NCBI GenBank assembly: GCA_026391255.1
Contig: JAPLDU010000085.1
Coordinates: 28,891-92,890, forward strand
DNA from: Bacteroidia bacterium
GTDB taxonomy: Bacteria; Bacteroidota; Bacteroidia; Bacteroidales; JAPLDU01
DNA length: 64,000 nt
Direction: 5' to 3'
Of the stretch, positions 1 through 64,000 are shown piece after piece; position 1 is the first letter of the stretch; each line of letters begins with the position of its first letter. A program made the position numbers and the translations under genes. The notes under the pieces were generated by a model. It searched no databases. It saw nothing but the letters and a program-made list of their open reading frames with translations, and was not told the origin of the DNA.

Positions 1-1827
1 ATCCCACAAGCTTGTGTCAACCTGGTTGATGATCTTCACACGCCAGAAGTAAATTGTATTTGATTGGAGCAATCCTGTGTGATACTCAGTATCAGGGTTG
101 CCCGGGCTGGCGTTGATATACTGGACAGATTGCTCCACCAGCGCCGGGGAATTGAATGCATTTGAAACATCCATTTGCATGGTATACATCATGGCGCCAG
201 GATGCGATAACCAGTCGAGGATCACACCTGTATCCGGTTGATTCAATGCACCATCGGCAGGACTGAGCAATCCGATCTGGTCCCAGGTATAAAACAATGA
301 AGGAGCGCTCCAGACGGATGTATCCGTACTGTTCATTGCCCTTACACGCCAGTAGTAAGCTTTTCCGAAAAAAAGATTATTTATATAATATTTATTAGTA
401 TCAATAGAATTAACCTGGATAAATGCTGATGTGGTAAAACTGGCATTGGTATCAAGCTGGAGAGAATAAAAGCTGATTCCGGGCTGTGACTGCCAGATGA
501 GGGTAGTCCCAGTATATGTCGTAGCCTGGTAAGTCGGGGATAAAAGAATTACATAGCCGTATGTCTGGAAATATCTTGTTTCCGACCACAGGGAAGTATC
601 TGCCTGATTCCTTGCCCTCACATGCCAGTAATAGGTTTTACCAAAGTAAAGATTATTAAAAGTCATTTTTGTATCATCGTTATCGTCCATCGCATTGATA
701 TAGATGGTATATCCGCTGATCAATGCAGGTGAGTTGAAACTGTTGACAGTATCAAGCTGGTAATCGTAGAAATCAACTCCGGCATGAGCCAGCCAGTCAG
801 TTACTGTTGATGTATATTCAAGAGAATTGTTTTGTGGCAGATTAAGACTGACAGTTGAAAATGTATTGAATATTCTGGTGATTCCCCACGAAGAAGTATC
901 CACCTGGTTAATTGCCCTTACTCTCCAGAAATACTGGCTTCCGAAATACAGATTGTCAACAAATGCTTCGGTATCAGTAAGACTGTCGGCAAACATAATA
1001 AAAGCTTTCAAACCTGTTTTAAAGGCCGGGGAATTAAAATTTGATGTTGTATCCAGTTGGTATTGATAATATTGTATCCCGTCAAAAGCAAGCCAGTCAA
1101 TAGTAACTCCTGTAAACACGGTGGCATTTTGAGCCGGTGATGACAGTTCCAGCTGGTTAAGAGTTGAGAAACTCCAGGTGGTCCATTGGCTCGCATCAAC
1201 ATTATTCCTTGCCCTGACCCTCCAGTAATAGGTTTTCCCAAAAAACAGGCCGGAGATTTCCTGTTCGGTATCATAAAACATGTCATATTCAGAAAAAGCT
1301 GTAGTAAACCCGCTGATCAGAACCGGCGAATTAAAGCTGCTGACAGTATCAATCTGATAGTCGTAATAGAAAACACCGGGGTGAGCATTCCAGTCAAGCT
1401 TTACTTTGGTATAATTCTGACTGTTCTGCGCAGGTGAAACCAGTGCAACATAATCGCGGGTAATAAAATCCCTGATGGCTGTCCATGGGGAATATGCTCC
1501 GCTGCCATAGGCACGCAAACGCCAGTAATAGGTTTTCCCGAAATACAGATCGCTTATATATGCCCATGCATCACCATTTCCTGTAGCATCAATATAATTG
1601 ATAATGGTATCAAACAAAACGACTGAAGAAAATCCGGGTACGGTATCTAACTGAAGTTCATAAAAAGTGGATGCCACTACCGGGTCCCAGGCAAAATGAA
1701 CTACATTCCATGTGGTAATACCGGAATCCGGTTCAAGGATCACCGGGGTATTCCAGGCAAATGTGGTAATACCGAACAAGGAAAACAAAAAGAGCAGTTC
1801 CATCCGTTTTTTGAAGTTCATTATCAT
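1..1827 (-). CDS. Secreted fibronectin-III-like repeat protein, partial (runs off left edge)
   Basis: Reverse complement from ATG at 1825-1827 (alternative 1819-1821) reads open to base 1: MIMNFKKRMELLFLFSLFGITTFAWNTPVILEPDSG..., with a signal-peptide-like start and repeated LYFGKTYYWRVRA / DTSLWS motifs. Absent from the ORF track because it lacks a stop inside the window. Confidence 0.85.
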   Translation of the reverse strand, partial: MIMNFKKRMELLFLFSLFGITTFAWNTPVILEPDSGITTWNVVHFAWDPVVASTFYELQLDTVPGFSSVVLFDTIINYIDATGNGDAWAYISDLYFGKTYYWRLRAYGSGAYSPWTAIRDFITRDYVALVSPAQNSQNYTKVKLDWNAHPGVFYYDYQIDTVSSFNSPVLISGFTTAFSEYDMFYDTEQEISGLFFGKTYYWRVRARNNVDASQWTTWSFSTLNQLELSSPAQNATVFTGVTIDWLAFDGIQYYQYQLDTTSNFNSPAFKTGLKAFIMFADSLTDTEAFVDNLYFGSQYFWRVRAINQVDTSSWGITRIFNTFSTVSLNLPQNNSLEYTSTVTDWLAHAGVDFYDYQLDTVNSFNSPALISGYTIYINAMDDNDDTKMTFNNLYFGKTYYWHVRARNQADTSLWSETRYFQTYGYVILLSPTYQATTYTGTTLIWQSQPGISFYSLQLDTNASFTTSAFIQVNSIDTNKYYINNLFFGKAYYWRVRAMNSTDTSVWSAPSLFYTWDQIGLLSPADGALNQPDTGVILDWLSHPGAMMYTMQMDVSNAFNSPALVEQSVQYINASPGNPDTEYHTGLLQSNTIYFWRVKIINQVDTSLWD

Positions 1828-1884
1828 AGCAGATGATATTTATTGCAAAAATACGAATTCTTTCTTAACTTCTAAATCCTAACC

Positions 1885-2065
1885 CGGCCGAGCCAGTACC
1901 AAACAAGAAATCACAAATCTCAAAATACAAATAACAAATAAATATTAATCAACAAAATGACAAATTAAAAGAAGTTTATTTCGTATTTGATATTTTGATA
2001 TTGTTAATTATTTGTTTTTTGTGATTTGTTTTTTGGATTTTTTTGCCAAAACGCATTAAGATTCA
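1885..2065 (+). repeat. AT-rich dispersed repeat family B, copy 1
   Basis: accaaacaagaaatcacaaatctcaaa...ttgttaattatttgttttttgtgatttgttttttgg...ttgccaaaacgc; similar copies near 19.2, 27.0, 48.1, 50.5 and 52.0 kb. Confidence 0.75.
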
Positions 2066-2120
2066 AGAAAAAAGGCACTAATTGATGATCAGGTAAACAA
2101 TAGATTGTGAGAAAAGTTAC

Positions 2121-2128
2121 TACTTTTG
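2121..2128 (+). promoter_or_regulatory. Bacteroidetes-type -7 element (TACTTTTG) upstream of CBS-domain gene
   Basis: Matches TAnnTTTG, 17 nt before the ATG at 2146. Confidence 0.5.
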
Positions 2129-2145
2129 CCGGATAAATAACTCAG

Positions 2146-2811
2146 ATGCTGGCAAAAGACCTGATATCAGAAAATATTCCTGTTTTAAAACCATCCGACA
2201 CCGGAGTCCATGCGCTTAGCCTGATGGATGTATTCAGGGTTTCGCATCTTCCAATTGTTAATGACAAAGAGTTCCTGGGTTTAATATCTGATACTGATAT
2301 TGCAGAATTCAACAATGCCGGCGAAACCATCGGCAATCATAAATTATCTCTGTTAAGACCTTATGTGATGCACGACCAGCATATCTACGAGGTGATTGAA
2401 ATATGTTCCCGCCTGAGATTGACGGTTGTACCTGTTCTTAACGGAAAAAATGAATTCATGGGTGTCATTACCCAGAACGGTCTGATGTACCAGGTTGCCA
2501 ACCTGATGGCAGTCAGTCATAAAGGTGGGATCATTGTCCTTGAACTCAATATGAATGATTACTCACTGACAGAAATAGCCAACATTGTCGAGAGCAATGA
2601 TGCCAAAATACTGAGCCTGTATATCAAATCACCTGCCGATTCAACAAAAATTGAGATTACGATCAAAACCAACAGAATTGATATGTCAGCACTGGTTCAG
2701 ACGTTTGAAAGATATAACTACAATATTAAATACATGTTTCTTCATAACAGTGAGATCGATGTAATGTACAACGACCGGCTGGAGGAGTTTCTCAGGTACC
2801 TGGAGGTTTAA
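2146..2811 (+). CDS. CBS domain-containing protein
   Basis: 221 aa; two tandem CBS-like motifs (HALSLMDVFRVSHLPIVNDKEFLGLISDTDI; YEVIEICSRLRLTVVPVLNGKNEFMGVITQ). Confidence 0.85.
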   Translation: MLAKDLISENIPVLKPSDTGVHALSLMDVFRVSHLPIVNDKEFLGLISDTDIAEFNNAGETIGNHKLSLLRPYVMHDQHIYEVIEICSRLRLTVVPVLNGKNEFMGVITQNGLMYQVANLMAVSHKGGIIVLELNMNDYSLTEIANIVESNDAKILSLYIKSPADSTKIEITIKTNRIDMSALVQTFERYNYNIKYMFLHNSEIDVMYNDRLEEFLRYLEV

Positions 2812-3822
2812 ATGAACAATTGAATTAGTTAAAGTCTGCCTTTAATGTTCAGAATTATGAATTCAGAATATCAATTAACGATTTTAGATTTTTGATGTGA
2901 CTGATAATCTTAAATCTAAAATCGTTAATCCTTGTTCTTAAATCAATCCGATGACTTTAAAGAAAGACATTGATTAACGTAACGCCAGGATTATTTTGAA
3001 AGTTCTGTTTGTTTCAAAATTATCAACCGTTATTTCTATTTTTGTAAGTACTCAGGATTAGATTGTAGGCTATTAGGCTGTAAGCTATAAGAATACGTAT
3101 CATGAAACAGAACAAATGGTGAAAACAGGAATATTAATTGAATTCATTTTTTCTAAAAGCCTGACAGTCTATAATCTAAACAACCTGAATAGTTACAATT
3201 AATTTTGTGTCAAAGTTATGAGTTTTTCAAATCACTTTTAAAATATCGGTTACTAATTTTCAAAATGGGTACTAAGGCCCCGGGACTTTAGTAGTAGCGA
3301 ATTGACACTACTATTCATGGTTCTTCCGGATAATGCTTAGGTATTGATAAAAAAGACTCTTTCAGAAAATGCGTTTTTTAGTCCCGTCAGGGACGACATA
3401 TCGGTAGAAATGTATCTATTTAAATGTCAAGTGCCGTAGGTACGATATATTTTTCAATCATTTCCTTGAAATAACATGAATCTGAATTGATTGGATGTAC
3501 ATTACATTTTCAATATTTCGTTCCTGACGGAACTTTAATTTTGATGATGGTCATTGATTTCTACCGATATTATGTCCCTCCGGGACAATACTTGTTTGTA
3601 AAGTTGTTCAATATTTCGAATACGTCAACTAATAATGAATATTCTTTGGATCACCCCTCTTATTAACTTACTTATTCACCCACGCATTTACCGGAAGAAC
3701 TCTATTTATTTTAGCCAATGGAATCTTTATCAAATTTACGAATGATTTTGTCATAATGTTCACTGCTATTGCTTTTAACACATGTTAGAACCAGTGCCCG
3801 AAATATACTTTGACCAACAATT

Positions 3823-4278
3823 TTATAACCATGGCAGTAATACTTTCTTGCAGTATTCTTCCCATTTTTGACCAAATAGTTGTGATAATATTTTTTCTTC
3901 TTCCGGTGAATATATCCTGGACCCAATATATACTATAATTCCTATAACTGCACCTAACCATGTATTGAAAATAAATCCAACCCAGGGAAGTACGAGAAGA
4001 GCTACTCCAGTATATAATGGATGCTTTATAATTGAATAAGGTCCGTTTGTTATAAGCTCCTTCCTTGGAATCTTTGTCAATATTAAAACAACAGACCATA
4101 TCCAGTTTATTATTCCCGGAACAAGAATAATAATTGAAACTACCAGCAGAGACAGATGCGGACCACCAACATTGAAGAAAGAAGGGAAAAAAACATTTAA
4201 GGTTAACCCGATTACTAAAAAAGGCAATGTTAATAATCCGATCTTCTTTCCACTACCTACAAGAATAGACAATTTCAT
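3823..4278 (-). CDS. Isoprenylcysteine carboxyl methyltransferase-like / phospholipid methyltransferase family membrane protein
   Basis: 151 aa; multi-TM; LITNGPYSIIKHPLYTGVALLVLPW...EEEKILSQLFGQKWEEYCKKV is typical of the ICMT family. Confidence 0.82.
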   Translation of the reverse strand: MKLSILVGSGKKIGLLTLPFLVIGLTLNVFFPSFFNVGGPHLSLLVVSIIILVPGIINWIWSVVLILTKIPRKELITNGPYSIIKHPLYTGVALLVLPWVGFIFNTWLGAVIGIIVYIGSRIYSPEEEKILSQLFGQKWEEYCKKVLLPWL

Positions 4279-4510
4279 ATCTTGATCTCCTTTATTAAAT
4301 TCTTAAATGTTCGGTATTCATAACTGCCCGCCGCTTGGCCTCAGTGACGGTTTTTTTATTTATTAGGTAAACATTTACCAGCAGCTATAAGCAGTATCGG
4401 ATTGCGTAGAATTTGTTTTTCTCATTTGTTTGACATTTCTGCGTGCTGGAATGCTGAATTGCCTGAAACCACCGCCATTGCTAATGAGCGGCTTGTTGGG
4501 CGCCGGAATT

Positions 4511-4672
4511 CTATTGTCCCACAGGTTTCAATCCACTATTTTTAATTCTTAATTCGATATACTTTTGCAATTCTTCAAATGACATATTAATCGTCTCTAC
4601 ACTAATTTTATCTCGTATATCACGCATCATTTTTACTGCGTCAAATGTTTTGTTATTTTTATTCGTCTTCAT
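4511..4672 (-). CDS. Small (53 aa) putative antitoxin downstream of PIN-domain gene
   Basis: Manual translation: MKTNKNNKTFDAVKMMRDIRDKISVETINMSFEELQKYIELRIKNSGLKPVGQ*. The start codon overlaps the 3' end of the PIN gene. Not in the supplied ORF track (short). Confidence 0.65.
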   Translation of the reverse strand: MKTNKNNKTFDAVKMMRDIRDKISVETINMSFEELQKYIELRIKNSGLKPVGQ

Positions 4673-5123
4673 AATTTATTAAATCTTTGGGGCTCCTTAT
4701 TTCAATCATTGAATATCCAAGCCGTAAATTAATAGAATTATAACTCTTTATTCTGTCAAGATTTACAATATGTTTAAAATTCCAACTTACAAGTACATCA
4801 ACTTTATTAATCGTAGCTAAAGCTATGTGCCTACAATCTTCTAAACATGTTAATCCAACTACTTTCTCTGAAATATATGTATCTGCAAGTTTCATAGACT
4901 CTTCTGTCAATGAAACCCGTTCAAAATTGTTTCTGGAATAATTATATAAAAGATTTCTTACATTAGCTGGTGCATCAATTAATTCAAGATCAAGAAGATC
5001 AGAAACAACAAAAATTATTTCCTTTCTTTCTAAACGTTTAAAAAGTTCTTGGGTAGCTTCTTTGAATTCTTCATCAAAGTACCCGCCTACTATTGAAGTA
5101 TCTATGTAAATTCTCTGTTTCAT
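4659..5123 (-). CDS. PIN domain-containing protein (putative toxin)
   Basis: 154 aa; IYIDTSIVGGYFDEEF at the N-terminus, conserved acidic residues, ...LTCLEDCRHIALATINKVDVLVSWNFKHIVN. Confidence 0.82.
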   Translation of the reverse strand: MKQRIYIDTSIVGGYFDEEFKEATQELFKRLERKEIIFVVSDLLDLELIDAPANVRNLLYNYSRNNFERVSLTEESMKLADTYISEKVVGLTCLEDCRHIALATINKVDVLVSWNFKHIVNLDRIKSYNSINLRLGYSMIEIRSPKDLINYEDE

Positions 5124-5127
5124 TTAG

Positions 5128-5135
5128 CAAAAATA
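5128..5135 (-). promoter_or_regulatory. Bacteroidetes-type -7 element (TATTTTTG) just upstream of PIN gene
   Basis: Reverse complement tttcgTATTTTTGctaaATG. Confidence 0.45.
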
Positions 5136-5330
5136 CGAAAATATTTATTATTTCAACTGGTCTGCTGTGTTTTTATTGTTTGCCCGCAACGCACACCGCT
5201 TGGCCTCAGTAGCGGTTTTGATTTAATGCCAGGAAAATCGAATCCGATTGTGGTTTATTTAATACCATACCCTCTGAATTGCTGATAACTATTGGGCTAA
5301 ATGGTTTGTAATGGCTTGTTTAGGTTTCTA

Positions 5331-5525
5331 TTATTTTAGGATATCGTCAATATCGATATCGGCTTGTTTCAGTATTGCTCTTAATGTTCCTTCGGGCATG
5401 TCGCCGGAATGATTTGGAACTGTAGTAAATCGATTTGTTTTTGGATTATACCAGATTTCGTGGCTTCCGGCAGCTTGTCTATAAAACTCAAATCCGTTGT
5501 GCTTCGATAAGTTTTTTCGCAACAT
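5331..5525 (-). CDS. hicA: HicA-type toxin (type II toxin-antitoxin)
   Basis: GFEFYRQAAGSHEIWYNPKTNRFTTVPNHSGDMPEGTLRAILKQADIDIDDIL matches the HicA pattern (GSH..., PNHSG...GTLR.ILKQA). The track ORF extends to 5600; an internal Met is the likelier start. Confidence 0.85.
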   Translation of the reverse strand: MLRKNLSKHNGFEFYRQAAGSHEIWYNPKTNRFTTVPNHSGDMPEGTLRAILKQADIDIDDILK

Positions 5526-5652
5526 CTTTGGCAATTTCAATAGTTTCAGCGATAGTTCTGCCTTGAGCAACGAGACCTTGAACATAATCAGAAGTGGCAA
5601 GATAAAACCCTTCCGGTAATTTTTCTATATGCAGATTGACAATGTGTTCCAT
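5488..5652 (-). CDS. hicB: HicB-type antitoxin
   Basis: MEHIVNLHIEKLPEGFYLATSDYVQGLVAQGRTIAETIEIAKDVAKKLIEAQRI; HicB-like, directly upstream of and overlapping hicA. Confidence 0.75.
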   Translation of the reverse strand: MEHIVNLHIEKLPEGFYLATSDYVQGLVAQGRTIAETIEIAKDVAKKLIEAQRI

Positions 5653-5704
5653 AATATTTCTTTTTTTGGCAAAATAGTGAAAATAATTCAAAATGTTGTT
5701 TTTA

Positions 5705-5845
5705 ATGAGCCATAACGGTCGAGGCTTGCTATTCGGCGGGGCGAATCGAAGCCGTTTCCTGTCCTAATACATCGAGGCTGGATATAAGAACTGTACTGTC
5801 CTAAAACCCCACTGCCCCGCTGATAGTATGCCTTTGTTATTCACC
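5705..5845 (-). repeat. attC-like imperfect palindrome (A)
   Basis: Minus-strand arms AATAAC-GGC-CTAT-GCGGGGC and (reverse-complemented) ATAAC-GAGGC-CTATT-GGCGGGGC, with GTTATGGC at the distal end. Confidence 0.5.
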
Positions 5846-5853
5846 GGGCGATT

Positions 5854-7482
5854 TTATTCTTTGATAAGTTTCTTTACTATTATTTCTTTTTCTGTTGTCC
5901 CTTTAATAAAATAAATTCCATTTGCAAGGGCTGAAATGTCTATAGTTGTTTGATTTTCGGCATTGTTTATTGTTTTTATTAATTGTCCTTGTAAGTTTAA
6001 AATTTCTATATCTAATTTTTGCGGATTAATGATCATAACGTTTTCTTTTGCGGGATTTGGATAAATTACTAATGAACCTTCATTGACATGAATTTCATTA
6101 ATCCCTACAAGAGTAGATAATTTTGCTAAGAAAGTATCATAGCTGCCATTATTAATAAGTGTGTTACTGCCGAAGTTGAGCGTGTAATTGCCAAAGTAAC
6201 CTGTCAGGTAGATATTGTTGCCTCTATCAGCGCAAACGCCCATGCCATATTCACTGCCCTCGCCAATGCTTTGTGCAAAGAGCGCATTACCATTTGCATC
6301 ATACTCCGCTATGAAAATGTCATTATTGCCAACATTGTTGTTGATAACAGGAATACCTCCAAAGTTAAGATAGGGGCTTGTAAAATAACCCGTGACAAAA
6401 ATATTGCCGCTTAAATCAGTGCAAATGCTTTGGCCAAAATCAGAATTTGTTCCTCCAGGGCTTCTTCCCCATAGTGCATTACCGTTTGAATCATATTTGG
6501 CTACAAAAATGGTAGAACTTGAAAATGGTAAACCAGCCAAAGTATCGCTCCCGAATGCAACTGAAGTGCCAAAGTAGCCTGTCAAATAAATATTGCCATT
6601 TGCATCGGCAGAAACACTACTACCAATGGATTCCCCGCTTGGGCCTTTTGCCCAAAGATAATTGCCATACGCGTCATATTTAGCTATAAATATATTGACC
6701 CAACTACCTGACAAAGTATCATTTCCGAAAATGGCAAGGTTTTGAAAACCTCCAGTTATATAAATGTTTCCGCTTATGTCTGTGCAAATACTTTGTTCTC
6801 TACCATTAGCGACCAAACCACTAGCTATCTTTTTAACCAAAATAATATTGCCATTCTTATTATATTTTACTATAAAAGCACCTTGGCTTAAAGTATATTG
6901 ATCGAAAATAATACTAGAACTACAAGAAACAAATATATAAACATTGCTCAAAGCATCAGAACAAATTCCCCAGCCGATGCTGCTTGCACCATTGTGATTG
7001 ATGCCATTTTTAGCCCATTGTACATTGCCTACGGAGTCATATTTTACTAAAAAAACGTCCTGACTGCCAAAGTTATTTAAAGTGATCATATCGAATAAAA
7101 TGGAAGGACTTTCAAAATATCCCTCTATATATACATTATCATTTGCATCGGTGCAAATTCCGTAAGCATAATCGTAGTTATTACCGCCCCCACTTTTTGC
7201 CCAAAGCACATTTCCGTTCGCATCATATTTTACTACAAAGATGTCAAGTGTTCCTGCATTTTTATTGTTTAAAGTATAACTTCCGAAAGTAATTGCAGTG
7301 CCCTGAAAAGTACCCGTTATATAAACATTCCCTTTTAAATCGGTGCAGGTGGCATTACTGTATTCATTACTTATACTTCCTGTGCTTTTCGCCCAAAGCC
7401 AGTTAGAAGTTTGTGCATTTGTTATATTGCTTAAAAAGCATAAAGAACCAATCAATGTCAAAAGTAAAATTGTCTTTTTCAT
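5854..7482 (-). CDS. SBBP (beta-propeller) repeat protein with T9SS C-terminal sorting domain
   Basis: 542 aa; signal peptide; repeated GNVYITGTF...FVVKYDANGNVLWAKS units; C-terminal IYPNPAKENVMI...GIYFIKGTTEKEIIVKKLIKE. Confidence 0.9.
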   Translation of the reverse strand: MKKTILLLTLIGSLCFLSNITNAQTSNWLWAKSTGSISNEYSNATCTDLKGNVYITGTFQGTAITFGSYTLNNKNAGTLDIFVVKYDANGNVLWAKSGGGNNYDYAYGICTDANDNVYIEGYFESPSILFDMITLNNFGSQDVFLVKYDSVGNVQWAKNGINHNGASSIGWGICSDALSNVYIFVSCSSSIIFDQYTLSQGAFIVKYNKNGNIILVKKIASGLVANGREQSICTDISGNIYITGGFQNLAIFGNDTLSGSWVNIFIAKYDAYGNYLWAKGPSGESIGSSVSADANGNIYLTGYFGTSVAFGSDTLAGLPFSSSTIFVAKYDSNGNALWGRSPGGTNSDFGQSICTDLSGNIFVTGYFTSPYLNFGGIPVINNNVGNNDIFIAEYDANGNALFAQSIGEGSEYGMGVCADRGNNIYLTGYFGNYTLNFGSNTLINNGSYDTFLAKLSTLVGINEIHVNEGSLVIYPNPAKENVMIINPQKLDIEILNLQGQLIKTINNAENQTTIDISALANGIYFIKGTTEKEIIVKKLIKE

Positions 7483-7837
7483 AATGTCTTTTTTAATTTC
7501 TGTTTGTGTTTCGGCTATTTTTTTTTCGCCTTATGCCTAACTATCTTATAGATTCACCTTCCCCCCATTTCATTTCCAATATGGATGAGTAAGATAATTT
7601 TTATTCCTTTATATTTTCAAAACCTTTAATATTCATTCTCCTCAATATTTGCTTTTTCTATGTCTTTGCTTTGTCAATTACCTATTATATTTCTGATAAG
7701 TCCCGGTCATCCTGAATTTGGTAAAACAAAAATACAAAATATTTTTGAGGATAATTAAATCTTTTTCTTCTATTATTATTCTGACTTATTATATCTAAAA
7801 TCTGACTGTTCGAGTATTCGTCCGCCGGAGGTGGAGT

Positions 7838-10762
7838 TCAAAAGCGCAGTTCCTTCAGGGCAGCAACTCTTGCAACCGTTTCAATGACTATGGCAGCGAG
7901 GGCTGCGCCATAATCGAGATCAATATTTTCCATGGTGTCTTTTGTATCGTGATAACCTGATCGGTTAATATCATAGTTTTCCATAAAAAGCACGACAGGC
8001 ATTCCGGCATCGGAAAAAATCTGGCCATCGGTATTGTAAAGGCTACTGCTGTGATTATATTTTGTACGTACTTCGCCTGTCAACGGGAGATGCCTGGCGG
8101 GTTCAGGAATGGTGATCCCGTCGCTGCTTCGCACGCCGCGCTTGCAATGATTTCTTTCAGGAAGGGAATTCCATTCATCTGTCCCGGAATTCCAGGCCTG
8201 GTTTGCCATATGTGCCTGGTACGACAGGAAAACGGATTGTGCACTATTACCCGGAGATATCTGAAAAATATCTTTGTCTTTTTCATTGTTGTGTGCAATC
8301 ATATCAGAAACAAAAACCCCGGTGATAGTCATTCCTGACAGATCAATTATACCGTTATTCTCAATATGGAGTTTTAAATCTTTATTTTTTACGGCTTCGC
8401 AAAAATGCCGTGCGCCAAGGCAATCGGAAGGAAATTCCTCACCGGTAAGATGTAACAGCCATACATCGCGTTCGAGAAGATTGTTTTTAGCCAGGTCAAG
8501 AAATACAGAACATGCAAGCAGCAGAGCGGAAGTGACAGAATGATTATCATCCGCGCCTGCGGCCGACAAGCGGGCGCCCGAACCGCCGCGTTCCTTCTCA
8601 TAAATATCCTCCATGTATGCCGTATCATAGTGATCGGCCATCACAACTGCCTCTCCGCGGTTTTTCCCGGGGATAACCACCAGGATATCTCTCTCCGTTT
8701 CATGTTCATTCTGATTATTTTTCCAGCCGGTAAACTGGTTAAAGCTGAAATCAGTCTGCCAGTTAAAAGGCAGTTCGCCGCAATATGCCATGCCTTTCAT
8801 TCCGGCTTTTTCAATTTCCGCGCGATGACATGAAATGAGAAAATCGCCGAGTTGCAAAAGGTCTCTTTTATGGTGCTTCAGTTGATGCAGGGTAGGTTCG
8901 TCATCAACAAAATCGGCATTGTCTTTATTGATAAAATTTCCATGGGATAATGTGAAAATATCATTCCAGAATGACTCTTCAAAAGCACGTGTGGCGGTAT
9001 ATCGATAAGTAATGCCCTCCGGAGGTTTTTCATTATATTCCTGTTCAATAATTCTTTCCAGTTCAACTTTCATTTCCTGTCCGGCTGCCGGATCATCTGA
9101 TAATCCGGGCAAGGAAGACAACCATTGTTCCAAAGTTTCATTCTTCCCAATGTGAAGAAGGCGCCGTGCAAAACTTCCGGGAATCCTGTTTTCTGCAAAA
9201 AGTTTCTTCTGGGATAACAGGTTAATAATATTCATGGTGGTCTGATGTGCGAAGCTGTCATGAGAACTCTTGAAATTTTTCAGGGCTGATAAATAAAGAG
9301 GTCTTTGCATTATCCGCGGCCATAATTCAATTACCTGTGATGCTGAGGCATTTTCACACTGGTATGCGGAAATATAACCATGTAAAGCATCAGGCAGAAT
9401 CCTGATTTCATCAGTTGTTTTCTTAACATAAGCAACCAATGGCCTGTGCCAGTATATCTCATGATTGTCAATGCGCATCGGAGGGAAGAAAAACCGGTAA
9501 CCGAATAAACCTCCCTGTTTAATTTCATTTTCAGCATTTAAAATTTTTGCGGGAGATGCATTCGGACCGTCAAGTAACAGGGAATAATCTTTTCTCCAGA
9601 GCTGGCAATTTCTTGCCATGGGTTTACCATATAATCCCATAGTGTCAAGGTCCGTACTGAAAAGGGTTTCGGCAATTTTAACCAGACGATGCGGATAGGT
9701 TAATTCATCCTCGTTTTTGTGAATCTTTTGCCACCGGTGAGTCCGATGATAGGTGTCAAGAATAAGTTCATGACGAACATCGGATGCTTTCACAGAGGGA
9801 TGAGGTTCATAAATCCAGCCTGATTGCGGCACCCGGATTCCTTCATGGCCGCTGTGCCTGGTTACCATTCTCTGCATCGGGATCTGAGTTGCAAAAGGCA
9901 AGCCGGCCTGAAGTTCCCGGTAATTGTTCATGCCCCGGAAAACAAGACTGCCGGGAAAAGGGAGCAGAACTATCTTTCCATCAAGATATTTTTTCCTGAT
10001 CAGATCAGGCAGCAGACTGAACGGACGAAAGCTCAGTATGAATTTTACATTTTCAAAAGAATCATTGTCATTAATCAGAAATGATTTTGCCCGGGTCGGG
10101 ATTAAATCTGTATTTTTTGTTTCCAGAATCCTGAAGCCAATTCCCGATAACTGTGATCTGTCAGAGACTTTCACATGATGCGTCTCTTCAAGGATTTGTG
10201 AGATGAATGTAATGAAATTCCTTTCCCTGATTTCTTCTGAAGCTTCGGCCATAAAGCATTTCCAGAAAACCTGTTCAGGATCGTCAATGCTGTTGCCAAA
10301 GAAGGTCCAACGTACACGACCCTTGTCATCCTGAGTGCGCGACAGCATCATCGGGAGAAAGACAATGTATTGTTCGTTTTTCAGCTTTCCTGCGTTTTTC
10401 GCAAGATCATCAGGCCAATAAGGATTATTGGTAAGATTTTGGTTGCCATGGCCGCCAATATGATATTCGGGCAATCCTTTCCCAAGTTTAATCAGATGTT
10501 GCATTACCTGGGTCCCGATATTTTCAATGCCTGGTTTCAATTCCAGCTCTTCTTCCATTTCCGTGATATTCCAGCCATTCAGATTATCATCAGAAAAAAT
10601 ATCGTGATCGGTAAAAACATGATCATTGCAATCTATAACCGGAGAAGGCATAAATTCAGAATATGCGGGCAACCTGAATTTAATTCCCTTTGCATCATGA
10701 GTGATTTTATTTCGTAGTTCTTTCCAGCCTTGTATCTGGGTTTTATCAACCGGTGAATTCAT
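7838..10762 (-). CDS. Large protein with C-terminal M28-like metallopeptidase domain
   Basis: 974 aa; VVMADHYDTAYMED...SAAGADDNHSVTSALLLA...VWLLHLTGEEFPSDCLGARHF; long N-terminal region not recognised. Confidence 0.8.
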   Translation of the reverse strand: MNSPVDKTQIQGWKELRNKITHDAKGIKFRLPAYSEFMPSPVIDCNDHVFTDHDIFSDDNLNGWNITEMEEELELKPGIENIGTQVMQHLIKLGKGLPEYHIGGHGNQNLTNNPYWPDDLAKNAGKLKNEQYIVFLPMMLSRTQDDKGRVRWTFFGNSIDDPEQVFWKCFMAEASEEIRERNFITFISQILEETHHVKVSDRSQLSGIGFRILETKNTDLIPTRAKSFLINDNDSFENVKFILSFRPFSLLPDLIRKKYLDGKIVLLPFPGSLVFRGMNNYRELQAGLPFATQIPMQRMVTRHSGHEGIRVPQSGWIYEPHPSVKASDVRHELILDTYHRTHRWQKIHKNEDELTYPHRLVKIAETLFSTDLDTMGLYGKPMARNCQLWRKDYSLLLDGPNASPAKILNAENEIKQGGLFGYRFFFPPMRIDNHEIYWHRPLVAYVKKTTDEIRILPDALHGYISAYQCENASASQVIELWPRIMQRPLYLSALKNFKSSHDSFAHQTTMNIINLLSQKKLFAENRIPGSFARRLLHIGKNETLEQWLSSLPGLSDDPAAGQEMKVELERIIEQEYNEKPPEGITYRYTATRAFEESFWNDIFTLSHGNFINKDNADFVDDEPTLHQLKHHKRDLLQLGDFLISCHRAEIEKAGMKGMAYCGELPFNWQTDFSFNQFTGWKNNQNEHETERDILVVIPGKNRGEAVVMADHYDTAYMEDIYEKERGGSGARLSAAGADDNHSVTSALLLACSVFLDLAKNNLLERDVWLLHLTGEEFPSDCLGARHFCEAVKNKDLKLHIENNGIIDLSGMTITGVFVSDMIAHNNEKDKDIFQISPGNSAQSVFLSYQAHMANQAWNSGTDEWNSLPERNHCKRGVRSSDGITIPEPARHLPLTGEVRTKYNHSSSLYNTDGQIFSDAGMPVVLFMENYDINRSGYHDTKDTMENIDLDYGAALAAIVIETVARVAALKELRF

Positions 10763-10810
10763 TGCTATTATTGTTAAACGGACGAATCATACCCCAATAT
10801 GAATATTCAG

Positions 10811-11275
10811 AAACTGGTTTGAATTATAATTATTTCTGTTATATAATTCATATTCAACTTCTTTTGCATGCCCAAAAGAACTAAGCGAAGCGGTCTCACG
10901 AACCCCGACCTGTCGGGGTGAGTAACCAAAAGGGCACCACGAACGAGAATACAACATGCACTTTCGCACAGGCCAACGCTATCGGGTCTGTGCATGTTGT
11001 ACTCCACACCGTTCGTGGACGGCTAACGCACGGGGCTTTCATGGTCAAATTTATGTAAAAAGAATATGGGCAAAGTAATTTTTTTCAAAATTTTCATAAT
11101 AAATGAGTGCGAAGCATAAAATATAAAAATCCTTATCAACGCATTGCTGTTTGAGTGAAGTCGAGGAACGAGACGGAACGAGTTCAATTCGTTAAGTCTT
11201 TTTTGCATACTTTTTGTGACGACAAAAAGTATGAAGAATGAAATACTGAAAATCATCTGGTAAATATTCAAACAT
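10811..11275 (+). mobile_element. MITE-like modular element family A, copy A1
   Basis: aaactggtttgaatt...cttcttttgcatgcccaaaag...accccgacctgtcggggt...ccacgaacg/cgttcgtgg palindrome...gtgcgaagcataaaat...ctttttgtgacgacaaaaag...aaaatcatctgg. Recurs at 25.7, 33.3, 37.7 and 55.2 kb. Confidence 0.7.
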
Positions 11276-11346
11276 AGGGACTAAATATTGATTCAAATTT
11301 AAATACCATATTCCAATATAGGTCAGTCAAAAATGGAAAGTTTCAG

Positions 11347-13149
11347 TTATTTTGCCGGATATCCCTGTGCCGAAACGTCCCAGGTAAGCTCAACATCCCA
11401 GTTTGAGCGTACTTTCACATCTTCCTTATAAAGAAGCACCTTTTCGGGTTGAAGTTTTTTAATGTAGTTTCCGGTGTCCCACTTTTTGTTCCAGTTGTCA
11501 TCAAAAATAAATTTCAGGTGATAGGTAGCCGGGTTAATATTATCAAATCTGACCGTGGTTCCTGAGTTTATAAATGCTTCCTTCAGAACAACATCTTTTT
11601 CATTCATTAACTGTACGATTCCGTTTGAACTCAGGTTATTGATTTTAAGAATGATATTTCCATAGAACTCTTTTTTCTGAAGGATAAAGGTGGATTTGAC
11701 GGTATCATTGGTATTACCGGCAATGTCGTGAAAAGTGCCGGGAGGAATTAATAAGCCATATCTCATTCCATCAGTCCATGTAGTTGAAAGTGTGTACCTG
11801 CGCAGCAAAAAGCTGTCCTTTTTAAACCTGAAGTGCAAAGGCAGTTGTATGGAATCAACAATATTATAAAGCTGGATTTTGGATGTATCAATGCTTTTTA
11901 CGGGTGCTGAAAAGTCGAAAATTATATCCTTGTCATAATCAAGCTTTTTCGATTTTTGAACACTGCAACCGGTTTTCAATACCACCGGTTTAGGGGTTTC
12001 ATGCTTTTTAATGGGTTTGGGTTTAAAGCCCAGAACAACCGTGTCCGTACGCAATTGTGCTTCTCCTGTTTCATTGTTCTTCCGGTAAGTTACCAGCAAC
12101 CTGATAGTATCGCGGCTTGCCACCAGGCTGTCAGTGATCCAGCAAATAATACTGTCGCGGGTTTTGTTGTATTCCGGACTGATCCAGTCAGCAGCAGGAG
12201 TAAAATTCATGGGATTAAAAACGGGGTTTTCCGTCAATGGCTGGTTAAAATACAAGTTACACTGGTTCCGGGCAGGCCTTTCGTGTTTGGTAAGTATCCG
12301 CTTCTTAGCAACCTCCTGAAACAAAGACAAACGCAGGTTTGCCGGGGCGAACATAGTGACGCTCACATTTCTGATACTGTCGTACCAGGCGGAATCGCCC
12401 ATCAGAACTTTGAGTGTATCTGCCTTTAAAGACAAAGCGGCTGTAGGTATGATAGGGTGATCAAAATATGCAATGGCTTCTGTTGGTTGATCAAAAATAT
12501 AATTGTTGTTATCGTCTTTGAGGGCAAACACTTTATAAGTATCTTTCCTGATATTGCTAATAAGAAAATCTCCTTTATCACCCGTACGGCTTACATAAAC
12601 AGGCAGTTCTTTAAGAGGCGCCGAATCGCTGCCTTCGGGATACAGCATAACCAGCACCTCTTTTTCCGGTTTGGATGTGAATGCATTGGTCAGAATCCCA
12701 CCGACCTGCAGGGAATCAATCATATTACCGGTCGAAAAAACAAAACGAAAATTTTTAAGTACGTTGCCTTCGTTCAGGTCGGAGATGGCATCCCCGAAAT
12801 TCAGAGTATAGGTTGTACTGTCACGCAATGGATTATTCAGGTCAATTACCAGGGTTTTATTCTTCATGATTATTTCCGGTTTTTTCTTTACCGGAGGTGA
12901 TACGATCAGTGCCTTGCTGATATTTTTCAACTGTACAAATTCATCAAAGGTGATTTTTATGACCTGTCCATGGAAATTTTTTGACTTGTCCGGAGGCTGG
13001 CTCTGAACCACCCTCGGCGGATCAGTATCTTTGACACCACCAGAAGGCATGCCCACATTGGCACAACTGTTTACCAGAAAAGCAATCAGGATGGTAACCG
13101 GAATGATCGCCGGTAAAAGGATATTGCCGTTTCTGAATTTGAACTTCAT
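11347..13149 (-). CDS. Ig-like (Big_5/SbsA-type) domain lipoprotein
   Basis: SCANVGMPSGGVKDTDPPRVVQSQPPDKSKNFHGQVIKITFDEFVQLKNI...; lipobox-like LVNSC after a hydrophobic stretch. The track ORF extends to 13218; MKFKFRNGNILLPAI... at 13149 is the likelier start. Confidence 0.85.
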   Translation of the reverse strand: MKFKFRNGNILLPAIIPVTILIAFLVNSCANVGMPSGGVKDTDPPRVVQSQPPDKSKNFHGQVIKITFDEFVQLKNISKALIVSPPVKKKPEIIMKNKTLVIDLNNPLRDSTTYTLNFGDAISDLNEGNVLKNFRFVFSTGNMIDSLQVGGILTNAFTSKPEKEVLVMLYPEGSDSAPLKELPVYVSRTGDKGDFLISNIRKDTYKVFALKDDNNNYIFDQPTEAIAYFDHPIIPTAALSLKADTLKVLMGDSAWYDSIRNVSVTMFAPANLRLSLFQEVAKKRILTKHERPARNQCNLYFNQPLTENPVFNPMNFTPAADWISPEYNKTRDSIICWITDSLVASRDTIRLLVTYRKNNETGEAQLRTDTVVLGFKPKPIKKHETPKPVVLKTGCSVQKSKKLDYDKDIIFDFSAPVKSIDTSKIQLYNIVDSIQLPLHFRFKKDSFLLRRYTLSTTWTDGMRYGLLIPPGTFHDIAGNTNDTVKSTFILQKKEFYGNIILKINNLSSNGIVQLMNEKDVVLKEAFINSGTTVRFDNINPATYHLKFIFDDNWNKKWDTGNYIKKLQPEKVLLYKEDVKVRSNWDVELTWDVSAQGYPAK

Positions 13150-13419
13150 CTGAAAATTTCGGCAAACTTGCATGATTTTTTTCAAAATTGAAAGTATTTT
13201 CCTTAAATGAACAATCAATTGACCTAATCGGATTCACTGAGAATTCTAAAACCTTTATTTCTTTACCACATAGGCACATAGAAAACATAGAAAAACTATG
13301 TGTAACTATGTGACTATGTGGTTTAAATAATAAATTTTTAATCCATAAATTTCTCTAATGACTACAAAAAATGCGTATAAAGTTCAACTCTGTCCTGACA
13401 TTTTTCCGGAGAATGTTTG

Positions 13420-13427
13420 TAGTTTTG
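13420..13427 (+). promoter_or_regulatory. Bacteroidetes-type -7 element (TAGTTTTG) upstream of lgt
   Basis: TAnnTTTG match, 28 nt before the lgt ATG. Confidence 0.45.
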
Positions 13428-13455
13428 CCGGTAAATAGGCACTAATTGTAAGATA

Positions 13456-14268
13456 ATGATTTTAAACTATATCAATTGGAATGTTGACCCTGAGGTTTTT
13501 CATATCGGAGGATTGTCAATCAGGTGGTATGGGATATTATTCGCAGCTTCCTTCGTGTTCGGGTATTTTATCATGCTGAAGATATTCAGAAGAGAAGGTA
13601 TTTCACAGGAACTGCTTGATAAACTTAGCATATATATGGGAGTAGCCACGGTAGTAGGCGCCAGGCTTGGGCATTGCTTATTTTACCAGCCTGATTATTA
13701 CCTCCGTTATCCGTTTGAAATACTGATGGTCTGGAAAGGTGGCCTTGCCAGCCACGGCGCCGCGATTGGAATCCTGACCGCCTTATGGATGTTTGCCAGA
13801 AAAGCCGGCAAATCCTGGTGGTGGATACTCGACAGAATAGTGATTGTAATTGCTTTGTCAGGTTTTTTTATACGAACCGGAAACCTGATGAACTCTGAAA
13901 TCTTCGGAAAAGCCAGCCATGTTCCATGGGCTTTTGTATTTATGCGTGATAACCCGGTACCCCGTCATCCTACCCAGATCTATGAAGCATTATCTTACCT
14001 GGTACTTTTCCTGTTCTTATATTTTGCCTATTTCAGGAAGAACCTGGGACAGCGCGCAGGCTTGCTTTTCGGAATATTTATGGCAGTGCTGTGGTCAATA
14101 CGTTTCCTGGTTGAATTCCTGAAAGAAAACCAGGTTGATTTCGAAAACAAACTTCCTCTGAACATGGGACAGCTGCTCAGTATCCCATTTATTATTGCCG
14201 GTCTGGTGATTATCTGGCTGTCGCTTAAGAACAAACTCTCAAAAAAAGGAGAAATACAGAGTTCATAA
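13456..14268 (+). CDS. lgt: Prolipoprotein diacylglyceryl transferase
   Basis: 270 aa; GGLSIRWYGILFA, GARLGHCLFYQPDYY, KGGLASHGAAIG, RTGNLMNSEIFGK, RHPTQIYEALSYL. Confidence 0.97.
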   Translation: MILNYINWNVDPEVFHIGGLSIRWYGILFAASFVFGYFIMLKIFRREGISQELLDKLSIYMGVATVVGARLGHCLFYQPDYYLRYPFEILMVWKGGLASHGAAIGILTALWMFARKAGKSWWWILDRIVIVIALSGFFIRTGNLMNSEIFGKASHVPWAFVFMRDNPVPRHPTQIYEALSYLVLFLFLYFAYFRKNLGQRAGLLFGIFMAVLWSIRFLVEFLKENQVDFENKLPLNMGQLLSIPFIIAGLVIIWLSLKNKLSKKGEIQSS

Positions 14269-14403
14269 AGTTTATAAAGTTCATAAAGTAGAAAGTCAAT
14301 GTAATAAGCTAATAATCAATTATAAATATAAAATAATGTTTTAAATATTTTAAAACGTAATTATTTGTATTTTACAACTTTATAAACTTAATAACTTTTA
14401 ACT

Positions 14404-14736
14404 TTATGAACTCTGAAGCCTGGGATTTTCAATATGCCGCTGGTTGTCCCTGGCTGTTTTCTTTTCAAGGTTCAATGCCAGAGCCTCTTCCAGGTCAATA
14501 CCCGTCTGGTTGGCAATACAAATTAATACAAAAAGAACGTCGGCCAGTTCATCGGAAAGGTTTGTTGTCTCATCCGATTTCTTATACGATTGTTCTCCGT
14601 ATTTTCTTGCAATAATACGGGAGACTTCTCCCACTTCTTCAACCAGTAATGCCAAGTTTGTCAGTTCATTGAAATAACGAACACCATAGGATTTTATCCA
14701 TTGATCTACCTTCAATTGTGCTTCTTTTATCGTCAT
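14404..14736 (-). CDS. MazG-like nucleotide pyrophosphohydrolase
   Basis: 110 aa; LALLVEEVGEVSRIIARKYGEQ...LSDELADVLFVLICIANQTGIDLEEAL. Confidence 0.9.
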   Translation of the reverse strand: MTIKEAQLKVDQWIKSYGVRYFNELTNLALLVEEVGEVSRIIARKYGEQSYKKSDETTNLSDELADVLFVLICIANQTGIDLEEALALNLEKKTARDNQRHIENPRLQSS

Positions 14737-14952
14737 AATTCAAATTTTTCCCGAATTAACAAACAATTTTCTTGTTGTTTGTGAAATTTGGCTTTTCTTT
14801 GCAGTGGATTGTGGAAAGATTTGATTGATTGCAACCACAGAAAAAAATGCTAAAGCAATTTTCTTTTCTGCATAGATCAAAAATCCCAACCCATCACAGT
14901 TTGCGGACTATTTCCGTATATTTTTTAGTTATTAACTGATAAAATTTTTAAT

Positions 14953-16296
14953 ATGTCTTATTTATTTACTTCAGAATCAGTTTCTGAGGGTCATCCTGAT
15001 AAGGTGGCCGACCAGATATCCGATGGTTTGCTTGATGAGTTTCTGCGTTGGGATCCGGATTCAAAAGTCGCATGTGAAACGCTGGTTACTACCGGGCTGG
15101 TGGTATGCAGCGGTGAAGTATCCACCAAGGGATATGTTGATATCCAGGAAGTAGCCAGAAGAATAATCAGGGATATCGGTTATACAAGGGCCGAATACCG
15201 GTTCGACAGCGAATCATGCGGGGTCATTTCCACCATTCATGAGCAATCGCCTGATATTAACCAGGGAGTGGTGCGGACCAGCAAGGAAGAACAGGGAGCC
15301 GGCGACCAGGGCATGATGTTCGGTTATGCATGCAATGAGATGGACAATTACATGCCTATGCCTATTGAGTTGGCTCATATCTTATTACAAGAGCTCTCCG
15401 TGATCCGTCGTGAAGGCAAAGTGATGACTTACCTCCGACCTGATGCAAAATCACAGGTCACCGTTGAATACAACGACAAGGGAAAACCGGTAAGAATTGA
15501 TACCATCGTTATTTCTGCCCAGCATGACGAATTCGTGTTGCCTAAAGGTAAAACTCCTGAAGCAGCAAAGAAAGCCGAAAAAGCCATGCAGAAGCAGATC
15601 ACCGAGGATGTTCGTAATATTCTTATTCCAAGGATAATAAAAAACAAAACATACCAATTCGACAAGAAGGTTTTTAAAGATGACTATAAACTACTGGTGA
15701 ATCCGACAGGCAAGTTTGTAATTGGCGGCCCTCATGGAGATACCGGTCTCACAGGCCGTAAGATCATTGTTGATACCTATGGCGGACGGGGCGCTCATGG
15801 TGGTGGCGCTTTCTCAGGCAAAGACTCATCAAAGGTCGACCGTTCGGCTGCTTACGCCATGCGTCATATAGCTAAGAACATGGTGGCAGCCGGTGTTGCA
15901 GAAGAAGTACTGGTGCAGGTTGCTTATGCCATTGGAATTGCCAAACCGGTCGGATTATATGTTAACACCAACCACACAGCCAAAGTTAAAGATGCCAAAG
16001 GAAAAATAATGGCCGACGGTGAAATTGCCAAAGTGATACAGGGAATTTTCGACCTTCGTCCATATTCTATAATCCAGCGTTTGGGTCTTACCAACCCGGT
16101 ATTTCTGCCAACTGCGCGTTATGGACATTTCGGTAGGGATCCTTACACGAAGGAGGTGGAAATATATTGCAAAAGCGGGGATGTTCGCAAGTGTAAAGAT
16201 AATGGCAATGAAAAATACATGAAAAAGGTGGATTTCTTTGCCTGGGAAAAGCTGGATTACGTAAACCAGATCAAAAAGGCATTTAAAATAAAATAG
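14953..16296 (+). CDS. metK: S-adenosylmethionine synthase
   Basis: 447 aa; [76 protein letters not shown]. Confidence 0.98.
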
Positions 16297-16438
16297 AATT
16301 TGAAAAATCCTTTTTGAAAAAAATCCCATCGTGAAAATCAATGTTCGCTTTGGTTTAATTATTTCAATGGAACTCTCCGCCATGGCGGAGACCAACACTA
16401 AGAAACAAAATGACGGTTGAGCAAAGATTTTAACATGT

Positions 16439-16751
16439 ACCCAGTCACGTAATGACGGAATCTTTGTAGCTGTATGGTATTCATGTTATATAAGCCACGG
16501 AGTGGCGAAATCTATGAAAGGATAAACTGTCTTGAAGATGCCACCACTACGTGGTTTAGATATCAGCAACAAACATTGATACTACAAAGATTCCGTCACT
16601 ACGTGACTGGATATCAGCAAACAAAATAATTACAAGGATAAATTATTTTGAAGATGCCACCACTACGTGGTTTAGATATCAGCAACAAACATTGATACTA
16701 CAAAGATTCCGTCACTACGTGACTGGATATCAGCAAATATAAAATAATTAC
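16439..16751 (+). repeat. Array of short palindromes with an exact ~88-bp segment duplicated at 116-bp period
   Basis: gaagatgccaccactacgtggtttagatatcagcaacaaacattgatactacaaagattccgtcactacgtgactggatatcagcaaa at 16534-16621 and 16650-16737; an inverted version, ccagtcacgtaatgacggaatctttgtag, sits at about 16441. Confidence 0.85.
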
Positions 16752-16799
16752 GCATGTGAAACCCCTGGTGTCCTTTGTAGTCAGACTTATTATATGCAG

Positions 16800-18143
<1,344 letters not shown>

Positions 18144-18167
18144 AAGAATATTTTATTATTCAGTTGC

Positions 18168-18414
18168 ATTATTGTCCGGTCAAATTTTATGTCGTCACTA
18201 CGTGACTTAAATGCCGCAATTTATTTCTTGCTACAAAGATACCATCCCTACGGGATTAAAGTCTTGATGTATCAGTTAAACCCCGTCAGGGGTGAAATCT
18301 TTGTAGAAAAATATTTCTAACAACAATAAGCCCTGTAGGGGCGAAATCTTTTGGAACCTCATACACCCGTGGGATTTAAGATGATTATAAATGTTTTCTC
18401 CGGACAATAGTGAT
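18168..18414 (+). repeat. TIR-bounded palindrome array, family C copy 1
   Basis: Ends attattgtccgg / ccggacaatagt; internal gtcactacgtgac, tccctacggga, ccccgtcagggg, ccctgtagggg. A near-identical copy lies at about 40795-41040. Confidence 0.75.
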
Positions 18415-18429
18415 TTAGATCATAAAATT

Positions 18430-19140
18430 TCAAAGCAAAACATCCTCACTAACCCGCCATGTAAAAGGTCTGATGAAGGTTCTCAATGTTTGCAGTTTTT
18501 TCAGTTTATAATTTTCCCATTCTACCCTGGGTTTGTCTTCAGCATTAGAAGATTTTGTTGTAATCCTGACATTCTTATTGGTAAAATAATAATTCCGGGT
18601 TTCGGTTTCAGCATTGACCCTGTTATATTTGACATAATCGGCCGCGGTCAGGTAAAACTGCCGGTTCTGATATCTGAATTTATACAGGTAATTTGCCTTA
18701 AACCCTTTTCCCTGGTGATAATTACTGTGAAATCCGATCATCAGGAATCCCTGGCTGATTATTATAGTATCAAAAGGATCTCCCTCTTCAGGATTAAGGA
18801 CGCTGATGATAAATGAATTGCTGTAACCGGCCAGCTTGTATTGCCTGCATTCCGGATCATATAAAATAATTGCCAGTATCCGGGCAGGAGCCAATACACT
18901 ATCGTTATTGTTATCTGATTTTTCTTTAAACCAAATACTATCCCGGGATTGTAAAATAATGGCATAATCTTTTGCTTTGTCATTATTCAGGTCGCCCCCG
19001 GCAGATTTAAAAATTTTCCATCCTTCAGGAACAAATTCCAGCATGTTTTGCCCCATACTGATTAATTCAGGATATGTGATATGCTGGCATAACGAGGTAT
19101 AATAAATTAAACAAAGAAAAAATGAAGTAATAAATTTCAT
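18430..19140 (-). CDS. Conserved hypothetical secreted protein
   Basis: 236 aa; signal-peptide-like N-terminus; no family recognised. Confidence 0.6.
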   Translation of the reverse strand: MKFITSFFLCLIYYTSLCQHITYPELISMGQNMLEFVPEGWKIFKSAGGDLNNDKAKDYAIILQSRDSIWFKEKSDNNNDSVLAPARILAIILYDPECRQYKLAGYSNSFIISVLNPEEGDPFDTIIISQGFLMIGFHSNYHQGKGFKANYLYKFRYQNRQFYLTAADYVKYNRVNAETETRNYYFTNKNVRITTKSSNAEDKPRVEWENYKLKKLQTLRTFIRPFTWRVSEDVLL

Positions 19141-19204
19141 AAAGTCCGTAAGATGAGTTATGATCCGCCTGAGGCGGAATGAGTTATGAATTATGAGTTA
19201 TGAA

Positions 19205-19312
19205 CTTATTTCTGAAATCCTGATAGGTTCTGGCAAAAAATTCCAAAAACCAAATTCCAAAAAACAAATAATAAACAATATCAAAATTTCAAATAAAAAG
19301 AAACTATTTTGA
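19205..19312 (-). repeat. Family B repeat, partial copy 2
   Basis: ggcaaaaaattccaaa...caaataataaacaatatcaaaatttcaaat, inverted relative to copy 1. Confidence 0.6.
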
Positions 19313-19315
19313 ATT

Positions 19316-19372
19316 TGATTCCTGATTCCTGATTCCTGATTCCTGACTCCTGATTCCTGATTCCTGAAAAAA
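19316..19372 (+). repeat. Heptanucleotide tandem repeat (TTCCTGA)n
   Basis: gattcctgattcctgattcctgattcctgactcctgattcctgattcctga read directly. Confidence 0.9.
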
Positions 19373-19377
19373 ACAGG

Positions 19378-20154
19378 CTAATTTACTGTAAATTTTTTGA
19401 TGTCACACAAATAGCTGTTTTCAAGCATTCTGAGAATATAATATCCCGGAACAAGTTTGGCGGACATGAGATCAATGGTATGATAACCTTTTGTAGCAGA
19501 AACAGTAATTTTGTTTTTCAGATTGCCAAGCATGTCGTAAAGTTCGAAACTGATTTTATTGTCATTTTTTGAATAGTACTTTACTGAAAGCTGATCAACC
19601 GGAGTAATTCTGATCAGTTGTGATTTTCCGGGTTGATCTGCTGACATTTCCGGAACGGCAGATAAAACAGAATTAACGGCTTCCTGCACGTGATCAACCG
19701 TAACGGTTTTCATTGACCGGTCGGGGCGAATTACAAAGTACCTGGGAGTATAACTGATCTGATAAAGTGCAAGTATTGCCTCATTGCCAATAGTTGAAAA
19801 ACCAGGGAAACTTCCCCCGTTGTTGCTGATAAAACTGTCGATGGCTGAATTTGTTCCATAAAAAGATTCAATTCCCCATATCCACAGATGTGATCCGTCG
19901 GCGCCTGCATTCTGCCAAACCGGTTCAATCATGTATATTCCATTGGCACACGGGCCGCAGCCAATCGTGAAAAAATCAAGGACAACTATCTTCCCGGCAT
20001 CCAGTTCCTGGTAAAGATGATATGTATTACCATGTGTATCAGTCAGTGAAAAATCAGGAGCGATGATCTGGGCATATCCGATGGAAAAAATAAACAGCAC
20101 GAATACAATCAAACCCCAGATTTTTTTTGATGTTTTTTTGTACAGTTCATTCAT
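19378..20154 (-). CDS. Thioredoxin-like/redoxin-domain protein with T9SS C-terminal sorting domain
   Basis: 258 aa; signal peptide; APDFSLTDTHGNTYHLYQELDAGKIVVLDFFTIGCGPCANG; C-terminal ISFELYDMLGNLKNKI...PGYYILRMLENSYLCDIKKFTVN. Confidence 0.85.
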   Translation of the reverse strand: MNELYKKTSKKIWGLIVFVLFIFSIGYAQIIAPDFSLTDTHGNTYHLYQELDAGKIVVLDFFTIGCGPCANGIYMIEPVWQNAGADGSHLWIWGIESFYGTNSAIDSFISNNGGSFPGFSTIGNEAILALYQISYTPRYFVIRPDRSMKTVTVDHVQEAVNSVLSAVPEMSADQPGKSQLIRITPVDQLSVKYYSKNDNKISFELYDMLGNLKNKITVSATKGYHTIDLMSAKLVPGYYILRMLENSYLCDIKKFTVN

Positions 20155-20439
20155 AGTTGGTTGAAATTAAAGTAATCCTGTATTTTAACTTACTAAAATA
20201 GTGCCAACAATCTTATTATAACAAATATTTGCAAGTTTTAACATTTGGTAACACTAAACTGATCAAATTTGAACACGAATTTATAATCGGTTATTTATGA
20301 TTGTTAAAAAACCTATGAACTGAATGTGTTTTTTTTGAACATTTGCAAAATATTTTAATGGCAGATAATTTGCATGGCCGTTCCTGAAAAGCTGAAGATG
20401 AGCATACCCATACTGAAAAAAGGAATGAAAACGAGAATA

Positions 20440-21225
20440 ATGAATGAGAAGAATGCGGTCATTATTCTTATTATCATTGTACTTTCAATGTATTTGAACG
20501 GAACTATTCCATTCCAGACATATAGCAATGCTTATCAGGCAGGTGAGAATCTGAAATATAAACTGCACTACGGGTGGATTAATGGCGGATATGCCAGCCT
20601 GAAGGTGGAAAATTCAAAAGTCAATGATACCGATGTATTACGGATAGTCCTGAATGGTAAAACCACAGGCCTGACTGACAAATTATACAGGGTAAATGAC
20701 ACTTACGAAAGTTATGTATTACCGAAAAACGGCCTTCCTTTAAAGGCAATACGAAATATTCATGAACAGAACTACCGTGATTATAATGAAGTTATTTACA
20801 ACCAGGAAAACGATTTTGTCATAAGCCAGAAAACTGGAAAGCATTTTGTTCCTGATAATACGCTCGATATCCTTTCGGCATTTTATTACCTGCGGAATCT
20901 ATTGATGGATAAAGGAAGCTCAGGTTTGACAATTAATGATATCATTACCCTGACAACTTTCTTTGGAGATGAGATTTATCCATTAATCATCAAGTATAAA
21001 GGAACTGAAAAAATCAACACTGACCTGGGAACGATCAGGTGCCTCAGATTTCAGCCGGTCACAGAAGTGGGACGTGTTTTTAAAGACAATGATGATATGA
21101 CCATCTGGATATCCGATGATCTTAATTATGTCCCGATCAGGGTTCAGTTTGAATTGTTCATTGGTTCTGTCAAATGTGATCTGATCGAATATTCCGGTTT
21201 GAAAAGCAATCTTATCATTTATTGA
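20440..21225 (+). CDS. DUF3108 domain-containing protein
   Basis: YQAGENLKYKLHYGWINGGYASLKV...; track ORF begins at 20374, but MNEKNAVIILIIIV at 20440 gives a better signal peptide. Confidence 0.85.
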   Translation: MNEKNAVIILIIIVLSMYLNGTIPFQTYSNAYQAGENLKYKLHYGWINGGYASLKVENSKVNDTDVLRIVLNGKTTGLTDKLYRVNDTYESYVLPKNGLPLKAIRNIHEQNYRDYNEVIYNQENDFVISQKTGKHFVPDNTLDILSAFYYLRNLLMDKGSSGLTINDIITLTTFFGDEIYPLIIKYKGTEKINTDLGTIRCLRFQPVTEVGRVFKDNDDMTIWISDDLNYVPIRVQFELFIGSVKCDLIEYSGLKSNLIIY

Positions 21226-21379
21226 TATAAATACGGGCATTCGTCCGTAATTAATCCTGACCGGACTATCATTGTTTTTATTGACGTAAAGATACGCATC
21301 ACTACGATTACCGCATGGTGCGAATGCTGCAGAAGTTAAAAAACATCATGCCTAATTTTTTATATTTCATTGTTTGATA

Positions 21380-21387
21380 TACTTTTG
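21380..21387 (+). promoter_or_regulatory. Bacteroidetes-type -7 element (TACTTTTG) upstream of efp
   Basis: gatatACTTTTGtgcg; TAnnTTTG match, about 31 nt upstream of the ATG. Confidence 0.5.
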
Positions 21388-21418
21388 TGCGATTACAAAA
21401 AATGATACATTAATAATA

Positions 21419-21985
21419 ATGGCAACCACAGCAGACATCAAAAACGGATTATGCATTGAATTCAACGATGGACTTTATACAATCGTTCAGTTTCAGCATG
21501 TTAAACCCGGAAAGGGACCGGCTTTCGTCAGGACCAAGTTGAAAAATCTTACCACCGGTAAGGTAATCGACAATACTTTCTCTTCAGGAGTTAAATTAAA
21601 TGTCGCAAATGTTGAAAGACGTCCATACCAGTTTCTCTATAAAGATGATTATGGTTATCACTTCATGCACAAAGAAACTTTTGAACAGATATCCATCGAT
21701 GAAAAACTGATAGAGAAACCCGAATTTATTAAAGAAGGGATTGATGTTGAAGTGGTTTTCCATGTGGACACAGAAACTCCCCTGACCTGTGATCTTCCTC
21801 CTTTCCTGGTTTATGATGTTGTTTATACCGAACCCGGATTAAGAGGAGATACCTCTTCATCAACAGCCATGAAACCTGCTACCCTTGACACCGGGGCAAT
21901 TGTTAATGTTCCTTTGTTCATTAACCAGGGCGATAAAATAAAAGTTGATACCCGCACCGGTGACTATTCTGAAAGGGCAAAATAA
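21419..21985 (+). CDS. efp: Translation elongation factor P
   Basis: 188 aa from MATTADIKNGLCIEFNDGLYTIVQFQHVKPGKGPAFVRTKLKNLTTGKVIDNTF; start at 21419 rather than the track start 21374. Confidence 0.97.
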   Translation: MATTADIKNGLCIEFNDGLYTIVQFQHVKPGKGPAFVRTKLKNLTTGKVIDNTFSSGVKLNVANVERRPYQFLYKDDYGYHFMHKETFEQISIDEKLIEKPEFIKEGIDVEVVFHVDTETPLTCDLPPFLVYDVVYTEPGLRGDTSSSTAMKPATLDTGAIVNVPLFINQGDKIKVDTRTGDYSERAK

Positions 21986-22201
21986 AAAAAATCATTTTCT
22001 GTCATTTTCCATGAAATCAAATTATTTCCTGTTCAGGCAACCAATCGGATCAATATCACATCTGTATTAATCATTATTTATAACGAAATTAATTTATTAC
22101 ATAAATTTTGTTTCACTCAGGAAATATCATCTGATTGTATTCTAAAATCGTAATCCGTAATTCGTAATTCTAAAATTAATATAATATCCCCAAAGATCAG
22201 G

Positions 22202-23134
22202 ATGAAGTTACCCAGAAATTACACACTGAAAGAAATTTCGCTGATTATCAATGCTGAGATCAACGGTAATGCTGATTTCATTATTTCAGGCCTCAATGAA
22301 ATCCATAAGGTTGAACCTGGCGATCTGACCTTTGTTGACCATCCTAAATATTACGAAAAAGCACTGAATTCCGATGCCTCAGCAGTAATAATTAATAAAG
22401 AAATGGCTGAAACAAAAGGGAAGATGCTCATTTATTCTGATAATCCTTTTCGTGATTTCAACAAACTCACTGCCTGTTTTTCCACCTTTCAGCCAGGCAT
22501 AAACATGATAAGCCCGTCTGCCAGCATTGGCAGGAATACCACTATTCAGCCGGGCACCTTTATCGGCCAACATGTCAGTATCGGCGACAATTGCATTATA
22601 CATTCCAATGTGAGCATTTATGATCATGTTTCCATCGGAAATAATGTGATCATACATGCCAATACTGTAATAGGTTCTGATGCACTTTACTTCAAACGCA
22701 GCCCCGAAGGTTATGAAAAACTGCTCTCATGCGGCAAAGTGATCATTGAGGATGATGTTGAAGTAGGCGCCAATTGTGCGATTGACCGTGGAGTTTCCGG
22801 TGATACTGTTGTAGGCAGGGGAACCAAAATGGATAACCTCATTCATATTGCTCATGATACAGTAATCGGTAAAAACTGCCTGTTCGCCGCCCAGGTGGGA
22901 ATCGGTGGATGCGTAACAATCGAAGATAACGTGATCCTCTGGGGCCAGGTAGGCGTACAGAAAAATGTCACCATCGGGAGTGGCGCCATAGTCCTGGGAC
23001 AATCAGGTGTTACCAAATCACTGGAAGGAAACAAGACCTATTTCGGCACTCCTGCTTATGAGGCACAAAAGAAACTTAAAGAGCTTGTTTATATGAAGCA
23101 GTTGCCGGAGTTGTTCAGCAATGGTCATGGATGA
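22202..23134 (+). CDS. lpxD: LpxD-like UDP-3-O-acylglucosamine N-acyltransferase (hexapeptide-repeat acyltransferase)
   Basis: 310 aa; ADFIISGLNEIHKVEPGDLTFVDHPKYYEKAL N-terminal domain plus left-handed beta-helix hexapeptide repeats. Confidence 0.85.
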   Translation: MKLPRNYTLKEISLIINAEINGNADFIISGLNEIHKVEPGDLTFVDHPKYYEKALNSDASAVIINKEMAETKGKMLIYSDNPFRDFNKLTACFSTFQPGINMISPSASIGRNTTIQPGTFIGQHVSIGDNCIIHSNVSIYDHVSIGNNVIIHANTVIGSDALYFKRSPEGYEKLLSCGKVIIEDDVEVGANCAIDRGVSGDTVVGRGTKMDNLIHIAHDTVIGKNCLFAAQVGIGGCVTIEDNVILWGQVGVQKNVTIGSGAIVLGQSGVTKSLEGNKTYFGTPAYEAQKKLKELVYMKQLPELFSNGHG

Positions 23135-23138
23135 TCCG

Positions 23139-23924
23139 TCACAATCCCAGCTTACGTTTTACATCGGCCGGAGTTTCGGCATTTTTTATATCGTTGTTCA
23201 GTACGGAATTATCCTTGCCGGCAATTGAAATCAACTTGAGTAACAAAAACTCAATATCCTCTCCCATCAACATTTTCTTTTCAATATTGATTTCATCATT
23301 GTATGCAGATAATAGCTCATTGCAGGCCATTTTCCCTTTCTTGTAAATATTTTTGACATCCTTGCGACTCTTATATAAGTCGTTAAATTCGTTGAATTTG
23401 GCGCTCAGTTTATCCCCCTGATCTTTCATCCTGGTGAAATTTTCATTGTAATATTTTAATTTCTCCAGAACCTTCTTTCCAAGATTTACTTTGGTTGTTA
23501 CTGATCCGTTTTCATCGTATTCTTTAAACTTCAGGAGGAATGGGACGATTTCTGCTTTATATAGAGGTGAGTAAAATTTCTTATATTTTGTCTGAACATC
23601 TGGTAAAAGAACTGCAATATTGCTATTGATTTCCTTCAGTTCCGGAAGAATTTTCTCAACTATTTCAAGCCTGTCAAGGATGATCTTACCCATTGCAATC
23701 TTTTTTTCGACTGTCTCGAGCTTGCCATATTCTTTAAATTTTGTCTTTAATTCCTTGATTTCAGTTTTATTCACAACAGGAAAGGCATCTTTATAACCTG
23801 TCTCAGACTGCTGAAGCCTTTGTGAAATATCATTTTCCTGCTCTTTAAGAGTTCCGAAATTATCTGTCATTAAGTGAATATCGGCTAAAATTTTCTCTCC
23901 CTGTTTTATGCGGTCGGCAATCAT
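23139..23924 (-). CDS. C-terminal segment of a coiled-coil repeat protein (in frame with the upstream ORF)
   Basis: 261 aa; same repeat texture as 23976..25673. Codons between the two ORFs read through in the same frame after one TAG. Confidence 0.6.
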   Translation of the reverse strand: MIADRIKQGEKILADIHLMTDNFGTLKEQENDISQRLQQSETGYKDAFPVVNKTEIKELKTKFKEYGKLETVEKKIAMGKIILDRLEIVEKILPELKEINSNIAVLLPDVQTKYKKFYSPLYKAEIVPFLLKFKEYDENGSVTTKVNLGKKVLEKLKYYNENFTRMKDQGDKLSAKFNEFNDLYKSRKDVKNIYKKGKMACNELLSAYNDEINIEKKMLMGEDIEFLLLKLISIAGKDNSVLNNDIKNAETPADVKRKLGL

Positions 23925-23975
23925 GGTACATGCCTGGTATAAATCAATCCCGGTACCGATTTCCTTGATTTTGTC

Positions 23976-25673
23976 CTACTTCTGTGTTCGCAATATAATG
24001 TAATCTGAACCATATGATTTCAGTTTGTCAAGAAGGTCTTTCCCCGTGGCCAGCCTGGATACTGCTGTTCCAATGTTTTCATATTCGTTCTTTTTTGTTT
24101 CAAAGGAAAGAATCTCTTTGTTGTAAATGCCTGGAAAATGATCATGGTAATGTGATTTTACTGCCGGTAAACTTTCATCTAATTTTTTGTCAATCTGTTG
24201 AATTTCAATATATATACTGTCGAGAGCATTCATTTTTGCAATGATTTTTGCTCCTTCTTCCAATCTCCTCGCAATCAATGTGTCGGCTTTATTTCTTGAA
24301 ATCTCAGCTTCAATTGGCTTTATATCATTTTTAAAAATTCCGGGGTAGTCCTTCAGGTAATTATCTCTTAGTGAAGGGTATTTCGTATTTATCAGCATTT
24401 CATTGGAAGTCATCTTCTCTAATGATGACCCGAGGAATTCAAGATTTTTCAGGACTGATGCTCCCTTTGCCAGTTTTAGTTCAGCAGAATCAATGGTTTT
24501 GTATGCCGTAATATCTTTCTCAAAAGGATCAAGATAGCATTTTATAAGGACAGGAAAATTCTGGTTTATCTTATTCCTCACACCTGGCAGGCTTCCCAGC
24601 AAATAACTGTCAATCATGTCGAACTGGCTGTACCATGAGTCAAGTGAATCAAGCCTGGTTACCAATTTATTACCAATACTGATCTTTAACTCCAGAGAAT
24701 CGGTTGAATGATAAAGATCAGCCTGTTTGTTCAGGTTTGTTACCTGTCGCGAATAAATTGCCGGGTAATTGGTTTTATAGTTATTACCGAAAACCGCAAG
24801 CTTGTTATTTAGCTCATTATCAATGGCCAGCAACCTGTCAATATTTTTTTCCGACCGGTTAAAAGAAATGATAGCCGCAACTCCTGCTTTATTTCTGAGC
24901 TGAAGTGAGTCGGACCTGTAGAATATTTTTAGGTCTGAGTCAACCTCTGAAAGTCTTTTCTGATAAGCACTGTAAAGTTTGCCCTTGTAATTATTTTGAA
25001 TCTTACCTGAAATCCTGAGTATTTCTTTTTTATATGACAGGTAATCTTCAACATCAGAACTGAAATTAATCATATCGCCGATCAGTCTTAATCCTATGTA
25101 ATATTTCAGGCTGTCATCTGCCAGTAACTTATAATTACCAACACGTTCATTGAAGTAAGCAGTCTTCTTGCTGAACAATGTATCGCTACTGCCTGAAAGT
25201 GATATGATTGCCGTCATTAATGAGTCGATGAGCTTTTTGTGCAAATCCTGTTTTGCCTTCTGCAGGTGTCCGTTATTAATAAATTCGAGTCTTGAAATAT
25301 TCCCTGAACCGTTGTACCTGAGATTGTATCCTGTAATATTCTCATTTTGAATAATGCCGGCACTTATTACCCTGGCATCATCATTTCTGGTGATCCATTG
25401 TCCGGTCTTGTTGTTATTCTGATAGAAGCCTTTTGAAACCAGGCATCCGTTCAAGTTGTACTGTTCGTAGAATCCATTCCTGACGGTGGTATCATTATCA
25501 GCCACTCCGAATCTTTCTTTTATTAATTTATGGTTCTGGTCGTAAAATACGAGCCTGCTGTTGTTTTGCGCCGTCAGGCAGCTGAATGTCAGCATGTGAA
25601 AAAATAAAATGAGAAATATACTTTTCATTTTATCTGAAATTGTCATGTAAAATTTAAATTGATTTTGTACCAA
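23976..25673 (-). CDS. Secreted protein with MORN/YwqK-like N-terminus and coiled-coil repeats, terminated by in-frame TAG
   Basis: 565 aa; FYDQNHKLIKERFG...NGFYEQYNLNGCLVSKGFYQNNNKTGQWITRN; then repeated ~80-aa helical units. Confidence 0.7.
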   Translation of the reverse strand: MVQNQFKFYMTISDKMKSIFLILFFHMLTFSCLTAQNNSRLVFYDQNHKLIKERFGVADNDTTVRNGFYEQYNLNGCLVSKGFYQNNNKTGQWITRNDDARVISAGIIQNENITGYNLRYNGSGNISRLEFINNGHLQKAKQDLHKKLIDSLMTAIISLSGSSDTLFSKKTAYFNERVGNYKLLADDSLKYYIGLRLIGDMINFSSDVEDYLSYKKEILRISGKIQNNYKGKLYSAYQKRLSEVDSDLKIFYRSDSLQLRNKAGVAAIISFNRSEKNIDRLLAIDNELNNKLAVFGNNYKTNYPAIYSRQVTNLNKQADLYHSTDSLELKISIGNKLVTRLDSLDSWYSQFDMIDSYLLGSLPGVRNKINQNFPVLIKCYLDPFEKDITAYKTIDSAELKLAKGASVLKNLEFLGSSLEKMTSNEMLINTKYPSLRDNYLKDYPGIFKNDIKPIEAEISRNKADTLIARRLEEGAKIIAKMNALDSIYIEIQQIDKKLDESLPAVKSHYHDHFPGIYNKEILSFETKKNEYENIGTAVSRLATGKDLLDKLKSYGSDYIILRTQK

Positions 25674-25687
25674 GAATCAGGAAATTA

Positions 25688-26196
25688 AAAACTGATTTGA
25701 ATTTTATTTATTTCTATTATATTATTCATATTCAACTTCTTTTGTATGCCCAAAAGAACTAAGCGAAGCGGTCTCACGAACCCCGACCTGTCGGGGTGAG
25801 TAACCAAAAAGGCACCACGAACGAGACGTTTCGACAAGCTCAACGCCCACTTCTTTTGGTAACGGCCATTGAGCCTGTCGAAATGGCATGTTGTATTCCA
25901 CACCGTTCGTGGACGTCCAACGCACAGGGCTTTCATAGTCACATTTAAGTAAAATGAACATAGGAAAAATCATTTTTTTCAAATATTTTCATAATAAATG
26001 AGTGCGAAGCATAAAATAAATAATTCCTTATCAACGAATTGCTGTTTGAGTGAAGTCGAGGATGGTGTCTGAGCTTGCCGAAGACCGAGACGGAACGAGT
26101 TCAATTCGTTAATTCTCCTTTGCTTACTTTTTGTGACGACAAAAAGTAAGAAGAAAAAAATGCAAAAAATCAACTGGAAAAAATTCAAAACAGTTT
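25688..26196 (+). mobile_element. MITE-like modular element family A, copy A2
   Basis: TIRs aaactgatttgaatttt / aaaattcaaaacagttt; shares modules with A1 and A3 but has a different internal hairpin (tttcgacaagctcaa...ttgagcctgtcgaaa). Confidence 0.75.
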
Positions 26197-26311
26197 ATTT
26201 ATCAGTGAAAATTAATATGTCCGCAATAAGTTGTTCTTATTTGATGATTTAGCGTCTCCTGGTTAAATAATTGAACAAAAAATCATAATACAGTAAATAA
26301 TTAATCAGGTA

Positions 26312-26923
26312 TTATTTGATAAGAAAATCCATCATGAGTTCATTTCCCAGGTAAGCCTTCAGGTTATCTCCGATTTTTACCGGACTTACTCCTGCCGGTG
26401 TACCCGTGTAAATCATATCACCAGTTTTAAATGTAATAAACCGGGAAACATAGCTGATTATTTCTTCAAAGCTGAAAACCATGTCCCGTGTATTGCCCTG
26501 TTGCACCGTTTTGTCATTGATATCCAGTCTGAAATTGATTTTTTTCATATCATTGAAATTTTCCTTCGGGATAAATTTACTGATGGCAGCCGAGTTATCG
26601 AATCCTTTGGCCATTTCCCAGGGTAATCCTTCAGCCATGCACTTTCTTTGAAGGTCGCGGGCAGTAAAATCAATTCCAATACCAATCTTATCATAATAAC
26701 GGCCGGCAAATGCGGGAGAAATGTTTTTACCAACTTTCCCAATCCTGAGAACTATCTCAACTTCGTAATGCAGATCAGTGGAAAAATCAGGATAATAAAA
26801 TGGCTGATCATTGATCAGTAAAGCTGAATCGGGTTTAAAAAAGAAAACAGGTTCAACCGGTAAAGGGTTATTCAGTTCTTTCGCATGATCAGCGTAATTT
26901 CTTCCTATGCATATGATTTTCAT
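26312..26923 (-). CDS. Fumarylacetoacetate hydrolase family protein
   Basis: 203 aa; MKIICIGRNYADHAKEL, FFKPDSALL, LHYEVEIVLRIGK, DMIYTGTPAGVSPVKIGD. Confidence 0.93.
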   Translation of the reverse strand: MKIICIGRNYADHAKELNNPLPVEPVFFFKPDSALLINDQPFYYPDFSTDLHYEVEIVLRIGKVGKNISPAFAGRYYDKIGIGIDFTARDLQRKCMAEGLPWEMAKGFDNSAAISKFIPKENFNDMKKINFRLDINDKTVQQGNTRDMVFSFEEIISYVSRFITFKTGDMIYTGTPAGVSPVKIGDNLKAYLGNELMMDFLIK

Positions 26924-26994
26924 CTGTTCATTTGTTTATTGGAGTTTCAAACTTACATAATTTATTATTATCAGCGGGACTAAATTTTCATTAT

Positions 26995-27185
26995 CCTAGC
27001 CTGCCGAGCCAGAACCAAACAAGAAATAACAAATCTCAAAAGACAAAAAACAAATAAATCTCAATCAACAAAATGACAAATTCAAAGTAGTTTGTTTTTT
27101 ATTTGAAATTTTGATATTGTTAATTATTTGTTTTTTGTGATTTGTTATTTGGAATTTTTTGCCAACACGCGTCAGGAATCCAGAT
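26995..27185 (+). repeat. Family B repeat, copy 3
   Basis: gccgagccagaaccaaacaagaaataacaaatctcaaaa...tttgccaacacgcgtcagg. Confidence 0.75.
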
Positions 27186-27315
27186 ATAAGGTACTTATTA
27201 ACCGGAACTTTGGAATACATGTTTAGGTTAAATAATTCTGATTCGTAAATGCAACTAATTTTTCAACCGGTGCATCGTTTATAATTTGTATATTTATCTT
27301 TTTGAAAAAAATAAC

Positions 27316-29253
27316 ATGTTTAAAAGTCTGATATCCGGAATTTGCCTGATGATCCTTACAATTTCCCTGCATGCACAGGAGGAGGTGACCACTTCTTCGG
27401 GCAAAGCTGCACGCCATTATAAACTGGCAACTGAATACTATGATGTGCGAAAAGATATACAGGCGCTGGAAGAGCTTAATGTTGCCATCAGCGCTGATAA
27501 TAAATTTATTGAAGCTTACTTACTCAGGTCGGATATATACCATGACATGCAAAATTATTCCAGGGAAGTCGCAGACCTAAAGAAAGCCATTTCCATCAAT
27601 CCTGAGTTTTTCCCATCGGCTTATTATAATCTTGGAAGAGCTCTACTCTTGACAGGACAATATGAAGAAGCCAAAAATAATTATCAGTTTTTCCTGGAAA
27701 CCGGTAACAAACCGGAATTAAGTAAAAAAGCAAAGGAAAAAATAAAGCAGTGTGATTTTGCCATCAATGTCATGAAACATCCTGTGCCCTTTGAACCAAA
27801 GAACCTTGGGGAGAACGTGAATACCGAATGGGATGATTATAGTCCGTCACTCACTGCTGACGAAAATACAATTATTACCACGGTGGATGTTCCTTTTCCT
27901 GACGTACCAAAGAATAAGATAAGCGAGGCTACCAGCCAGGAAGATTTTTATATCAGTCATAAAGTGAACGGTGAATGGACAAAAGCCAGGCCATTTGGGG
28001 CTCCATTGAATACCGACGGTAATGAAGGTGCCCAAAGTATTTCGGCCGACGGGCAGTTTATGATATTTACTGCTTGCAACCGCAAAGATTCATATGGCAG
28101 TTGCGATTTGTATTTTTCAGCCAAGCGTGGAAATAGCTGGACTTTACCCGTTAACATGGGATCTCCCGTCAATACACAATACTGGGAATCGCAGCCATCC
28201 ATTTCTTCTGATGGCAAGACTTTGTATTTTGTGAGTAACAGGCCGGGAGGCAAAGGAAACATGGATATCTGGAAAACCATCCTGCAGGAAGACGGGAAAT
28301 GGAGTATGCCGGTCAACCTCGGCGACAGCATCAATACTCCTGATGATGAGATGAGCCCGTTTATTCACCCTGACAACCAGACTTTCTATTTTGCATCTAC
28401 CGGGTGGCCCGGAATGGGTAACTTCGACATTTTTGTATCGCGGAAAAATGCTGCCGGTGAATGGGGAACTCCTAAAAATCTCGGTTACCCGATCAATACT
28501 TTCCAGGATGAAAGCAGTCTGATCGTAAATGCAAAGGGTACCACTGCCTATTATTCGACCGAGCGTCCCGGCAGCCGTAAAAAAGATATTTACACCTTTG
28601 ATTTGTACGAACAGGCAAAACCCATTCAAACCAACTATGTCAAAGGAAAAATCATTGACGATGAAACAGGTGAACCCCTCGAAGCCAGGCTTCAGTTAAT
28701 TGATATTGACAATAACGTCACCATAGCCGAAACATGGTCCAATAAAACCGATGGTGAGTACCTGGTCTGCCTTCCGGTAGATAAAAATTACTCGCTGAAT
28801 ATTTCAAAAGACGACCACCTGTTTCATTCAGAAAATTTTTCACTGAAAAATCTAAAAGATCCTTCCAAGCCCTATAATATTGATATCAGAATGAAACCTA
28901 TCAAAGTCGGGGAAAAGGTAGTACTGAACAATATTTTCTTTAAAACCAATATGTATGACCTTCAACCGGAATCACAATCCGAACTTGATAAGCTGGTCGA
29001 TTTCATGACCAAAAATCCCGGGATAAAGGTAGAAATTGGAGGACATACCGATAACGTGGGATCAGATGAGTTGAACCAGACCTTGTCTGAAAACCGTGCA
29101 AAATCAGTGGTGGATTACTTAGTGGCTCATAAGATCAGTAGCGGCAGGATCAATTACAAAGGTTACGGTAAAACAATGCCGGTTGCTACCAATGATACCG
29201 AAGAAGGAAGGGCGCTGAACAGGCGAACCGAGTTTAAGATTATTGACAAATAA
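27316..29253 (+). CDS. OmpA family protein with TPR-like N-terminus, PD40/WD40-like repeats and a CarboxypepD-like domain
   Basis: SYDLQPESQSELDKLVDFMTKNPGIKVEIGGHTDNVGSDELNQTLSENRAKSVVDYL (OmpA-C; first residue uncertain); repeated SADGQFMIFTAC / SSDGKTLYFVSNRPGGKGNMDIW. Start moved to MFKSLISG at 27316. Confidence 0.92.
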   Translation: MFKSLISGICLMILTISLHAQEEVTTSSGKAARHYKLATEYYDVRKDIQALEELNVAISADNKFIEAYLLRSDIYHDMQNYSREVADLKKAISINPEFFPSAYYNLGRALLLTGQYEEAKNNYQFFLETGNKPELSKKAKEKIKQCDFAINVMKHPVPFEPKNLGENVNTEWDDYSPSLTADENTIITTVDVPFPDVPKNKISEATSQEDFYISHKVNGEWTKARPFGAPLNTDGNEGAQSISADGQFMIFTACNRKDSYGSCDLYFSAKRGNSWTLPVNMGSPVNTQYWESQPSISSDGKTLYFVSNRPGGKGNMDIWKTILQEDGKWSMPVNLGDSINTPDDEMSPFIHPDNQTFYFASTGWPGMGNFDIFVSRKNAAGEWGTPKNLGYPINTFQDESSLIVNAKGTTAYYSTERPGSRKKDIYTFDLYEQAKPIQTNYVKGKIIDDETGEPLEARLQLIDIDNNVTIAETWSNKTDGEYLVCLPVDKNYSLNISKDDHLFHSENFSLKNLKDPSKPYNIDIRMKPIKVGEKVVLNNIFFKTNMYDLQPESQSELDKLVDFMTKNPGIKVEIGGHTDNVGSDELNQTLSENRAKSVVDYLVAHKISSGRINYKGYGKTMPVATNDTEEGRALNRRTEFKIIDK

Positions 29254-29299
29254 CAAGTAATTTTGGACTTGGTTTTCAAATCTTCAAATTTTGAATCCA

Positions 29300-29440
29300 C
29301 TCCGAAAAGGGTCAAATCTTAAAAGTGTCAGGGCTAAAGCCCTATATTTCAGAGATATTAATAACCCCGGCCTTAAGACCGGGGTTATTGAAAACCAATT
29401 AGTTACTGGACTTTAGTCCAGAATGTTCACTTTCCGGAAT
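29300..29440 (+). repeat. Palindromic intergenic element, family E copy 1
   Basis: agggctaaagcccta...aataaccccggccttaagaccggggttatt...ctggactttagtccag; a related truncated copy at about 63770-63850. Confidence 0.7.
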
Positions 29441-29544
29441 GGACTCAATTTTCAAATCTTCAAATCTTCAAATTGTTATTTCACTATGTTGTATAACTGC
29501 AAATATTATGCTTTCGAAACATAAACATTTAATTTAAATAATGA

Positions 29545-29552
29545 TATATTTG
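29545..29552 (+). promoter_or_regulatory. Bacteroidetes-type -7 element (TATATTTG) upstream of ArsR gene
   Basis: TAnnTTTG match, about 26 nt upstream of the ATG. Confidence 0.45.
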
Positions 29553-29578
29553 CATATTCACATATAAATTTTCGGGAC

Positions 29579-29884
29579 ATGAAAATTTCTGATTTAAAAG
29601 CAGAGCAGTTAGAACATGCATCTAACATGTTAAAAGCCATTGCACATCCGGTAAGGATTGCAATATTAAGTCACCTTGAAGACGGTAAAAAACTTACGGT
29701 CACCCAGATATATGAATTGCTGAACATTGAACAGTCGACCACTTCACACCATCTTGGAATTCTCAAGGATAAAGGAGTTCTTCTGTCACAAAGAGAGGGT
29801 AAGAATACCTATTATTACCTGAAGCATTCAAGTTTGTTTTCCATTATTAATTGTGTTAGTAAGGTAACCATGGAAGGCTTTTAG
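29579..29884 (+). CDS. ArsR family HTH transcriptional regulator
   Basis: 101 aa; MLKAIAHPVRIAILSHLEDGKKLTVTQIYELLNIEQSTTSHHLGILKDKGVLLSQREGKNTYYYL. Confidence 0.93.
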   Translation: MKISDLKAEQLEHASNMLKAIAHPVRIAILSHLEDGKKLTVTQIYELLNIEQSTTSHHLGILKDKGVLLSQREGKNTYYYLKHSSLFSIINCVSKVTMEGF

Positions 29885-29908
29885 AACTGCTTCTTCAAAA
29901 AAAAAGGA

Positions 29909-29949
29909 AAAAGCCAATCCGGAAAAAAACCCGATATTGGCTTTTTTTT
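29909..29949 (+). terminator. Rho-independent terminator after the ArsR gene
   Basis: aaaaagccaat...attggcttttttt stem-loop followed by a T-run. Confidence 0.75.
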
Positions 29950-29966
29950 ATGCAAATATATTCGAT

Positions 29967-30416
29967 ATGTCAGTAATCAGGGTAACCAGGGAGTTCCATT
30001 TTGAAATGGCACATGCACTGTGGAATTATGATGGTGATTGCAGGTACATTCACGGCCATTCCTACAGGCTTTTTGTCACGGTATCGGGCCGGCCAAACAC
30101 AGGTGACGATAATCCCAAAGCAGGGATGGTCATTGATTTTGGTGACCTGAAGAAGATAGTCCATGAAAATATCATTTCGCAATTTGATCATTCCTTGGCG
30201 ATCAACTCATTGGCCATCAATGACAATACTTCACCTTATAAACAAATGCCCGATAAATTGGTTGTACTGAACTTCCAGCCAACCTGCGAAAACCTGGTAA
30301 CTGACTTTGCCTTGCGGATTGCAGAAAAACTGCCCGGCCATCTTGTTCTTTTCAGTGTAAGGCTGCAGGAGACCGCAACATCCTGGGCCGAATGGTTTGC
30401 TTCCGATAATTCCTGA
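29967..30416 (+). CDS. queD: 6-carboxytetrahydropterin synthase (QueD family)
   Basis: MSVIRVTREFHFEMAHALWNYDGDCRYIHGHSYRLFVTV; zinc-binding His residues; start at 29967 rather than the TTG at 29937. Confidence 0.9.
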   Translation: MSVIRVTREFHFEMAHALWNYDGDCRYIHGHSYRLFVTVSGRPNTGDDNPKAGMVIDFGDLKKIVHENIISQFDHSLAINSLAINDNTSPYKQMPDKLVVLNFQPTCENLVTDFALRIAEKLPGHLVLFSVRLQETATSWAEWFASDNS

Positions 30417-30433
30417 TATTTATGTTTCAGATT

Positions 30434-33247
30434 ATGAATGAAAAAAGATTATTCCTTCTCGATGCTTATGCGCTGATATTCAGGGCATATTATGCCTTTA
30501 TCAAAAACCCGAGGATCACCTCAAAAGGACTGAATACTTCTGCTGTTTTCGGGTTTACCCTGGCGCTCGAGGAATTGCTGAGGAAGGAAAAACCTACTCA
30601 CATCGCAGTGGTTTTTGATCCGCCGGGCGGTACTTTCAGGCACCAGATGTACGAACAGTACAAGGCCCACAGGGATGAAACCCCCGAAGGTATTAAGGTG
30701 GCCGTTCCATTTATCAAAGAGATCATCAGCGCGTTTAAAATACCCATCATCGAAGTGCCCGGTTTTGAAGCTGATGATGTGATAGGCACCCTGGCAAAAA
30801 AAGCAGAAACCCTGAATTATACCACACTGATGATGACATCCGACAAAGACTACGGACAGCTTGTATCGGAACATATTTTTATGTTTAAACCGAAACGCCT
30901 GGGGAATGAAGTGGAAATCTGGGGAGTGGAAGAAGTCTGTAAAAACTTTGAGATCAATAATCCGCTCCAGGTGATTGATCTGCTTGCCTTGTGGGGCGAT
31001 GCATCCGATAATATCCCCGGGGTGAAGGGAATTGGTGAAAAAACCGCCGGAAAGCTGATCCGTGAATTCGGCAGTGTGGAAAAAATAATTGAGAATATTG
31101 ATAAACTGAAGGAAAAGGAAAGGGAGAAAATCCTGGCTTCCCTTGATGACCTTAAAATGTCAAAGGTTTTATCGACCATCAGGCTGGACGTACCGGTCGA
31201 ATTCGATGAGGATAAGCTGATCATGGAAGCGCCAGATGAGGAAAAACTGAGGAAAATATTTGCAGAACTTGAATTTAAGACTCTTGCCGATCGTTTCCTT
31301 GGTATCGGTAAGGTAATTCCTAATACAATTCCACCATCACCCGCTCAACCGGACCTTTTCAATACCGGGGTGCAGCCTGACCTTTTCAGCGTTCCGGCTG
31401 AAACTGAGTCTGTGATGGAAACCCCGGTCAACCTCAGCAATATCTCAACCATTGAACATACTTATCACCTGACAGATGATCATGAAAAACGCAGGTCGCT
31501 CATTGAATTGCTGATGAAGCAACCTGAATTTTGCTTTGATACCGAAACCACCGGACTTGATACCAGTACCGCCGAATTAGTGGGCATGTCATTTTCCTTC
31601 AAAGACCACGAAGCTTATTATATTCCAATTCCTGCCGATCAGTCCGAAGCATTGCAGATCATTCAGGAATTCAGACCTGTCTTTGAAAACCCGGCCATTC
31701 GTAAGATCGGGCAGAACATTAAATTCGACATGCTCATGCTTGGCAATTACGGGGTGGAAGTGAAGGGTGTGCTTTTTGATACTATGATTGCTCATTACCT
31801 GGTGCAGCCTGAGCTGAGGCATAATATGGATTTTCTTTCGGAGGTCTATCTTGGCTACAAACCGGTATCTATTGATGAACTCATTGGGAAAAAAGGGAAA
31901 GATCAGTTAAGCATGCGTTTTGTTGAAGTGGGTAAAATAAAGGAATATGCCGCCGAAGATGCTGATGTTACCTGGCAGCTTAAACCATTGCTCGAAAAAG
32001 AGCTGCAGAAATATCAAATGACCTCACTGGCCGGTGATATCGAGATGCCGCTGGTCAGGGTGCTTGCAGCCATTGAAAAAACAGGTGTTTCACTGAATGT
32101 TGATGCATTGAATGCATATGCTGTCGAATTAAACAGGAAAACAGCATTACTTGAATCAGAAATTCAACTTATGGCAGGCATACAGTTTAATATATCATCA
32201 CCCAAACAAATGGGTGAGGTGCTTTTCAACAAACTGAAGATCATTGATGATCCAAAGATGACCAGGACAAAGCAATTTGCCACCGGCGAGGAGGAATTAC
32301 AGAAAATGGCCGATAAGCATCCTATCATCAATAAAATTCTTGAATACCGTGGTTTTAAGAAATTGTTGTCGACCTATGTGGAAACATTGCCTAAGCTGAT
32401 CAGCCCGGTTACGGGGAAAATCCATACTTCCTACAACCAGGCTGTAACTTCCACCGGGAGGCTCAGTTCCAATAACCCCAATCTGCAGAACATTCCTGTG
32501 CGGGATGAGGAAGGAAGGGAGATTCGCAAAGCCTTTATTCCTTCGGGTTCTGACAATATTTTCATGGCAGCCGACTATTCACAGATCGAACTCAGGCTGA
32601 TGGCACACCTGAGCGAAGACAGCAGCATGATAGAAGCGTTCAGACAAAACACTGATATTCATGCGGCAACTGCTGCCAAAATATTTAAGATCAGCCTGGA
32701 CCAGGTGACCCGCGAAATGAGGTCGAAAGCCAAAGTTGCCAACTTCGGAATCATTTATGGTATTTCTGCTTTCGGCTTGTCACAACGCCTGAATATCACA
32801 CGCACTGAAGGCAAACAACTTATTGACGGGTATTTTGCCACTTATCCCGGTGTAAAAAAATACATGGACCATTGCATCATGAAAGCCAGGGAAGCAGGAT
32901 ATGTTGAGACCCTGCTTGGCAGACGGAGATACCTTGCAGATATTAATTCCCGTAATGCCGTAGTCAGGGGCTTTGCCGAGAGAAATGCCATCAATGCCCC
33001 TATCCAGGGCTCGGCTGCAGATATAATAAAAATTGCCATGGTCAGAATTTACAACCGGTTTGAATCATTGAAGCTACGGTCAAAGATGATCCTGCAGGTA
33101 CATGACGAACTTGATTTTGACGTGTACAAGCCTGAACTTGACCAGGTAAAAGAAATTGTAACCAGTGAAATGCAGAATGCCCTCGAAATGAAAGTCCCGC
33201 TGGTAGTTGAAATCGGCACAGGTAACAACTGGCTGGAAGCCCATTGA
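30434..33247 (+). CDS. polA: DNA polymerase I
   Basis: 5'-3' exonuclease (LLDAYALIFRAYYAF, VPGFEADDVIGTLA), 3'-5' exonuclease motif (FDTETTGLD) and pol motifs (AADYSQIELRLMAHLS, RSKAKVANFGIIYG, QVHDELDFDV). Track ORF starts at 30422. Confidence 0.97.
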   Translation: MNEKRLFLLDAYALIFRAYYAFIKNPRITSKGLNTSAVFGFTLALEELLRKEKPTHIAVVFDPPGGTFRHQMYEQYKAHRDETPEGIKVAVPFIKEIISAFKIPIIEVPGFEADDVIGTLAKKAETLNYTTLMMTSDKDYGQLVSEHIFMFKPKRLGNEVEIWGVEEVCKNFEINNPLQVIDLLALWGDASDNIPGVKGIGEKTAGKLIREFGSVEKIIENIDKLKEKEREKILASLDDLKMSKVLSTIRLDVPVEFDEDKLIMEAPDEEKLRKIFAELEFKTLADRFLGIGKVIPNTIPPSPAQPDLFNTGVQPDLFSVPAETESVMETPVNLSNISTIEHTYHLTDDHEKRRSLIELLMKQPEFCFDTETTGLDTSTAELVGMSFSFKDHEAYYIPIPADQSEALQIIQEFRPVFENPAIRKIGQNIKFDMLMLGNYGVEVKGVLFDTMIAHYLVQPELRHNMDFLSEVYLGYKPVSIDELIGKKGKDQLSMRFVEVGKIKEYAAEDADVTWQLKPLLEKELQKYQMTSLAGDIEMPLVRVLAAIEKTGVSLNVDALNAYAVELNRKTALLESEIQLMAGIQFNISSPKQMGEVLFNKLKIIDDPKMTRTKQFATGEEELQKMADKHPIINKILEYRGFKKLLSTYVETLPKLISPVTGKIHTSYNQAVTSTGRLSSNNPNLQNIPVRDEEGREIRKAFIPSGSDNIFMAADYSQIELRLMAHLSEDSSMIEAFRQNTDIHAATAAKIFKISLDQVTREMRSKAKVANFGIIYGISAFGLSQRLNITRTEGKQLIDGYFATYPGVKKYMDHCIMKAREAGYVETLLGRRRYLADINSRNAVVRGFAERNAINAPIQGSAADIIKIAMVRIYNRFESLKLRSKMILQVHDELDFDVYKPELDQVKEIVTSEMQNALEMKVPLVVEIGTGNNWLEAH

Positions 33248-33273
33248 TTCTGCAGAATAATCTCTAAATTAAA

Positions 33274-33706
33274 AAACTGTTTTGAATTTTAAATATTTAT
33301 GTTATATCATTCATATTCAACTTCTTTTGCTTGCCCAAAAGGGCACCACGAACGAGAATACAACATGCACTTTCGCAAGGCCTACGCGATCGGGTCTGTG
33401 CATGTTGTATTCCACACCGTTCGTGGACAGCCAACGCACAGGGCTTTCATGGTTAAATTTATGTAAAATAATATAGGAAAAGTTATTTTTTTCAAATATT
33501 TTCATAATAAATGAATGCGAAGCATAAAATAAAAAATTCCTTGTCAACGAATTGCTGTTTGAGTGAAGTCGAGGATGGTGTCTGAGCTTGCCGAAGACCG
33601 AGACGGAACGAGTTCAATTCGTTAAGTCTTTTTTGCTTACTTTTTGTGACGACAAAAAGTAAGAAGAAAAAAATACACAAAATCATCTGGTAAAAATTCA
33701 TAACAG
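33274..33706 (+). mobile_element. MITE-like modular element family A, copy A3
   Basis: aaactgttttgaatttt...ccacgaacgagaatacaacatgcac...gtgcatgttgtattccacaccgttcgtgg...ctttttgtgacgacaaaaag...attcataacag. Confidence 0.75.
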
Positions 33707-33729
33707 ATTCTAAATCATAGAAAAGTTAT

Positions 33730-35922
33730 ATGTCACATAAAAAGAAAGACAGAAAATCAAAAACACCGGAAAAGAAGGAGATCCGTAGCCGGATCATCGG
33801 ATGTTTCAATGATAATCCGTCAAAAGCATTTAATTACAAAGAGTTATCCAAAAAATTACAGATAGAAGTCCTTTCAGCAAGGCAGCTCATACCGGGCATT
33901 TTGGAAAAACTTGTCACTCTCGGTATCCTGGAAGAAATTTATACCGGAAAGTACCGGCTTAAAAGCAAAGTGGGCTATATTACCGGGATAATCCAGCTGA
34001 ACAATCGCGGAGAAGGGACTGTTGCATCCGAAGATATAAAAGAAGATGTTTACATCTCACCATCTAATCTGCACCATGCTCTTCACGGCGATAAAGCAAA
34101 AATATTCCTTTTTGCAAGGCGAAACAAGAATAACGTGGAAGGTGAAGTAGTGGAAATTATTGAAAGGGCAAAGACGAATTTTGTAGGTATTGTGGAAATC
34201 TCGAAAAATTTTGCCTTCATGGTGGCTGATTCGAGGAATATGCCATATGATATTTTCATACCACTTTCAAAGCTGAACGGGGCTTCTGATGGTCAGAAAG
34301 TGATTGCACAAATTACCGAATGGACAGCCAATGCTAAAAACCCCTTCGGTGAAATTATTGAAGTGCTTGGTAATGCAGGTGAACATGAGACCGAAACTCA
34401 TGCAATTCTTGCTGAATTTGATTTGCCGTACAGGTATCCTGAAGATGCGGAACGTTTTGCAGAAACAATTCCCGAAAAGATCAGCGAAGAAGAGATCTGT
34501 AAACGTCGTGATTTCAGGGAAATCCCGACGTTTACCATCGATCCGCAGGATGCCAAAGACTTTGACGATGCATTATCACTGAAGAAATTACCCGGTGGAA
34601 ACTGGGAAGTCGGTGTGCATATAGCCGATGTGACCCATTATGTCCATACTGATGATATTCTCGACAAAGAAGCGCTTAACCGTGCCACCTCGATCTACCT
34701 TGCTGACAGGGTAGTACCCATGTTACCGGAGAAATTATCCAATCATATCTGTTCTCTCAGGCCTCATGAAGAAAAACTTTGCTTTTCTGCCGTATTTGAA
34801 ATAAATGACAATACAGAAGTTATCAAAGAATGGTTCGGAAAGACAATTATCAATTCTGACAGGAGGTTTACTTACGAAGAAGCCCAGGAGATCATCGAAA
34901 CGGGCAATGGAGAATTATCGGATGAGATTCTTACACTTAACCGGCTTGCCAGGATAATGAGGGATCGCAGGTTTAAAAACGGAGCAATTTCATTTGAAAG
35001 GACGGAAGTTAAATTTCAGCTGAATGAAGATGGTAAACCAACCGGCATATATATCAAGGAAAACAAGGAATCAAACCAGCTTATTGAAGAATTTATGCTG
35101 CTTGCAAATAAACAGGTGGCTGAGAAGATTGGCAAAGTTGACAGGGGAAGGCAGGCAAGAACATTTGTTTACCGCGTACATGATGTTCCGGATCCTGAAA
35201 AAATGAAGGTATTCTCAAAGTTTATCAAACGTTTCGGATATACCATCAACCTCGGAAGTGGAATAGAAACTTCAAAGTCGATCAATAGTCTGCTGGATAA
35301 TGTCCAGGGGAAAAACGAACAGGACCTCATCGAAACCCTGGCTATCCGGTCAATGGCCAAAGCTGTTTATACCACAAAAAACATCGGCCATTACGGGCTT
35401 GGATTTCCTTATTACACTCATTTCACCTCGCCCATCAGGCGATACCCTGATATGATGGTGCACCGCCTGCTTGAAAAATACCTGGCAAATGGCAAATCAG
35501 TCAATGAAAGCAGGTACGAAGCAATGTGCAAGCACAGCTCCGAGATGGAACAACTTGCAGAGAAGGCAGAAAGAGCCTCAATAAAGTACAAGCAGGTCGA
35601 ATTCATGCTCGACAAAACGGGTATTTCATTTGCTGGTATCATTTCAGGCGTCACGGAATGGGGACTGTATGTCGAGATCATAGAGAATAAGATAGAAGGA
35701 ATGATCCCGATACGTGAACTGGAAGGTGATTTCTTCGTGCTTGATGAGCAGAACTACAGGCTGGTTGGCAAGTTTACCAGGAAAAAATATCAACTTGGAG
35801 ATAAATTAGATATAGAAGTTGTAAAATGCAATCTGCCCCGTCGTCAGCTTGATTTCAGGATTTATTCGGACAAATCTGTCAATCCTTCCGGGAAAAAATG
35901 GAACAGGCCGATAAAATATTAA
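33730..35922 (+). CDS. rnr: Ribonuclease R
   Basis: 730 aa; TIDPQDAKDFDDALSLKKL, VGVHIADVTHYV, ATSIYLADRVVPMLPEKLSNHICSLRP, FTSPIRRYPDMMVHRLL, C-terminal S1 domain. Confidence 0.97.
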   Translation: MSHKKKDRKSKTPEKKEIRSRIIGCFNDNPSKAFNYKELSKKLQIEVLSARQLIPGILEKLVTLGILEEIYTGKYRLKSKVGYITGIIQLNNRGEGTVASEDIKEDVYISPSNLHHALHGDKAKIFLFARRNKNNVEGEVVEIIERAKTNFVGIVEISKNFAFMVADSRNMPYDIFIPLSKLNGASDGQKVIAQITEWTANAKNPFGEIIEVLGNAGEHETETHAILAEFDLPYRYPEDAERFAETIPEKISEEEICKRRDFREIPTFTIDPQDAKDFDDALSLKKLPGGNWEVGVHIADVTHYVHTDDILDKEALNRATSIYLADRVVPMLPEKLSNHICSLRPHEEKLCFSAVFEINDNTEVIKEWFGKTIINSDRRFTYEEAQEIIETGNGELSDEILTLNRLARIMRDRRFKNGAISFERTEVKFQLNEDGKPTGIYIKENKESNQLIEEFMLLANKQVAEKIGKVDRGRQARTFVYRVHDVPDPEKMKVFSKFIKRFGYTINLGSGIETSKSINSLLDNVQGKNEQDLIETLAIRSMAKAVYTTKNIGHYGLGFPYYTHFTSPIRRYPDMMVHRLLEKYLANGKSVNESRYEAMCKHSSEMEQLAEKAERASIKYKQVEFMLDKTGISFAGIISGVTEWGLYVEIIENKIEGMIPIRELEGDFFVLDEQNYRLVGKFTRKKYQLGDKLDIEVVKCNLPRRQLDFRIYSDKSVNPSGKKWNRPIKY

Positions 35923-35949
35923 TTTGTTCCTGTTCATTATGTTCAATAT

Positions 35950-36060
35950 TTTGAATTCAGAATTTCGATTAACGAATTTCGATTTTTGATGTTATCTTTA
36001 AATCAGAGAATTACACATCCATCATAAATCAAAAATCGTTAATCCTTGTTCGTAAATCAT
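35950..36060 (+). repeat. Palindromic intergenic repeat family D
   Basis: gattaacgaatttcgatttttgatg...aaatcaaaaatcgttaatccttgttcgtaaatca; related copies at 2871-2945 and 61543-61630. Confidence 0.6.
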
Positions 36061-36159
36061 TATCATTGAATTTAAAACAGACTTTAATTACTATTTTTTG
36101 TTTCATTCTATCAATACGATTTTTCACTATCTTGGCCCAGGTATACAGGACAAATTAGG

Positions 36160-37629
36160 ATGAATATTTTTAACCTTCTGAATATTGATGCTGTTTGGGT
36201 ATTGATCATCGACATCATACTCCTGGCCATGGTTGCCTTTCCCATTACCATGATCATCCTCGAGAACAGGAACCCTATAAAAACACTCGCATGGATGCTC
36301 GTACTCCTTCTGCTTCCTTTCATCGGGTTGTTTCTGTATTTCTATTTCGGAAAGAATTACCGTAAGGTAAAAATATTTACCCGAAAAGAAGTCACGGATG
36401 CCGAAAGTTCAAAGGCATCACTCATTGAAATTGAGGTGGATCCTGCCAGTGTGATGGAAATGGAAGATGAAAGGATCAGGAGCAAGATTCACCTGATGAA
36501 ACTCCTGGTGAACAACAGTAAATCAATGCTCACAGGAAATAATTCCTTAAAGATCCTGAACTACGGGAAAAAGACTTTTGCTTCCATCATCCGCGACATT
36601 GAAAATGCAAAACATCATATCCATCTTGAGTTTTATATCATTGAGGATGATCATATCGGTAACACCATCAAAAATCACCTGATCAAAAAAGCGCGGGAAG
36701 GCATCGAAGTCAGAATTATTTATGATGATGTGGGAAGCTGGAGCCTCACAAAGCGGTTTATTGACCAGCTTAATTATGCCGGTGCACAGACTTATAGTTT
36801 CATGCCGGTGAAAACCTACCGTTTTGCCAACAAACTGAATTACCGCAACCACCGAAAAATTATTGTGATTGACGGAGCAATCGGTTATGTGGGAGGATTA
36901 AATATCGCCGACCGTTATGACCGTGACATGTCTGATCCTTCTTACTGGAGGGACACACACCTGAGAATTGAAGGAGATGCCGTAAAAAGCCTCCAGTTCA
37001 TCTTTCTCACCGATTGGTTTTTTATGAGCCGCAAGTTATTGAACGAAAAGGTTTATTTTCCTGTTAATCCAATCAAAGAAAAAAGACTGGTACAGATTTC
37101 TGCAAGCGGGCCTGACTCTGACTGGGCAAGCATTATGCAGACTTATTTTTCAGCCATTGCCACGGCGTATGAATACGTATATATCTCAACTCCTTATTTC
37201 CTGCCGAATGAAAGTATTCTCACTGCCCTGAAAACAGCCGCCCTGAGCGGCATTGATGTACGTATCATTCTTCCGAAACAGATTGATACCGTTCTTGCCA
37301 AATGGAGTTCACGTTCATACATCGAGGAATTGCTTGAATCCGGCATCAGGGTGTACTTTTACAAGAAAGGCTTTACACACAGTAAACTGCTGATAGTTGA
37401 TGACGTTTTTACCTCCATTGGCACAGCCAATATGGATGTACGCAGCTTTGACCAGAACTTTGAGGTAAATGCACTGGTCTACGACCGCAATATTGCCGAA
37501 GAAGTAAAATCATTGTTTTTTGAGGATTTAACAAACAGTGAATTGCTAAGCATCAACGAATATTCAAAACGACCGTTCAGTCAGAAACTGCGCGAATCGG
37601 TGGCAAGGTTGTTCAGCCCGCTTTTGTGA
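36160..37629 (+). CDS. cls: Cardiolipin synthase
   Basis: 489 aa; N-terminal TM segments; two HKD motifs (NHRKIIVIDGAIGYVGGLNIADRY; HSKLLIVDDVFTSIGTANMDVRSF). Confidence 0.95.
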   Translation: MNIFNLLNIDAVWVLIIDIILLAMVAFPITMIILENRNPIKTLAWMLVLLLLPFIGLFLYFYFGKNYRKVKIFTRKEVTDAESSKASLIEIEVDPASVMEMEDERIRSKIHLMKLLVNNSKSMLTGNNSLKILNYGKKTFASIIRDIENAKHHIHLEFYIIEDDHIGNTIKNHLIKKAREGIEVRIIYDDVGSWSLTKRFIDQLNYAGAQTYSFMPVKTYRFANKLNYRNHRKIIVIDGAIGYVGGLNIADRYDRDMSDPSYWRDTHLRIEGDAVKSLQFIFLTDWFFMSRKLLNEKVYFPVNPIKEKRLVQISASGPDSDWASIMQTYFSAIATAYEYVYISTPYFLPNESILTALKTAALSGIDVRIILPKQIDTVLAKWSSRSYIEELLESGIRVYFYKKGFTHSKLLIVDDVFTSIGTANMDVRSFDQNFEVNALVYDRNIAEEVKSLFFEDLTNSELLSINEYSKRPFSQKLRESVARLFSPLL

Positions 37630-37663
37630 TAATCAGAATTTGTCCATAAGGCCCGATATTAGG

Positions 37664-37978
37664 AATCTGTTTTAAATTTTTACCAGATAATTTTCAGCAT
37701 TTTTTCTTCTTACTTTTTGTCGTCACAAATAGTAAGCAAAAAAGACTTAACGTCCGCCACGGCGTTCGCCAAAGGCGTAGAACTCGTTCCGTCTCGGTCT
37801 TCGGCAAGCTCAGACACCATCCTCGACTTCACTCACACAGCAATTCGTTGATCAGGAATTTTTTATTTTATGCTTCGCACGCATTTATTTTGAAAATATT
37901 TAAAAAAATGACTTTCCCCATATTCTTTTTACAAAAATTTAACCACGAAAGCCCTGTGCGTTAGCCGTCCATGAACTT
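37664..37978 (-). mobile_element. MITE-like element family A, copy A4 (reverse orientation, truncated)
   Basis: aatctgttttaaattttta...cttactttttgtcgtcacaaatagtaag...ggtcttcggcaagctcagacacc...ttttatgcttcgcac...gccctgtgcgttagccgtcc. Confidence 0.7.
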
Positions 37979-38179
37979 TGCGATTTAGATATTAGAAGAT
38001 ATTATTATATCAAATGATCACGCGTACTTCTTAAATCTAAAATCGTTAACTTAGCGAAGCAGTCTCACGAACACCTAAAAATAAAAAAATGTTTGTGAGT
38101 TATCCTTGTTCTTAAATCAAAAAAGTATGATTTAAAGACAAACCTGATTATATTAAACTAAAATTATATTAAATCGAAA

Positions 38180-38345
38180 TTAATCTATTACATAAATCTT
38201 GATTATTCCACTAAATATCACTCGATTGTATTCGTAATTCGTAATTCTAAAATTAATATAATCTATTACATAAATCTTGATTATTCCACTAAATATCACT
38301 CGATTGTATTCGTAATTCGTAATTCGTAATTCTAAAATTAATAAA
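38180..38345 (+). repeat. Tandem duplication, ~80-bp unit
   Basis: aatctattacataaatcttgattattccactaaatatcactcgattgtattcgtaattcgtaattc...taaaattaat occurs twice, back to back. Confidence 0.9.
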
Positions 38346-38360
38346 ATTACAGGGATACCC

Positions 38361-40703
38361 TTATCTATCCGGCTTTATCCACTGGTTATTAATGAACAGG
38401 CATGAATCGGGAACCGCCGTGAGCCTGTATACGTCATTATTCGCCTCACGGATCAGGAGATCGTCAATGATAAATGAGGTTTTAAGTGCGTCATCCCCTT
38501 TAATGACAACCGACACAAGGTCAGACGGATTCTCTACTTTGAAATTCATCTCAAGCAATGTCCAGTCACCGTTAATTACCTGGCTGTATGCAGGATTGCC
38601 AATATTGGTCCATTTCTCAGTCTTTCCGTTGGTCTCAATAATGATGGTCATCAGGTTGAACCTGTCCTGCCCGTAGTTATCGCCGTTATTGTAAATCCAG
38701 TAACTCAACGAATATGACTTTGTGGGGTCAAAAGTGCCGGAGACAAAAGAGGCAAGTTTTGTATAGTCACGGAGATATCCTTTTGCAGCGCCTGTCTCGC
38801 CGTACCAGGTCTCCGATGGCATGGAATGAAAGTCATCAAAATAAATGAAAGAGGTTGTGTCGCTGACCTGAAAGCCATTCTTTCCTTCAAGGGCCGTAAG
38901 TTTCTTTTTGAATTCCTGCAACTCACGGGTAGAAGTATTCTCAAACAGTTCGGAACGGCTGATGGAATAAGCTGAAAAATCAATGGTAGCAAGAAGCAGA
39001 TGGCTACGTTTCAGAATATCATTTTCATATCCGGTAAGTTCTTCATTACTGCAAATGACAAGGAATGGCCTGTCATCTGTCATGTCAGCTTCAATTGTTT
39101 TTTTATAAAAACCCGGCGACATCAGTTGAACACATTTCCTAGCTTCAGGAATTGAAGTATGGGCCAGGTAACTGCCAACCAGCGGCTTGTGCAAACGGTA
39201 CGAAGCCAGCACACTCCATTTTAGGATTTTATCCGTGCCTTTCTGTTCAAAGTTCTCTGATCCTTTGTGGTAATAAGGAAGGGGAATGATCGCCTGGTAC
39301 TTTTCAATGCCAGGTATGTCCGATAAACGGCTGATCTCTGAATTTTCAATTGGATTAAACAGGTTTTTGATTCTTAATGCTCGTTCTGCAATACTCTGGT
39401 GGTAAGGGATTCCTTCGCAGAGATATGTGAGTGGGAGTAAACAGATGATCAAAGCCGGTATCTTCCATTTTCCGGAAATGAAATATTCCCGTGCCTGGTT
39501 CAGCTTGTAGACTGACCAAATGGTAATTGCATAAAACAGTATCCAGGTAAAACGGCCGGAAGCCCTGAACTGTTTAATAAAAGGAAACCAGTTAAGTAAA
39601 AAACCCATGTTCAGCCGGAAAGGAAACCCCATGGAAAATAAAAAGAAAATGATTCCCGTGATCATTAGCGAAGTCAGGATCAGTGGCCTGTTCTTCCATC
39701 CGTGGAAACTGTAAATACCTTTGCCGATTACACGGCAGATATAAATAAACCATGAAACCAGGATAACTGCCAGCGATAACACTCCGATATAGGCATATCC
39801 TTCATATTTAAAATTATCGTAAGGAATTACGGATGATATGATTTTCTGCTCCATGGCGCTGTTTGGAAGGAATACAGACTTCAGGTCGGCATTATAAACC
39901 AGGAAACCATAGGGATTGGTAGTTCTTCCGGTATGATGGTCGGTTAAGGTAACCAGTAGTTTGAAAGCAAGCAAAGGCAAGGCCACGCTGATAAACAGTT
40001 TTGTATAATTGATCAGGCTCATTCTTAAATCCCTGAACTGCAGGATATAGGTGATCAGCCAATGGAACAACACCAATATTACCGAGATAATTCCCAGGTA
40101 TGGATGAACACAAAACCAGCAAAAACAAATGATAAAGAAGACGAAAGAAAGTAGTAATTTCCTTCCTGACGATTCTGCAACGATGATCAGATATATGGTC
40201 AGAGGGATAAAAAAGCTGAAAGCCAATGAAAAATGTCCGCCCATCCTTTGAACCTGTGGTGCCAGGAATGATATGCACAAAGAAGCAATAACAGCTAACA
40301 AATAATTAATTTTCAGCCTATTAAATATAAGAAATAAAAAGCAGGACGAAACAAGTACTGACAGCAACATCAGCATATTGGTGATTCCCACCGGGTGATC
40401 CGCAACAGTGGGAAAAACTTTTCCTGTCAGCCGGGCAATTGAGGCAAACAGAGGCATATTTACCGAATAGAAAATACTCTCTCCATAAGGATAATTCATA
40501 CCGTCGAACTGGAAAAAATCCTTGTCGTACCTGGCATGCCAGCCAAAATTATAATAGCTGCTGATACCATCTCCGGTATCACTGAAAAGATATTTATCAG
40601 GATGAAAAACCAGGTCACCGTATAATATTGTCAGGATGATAAATGAAATCGCCACTGTCAATATCACTAACAGGCCGGTACTTTTGAATTTCCCTGTTTT
40701 CAT
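38361..40703 (-). CDS. Multi-pass membrane protein with C-terminal extracytoplasmic domain, glycosyltransferase-like topology, hypothetical
   Basis: 780 aa; many TM segments; YLFSDTGDGISSYYNFGWHARYDKDFFQFDGMNYPYGES N-terminal loop. Confidence 0.65.
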   Translation of the reverse strand: MKTGKFKSTGLLVILTVAISFIILTILYGDLVFHPDKYLFSDTGDGISSYYNFGWHARYDKDFFQFDGMNYPYGESIFYSVNMPLFASIARLTGKVFPTVADHPVGITNMLMLLSVLVSSCFLFLIFNRLKINYLLAVIASLCISFLAPQVQRMGGHFSLAFSFFIPLTIYLIIVAESSGRKLLLSFVFFIICFCWFCVHPYLGIISVILVLFHWLITYILQFRDLRMSLINYTKLFISVALPLLAFKLLVTLTDHHTGRTTNPYGFLVYNADLKSVFLPNSAMEQKIISSVIPYDNFKYEGYAYIGVLSLAVILVSWFIYICRVIGKGIYSFHGWKNRPLILTSLMITGIIFFLFSMGFPFRLNMGFLLNWFPFIKQFRASGRFTWILFYAITIWSVYKLNQAREYFISGKWKIPALIICLLPLTYLCEGIPYHQSIAERALRIKNLFNPIENSEISRLSDIPGIEKYQAIIPLPYYHKGSENFEQKGTDKILKWSVLASYRLHKPLVGSYLAHTSIPEARKCVQLMSPGFYKKTIEADMTDDRPFLVICSNEELTGYENDILKRSHLLLATIDFSAYSISRSELFENTSTRELQEFKKKLTALEGKNGFQVSDTTSFIYFDDFHSMPSETWYGETGAAKGYLRDYTKLASFVSGTFDPTKSYSLSYWIYNNGDNYGQDRFNLMTIIIETNGKTEKWTNIGNPAYSQVINGDWTLLEMNFKVENPSDLVSVVIKGDDALKTSFIIDDLLIREANNDVYRLTAVPDSCLFINNQWIKPDR

Positions 40704-40794
40704 ATCATATTCCCACGGGAAGGTCTGGTTCCCTGTAAAATAATTATATGAGGTTTTTTGTGGCTAATATTTTTGAATATTAAAATTCAGTATC

Positions 40795-41040
40795 ATTATT
40801 GTCCGTTAAATTTTTATGTCGTCACCAGGTGACTTAAATACCACAATTTATTTCTTTCTACAAAGATCTCATCCCTACGGGATTAAAGTTGTTATGTATC
40901 AGATAAACCCCGTCAGGGGTGAAATCTTTGTAGAAAAGTATTCCTGACAACAATAAGCCCTGTAGGGGCGAAATCTTTTGAAAACTCATACATTCGAGGG
41001 ATTTAAGATGCTTTATTATGTTTTCTCTGAACATCGGTGA
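40795..41040 (+). repeat. TIR-bounded palindrome array, family C copy 2
   Basis: Near-identical in order and sequence to 18168..18414. Confidence 0.75.
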
Positions 41041-41079
41041 TTCCGTACAGTACAAATAAACGAAATTATATGAACCTCA

Positions 41080-41952
41080 TCAATCAGTTATAATTGAGAT
41101 ATTCTTCATCTCTTTATTATTGTAATATATTCCACCAAGAGAAACCATGGCAGTGATTAGGTAAAAGAGCAAACCAGCCAGAACGCCGACGTTTACATCA
41201 AGATGCAATAAAATTGTCCCGCCTAAAAATGTGATCTCCCTGGCGCCTGCCCCTCCAATGGTAACCGGAATGGTCGCCGCTACAGATGAAATCAGGAAAA
41301 TAAAAAGATACTCCGGGTAATGGTCATTCAGTCCTGTTGAGTTTAGAATCAGAACGGCACAGGCCAGTTGAGAAGCCTGAATCACCAGGGATAGCATATT
41401 GGTACGAAGAAGAATATTCTGGTAAGTCCTGAAATAATAACGAATAAACAGGTAAAACAACACATATGAGAGGGGAATGACAAACCAGAAATAATTGAAT
41501 CCGACATTGTTAGGATTAAATAAACAGAAAAAGAAAACAGCCAGGTTCAGTAAGGCGAGAAGCCCGCTAAGACGGTCAATGCGAGCAGCACGGGTAAACT
41601 CTTTCATACTGATACCAGCGTGTTTATTCAGAAAATATAATTTATAACTATCTCCGCCTTTTCCACCCGGAAGAAACAGGTCGTGGTACATTCCGAGAAT
41701 ATACAGTTTGGTGTTACTGGCATCGCTGATTTTAACCCCCGTTGTACTGAGAAAATGATTAAGCCGAATAGCCGATGTCCATTTGGAAAGAATGAACAGT
41801 CCGATGGCCGGAAGAAGCACGAGAGGGTGGGATTTAATCAGCACATTCCAAAAAACGGTAATATCAATCGTTTGATAAACAAATACCAGGAGGGTAGCGG
41901 AAATACCCAGTTTCAGAAATAGTCTCAGCCGGTTTTTAGACTTTGGATTCAC
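41080..41952 (-). CDS. Lysylphosphatidylglycerol synthase TM-region / flippase-like membrane protein
   Basis: 290 aa; GTG start; FLPGGKGGDSYKLYFLNKHAGISMKEFTRAARIDRLSGLLAL and TIPVTIGGAGAREITF. Confidence 0.82.
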   Translation of the reverse strand: MNPKSKNRLRLFLKLGISATLLVFVYQTIDITVFWNVLIKSHPLVLLPAIGLFILSKWTSAIRLNHFLSTTGVKISDASNTKLYILGMYHDLFLPGGKGGDSYKLYFLNKHAGISMKEFTRAARIDRLSGLLALLNLAVFFFCLFNPNNVGFNYFWFVIPLSYVLFYLFIRYYFRTYQNILLRTNMLSLVIQASQLACAVLILNSTGLNDHYPEYLFIFLISSVAATIPVTIGGAGAREITFLGGTILLHLDVNVGVLAGLLFYLITAMVSLGGIYYNNKEMKNISIITD

Positions 41953-42231
41953 CTTAATTTAATAAAACAAAGTAAGAAATTATAACTGTTTTAAAACCGT
42001 ATAAATTATCTTATGTGTTTGATTATTATTGTATTAATTTGTTTTTCATACCCTCCCTTTTTTCCCCTCCCTGCTGGCAGGGAGGGGATTGTTCGCTATG
42101 TTATATGCCAGAAATTCGCAGGGATCAGTTCCCCTCCTTGCTCGCAGGGAGGGGTTAGGGGCGGGTAAAAAAAGCACATATCAAAAAATTGAAATATTAA
42201 TAAATTCAAAACAGTCTCTTTAAACAGCTTA

Positions 42232-43698
42232 TCAGCCATTATTATCATCATCCTCCAGTAGACGGTATATTCCATGCGGAAGGCTGAAATAACGTTTACT
42301 TAATTCATCTGAATTGGACTTCAGGTCAAATATCACTTTCAGAAAAAGATTTTCCTGGTTCAGGTCAATTTCGTCAAGCTCGTTATTATTCACAATATAA
42401 ATTGTACGGGCGTCATCCGGTGAATCAAGGGAGCTGATGATAAGCGTTTCGATAGAGAATGCCCATGGTACCATCACATCCTCCATTTTTACCTTGCTCT
42501 TGGGAATCAGGAACTTTCTTTCATCAAAACGCTTTGTACTTTCTACCAGGTTTTTTATATAGGAAATACGTTCATGGTAAACCTTACCGATATTGTAAAT
42601 ATGTATAAAACTGACTGTTGCAATAATAATCAAAAATGATGTTTTCAGCCAGGCATTGAATTTTGCATTATAGATCAATTCATGAATAAAGGGCAGCAGA
42701 ATAAAATAATTGACTGTCATGAAGTCTTTTTCCATCATAATATTTGCATCACCCTGCCTGAATACAAAACAGGTTATGAGAAGAAACAGCATGACAGATA
42801 TGATGATCAGAGCTGCTTCAGCGATTTTCTTTTTAATGATCAGCCAAATTAATAATATTACGAGAATAATCTGTGGCATCAGGTAGATTGACCAGAGACG
42901 GCTGACAACCCATTGAGTACTGTAATACTGAAAGAACCCATGCAGGTTGTGGTACAGAGCGGAAATCTCCATAAGATGGCTTTTTTCATTGGAATCAGCT
43001 GCATACAGGATATTCTTAAGGAAATATAAAATCACAATAAGTAACAGCAGTGCATAATACCTGAATTGCCGAAAATATTTTTTATTGCACATATGGTACA
43101 TTACAATAAAAAATACAGCAAAAAGAGTGACCGGATGGCTGTAAACACTTAGGCAGATAATGAGAAAAGACGGGAGAAAAAACAGGACAGCCGGGTATTT
43201 TATATTCTTTAAATTATCGTAAAAATTCAGCCAGGCATAGAGTAATGTAGAAAAGACAAGACCCAGATGGGTTTCAGTTACCGGGTTATAAAAATTTTCC
43301 CACACCCCGATGATCAGGATCAGTGCGATAATCAACCCGGCGCCATCGCTTTTGAGCACATAAACGGCAATATTAAACAGCAGGTAGTATATCAGGATAA
43401 TTGAGACGGAATAAAGCATTACCACGGTTTTCAGCGAAAAGTGAAGCTTGATGGCCAGAACAGGCAACAATTGCAGCAACACCATGGTATCTCTTCCATG
43501 TTCGACAGACAGCCCGGCTGTATTCAGCATTCTAAAAATATAATAGGCAGTATCGGCATATACCATGCGTTCGAGGTAAAAGAACGCAGAAAAAATCAAC
43601 ATTATCAGGAAAATAACATGTCCGGTAATCCGATAGATTTTCAATGAAGTATTATTTTTTCTGAGCTTCAGCTCCGCCCACGATCTCGAGAATTTCAT
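42232..43698 (-). CDS. Hypothetical multi-pass membrane protein
   Basis: 488 aa; many TM helices; N-terminal codons overlap the atpG 3' end, so the true start may be downstream. Confidence 0.6.
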   Translation of the reverse strand: MKFSRSWAELKLRKNNTSLKIYRITGHVIFLIMLIFSAFFYLERMVYADTAYYIFRMLNTAGLSVEHGRDTMVLLQLLPVLAIKLHFSLKTVVMLYSVSIILIYYLLFNIAVYVLKSDGAGLIIALILIIGVWENFYNPVTETHLGLVFSTLLYAWLNFYDNLKNIKYPAVLFFLPSFLIICLSVYSHPVTLFAVFFIVMYHMCNKKYFRQFRYYALLLLIVILYFLKNILYAADSNEKSHLMEISALYHNLHGFFQYYSTQWVVSRLWSIYLMPQIILVILLIWLIIKKKIAEAALIIISVMLFLLITCFVFRQGDANIMMEKDFMTVNYFILLPFIHELIYNAKFNAWLKTSFLIIIATVSFIHIYNIGKVYHERISYIKNLVESTKRFDERKFLIPKSKVKMEDVMVPWAFSIETLIISSLDSPDDARTIYIVNNNELDEIDLNQENLFLKVIFDLKSNSDELSKRYFSLPHGIYRLLEDDDNNG

Positions 43699-44530
43699 TT
43701 GTAATTGAAGACTGGCGGGCTTTATTGTAATTCAGCCTCAGGTCATGTAATAACTCTGTTGCATTATCGGTAGCCTTGTGCATTGCAGTCATACGTGCGC
43801 CATGTTCGGCAGCATTTGAGTCAAGCAGAGCCTTGTAAAACTGGATTCTCAATGATTGAGGGATCAGTTCACGCACAATATTCTCTTTGGATGGTTCGAA
43901 TATATAATCATGTTTGAGCCTGGTTATATTATCTTTTTTCAGTTCAACAGGCAGAAATGTTTCAGTTGTGAGTAGCTGTACAGCAGCATTTTTAAACTGG
44001 TTATATACCAGCTCGATCCTGTCGTACTCACCACTCAGGAACTTTGCAGTTAATAAGTCAGCCAGTGTCACTATTTCTTCATAATCCAGTTTATCGAGGA
44101 TAGTATGGTAATCATATGTCACATCGATTTTTTTGAATCTAAGTAAATCACTTGCTTTTTTCCCGATGGTCAGGAAATCAACCCTATTATTTTTGAATAG
44201 TTCAGGGTATTTAACTGAGGCCAGACTGAGTGCTTTTCTGATGGCATTTGAATTGAAGGCTCCGCACAATCCACGGTTTGAAGTGATCAGCACTATCAGA
44301 ACCCGGTTGATCCCGCTCCTGCGTGAATAGTGATTATCATCAGGTGAATCGAGGCTTCCGGCAAGGTTGATGAGTATCTCGTGTAATTTATTGGCATAAG
44401 GACGCATCTGAAGAATAATGTCCTGAGCTTTGCGCAGCTTGGAAGCAGAAACCAGTTTCATAGCGCTGGTGATCTGTCTGGTCGAATTCACCGACGAAAT
44501 CCTGGTACGTATTTCTTTCAGATTGGCCAT
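43652..44530 (-). CDS. atpG: ATP synthase subunit gamma
   Basis: 292 aa; MANLKEIRTRISSVNSTRQITSAMKLVSASKLRKAQ; ...ARMTAMHKATDNATELLHDLRLNYNKARQSSITNEILEIVGGAEA. Confidence 0.97.
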   Translation of the reverse strand: MANLKEIRTRISSVNSTRQITSAMKLVSASKLRKAQDIILQMRPYANKLHEILINLAGSLDSPDDNHYSRRSGINRVLIVLITSNRGLCGAFNSNAIRKALSLASVKYPELFKNNRVDFLTIGKKASDLLRFKKIDVTYDYHTILDKLDYEEIVTLADLLTAKFLSGEYDRIELVYNQFKNAAVQLLTTETFLPVELKKDNITRLKHDYIFEPSKENIVRELIPQSLRIQFYKALLDSNAAEHGARMTAMHKATDNATELLHDLRLNYNKARQSSITNEILEIVGGAEAQKK

Positions 44531-44599
44531 TTGTCAAAAGAGCGTTGAATTATGAGTGATGAGTGATGACTTACGACTTACGACTTACGACTAATTTCC

Positions 44600-46180
44600 T
44601 TACACTTTATAAGTTGACGCCAGTTCAACTGCCAGTTTCTGGAGAGTATCAATAACCTGGTCAGTCAGCTGGCCCTGCCGTAATAATTCGAGAATGTCAG
44701 CATGCCGGATTTCGAGATATTCGAGGAATTTGCCTTCAAACTCCCTGATCCTGCCAACAGGCACATTCATAAGCAAACCCCTGGTACCACAGAAAATAAT
44801 AGCGATCTGCTTTTCTACAGAAAGCGGGGAATACTGATTTTGTTTAAGAATTTCCACATTTCTGGCTCCTTTACTCAATACTGCTTTTGTAGCAGCATCG
44901 AGATCAGAACCGAATTTTGCAAATGCTTCCAGTTCGCGGTATTGAGCCTGGTCAAGTTTCAGAGTGCCCGCTACTTTTTTCATTGCTTTCTGCTGGGCAT
45001 TTCCACCCACACGCGAGACTGAGATACCTACGTTGATAGCAGGGCGCACACCGGAATTGAAGAGGTTTGACTCAAGAAAAATCTGTCCATCAGTGATAGA
45101 GATCACATTGGTCGGGATATATGCCGAAACGTCACCTGCCTGGGTTTCGATGATAGGAAGTGCGGTCAGCGAGCCTCCTCCTTTTACCATTCCTTTGATT
45201 GAAGGAGGAATATCATTCATCTGGCGGGCAATCTCATCAGAGTTAATGATCTTGGCGGCTCTTTCAAGTAACCTTGAATGCAGGTAAAAGATATCGCCAG
45301 GGTAGGCTTCGCGTCCGGGCGGACGACGAAGGAGAAGTGATACTTCGCGGTAGGAGACAGCCTGTTTCGAAAGGTCGTCATAGATGCAGAGCGCCGGGCG
45401 TCCTGTATCTCGGAAAAATTCTCCGATGGCAGCACCGGCATATGGGGCATAGAACTGCAATGCTGCAGGATCTGATGCGGTGGCGCACACAACAACTGTA
45501 TAGTCCAAAGCGCCATATTTTTCAAGAGTCTTGGCTATTCCGGCCACTGTTGAGCCTTTCTGTCCGATAGCCACATATACGCAATAAACCGGGTTACCTT
45601 TTTCAAAATTTCCCCGCTGATTTATGATTGTATCGAGGGCAATAGCCGTTTTACCGGTCTGGCGGTCACCAATGAGAAGCTCGCGCTGACCCCTGCCGAT
45701 CGGTATCATGGCATCAATAGCCTTGATGCCGGTCTGTATGGGTTCGTTCACAGGCTGCCGGTAAATAACACCAGGTGCTTTCCGTTCAAAGGGCATCTCG
45801 TACAACTGTCCTGTTATTGGTCCTTTCCCGTCAATCGGATCACCGGTAGTATTGATAACACGTCCAAGAAGACCTTCACCAACATTAATATGTGCAATAT
45901 GGCTTGTGCGCCTGACGATATCGCCTTCCCTGATATCATCTGATGATCCCATCATCACAACTCCTACATTATCCTCTTCAAGGTTGAGAACAATTCCTTT
46001 CACCCCGTTTGAAAATTCAACCAGTTCATTCGACTGGACCTTTGATAAACCATAAACACGGGCAATTCCGTCACCTACCTGAAGTACAGTGCCGATTTCT
46101 TCAAATTCGGTACTGGTAGTAAGTCCTTCAATCTGCTGTTTTAAAATCTGAGATACTTCTGCAGGTTTAATGTCGTTCAT
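44600..46180 (-). CDS. atpA: ATP synthase subunit alpha
   Basis: [27 protein letters not shown]; start ATG at 46178-46180 (track start 46186 is a TTG). Confidence 0.98.
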
Positions 46181-46182
46181 AT

Positions 46183-46581
46183 TCAATATATTATTTCTTT
46201 AGGATCTAATGTTTTAGAATCAAGTTTTTTAAGGTTTTCATTCAAAGTAACAATGATAAGATCATATTTTCTGGCGCATTCAAGAAGGTAAGCATCCTCG
46301 TATTCAAGATTGTGGCCTTCCATTCCGGTGATTACCTGGTTAATTTCTTCAGGATTGAGAGAAACAACTGTGATTTTTCCATTATTGAACAGATCATTCA
46401 GCAGGGTAATGAGCTCGTTTTTCTTATCAAAACGCAACATCAGAAAAACAAGGGAGTGCAGGGATATATCACTGATAAACAATTCCCTGGTATATGTCTG
46501 AGCCAGGAATTCGGCAATTTCTTCTGACCTCCTTTGATTCAGCAGGCGTTCTATCCAGATATTTGTATCAACCAGGTACAT
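46183..46581 (-). CDS. PIN domain toxin-like protein (VapC-like)
   Basis: 132 aa; [18 protein letters not shown]...[27 protein letters not shown]. Confidence 0.85.
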
Positions 46582-46583
46582 AA

Positions 46584-46799
46584 TTATTTTTTACGTTCAA
46601 ATGCTTTTCTCTGTAATTCAATAGATGTATAATGCTTTTTCTGTTCGCACAGTGAGCCCGCCCAATTCTGATTCAGCATGCCGCCCTTGAATTTCTTACC
46701 TTTTTTTTCAATAAGAAAATCAATAAAATCATTCAACTCATCGTAATATTCGGCAGGTAATTTGGATAATTTCAATTCCAGTTCTTCGCTGACTCTCAT
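46584..46799 (-). CDS. DUF2281-like antitoxin
   Basis: 71 aa; KLSKLPAEYYDELNDFIDFLIEKKGKK...; adjacent to the PIN gene. Confidence 0.8.
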   Translation of the reverse strand: MRVSEELELKLSKLPAEYYDELNDFIDFLIEKKGKKFKGGMLNQNWAGSLCEQKKHYTSIELQRKAFERKK

Positions 46800-46801
46800 A
46801 A

Positions 46802-47359
46802 TTACATTTTTTTGTCAAAAGAGGTATTTACAATTTCTTTCCTGATATGGTCCAATTTTGCCCTGACACTGGAATTATATAACAAATCTTCCACCTGAAG
46901 GATAAAGCCGCCAATCAGGCTGACGTCTGTATTACGGGTAAGTTCCACCTGTGATTTGAACAGACCTGAAGTAATATCCGTTATCCCGAGGTAAATTGCT
47001 TCGGGCATAGGAACTGCTGTGCTGAAAACAACTGTTTTAATACCCTTATCTGCCCGGTAAATATCATTAAAATTCCGGCAGATGTCAGAAAGATGCTGTT
47101 CACGTTTATTCGTAGTAACGAGGCTAAGAAAATTCAGGCTCATTTCATTGATCCTGCCATCAAAAAGGCGGTGAAGGACCTGCTTTTTCGCCAGTGGTTT
47201 AACCACAGGATTTGAGAAATATGCATGTATCTCTTCAGATTCTTTTATAACCCGGTAAATCAGGTTAATATCATTTCTTACCGGTTCAAGCAGGTTCTTC
47301 TCTTTTGCCAGTAAAAACAAAGCTTTTGCGTAACGTACAGCTATTTTGCTCTGGTTCAT
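46802..47359 (-). CDS. atpH: ATP synthase subunit delta
   Basis: 185 aa; MNQSKIAVRYAKALFLLAKEKN...FSNPVVKPLAKKQVL...LIGGFILQVEDLLYNSSVRAKLDHIRKEI. Confidence 0.95.
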   Translation of the reverse strand: MNQSKIAVRYAKALFLLAKEKNLLEPVRNDINLIYRVIKESEEIHAYFSNPVVKPLAKKQVLHRLFDGRINEMSLNFLSLVTTNKREQHLSDICRNFNDIYRADKGIKTVVFSTAVPMPEAIYLGITDITSGLFKSQVELTRNTDVSLIGGFILQVEDLLYNSSVRAKLDHIRKEIVNTSFDKKM

Positions 47360-47536
47360 CTTTGAGTGATGAGTGATGAATTATGAGTGATGAGTTATAA
47401 GTTAATTATCATTTTATCGTAATACCTGAAAACATCTCTAATTAGTGTTAATCCATAAATTCAAATACTTCTGAATTCGTAAATCGTAAATCGTAATTCG
47501 TAAATCCTTGTTCTTAAATCAGTTTAAAGACTATCT

Positions 47537-48031
47537 CTAATTAAGATTGATCTCTTTTAACAAAGATTCAACATATTTCTTCTGTTCCTCGTCGCCGGCA
47601 AGTTCTTTCCTGAGTATTTTTTCAGCAATATCAAGAGAAAGGTTTGCCGCAATATTTTTAATTTCAGTAATCGCTGATGCTTTCTCATTCTCGATATTCT
47701 GGCGGGCAATCCCGATCAGTTTTCCGGCTTCTTCAGTTGCTCTGACTTTTGCTTCAGCTATGATCTGCTCTTTGGCTTCACGGGCTTCCTTTAGCAATTT
47801 ATCACGCTCAATACGTGCTTCCAATAGGATTTTCTCATTATCCGCCTGCAATTTCTTCATTTCTTCACGGGCGTTTTCGGCGGATCCAAGTTCATTTCTG
47901 ATGGATTCTTCCCTTTCTTTCAAAGCATTGAGAATAGGTTTCCACGCGAATTTACCAAGGATAAATACCACGATGGAAAACGACAACAACATCCAGAATA
48001 ATAGTCCTATGCCAGGTGTTACCAGTTCCAT
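47537..48031 (-). CDS. atpF: ATP synthase subunit b
   Basis: 164 aa; MELVTPGIGLLFWMLLSFSIVVFILGKFAWKPILNALKEREESI. Confidence 0.95.
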   Translation of the reverse strand: MELVTPGIGLLFWMLLSFSIVVFILGKFAWKPILNALKEREESIRNELGSAENAREEMKKLQADNEKILLEARIERDKLLKEAREAKEQIIAEAKVRATEEAGKLIGIARQNIENEKASAITEIKNIAANLSLDIAEKILRKELAGDEEQKKYVESLLKEINLN

Positions 48032-48117
48032 GTAAATTTATTTTTATTTCGATTCAGAGCTAATGGGCTTTTAACTTAAAAATCTCACAATCTGCCCCTG
48101 AACCCGGGTTTGTATCT

Positions 48118-48305
48118 TATTTCTGAAATTTTGACGCGTTTTGCAAAAAATTCCAAAAAACAAATCACAAAAAACAAATAATAAACAATATCAAAATTTC
48201 AAATACGAAACAAACTAATTTGAATTTGTCATTTTGTTGATTGAAATTTATTTGCTATTTGTACTTTGAGATTTGAGATTTCTTGTTTGGTTCTGGCTCA
48301 TCCAG
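48118..48305 (-). repeat. Family B repeat, copy 4, between atpF and atpE
   Basis: gacgcgttttgcaaaaaattccaaaaaacaaatcacaaaaaacaaataataaacaatatcaaaatttc...ttcttgtttggttctggctc. Confidence 0.8.
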
Positions 48306-48331
48306 GTTTGGATTGTGAGATTGAAACATGT

Positions 48332-48586
48332 TCAGATGAACAGAATAAGCAGACAAACAACGATGGCAAAAAAGGCCACTCCTTCAACCAAGGCAGCAGC
48401 AATAATCATATTGGAGCGCACGTCACCAACCGCTTCGGGTTGACGGGCAATCGCATCCATTGCGCTACCGCCGATACGTCCGATACCAATACCGGCGCCA
48501 ATGACGGCAATACCGGCACCAATACCGGCGCCCATTTTAGCAATAGCCGCGCCTGCAAGCGCCTGTAATAATACTAATAATGTCAT
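48332..48586 (-). CDS. atpE: ATP synthase subunit c
   Basis: 84 aa; AGAAIAKMGAGIGAGIAVIGAGIGIGRIGGSAMDAIARQPEAVGDVRSNMIIAAALVEGVAFFA. Confidence 0.96.
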   Translation of the reverse strand: MTLLVLLQALAGAAIAKMGAGIGAGIAVIGAGIGIGRIGGSAMDAIARQPEAVGDVRSNMIIAAALVEGVAFFAIVVCLLILFI

Positions 48587-48616
48587 TTTCGTGAATTTTA
48601 ATGAATATTATATAAT

Positions 48617-49696
48617 TTAATGATGTTCTTCTGTAGCCATACCAAAGTAAAGGGCAGATAATAATGTGAAAACATAAGCCTGAATAAAAGCTACCAATAA
48701 TTCGAGGAAGCACATGAATACTGTAAAAGTAACTGATAATAAGGAAATTCCATATCCTGCAAAGATGTTCATTTTTGCAAAGATGAATATCAGGCTGAAA
48801 AATCCAAGAGCAATGATATGCCCTGCCGAAATATTGGCAAAGAGTCGGACCATCAGTACAAATGGTTTGGTAAACAGACCGATGATCTCAACCACAGGCA
48901 TCAGCGGAACAGGGATTTTCAGCCACCAGGGAACACCGGGGGCATTAACCACATGTGTCCAGTAACTGCGGTTGCCACTGAAAGTAGTGATCAGAAATGT
49001 AATAATGGCCAGTACCAATGTCACGGCAATATTACCGGTAACATTAGCGCCTCCGGGAAATATCGGGATTAATCCCATCAGGTTATTTAACAGAATGAAA
49101 AAGAAAATACTGAGAAGGAAAGGCAAATAGTGCATGTATCTCTTTTTCCCAATCGATGGGAGGGCAATATCATCGCGGACAAAAATAATGACAGGTTCAA
49201 CCAGTGATTGTAAACCTTTTGGAGGAACAAGTTTATTGCGGGTATAGCTGGCGGCCACCGATAAAAATATCCAGACAAGCAATATCAGGCTGATAAAAAT
49301 GGCCATCACATCTTTGGTAATGGACAAATCCAATGGTAAATCGGAACTGCCGTCAGCAAGATGCTCCATGATCTTACCCTGGTTCTTTCCTTCTTTTATG
49401 ATCTCAAAATGATGATATACCTGCAGGCCATGATTAAAATTACCGGAAGAAAAAAGGTGCAAACCGGTGACTTTGCTGTAAAGGATTACCGGCAATGGTA
49501 TGCTGATATTGGTATTGCCAACTGTGGCGATATGCCATTCATGTGAATCGCCGATATGTTCCATAATGAATTTCCCGGGAGCAAAAGTCTCTTCGTTGCG
49601 CCCTGATTGCAGATTTGATTCCTCAGCAGTATATGCCAAACCAGCCGATAAAACAAAAATCAAAACAAGAATATATCTTATATGCCTAATTATCAT
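48617..49696 (-). CDS. atpB: ATP synthase subunit a
   Basis: 359 aa; C-terminal FVLMVRLFANISAGHIIALGFFSLIFIF...LELLVAFIQAYVFTLLSALYFGMATEEHH. Confidence 0.96.
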   Translation of the reverse strand: MIIRHIRYILVLIFVLSAGLAYTAEESNLQSGRNEETFAPGKFIMEHIGDSHEWHIATVGNTNISIPLPVILYSKVTGLHLFSSGNFNHGLQVYHHFEIIKEGKNQGKIMEHLADGSSDLPLDLSITKDVMAIFISLILLVWIFLSVAASYTRNKLVPPKGLQSLVEPVIIFVRDDIALPSIGKKRYMHYLPFLLSIFFFILLNNLMGLIPIFPGGANVTGNIAVTLVLAIITFLITTFSGNRSYWTHVVNAPGVPWWLKIPVPLMPVVEIIGLFTKPFVLMVRLFANISAGHIIALGFFSLIFIFAKMNIFAGYGISLLSVTFTVFMCFLELLVAFIQAYVFTLLSALYFGMATEEHH

Positions 49697-49947
49697 TTAA
49701 TTAATAAATCCCGAACTGGTGTGCAAGATGAACATAAATCTCAATTTTTTAAAATGTCTGAAACTAAATTTTTCAGTCTTGAAAAAAACCCTTTGGGGAA
49801 ATTTACGAATTACGAATTACGATTTACGAATCAGAAAGCAACAAATAAACGAACAACATATTGGTTAGTTTTGTGATTTAAGCACCTAAAGTGGATAACA
49901 TTTAATCAGATCAATAGTTTAATCAAAGCCATCATTTGGCAGGAATT

Positions 49948-50406
49948 CTATTTGACAAGTGACATAAACTCATCCAAAGAGTAGGTATAATCAGGTGAAT
50001 GACCAACCAGATCAAAATTATTCACAACCCTGTGCAATTCAATTTTATTGATGGTATTGGTAACAACATCATATACTTTTATTGTATCATTTACATAAAT
50101 AGTGACCTTATCGGAGGTGTTTGTCCAGGTAAAATTTCCGTTATTGTTAAATGCGCCGGTACCAAGATCAAAAACCATGCTGTAATAACCTTTGCCATCA
50201 CTTCCGAAATCAATAGTTCCGGCATTTGCAGCAGAGCCACTCTCAGTCAGAAGAGGGGTATTATTCTGGTAAATGGTTTTCGTGTATATTCCGAAGGTCC
50301 AAAGCGCCTGTATCCGTTTTTGAAGCAACTGATCCTTGCTGCAACCGGAAGCAATCAGCACACATATTAAACAAAATATCTTTATAATTTTCATATAACC
50401 AGCCAT
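49948..50406 (-). CDS. Hypothetical lipoprotein
   Basis: 152 aa; lipobox-like CVLIASGCSKD. Confidence 0.7.
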   Translation of the reverse strand: MAGYMKIIKIFCLICVLIASGCSKDQLLQKRIQALWTFGIYTKTIYQNNTPLLTESGSAANAGTIDFGSDGKGYYSMVFDLGTGAFNNNGNFTWTNTSDKVTIYVNDTIKVYDVVTNTINKIELHRVVNNFDLVGHSPDYTYSLDEFMSLVK

Positions 50407-50494
50407 TTATAATAGATCGTCAAGTCAGGAAAATAAGTTCAAATGTAAAGCAAAAATAATATGTGTGCAAATCAATGTTTAGACTATAGACTGT

Positions 50495-50710
50495 AAGGCG
50501 CTTATTTCTGAATCTTGACGCGTTTTGACAAAAAATTCAAAAAAACAAATCACAAAAAACAAATAATAAACAATATCAAAATTTCAAATACGAAACAAAC
50601 TACTTTGATTTTTCGATATTTGAATTTGTCATTTTGTTGATTGAAATTTATTTGGTATTTGTTTTTTGAGATTTGTGATTTCTTGTTTGGTTCTGGTTCG
50701 TCCAGATTAG
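50495..50710 (-). repeat. Family B repeat, copy 5
   Basis: gacgcgttttgacaaaaaattc...caaataataaacaatatcaaaatttcaaatacgaaac...ttcttgtttggttctggttcg. Confidence 0.75.
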
Positions 50711-50802
50711 GAAAATGAAAATTATTTATTGTACTTACTGAATATGCCCAGGCTGATTTATCCATCCGAAGAATTAATTTTGCTGCTAAAACGGTTAAAT
50801 AA

Positions 50803-51888
50803 ATGAATATTGATGATTTGCTGAAAAAGACAACTGAGCTGGAATTTCTTACTGAAGAGGAAAGTTTATTCCTTTATGAAGAAGCATCAACGGCCGAGCT
50901 TGTTTTTACAGCAGATGAGCTAAGGAAAAAACATGTGCCACATGGAAAGGTGACCTGGATTATCGACAGGAATGTAAACATTACCAATCTTTGTATTTCA
51001 CAATGTAAATTTTGTAATTTTTGCCGGAAATCAGGCGATGAAGATGTATATGTCACCACCATTGAGGAGTACAGGAGAAAGATCAATGAGTTGTTCATGC
51101 TGGGTGGTGATCAGCTTCTTTTACAGGGAGGACTTCACCCGCAACTTGGTCTTTATTTTTACAGGGATCTGTTCAGTAAACTGAAATCTGAATTTCCCGG
51201 TTTGAAGCTGCATGCACTTGGCCCGCCAGAGATTGTTCATATAGCAAAAATGGAAAGATGCAGCCCGGAAAAGATATTAACGGAACTGGTGGCCGCCGGG
51301 CTTGACAGCCTGCCGGGTGCAGGCGCTGAAATTCTCGACGACCGGGTGCGTAAGATAATTTCACCCGCAAAGTGCTCCACCGATGAATGGATTGATGTGA
51401 TGCGCATTGCCCACAGGATGAACATTCTCACTTCGGCAACCATGATGCTTGGACATATTGAAACCAGGAGGGAAAGGATCAGGCACCTGTTGCGCATCCG
51501 TGACCTGCAGGCGGAAAGACCGGCCGGATCAACCGGATTTATAGCATTTATTCCGTGGCCATTCCAGGACAAAGGAACAGTTTTAAAAGAAAAACTTGGC
51601 GTGACAAATTCTGTCAGTACCGGCGAATATATCAGGACTATTGCCATAAGCAGAATGCTACTGCCGAACATCACCAACATACAGGCTTCATGGCTTACAG
51701 TGGGTAAAGATATTGCCCAGATATGCCTTCATGCCGGGGCTAACGATTTCGGTTCAATTATGATCGAAGAACATGTGGTATCATCAGCCGGCGCTTCATG
51801 GAAGTTTGATGCAGACGGTATTCAGAAAGCCATTTCAGAGGCCGGATTCGTCCCTGTGAGGCGGAATCAGAAATATGAGCATTTGTAA
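50803..51888 (+). CDS. mqnC: Cyclic dehypoxanthine futalosine synthase (menaquinone futalosine pathway, radical SAM)
   Basis: 361 aa; NITNLCISQCKFCNFCR radical SAM cluster motif; LLQGGLHPQLGLYFYRDLF; LPGAGAEILDDRVRKIISPAKCSTDEWIDVM. Confidence 0.92.
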   Translation: MNIDDLLKKTTELEFLTEEESLFLYEEASTAELVFTADELRKKHVPHGKVTWIIDRNVNITNLCISQCKFCNFCRKSGDEDVYVTTIEEYRRKINELFMLGGDQLLLQGGLHPQLGLYFYRDLFSKLKSEFPGLKLHALGPPEIVHIAKMERCSPEKILTELVAAGLDSLPGAGAEILDDRVRKIISPAKCSTDEWIDVMRIAHRMNILTSATMMLGHIETRRERIRHLLRIRDLQAERPAGSTGFIAFIPWPFQDKGTVLKEKLGVTNSVSTGEYIRTIAISRMLLPNITNIQASWLTVGKDIAQICLHAGANDFGSIMIEEHVVSSAGASWKFDADGIQKAISEAGFVPVRRNQKYEHL

Positions 51889-52225
51889 CTACTCAGGCCT
51901 TTAGGCTGTAGGCTTTTAGGAGTGATGAGTTATGAATTATGAGTTATGAGTTGTTACCTGATGCCTATTGCCCAACCTGGACAAGCCAGAACCTGACAAT
52001 AAATCACAAATCTCAAAATACAAATTACAAATAAATTTCAATCAAAAAAAATGACAAAATCAAAGTAGTATGTTTCGTTATTTGAAATTTTGATATTGTT
52101 AATTATTTGTTTTTTGTGATTTGTTTTTTGGAATTTTTTGCCAAAACTCGTCAAGATTCCAGAAATAAGGTACTAATACGTCTTCTAATAACTTACAGCC
52201 TAATAGCCTGAACAGTTACGAATAA
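51888..52225 (+). repeat. Nested palindromes: outer gtaact-caggc-ttaggctgta arms enclosing family B copy 6
   Basis: Outer taactactcaggcctttaggctgtagg / cttacagcctaatagcctgaacagttac; inner accagaacc(aaac)...tgccaaaactcgtcaagattc. Confidence 0.65.
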
Positions 52226-52279
52226 TTATATGTGTGAAGAAGTGACAAAGTGACGGGTGACAAAGTCACACGCACAACG

Positions 52280-54664
52280 TCATTTTATGAATGCATGGGT
52301 TAATATGATTCTGTCAGCATTTTCAATCCTGAGAATATAATTACCCTGTGATATATTGCCGGTACTGATGTTCAGCATATGCCTGCCACCCGCATTGGCG
52401 CTGCTTTTCTGATAAACGACCTGGCCTTCCTGGTTAATGATACTAATGTTAATATCAGTAATATAAGGAATATAATAATCAATTACCAGGTTATCCTTAA
52501 CAGGATTCGGATAGATCGTCATCCATGGCTGTTCAATTTCAGATGTACCTACCGTAACGATGATGTTATGACAAATATGGGCAACACATGTGGGATGAGC
52601 AAGATCGGTAATTGTCATGCAGATGCTGTATGTTCCCGACCCGCTGAAAGTATGCATGATCGAGCTGATATCTTCGGCTGTGCTGCCATCTCCGAAATCC
52701 CATACGATATGGAAATTTGCAGGATCAAATGTGGTGGTACAGGTAACATCAAGTAAATCAACGTTTGCATAAAATGATGCGGTAAGATTGCAGGTATTCA
52801 CCGACATTACCTGCTGATCGGTACAACCGGGGTTTGAATTTTCGGTAACAGTAAGAGTTACATAATATACACCCGGTTCAAGGTAAGTATGGTTAGGTGA
52901 ATTAGTTCCTGAAGTGGAAGTACTGTCGCCAAATTCCCATATTAAGCTGTATTGGCTGGTACTAAAGTAAGTGATGGTATGAAAATAATATATTGAGTTC
53001 ATCATTGTGTAATTGAAACTGGCATTAGCAGGGCATATTTCCGCCTGTATGGAATTTTCGGCTGAAGTAACACAATTTGGTATACTGGCATGGGTTATTG
53101 TAAGTACCACGATGTAAGTTCCCGCAGTAGAATAGGTATGATTTGCAGTAGTACCTCCCACCTGGATATACCCGTCACCAAAGTCCCAGTTTATATTATA
53201 CTCAGATGAATTATAAATTGTGTCTGTCAGAAATACAAATCCGAGATTATTGTTATCTGTCCAGGTAAAATTTATACTGGTCAGGGGGCAGGGTCCCCAC
53301 ACCGTTACCAACTGGGAAGTCGAATCTGTGCAATAAGAAAGAGCATTGTCATGTATCACGCAGCAAATAATATGTACACCTGTATCGGCATATAAATGGG
53401 TAATGGTATCTTGTCCCTGCACAATGGTGCCGTCTCCAAAATACCAGGTGATGGTATAAAGGCTTGGGTCAAAATACGTGTTTGTGCCGACATTTACAGA
53501 ATAGTCATTGGAATTAGCGTAAAACGCAGCATTAGCCAGGCATCCGTCAACAAATATATCTGTTGCGAAAGTATCGGTACAACTGGGGTTGCTGGTACTG
53601 GTCACTATCAGGCTGACATGAAAAGTATCTATCGTTGTATATACATGTGTCTGGCTGTATAAATATGATCCGGTATTTGTATTACCGTCACCGAAATTCC
53701 AGTAATAGGTAGTACCGTAACTATACGGAGCGTTGAAATTAACGGTATATCCATTGTTTGTATAGGTAAAATTGGCACTGGCATTGCAATAGGCTATAAC
53801 AATACTCTGGGTATAAACATTATGGCAGGTAGTATCGCTGATCTGTTCTACCGAAAAAGTGACAGTATATGTCCCGGAAGAGGCATATACATGCTGAGGA
53901 TCGTTCTGGTCATTGATGATTGTTCCGTCGCCAAAATTCCAGGACAGCTCATAAAGTGTTGTATCATAATCATGTGTAGAATTAAAATTTATGGTATATC
54001 CTGATGCCTGGATGTAAGTAAAATTAGCATTTGCCATGCAGTTGTTTATGTATACCGTGGCAGTAGCCGTATCCCCGCAGGTAGGATCTGCCAGCTGAAT
54101 AATCATAACAGTTGCAGTATAATTTCCTAAAGCCGCATATGTATGAACAGGATTCAGGGTGCCTGTCAGAACTGGTGTGCCGTCGCCAAAATTCCAGACG
54201 ATTGAATAAAGCGAAGGTAAATAAGTGTTATTACATGTAAAAGTGGCATCCATGCCATAGGTGGCGACGCTGAAAGTAGCGTTGGTCTGGCAGGGACAAA
54301 TAACCGTAAAAGTAAAAACGACAGCTCCTGAAGGAGATGCCGGTAAATTTGGTCCTCCTGATGCAATGGTATCCCCGATGGCATTGATCAGATTATAATG
54401 ATAATCATTATTTGAGGAATTCCCGACGACCCTGATCTGAACAGTTGATCCTTCGGTCAGGGATATTGTATAAGTTGCTGTTGCTCCATAGCAACTGTAC
54501 GATCCTCCAAGAGGAGACCCATTCTGAAATATCTGGATATATGAGTTTGACCATCCATACCCATATGTATCGCTCATATTAAGCGTAAAGTTGCATGTAT
54601 CGGCAAAAGAAACACCGGCAAACAATGCCAGAAACACAATTGAGGTAAATAACTTTTTCATCAT
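52280..54664 (-). CDS. PKD-repeat secreted protein with T9SS C-terminal sorting domain
   Basis: 794 aa; seven W.FGDG/S-type PKD motifs; C-terminal IYPNPVKDNLVIDYYI...GNYILRIENADRIILTHAFIK. Confidence 0.92.
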   Translation of the reverse strand: MMKKLFTSIVFLALFAGVSFADTCNFTLNMSDTYGYGWSNSYIQIFQNGSPLGGSYSCYGATATYTISLTEGSTVQIRVVGNSSNNDYHYNLINAIGDTIASGGPNLPASPSGAVVFTFTVICPCQTNATFSVATYGMDATFTCNNTYLPSLYSIVWNFGDGTPVLTGTLNPVHTYAALGNYTATVMIIQLADPTCGDTATATVYINNCMANANFTYIQASGYTINFNSTHDYDTTLYELSWNFGDGTIINDQNDPQHVYASSGTYTVTFSVEQISDTTCHNVYTQSIVIAYCNASANFTYTNNGYTVNFNAPYSYGTTYYWNFGDGNTNTGSYLYSQTHVYTTIDTFHVSLIVTSTSNPSCTDTFATDIFVDGCLANAAFYANSNDYSVNVGTNTYFDPSLYTITWYFGDGTIVQGQDTITHLYADTGVHIICCVIHDNALSYCTDSTSQLVTVWGPCPLTSINFTWTDNNNLGFVFLTDTIYNSSEYNINWDFGDGYIQVGGTTANHTYSTAGTYIVVLTITHASIPNCVTSAENSIQAEICPANASFNYTMMNSIYYFHTITYFSTSQYSLIWEFGDSTSTSGTNSPNHTYLEPGVYYVTLTVTENSNPGCTDQQVMSVNTCNLTASFYANVDLLDVTCTTTFDPANFHIVWDFGDGSTAEDISSIMHTFSGSGTYSICMTITDLAHPTCVAHICHNIIVTVGTSEIEQPWMTIYPNPVKDNLVIDYYIPYITDINISIINQEGQVVYQKSSANAGGRHMLNISTGNISQGNYILRIENADRIILTHAFIK

Positions 54665-54737
54665 CGTAATTTTTAATATTTCTGAAAATATCCTTTATAT
54701 AAAAAAACAAATATATGAAATTATTAAGAGAATATTA

Positions 54738-55340
54738 AGAATTTGTTTTGAATTTTTAAAAAATTCAAGTTTTTGATACATTTAATTTTTACCCATCCCT
54801 GACCTCTCCCTGCCAGCCTACTCTTTATACACATCTTTTCAGATTATATCTAAATTATTGATTATTACTTTCTTTTGCAACCACCAAAAGAAAGTAATCA
54901 AAGAAAAGTCACCGCTGCAGATGAATTTGCTGAATTCTACAGAAAATTTGTCTTCACGCAGCCCAAGCCGTACCGGAATTTGCATGTTCCTGTAAATATT
55001 AATTCTTCCGCCGGTACTCGTGGGCTGCTTGCCAGTCCCTGCACACACAAATTTTCTTTGAATTCTACGCAAATTAATCTGAGGCGGTTTCCCTGATGCT
55101 CTATGTGAATTGCAATTATTTGGGATAGCTGAAAAAGTCAAATCTTATTTTACAAGTCATTGTTATCAAATATGAATGCGAAGCATAAAATATAAAATTC
55201 CTTATCAACGAATTGCTGTTTGAGTGAAGTCGAGGATGGTGTCTGAGCTTGCCGAAGACCGAGACGGAACGAGTTCAATTCGTTAAGTCTTTTTTGCATA
55301 CTTTTTGTGACGACAAGAAAATCATCTGGTAAAATTTATA
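54738..55340 (+). mobile_element. Chimeric family A element, copy A5, with alternative 5' giant hairpin
   Basis: 5' end tttgttttgaattttt, ttactttcttttg/caaaagaaagtaa hairpin, 178-bp hairpin 54911-55088, then the standard gcgaagcataaaat...ctttttgtgacgacaa...aaatcatctggtaaa 3' module. Confidence 0.65.
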
Positions 55341-55544
55341 CATTATCTAAATAATTACCTGAAATAATGCCTGAGCTTGCCTGAATAAAGTAAAAAAAAT
55401 GTTATCAGGTACTTAAGACAGCAACTTACCAACATGTTGTCACTAATCTTATTCCGGTGAATCGGATTTAATTTTCAAATTTGCACATTTTCACATTTTC
55501 AAATTAATCTTGATTATTATGCTTTGAAAACCAGCAGGAAATAT

Positions 55545-56648
55545 TTATTTTTCAAATACTGAAATTGTGCTGTGTTCGGCATAAATATTCAGCCGTGAAT
55601 CTGTGGTTGATTTACCGATAGCGCCGAATCTGTATAATTTCTTCAGGTCAGGGTCAATCACTTGTTCCTTCAGTTTTGAAAAATCTTTCGGGCAGTTGAA
55701 TTTTACGTCAATATAGGTTATATCAGCATAAAATGAGGATTTCTTTTCAAAATAAAAATTAAGATTTGTGTATTGGGAACTGACATTGATCATGGAAAAA
55801 GTCTTTGGAATAAAATCAATATCGAGATTTCCGTAATTCATTTTGAAATTCAGTTCATGGTACAGATTGTTTATATTAAGATCGGTAAATGATATTTCGC
55901 CCCGGAAAAAATTAACTTCATTGATGGTATATTTATCTCTTTTAGAATTTATTTTCAGGTCGTTGCAACCTTCAATGGTGATTTTGGAAGACTTGCTGTC
56001 GATATTCAGATAGTCGGTTTGTTTCAGGCTCAGGCTTCCATAGGATACTTCTATCCTGCCGCTGTCAATGGAATTGATAAAACCATTGCCGAATTTCAGG
56101 GTAATGTCTGTTTTACCGCTGAGGTTATTTGCTTTTACATCCCCGTTTAACAGAATAAGTTTCAGATCGGAACTTATATCATTCATGAAAACATCCCCGT
56201 ATTTGTTGTCTATCACAATATTCGTCTTTACCGGCACATAAACCGAATAATTGATATTCACATCGTTGTCGCCAATGGTGAGCGGTTCGGCCAGGCTGAT
56301 GATCTCGCTCAGGATATTTACAAACGAACTGCTGAAGGTGGTTTTGACATTTACATAATTATTATCCACGGTAAAATCAAAATCAATGGAACTCATGATT
56401 TTATTAAGCCTGCCTTCATTGTCGGCCTTTGCAGAGAGGCCTATTTCAATACGGATTGAATCACTTTCCCGTGTAAATACCTGTATTTTTCCATATTTGT
56501 TTGAGATATCGAGTGTAGCGCCCGGTTCTGTTTTGAATACCCGTGTAATTTTTCTGGATTCAGAAAAGGGTTGAGCTACAATTGTTCCATAAGTGATTGA
56601 TAATAATAAAAAAGAAAAAAACCAACGGCTATATTTCGTGCTTTTCAT
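55545..56648 (-). CDS. DUF4097-like putative secreted protein in the sigma/anti-sigma operon
   Basis: Start MKSTKYSRWFFSFLLLSITYGTIVAQ (track start 56669 is a TTG); VDNNYVNVKTTF, TNIVIDNKYGDVFMNDISSDLKL repeats. Confidence 0.7.
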   Translation of the reverse strand: MKSTKYSRWFFSFLLLSITYGTIVAQPFSESRKITRVFKTEPGATLDISNKYGKIQVFTRESDSIRIEIGLSAKADNEGRLNKIMSSIDFDFTVDNNYVNVKTTFSSSFVNILSEIISLAEPLTIGDNDVNINYSVYVPVKTNIVIDNKYGDVFMNDISSDLKLILLNGDVKANNLSGKTDITLKFGNGFINSIDSGRIEVSYGSLSLKQTDYLNIDSKSSKITIEGCNDLKINSKRDKYTINEVNFFRGEISFTDLNINNLYHELNFKMNYGNLDIDFIPKTFSMINVSSQYTNLNFYFEKKSSFYADITYIDVKFNCPKDFSKLKEQVIDPDLKKLYRFGAIGKSTTDSRLNIYAEHSTISVFEK

Positions 56649-57192
56649 CTTTAGTTGCAGCATTATCAAAATCGTGGAATTTATTCAGAATATCTTCCAG
56701 TACCTGGAGTCTCAGCCTGTAATTCTGAATCAGCGCTTCAATCACTTCCTTGTTTGCAATATTGTCTTTCAGGTCTTTTTTCAACTGACTGTAAACATTA
56801 TCCAGTTCTTTCAGATCGTAATTCAATTCCTTGTTAATTTCAGGATTATTGGATGTATACTTCTGTACTTCCTTGAGCCTGTCGTTGACCATGGTAGAAT
56901 AATACTGTTCGGCTTTCTGAAATTCTTTGATACGGGCGTCGTTCAGACCTGCTGTTTTGGCTGCTTCTTTACCTGAATATTCAGCACGGTGCATATATTC
57001 AGAACTCAGAAAAGCGCTGAAAAAAACAACCACCAGTATGGCTGCTTTCCATATTAGTCCGTTCCAGTTGAGCGATAACAACTTAACCCTTCGCTGGTGC
57101 GAAATGATCTTATTCCACAAGCCCGGAGCAGGTTCATAAATATCAAACTTTTCGCGATTCTCTGTAATAAACTGTTCGATTTTGTCTTTCAT
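56629..57192 (-). CDS. Putative anti-sigma factor-like membrane protein
   Basis: 187 aa; cytosolic N-terminus, one TM (GLIWKAAILVVVFFSAFLSSEY), coiled coil; directly downstream of an ECF sigma gene. Confidence 0.65.
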   Translation of the reverse strand: MKDKIEQFITENREKFDIYEPAPGLWNKIISHQRRVKLLSLNWNGLIWKAAILVVVFFSAFLSSEYMHRAEYSGKEAAKTAGLNDARIKEFQKAEQYYSTMVNDRLKEVQKYTSNNPEINKELNYDLKELDNVYSQLKKDLKDNIANKEVIEALIQNYRLRLQVLEDILNKFHDFDNAATKDEKHEI

Positions 57193-57196
57193 TTTT

Positions 57197-57745
57197 TTAT
57201 TTATTAGCTGCCAGTATTTCTTTCAGTTTATTTTTTGCCCTCAGGTACTGCGATTTTGATGTTGATTCCGTAATTCCCAGAATTTCGGAAATCTCGGAAT
57301 GATCATAACCTTCGAACAAATATAGTGAAATTATTATTCTGTAACCATCGGGCAATTTTTCAATAGCTTCTCTAACTTTATTTACTTCAAGTTTTAAATC
57401 TGTTTCTTCCTCGTTAATATCTTCGAGATCAAGATCCTGAATATTTTCTGTCAGTACAATATCAGCTTTCTTTTTTTTCAGGCTGTTGATACATTTATTG
57501 ATCACAATTTTCTTCAGCCAGGCACCAAACGATGATTCATACCTGAACGTCTGGAGTTTTGAAAAAGCTTCAATAAACGATTCCTGCAACAAATCTTCCG
57601 CCTCGCCTGCATTCTTCATCATCCTCATGCAAATATTGAACATGGCCTTTGCATATAGCTGATATAACTGAAACTGAGCCTTAGAGTTGCCTGTTTTGCT
57701 GAGCTCAATTATCTCTTTATGTATATCAGCAAATATTTCAGCCAC
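57197..57745 (-). CDS. RNA polymerase ECF sigma-70 factor
   Basis: 182 aa; NAGEAEDLLQESFIEAFSKLQTFRYESSFGAWLKKIVINKCINSLKKKK; ISLYLFEGYDHSEISEILGITESTSKSQYLRAKNKLKEIL; GTG start. Confidence 0.93.
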   Translation of the reverse strand: MAEIFADIHKEIIELSKTGNSKAQFQLYQLYAKAMFNICMRMMKNAGEAEDLLQESFIEAFSKLQTFRYESSFGAWLKKIVINKCINSLKKKKADIVLTENIQDLDLEDINEEETDLKLEVNKVREAIEKLPDGYRIIISLYLFEGYDHSEISEILGITESTSKSQYLRAKNKLKEILAANK

Positions 57746-57812
57746 GACTTATTTGCTCTGTTAAAATGACAAGATGAAAAAATAAAAGTTGCATATCAGC
57801 CATTATCCCTTG

Positions 57813-58595
57813 TTAAAAATCCCGGAGAGCATCCTTTTTCCTTGAAAGTTTTTCGGAATCGCTGAGAACGTCATTCCCAAGTACTGCATTTTCCCAACTT
57901 CCGTACATCGGGTTAGGTAAGATGATACAATGCATGTTAAAGTCCTTTTCCTGAAACTCTTTATCTGAATTTTTCATATTTTGAAAAACCTGCACTGTTG
58001 ACTCTTCAGGGAAATCATTAATATTATCACCAACATACAATAATACATTATAATTTGCTGATATTGAAGCAAAACGTTTTTGTTTGGAAGCTTCGTCCTT
58101 ACGTAATATCAGGTGGTCAGGATCGGCAAAGGCAAAACTTTCATTTTTAAGGTTTTTCAAAGTAGATTCGAACTCATCGGTTTTCCTGTTTGATACATAA
58201 AATACTTCCACGTTCCTTGAACCGGCGTATCGTGTAAATGCTGCTGCTCCCGGCAGACCATGGGCTATAGCCAGGTCGGTCCACTGCTTCCAGGTTTGCG
58301 GGTTGTACGTAATTCCGCTTTTGATTAGTTTTGCTTCAAACGGACTGTTATCAAGCACTGATTCATCAATGTCAGTGATCACTGCTTTCTTTTTTGCTGA
58401 TGTAGCGCTTGTAATATTCATATCAAGCAACTGCCTTGCCTGATTAAATGATTGTGAATAAATGGCATGCATTTCAGGCGATGTCTGAAACCATAAGGTC
58501 GCATTCAGAAGATAATCAGATAAGCCTTCTTTGTCCCCGCTGATCATAAATGATGAACATATGATCATCAGGAGTATTACGGTATATTTTCGCAT
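57813..58595 (-). CDS. 5'-nucleotidase / acid phosphatase, lipoprotein e(P4)-like (HAD superfamily)
   Basis: 260 aa; KKKAVITDIDESVLDNSPFEAKLI, EVFYVSNRKTDEFESTLKNL, LLYVGDNINDF, ILPNPMYGSWENAV. Confidence 0.9.
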   Translation of the reverse strand: MRKYTVILLMIICSSFMISGDKEGLSDYLLNATLWFQTSPEMHAIYSQSFNQARQLLDMNITSATSAKKKAVITDIDESVLDNSPFEAKLIKSGITYNPQTWKQWTDLAIAHGLPGAAAFTRYAGSRNVEVFYVSNRKTDEFESTLKNLKNESFAFADPDHLILRKDEASKQKRFASISANYNVLLYVGDNINDFPEESTVQVFQNMKNSDKEFQEKDFNMHCIILPNPMYGSWENAVLGNDVLSDSEKLSRKKDALRDF

Positions 58596-58712
58596 ATTTG
58601 TAAATCCTGGCTGGTAAAAATATAATATTTTTTCTTTTCAAACGAAAAATAAGTCACAAGTGTTGTAACATTTAATATGGCTGATCCGTCATGCAGCCAG
58701 TTTGTATTTTGA

Positions 58713-59198
58713 ATGACCACCGGAGAGTTCAATAAAAGTGTCGACAACTATGCCGACAATGTGTATCGTTTTATTCTTAAATCTATTAAGGATGAGGATA
58801 AAGCAAAGGACATTGTACAGGACTCATTTGAAAAGCTCTGGATGAATGTTGATTCGGTATCTTTTACAAAAGTACGTCCTTACCTGTTTACAACGGCTTA
58901 TCATACCATGATTGACGTGATCAGAAGGGATAAGAAGAAAACAGATTTTGAATCGGTAAATTTATCGGCATATTCACATACCGAACAATATTCTGATCTG
59001 CAGGAAATACTGAATGAAGCGCTTGGGAAGCTTTCCGAAATACAGCGTTCGGTGATCCTTCTCCGGGATTATGAAGGATATTCTTACGAAGAAATCGGGG
59101 AAATCACCGGCCTGAATGAATCACAGGTGAAGGTGTACATCTACCGTGCCCGTTTGTTTCTGAAAAATTATATTGTCAGCCCTGAAACGGTTTTATAG
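58713..59198 (+). CDS. RNA polymerase ECF sigma-70 factor
   Basis: 161 aa; DKAKDIVQDSFEKLWMNVDSV...VILLRDYEGYSYEEIGEITGLNESQVKVYIYRARLFLKNYI. Confidence 0.93.
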   Translation: MTTGEFNKSVDNYADNVYRFILKSIKDEDKAKDIVQDSFEKLWMNVDSVSFTKVRPYLFTTAYHTMIDVIRRDKKKTDFESVNLSAYSHTEQYSDLQEILNEALGKLSEIQRSVILLRDYEGYSYEEIGEITGLNESQVKVYIYRARLFLKNYIVSPETVL

Positions 59199-59207
59199 TG
59201 TAATATT

Positions 59208-60305
59208 ATGATCATCGACCGGAACAACTATGAATCTTTTTTTCTTGATTACCTTGATGGTAGTCTTCCGGCCGGGCTTTTGCCTCAACTGAAAATATTT
59301 CTTGATAACAACCCTGACCTGGCTTCCGAACTGGAAGAATTGCAAAATGACGGCATGATGAGCTTAACGCCTGAAACTACCGTTTTCATCGGCCGCGAAT
59401 CATTAAAAAAAACTGACAGATCTGACAGCAGAATGATCAGGGATTATTTTGATGAAACATGCATTGCTTTTCTGGAAGGAGATTTGAATGCTGAAGAAAA
59501 AACAGAATTTGACCAGCTACTTAAAAATGATCCCTCAAAAATGATCATTTTCAGACAATTTGAAAAGCTTCGTTTTTCCCCTGATCTGAACATACATTAC
59601 CCTGATGTATCTTCTCTGAAAAAATTTCCCGTCAGGCAAATTACTACAAGGAAGCTTATCCCGTATTTCGCGGTGGCTGCCTCATTGTTACTGCTGGTTA
59701 CACTCTGGTTCATACTGAGGGAACAATCCGGTAATCAAAAGGAGATCACTTCATCGGTGAAACATACCCCTGATAGTTCCGTCAATTCTGAATCTCAGCC
59801 AATAATGAATAACGGCAAAACAACGCTTTTGTCAGAAATTTCAATCAAAAAGAAAAGTCACAGTGGTTCAAAACGTACAGAACATATTCCTGCTAATATC
59901 ATTGCTATTAAATATGATGTTCTTTCTGCAAACAGAAGTACTGAAAATGACCCTGGCTCGGCTTTGATGCCGGCATACAGAGAAGTGAGTTCTATGAATT
60001 CAGATTTATTGTCTGTTGTTCCTGTTAATGAGATACTGACTACTTCAGCTGCCAATAAAAAAGAAACTGAATATCCAACTCCCGGTAAATTGATTTCCGG
60101 GTTGATCAAAAAGAAATTGCTCAGGAAAGAAGAAGATGAAAAATTGGATATCTGGACCATTGCAGGCGAAGGAGTCAGGCAGTTCGGCAAACTTACAGGT
60201 ACCGGAATGGTACTCACAAAACATTGCTCAGATCCTGATTGCAAAGTGGTTACCTATGCTCTTAACACCAAAGGATTTGAAATTTCTACACAGAAAAGCA
60301 AATAA
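59208..60305 (+). CDS. Putative anti-sigma factor / hypothetical TM protein
   Basis: 365 aa; N-terminal SFFLDYLDGSLPAGLLPQLKIFLDNNPDLASELEEL; one TM (LIPYFAVAASLLLLVTLWFIL); immediately downstream of an ECF sigma gene. Confidence 0.7.
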   Translation: MIIDRNNYESFFLDYLDGSLPAGLLPQLKIFLDNNPDLASELEELQNDGMMSLTPETTVFIGRESLKKTDRSDSRMIRDYFDETCIAFLEGDLNAEEKTEFDQLLKNDPSKMIIFRQFEKLRFSPDLNIHYPDVSSLKKFPVRQITTRKLIPYFAVAASLLLLVTLWFILREQSGNQKEITSSVKHTPDSSVNSESQPIMNNGKTTLLSEISIKKKSHSGSKRTEHIPANIIAIKYDVLSANRSTENDPGSALMPAYREVSSMNSDLLSVVPVNEILTTSAANKKETEYPTPGKLISGLIKKKLLRKEEDEKLDIWTIAGEGVRQFGKLTGTGMVLTKHCSDPDCKVVTYALNTKGFEISTQKSK

Positions 60306-60617
60306 GCTGTAACTTTCTTCCCGTGCTTTCCGTCATAAGTTCATAAAGTTTATAAAGTTCATAAAGTTGAAAGTTAGTGAGAACAAAGAAATAATCAATT
60401 AATAAGACTGTAGGTTTTCAGACTGAAGACTTTTAGGCATCAAGTGGAAGGCTAATAGTCGAACAGTCTACAACCTCAATAACAAAAGAGCTAAATAATT
60501 ACAAAGTCCAAAATATTTCGACATCTGGTAATTAGTTATATTTTAAAACTTTATGAACTTTATAAACTTTACAAACTTTAAACTTCTTAATGTTAAATCA
60601 TAAAAACGAATAAAAAA

Positions 60618-61505
60618 ATGAAACGTACAACATTATTGATCGCAGCAATTCTGATCACATTGGCTTTTACAGCAAACAGCCAGGTAAATGACGACGGGAA
60701 GAATAAACCGGATACCACCAGGATCAGGATTGGCAATAAAAAAATCATTATTATTGAAGATAAAAGTAAAACCGGAGATAAGGATGTGGTAATTGATGCA
60801 GATACCGTCAAAGAAATAATTATTGAAAAAGGCGATACCATCAACCCGGACCACAGGCACGGAAAAAGTTCAGGCAGGGAATTTGAAGGACACTGGCATG
60901 GTTTTGAGTTCGGACCTGATAATTATGTTAATAAAAGTGCAGAAATGGGTGGAGGTCAAGATAACTTAACTCTGAATCAGGGTAAATCCTGGGCATTCTA
61001 TCTGAACCTGTTGCAATACAGTATTCCCCTGGTAAAAAATAATTTCGGAATTGTCACCGGTCTTGGCCTGGAATGGAATAACTACAGTTTTGATAACAAT
61101 ATTTCATTAGTGCCAAACACCAAAACAGTCATGACTACAAACGATACATTGAATTATTCTAAAAACAAATTTCGTACTACATATCTTACATTACCCATAA
61201 TGCTTGAGTACCAGACATCCAGTGGCTCAGATAATAAAAAATTTTTTATAGGGGCTGGTTTGTTGTGTGGATTGAAACTGGGATCATCTACCAAACAGGA
61301 ATGGGGAAGCGGAAATACAGAACATGAGCTGATCGTGAGTGACGATTATAACCTGAACACATTCAGGTACGGGCTTACTGCCAGGATTGGCTACGGTCAC
61401 TGGGGACTGTTTGCAAATTATAATATCACCCCCCTTTTCAAAAGCAGTGCCTTACCGGACAATCTGTATCCTCTGACCATTGGGATCAAAGTGATCAATT
61501 TTTAG
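60618..61505 (+). CDS. Outer-membrane beta-barrel-like secreted protein
   Basis: 295 aa; signal peptide; LNLLQYSIPLVKNNFGIVTGLGLEWNNYSFD...; ends LTIGIKVINF. Confidence 0.75.
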   Translation: MKRTTLLIAAILITLAFTANSQVNDDGKNKPDTTRIRIGNKKIIIIEDKSKTGDKDVVIDADTVKEIIIEKGDTINPDHRHGKSSGREFEGHWHGFEFGPDNYVNKSAEMGGGQDNLTLNQGKSWAFYLNLLQYSIPLVKNNFGIVTGLGLEWNNYSFDNNISLVPNTKTVMTTNDTLNYSKNKFRTTYLTLPIMLEYQTSSGSDNKKFFIGAGLLCGLKLGSSTKQEWGSGNTEHELIVSDDYNLNTFRYGLTARIGYGHWGLFANYNITPLFKSSALPDNLYPLTIGIKVINF

Positions 61506-61542
61506 CTTTCTATTTACAGACTGTTTTAAAGTCAATGATACT

Positions 61543-61630
61543 GATTTAAGAACAAGGATTAACGATTTTAGATTTCAGATTATCAGTTACATCTAAAATC
61601 ATAATTCGTTAATCGATATTCTTAAATCAA
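61543..61630 (+). repeat. Palindromic intergenic repeat family D
   Basis: atttaagaacaaggattaacgattttagattt...taaaatcataattcgttaatcgatattcttaaatc. Confidence 0.65.
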
Positions 61631-61780
61631 AATAACTGAATTTTTGTACTAACAGAATTTAAATTTATAATGACTTCATGCGCTGCCCCGTCAGGTGCAG
61701 CATCTTTTTTTAATTATCAGGTAATCAGATTTTAATTAACCAAATTTTAATAGCTAACTAAAAATAATTATTCGTATTTT

Positions 61781-61788
61781 TACATTTG
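61781..61788 (+). promoter_or_regulatory. Bacteroidetes-type -7 element (TACATTTG)
   Basis: TAnnTTTG match 15 nt before the ATG of 61804. Confidence 0.4.
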
Positions 61789-61803
61789 TAAAATTGTCGA
61801 AAA

Positions 61804-62898
61804 ATGAAAAAATATTTTATCGTTATAATTTTAATGATCAGTGTGTTAACTCTAAAATCCCAGATTACCATTGATCAGAATGATATGCCCAATGTGAACG
61901 ATACATTCCGGATTGCCACAGCGGCGAATGCCGGTTCTGACCCATCGCTGACAGGAACAAACTATACCTGGGACTACTCCGCACTTACTCCGGCGAGCGA
62001 GACAGTTGATACATTTGTAAGTGTGATCAGTACTCCATGGACTTACCAGCTTGTATTCAATAATCCGTTTGGTCAGAACCAGGCTACCATCGCAAGGCCA
62101 CAGTCAATACCTTCATTACCATCATTGGGAACGATGCAAATTAGTATAACCAATGAATATGATTATTTCAAAGAGTCGTCAACCGAGTTCAAAAAAGAAG
62201 GATTTGGAGCAACCATCAACAGTGTTCCGATGCCCATCACCTATAATGCTCCTGAATTGTATTACAAATTCCCGATGCAGTACCAGACCACTTATTCTTC
62301 CATCAGCGCTTACAGTCTCAGTATTCCAAACTTAATTTATTTCGGCGAGAGCATCAACAAATCGAGTATTGTTGATGGCTGGGGCACTTTGAAACTACCC
62401 GGTGGTGATTTCAGCGTACTCAGGGTAAAATCAACTATTATTACTAATGATTCTGTTTATATTGACAGCCTTTCATTTGGTATGTCTTTGCCACCCAGGA
62501 CAACCACTCAATACGAATGGATGGCAAAGCTGAAGGGAATTCCTTTGCTTCAGGTCAACTCATCTAATTTGACCAATACTGCATATTACCGTGTGTTTCA
62601 GCAACCGCAAGGAATTGTGCAAGACAAGCCAGTGGATTTCAGCCTATCTGTTTATCCCAGTCCAGCCAGGAATAATTTCAGCATCGAATACACGCTGGCT
62701 TCATTATCTGATGTCAACCTGGAAATATTTGATGCCTCAGGCAGACGGGTTTATTCAAACCAGGAAATTAATATACCAGCCGGTAAACATTTTCTTCCCC
62801 TTGATAAAAAAACAGCGCTTCCCGGAAACGGGCTTTACTTAGTGAAACTAAGCGCCGGTGATCATATTTTGGTAAAAAGAATGCTGGTAGTTGAATAA
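61804..62898 (+). CDS. Secreted protein with T9SS C-terminal sorting domain
   Basis: 364 aa; signal peptide; C-terminal SVYPSPARNNFSIEYTLASLSDVNLEIFDASGRRVYS...GLYLVKLSAGDHILVKRMLVVE. Confidence 0.88.
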   Translation: MKKYFIVIILMISVLTLKSQITIDQNDMPNVNDTFRIATAANAGSDPSLTGTNYTWDYSALTPASETVDTFVSVISTPWTYQLVFNNPFGQNQATIARPQSIPSLPSLGTMQISITNEYDYFKESSTEFKKEGFGATINSVPMPITYNAPELYYKFPMQYQTTYSSISAYSLSIPNLIYFGESINKSSIVDGWGTLKLPGGDFSVLRVKSTIITNDSVYIDSLSFGMSLPPRTTTQYEWMAKLKGIPLLQVNSSNLTNTAYYRVFQQPQGIVQDKPVDFSLSVYPSPARNNFSIEYTLASLSDVNLEIFDASGRRVYSNQEINIPAGKHFLPLDKKTALPGNGLYLVKLSAGDHILVKRMLVVE

Positions 62899-62932
62899 AA
62901 TTCAGATTAAATTAACTTCTTAAACAACAGAT

Positions 62933-63694
62933 TTGAATCTTACCGGGAACAAAAAACTTTTTTTTGCTTCTGATGCACATTTCGGATTTCCGGGTTTTGA
63001 AGACAGCCTGGTCAGGGAAAAGCATTTTGTTGCATGGCTCAAATCTATTGAAGATCAGGCTGCAGAATTGTACCTGCTGGGGGATGTATTTGATTTCTGG
63101 TTTGAATATAAACGTGCCGTTCCCCGCGGATTTACGAGGCTATTGGGGACATTAGCCGGATTTTCAGACAAAGGTATTCCTGTTCATTTTTTTACAGGAA
63201 ATCATGATATCTGGGTATTTGATTATCTGCCGCAGGAAACGGGTGTTATAATGCACCGCGAACCTTACCGGATGGAATGCAATGGCAAAAAATTCTACCT
63301 GGCACACGGCGACAGCCTCGGGCCGGATGATAAGGTGTTTAAACGGCTGAGAAGGTTCTTCAATAATAAAACTGCACAATATTGGTTTGAAAAGATCCAT
63401 CCGGATATCGGGATCGGTCTTGCCCATCATTGGTCATATAACAGCCGGAATTCCCAGGGAAATGTGCCTGAATTCAGGGGTGAGAATGAATGGCTGATCA
63501 TCCATTCAAGAGAAGAACTTCAGAAAGAACATTTTGATTTCATGGTTTACGGCCACCGTCACGTTGCCATCGAGTATATGCTTACAGATAATACTAAGTT
63601 TGTCATCCTGGGCGACTGGATAAACCGGTTCAGCTATGGAGAATTTGACGGGATTGATCTTGTACTGAAAAATTGGCCGCTGGCAGGGAAATGA
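62933..63694 (+). CDS. lpxH: UDP-2,3-diacylglucosamine diphosphatase-like metallophosphoesterase (LpxH family)
   Basis: 253 aa; TTG start; FFASDAHFG, LYLLGDVFDFWFEYKRAVPRGF, FTGNHDIWVFDYLPQE, LAHGDSLG, DFMVYGHRHVAIEYML. Confidence 0.88.
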   Translation: MNLTGNKKLFFASDAHFGFPGFEDSLVREKHFVAWLKSIEDQAAELYLLGDVFDFWFEYKRAVPRGFTRLLGTLAGFSDKGIPVHFFTGNHDIWVFDYLPQETGVIMHREPYRMECNGKKFYLAHGDSLGPDDKVFKRLRRFFNNKTAQYWFEKIHPDIGIGLAHHWSYNSRNSQGNVPEFRGENEWLIIHSREELQKEHFDFMVYGHRHVAIEYMLTDNTKFVILGDWINRFSYGEFDGIDLVLKNWPLAGK

Positions 63695-63769
63695 TCTGAA
63701 ATAGTAATAAAAGTCAGGTAGCTATTTATCAAGTGTTTTGCAGTCCAACAATACAAATTAGAATTCACT

Positions 63770-63850
63770 CCAAAAAGGTACAAATCATAAAAGTTTCAAG
63801 GCAAAAGCCCTACAAATCAGCGACATTTCTAACCCCGGTCTTAAGGCCTA
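63770..63850 (+). repeat. Palindromic intergenic element, family E copy 2 (truncated)
   Basis: actccaaaaaggtacaaatcataaaagtttcaaggcaaaagcccta...aaccccggtcttaaggcc; compare 29300-29390. Confidence 0.6.
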
Positions 63851-64000
63851 CTCTTTATTCATAAGTCAGTATTATTCTGTTTATCAATTCTATATATCTC
63901 TCGTAATTTAATAATTATTCGCCCCCCGTTGCACAAGAGTCTCATGAGATTGCTCCGTAAAGTTCTTTTCTTCTTTTGCTTGTCCAAAAGAAGAAAAAAG

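Follow-up and report, generated by a model that had tools for sequence, protein, structure and literature searches.

Type II antitoxins bind their toxins and block them, and toxins with a PIN domain cut RNA. In Synechocystis PCC 6803, DUF2281–PIN pairs have been described whose toxicity in E. coli is neutralised by the antitoxin (PMC4963859), and the catalytic acid set of canonical VapC toxins has been defined (PMC3384007, PMC4229260). Restriction-modification pairs of the PabI family sit in the glutamate and histidine operons of Helicobacter/Campylobacter, and such operon-inserted pairs have been proposed to impose maintenance of the operon through post-segregational killing (PMC10273834, PMC4615327). 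In the open-licence literature, we found no report of a toxin–antitoxin pair in an ATP synthase operon. Here we describe a DUF2281–PIN pair between atpH and atpA, which we regard as probably a type II (VapBC-like) module that was inserted at this junction and is now an in-line passenger of the atp operon.

A DUF2281–PIN pair between atpH and atpA

The window, by which we mean the whole 64-kb stretch of DNA analysed, carries an ATP synthase operon on its minus strand. The Fo genes atpB (subunit a; 48617..49696; Pfam ATP-synt_A, 185 bits), atpE (subunit c; 48332..48586; ATP-synt_C, 61 bits) and atpF (subunit b; 47537..48031; ATP-synt_B, 101 bits) are followed by atpH (F1 delta/OSCP; 46802..47359; OSCP, 135 bits). 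Then come an ORF of 71 amino acids (46584..46799), an ORF of 132 amino acids (46183..46581), atpA (F1 alpha; 44600..46180; TIGR00962, 772 bits, and Pfam ATP-synt_ab) and atpG (F1 gamma; 43652..44530; ATP-synt, 320 bits). The smaller ORF encodes a DUF2281 antitoxin-like protein (PF10047, 39.0 bits against a cut-off of 26.5), with a weak NCBIfam match to VapB that stays under the cut-off; the larger encodes a PIN-domain, VapC-like toxin, possibly catalytically impaired (PF01850, 54.3 bits against a cut-off of 23.6). All three new junctions have gaps of 2 nt: atpH ends in TAA-TT before the ATG of the antitoxin ORF, the antitoxin ORF ends in TAA-TT before the ATG of the PIN ORF, and the PIN ORF ends in TGA-AT before the ATG of atpA, whose position at 46180 agrees with the N-termini of relatives. 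The preliminary description had given this order, strand and spacing exactly, and its proposal of a PIN/DUF2281 toxin–antitoxin-type pair embedded in the atp operon holds.

Since two adjacent intact ORFs exceed curated cut-offs in the antitoxin–toxin order of known pairs, the pair is more than a set of chance ORFs. It shows the features expected of a type II VapBC-like system: a PIN-domain toxin, a small antitoxin of known family directly upstream on the same strand at a distance of 2 nt, and recurrence of the same two-gene order in unrelated contexts, at about 20 further loci. No relative was found in plasmids, phages or IMG/VR, and no PDB relative was found by sequence.

A chimeric junction, which the preliminary description had raised, or contamination would be conceivable in a draft genome of 161 contigs (4.08 Mb). 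We consider it extremely unlikely, as the insert lies within a long contig (C42, which extends beyond both ends of the window) flanked to either side by atp genes, atpH is present in a single copy in the genome, and the flanking AtpH and AtpA proteins are both full length. The codon use of the pair is likewise host-like, as much so as that of the best host genes: it scores 0.169 per codon, where the 95th percentile of same-length host fragments is 0.123. The sole other close atpA-like gene is a paralogue, 50% identical, on another contig; it belongs to a second F-type ATPase-like set (G000:C65, 5381-11008), in which a more distant match to an ATPase subunit lies upstream of the paralogue.

The window contains several other features. 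Interspersed repeats with a 14-nt period (GAGTGATGAGTTATGA-like) occupy intergenic gaps at 44530-44601, 47354-47411 and 51910-51967, two of these three sites lying within the atp operon; the stretches 48139-48312 and 50524-50712 have a 95-116-nt repeat in common; and a SAM-II riboswitch lies at 14805-14863 on the plus strand (70.8 bits in Rfam).

The junction is compact and empty in nearly all relatives

Among same-order genomes with a readable junction, a sample in which the window genome is the only member of its family, atpH directly adjoins atpA in 102 of 104 (window genome counted). The projected distance between the two genes runs from about -1 to 174 nt at 28 same-order loci, its median is 37 nt in 75 further genomes, and it exceeds 300 nt in only two of the 104, the window genome (622 nt) and G069 (~1,530 nt). 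The genes were also neighbours at six named r220 loci, and a scan of genome contigs for AtpH yielded six relatives with a readable F-H-A region plus one partial, all from outside the family of the window. ORFs in the relatives were called mechanically, from ATG codons and with a minimum of about 55 amino acids, a procedure that short or unusual inserts may escape. At one further locus (L041 of G057, 2068-9001), atpH is the last gene of the atp operon and atpA is not downstream, suggesting a rearranged operon.

Because atpH directly adjoins atpA in 102 of the 104 genomes, the pair is an insertion into an ancestrally compact atpH–atpA junction. An empty site in relatives, together with the same orientation as the host operon, is what is expected of an operon-inserted selfish module. 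The module would have entered on the strand of the operon, with neither neighbour damaged. The preliminary description had suggested comparing these junctions and had offered either a recent, clean insertion or a maintained arrangement; the comparison bears out an insertion, of whatever age, and lends no support to a maintained functional arrangement, the other sampled genomes being without it.

Other inserts in respiratory operons

A survey of 95 atp operons revealed inserts of toxin–antitoxin or defence type in four genomes from three families, all on the strand of the operon. In G069, a GmrSD-like protein precedes atpF, a HEPN-MNT pair lies between atpF and atpH, the atpH–atpA junction holds an AAA ATPase (best PADLOC model NsnB, 181 bits) and a 68-aa ORF, and the atpA–atpG junction holds another AAA ATPase and a 193-aa protein. 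On this contig (L183, 1-12251), defence-type modules occupy nearly every atp junction, and an AlbA_2 protein lies just after atpG. In G173, of the same genus, an Mrr-like nuclease and a 193-aa ORF occupy the atpE–atpF junction, and the atpA–atpG junction holds HNH-like, AAA and 193-aa ORFs. In G047, from a third family, MNT-HEPN lies between atpF and atpH; its nuo operon (L285) carries MNT-HEPN between nuoC and nuoD (11195-11918) and, at the nuoL–nuoM junction, a KilA-N protein (4456-5352). The sole other clear gene insert in the 95 operons encodes an acyl-CoA-binding protein; it separates atpA from atpG in seven genomes of several families (L197, L204, L211, L215, L216, L218 and L287).

No such insert was seen in the S10-spc ribosomal operon of the four insert-bearing genomes, which served as a small control; the contrast with atp and nuo is suggestive and not a measured enrichment. 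With three atp lineages and one nuo case against none in these ribosomal operons, we tentatively raise the possibility that respiratory operons are recurrent nesting sites for toxin–antitoxin and defence modules in this order, seamless and co-oriented, with the supply of antitoxin or effector following transcription of the energy operon; the window pair would be one instance.

The diversity of these inserts also bears on whether the pair could serve the operon itself, the ATP synthase subunits being tuned through the dose of toxin or through translation. The tight packing between the delta and alpha genes is the one feature in favour of such a regulatory link, but the arrangement is missing from all other sampled genomes and unrelated modules occupy the same or other junctions elsewhere, which makes the link very unlikely. 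The effect on alpha/gamma stoichiometry proposed earlier is thus unsupported.

The subfamily occurs both nested and alone

Profile searches of order, class and phylum samples recovered further members of the subfamily, and antitoxin and PIN protein were found together every time the contig permitted. Some copies are nested. In two species of one genus (G211 and G409), the pair lies between pyrF and a DUF2851 gene, with gaps of 25/1 and 24/6 nt. In G678, which has three tandem pairs, and in G822 and G814, it follows ychF by 11-25 nt; one of these post-ychF copies has a GNAT gene 11 nt downstream, and G814 has a further copy behind a sugar-transport permease. Others, including those of G179, G173, G168 and G924, stand alone. 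As about 7 of 19 loci have a same-strand upstream gene within 33 nt and 4 of 19, from three lineages, have a closely packed neighbour at either end, with others standalone, nesting is common in the subfamily but not obligatory. The several standalone members imply that the module can have a promoter of its own elsewhere, and they rule out a subfamily that is always promoterless and operon-nested. The idea that toxins are broken more often in nested copies was likewise discarded, as broken ones also occur outside operons (G791a and G924).

The three tandem pairs of G678 (L173, 4774-6584) are identical at the N-terminal end of the antitoxin and the C-terminal end of the toxin and differ in the antitoxin C-terminus and the toxin N-terminus, as if the specificity parts had been diversified or swapped. 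In G409 (L170, 4764-4997) and G625 (L177, 4655-4900), the PIN protein has lost about 50 internal residues, DFDDAYQ among them, through in-frame deletions, and the antitoxin is intact; these represent natural losses of the toxin.

The toxin is atypical at its catalytic site

In 20 aligned relatives, D5, N7, E11, Q16, S37, D96 and Y98 are invariant, and the window PIN protein keeps D5, E11, Q16, S37, D96 and Y98. The position of the canonical VapC Glu is Ser or Thr in all 20 aligned members, the Glu being missing subfamily-wide. In the T-x-D-x-D-F motif, 18 of 20 retain D114 and D116, the exceptions being one truncated copy and the window copy, in which alone the DxDF motif reads N114-E115-N116-L117 (D114N, D116N and F117L). 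Set against the four acids D, E, D, D of canonical VapC, the window protein therefore has D5 and D96, shares the subfamily-wide absence of the Glu, and has Asn as the fourth acid. The preliminary description had named absence of the active-site acids as the observation that would count against it, and this applies to half of them. A single-sequence AlphaFold2 prediction of the PIN protein reached a mean pLDDT of 56.

By leave-one-out comparison, the window PIN protein is changed at 9 of 22 near-invariant sites, as against 0-2 in the 18 full-length relatives, in a family that was seeded with the window PIN sequence and is biased toward showing it as an outlier. The antitoxin has not diverged: none of its six most conserved positions is changed with respect to 23 aligned relatives. 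This asymmetry would fit a decayed relic that has lost nuclease activity and drifts as a pair, its frames open only because indels would disturb translation of atpA, and the natural toxin losses with intact antitoxin in G409 and G625 lend it a precedent. However, the two frames run without interruption for 203 codons in all, and the residues listed above are kept. The protein may also come from a neighbouring subfamily that has NENL as its normal motif. Asn likewise stands at the fourth acid of H. influenzae VapC1, which is active and uses a Glu three residues on (PMC4229260); the window protein has Leu at the place of that compensating Glu, and its nearest Glu is one residue on. A relic is possible, yet we hold it to be doubtful.

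Judged from these alignments, either constraint on the PIN protein has relaxed or the protein represents a neighbouring subfamily outside the sample. We lean towards weakened RNA cleavage, and the best reading is an atypical toxin whose catalytic activity is doubtful. For the passenger module that we favour, the antitoxin would still bind the PIN protein.

Expression and persistence of the pair

Given three consecutive 2-nt gaps and no good internal promoter match, the pair is likely to be co-transcribed and translationally coupled with the atp genes. No promoter match with up to one mismatch occurs between 46180 and 47540. Further upstream, an exact match to TTTG-N20-TAnnTTTG at 50440..50471 (minus strand) lies ahead of a 152-aa ORF (49948-50406) that itself precedes atpB. 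This match to the consensus is suggestive only as a candidate operon promoter, because the window contains 4 exact matches where 3.35 are expected by chance. Expression from the atp transcript is most likely, and the antitoxin would be translated just ahead of the toxin.

Such dependence on a strong constitutive operon could instead make the pair a sensor of transcriptional shut-off, an unstable antitoxin vanishing when host transcription stops, for example on phage infection, and freeing the toxin. Profile matching recognised no DNA-binding domain in the 71-aa protein, an absence that is weak evidence, and there is little room in the pair for a promoter of its own; several independent defence-type modules also sit in the same kind of place. 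Against this, the toxin may be weak, and neutral insertion would equally lead to nested placement, since an essential operon tolerates only inserts that are co-oriented and non-polar. We rate a sensor as unlikely. The passenger module that we prefer would be retained through addiction and through selection against excisions that disrupt an essential operon, and not through a role in ATP synthesis.

If these proposals are correct, selfish or defensive modules can settle inside an essential energy operon and leave it unbroken, and they do so repeatedly. The locus would then offer a testable setting for whether toxin–antitoxin pairs persist because they render the locus that hosts them indispensable, and for whether a promoterless module uses a housekeeping operon as supply line and alarm.

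Comparison with known systems

The DUF2281/COG5559–PIN pairs of Synechocystis (ssl2138-sll1092 and ssr8013-slr8014) have an antitoxin of the same DUF2281 family upstream of a PIN toxin; in both pairs the antitoxin relieves growth inhibition, and Slr8014, whose gene is annotated as PIN3, causes mRNA decay; unlike the window pair, they have not been reported within a core energy operon (PMC4963859). The VapBC systems of Shigella flexneri and H. influenzae likewise combine a toxin of PIN fold with a small antitoxin (PMC3384007, PMC4229260). Their VapC toxins retain the Glu (E42/E43) missing from the whole subfamily of the window PIN protein. The H. influenzae toxin resembles the window protein in the Asn at its fourth acid but differs in having the compensating E120. 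Canonical VapBC modules are autoregulated through a DNA-binding antitoxin, and the S. flexneri complex binds DNA in the form of a hetero-octamer, whereas the DUF2281 protein has no recognised DNA-binding domain. The PabI-type insertions are alike in being two-gene selfish modules that lie among the genes of a metabolic operon and share its strand. The window pair differs from them in being a toxin–antitoxin and not a restriction-modification module, in its host operon, which encodes the F1Fo ATP synthase, and in its 2-nt junctions.
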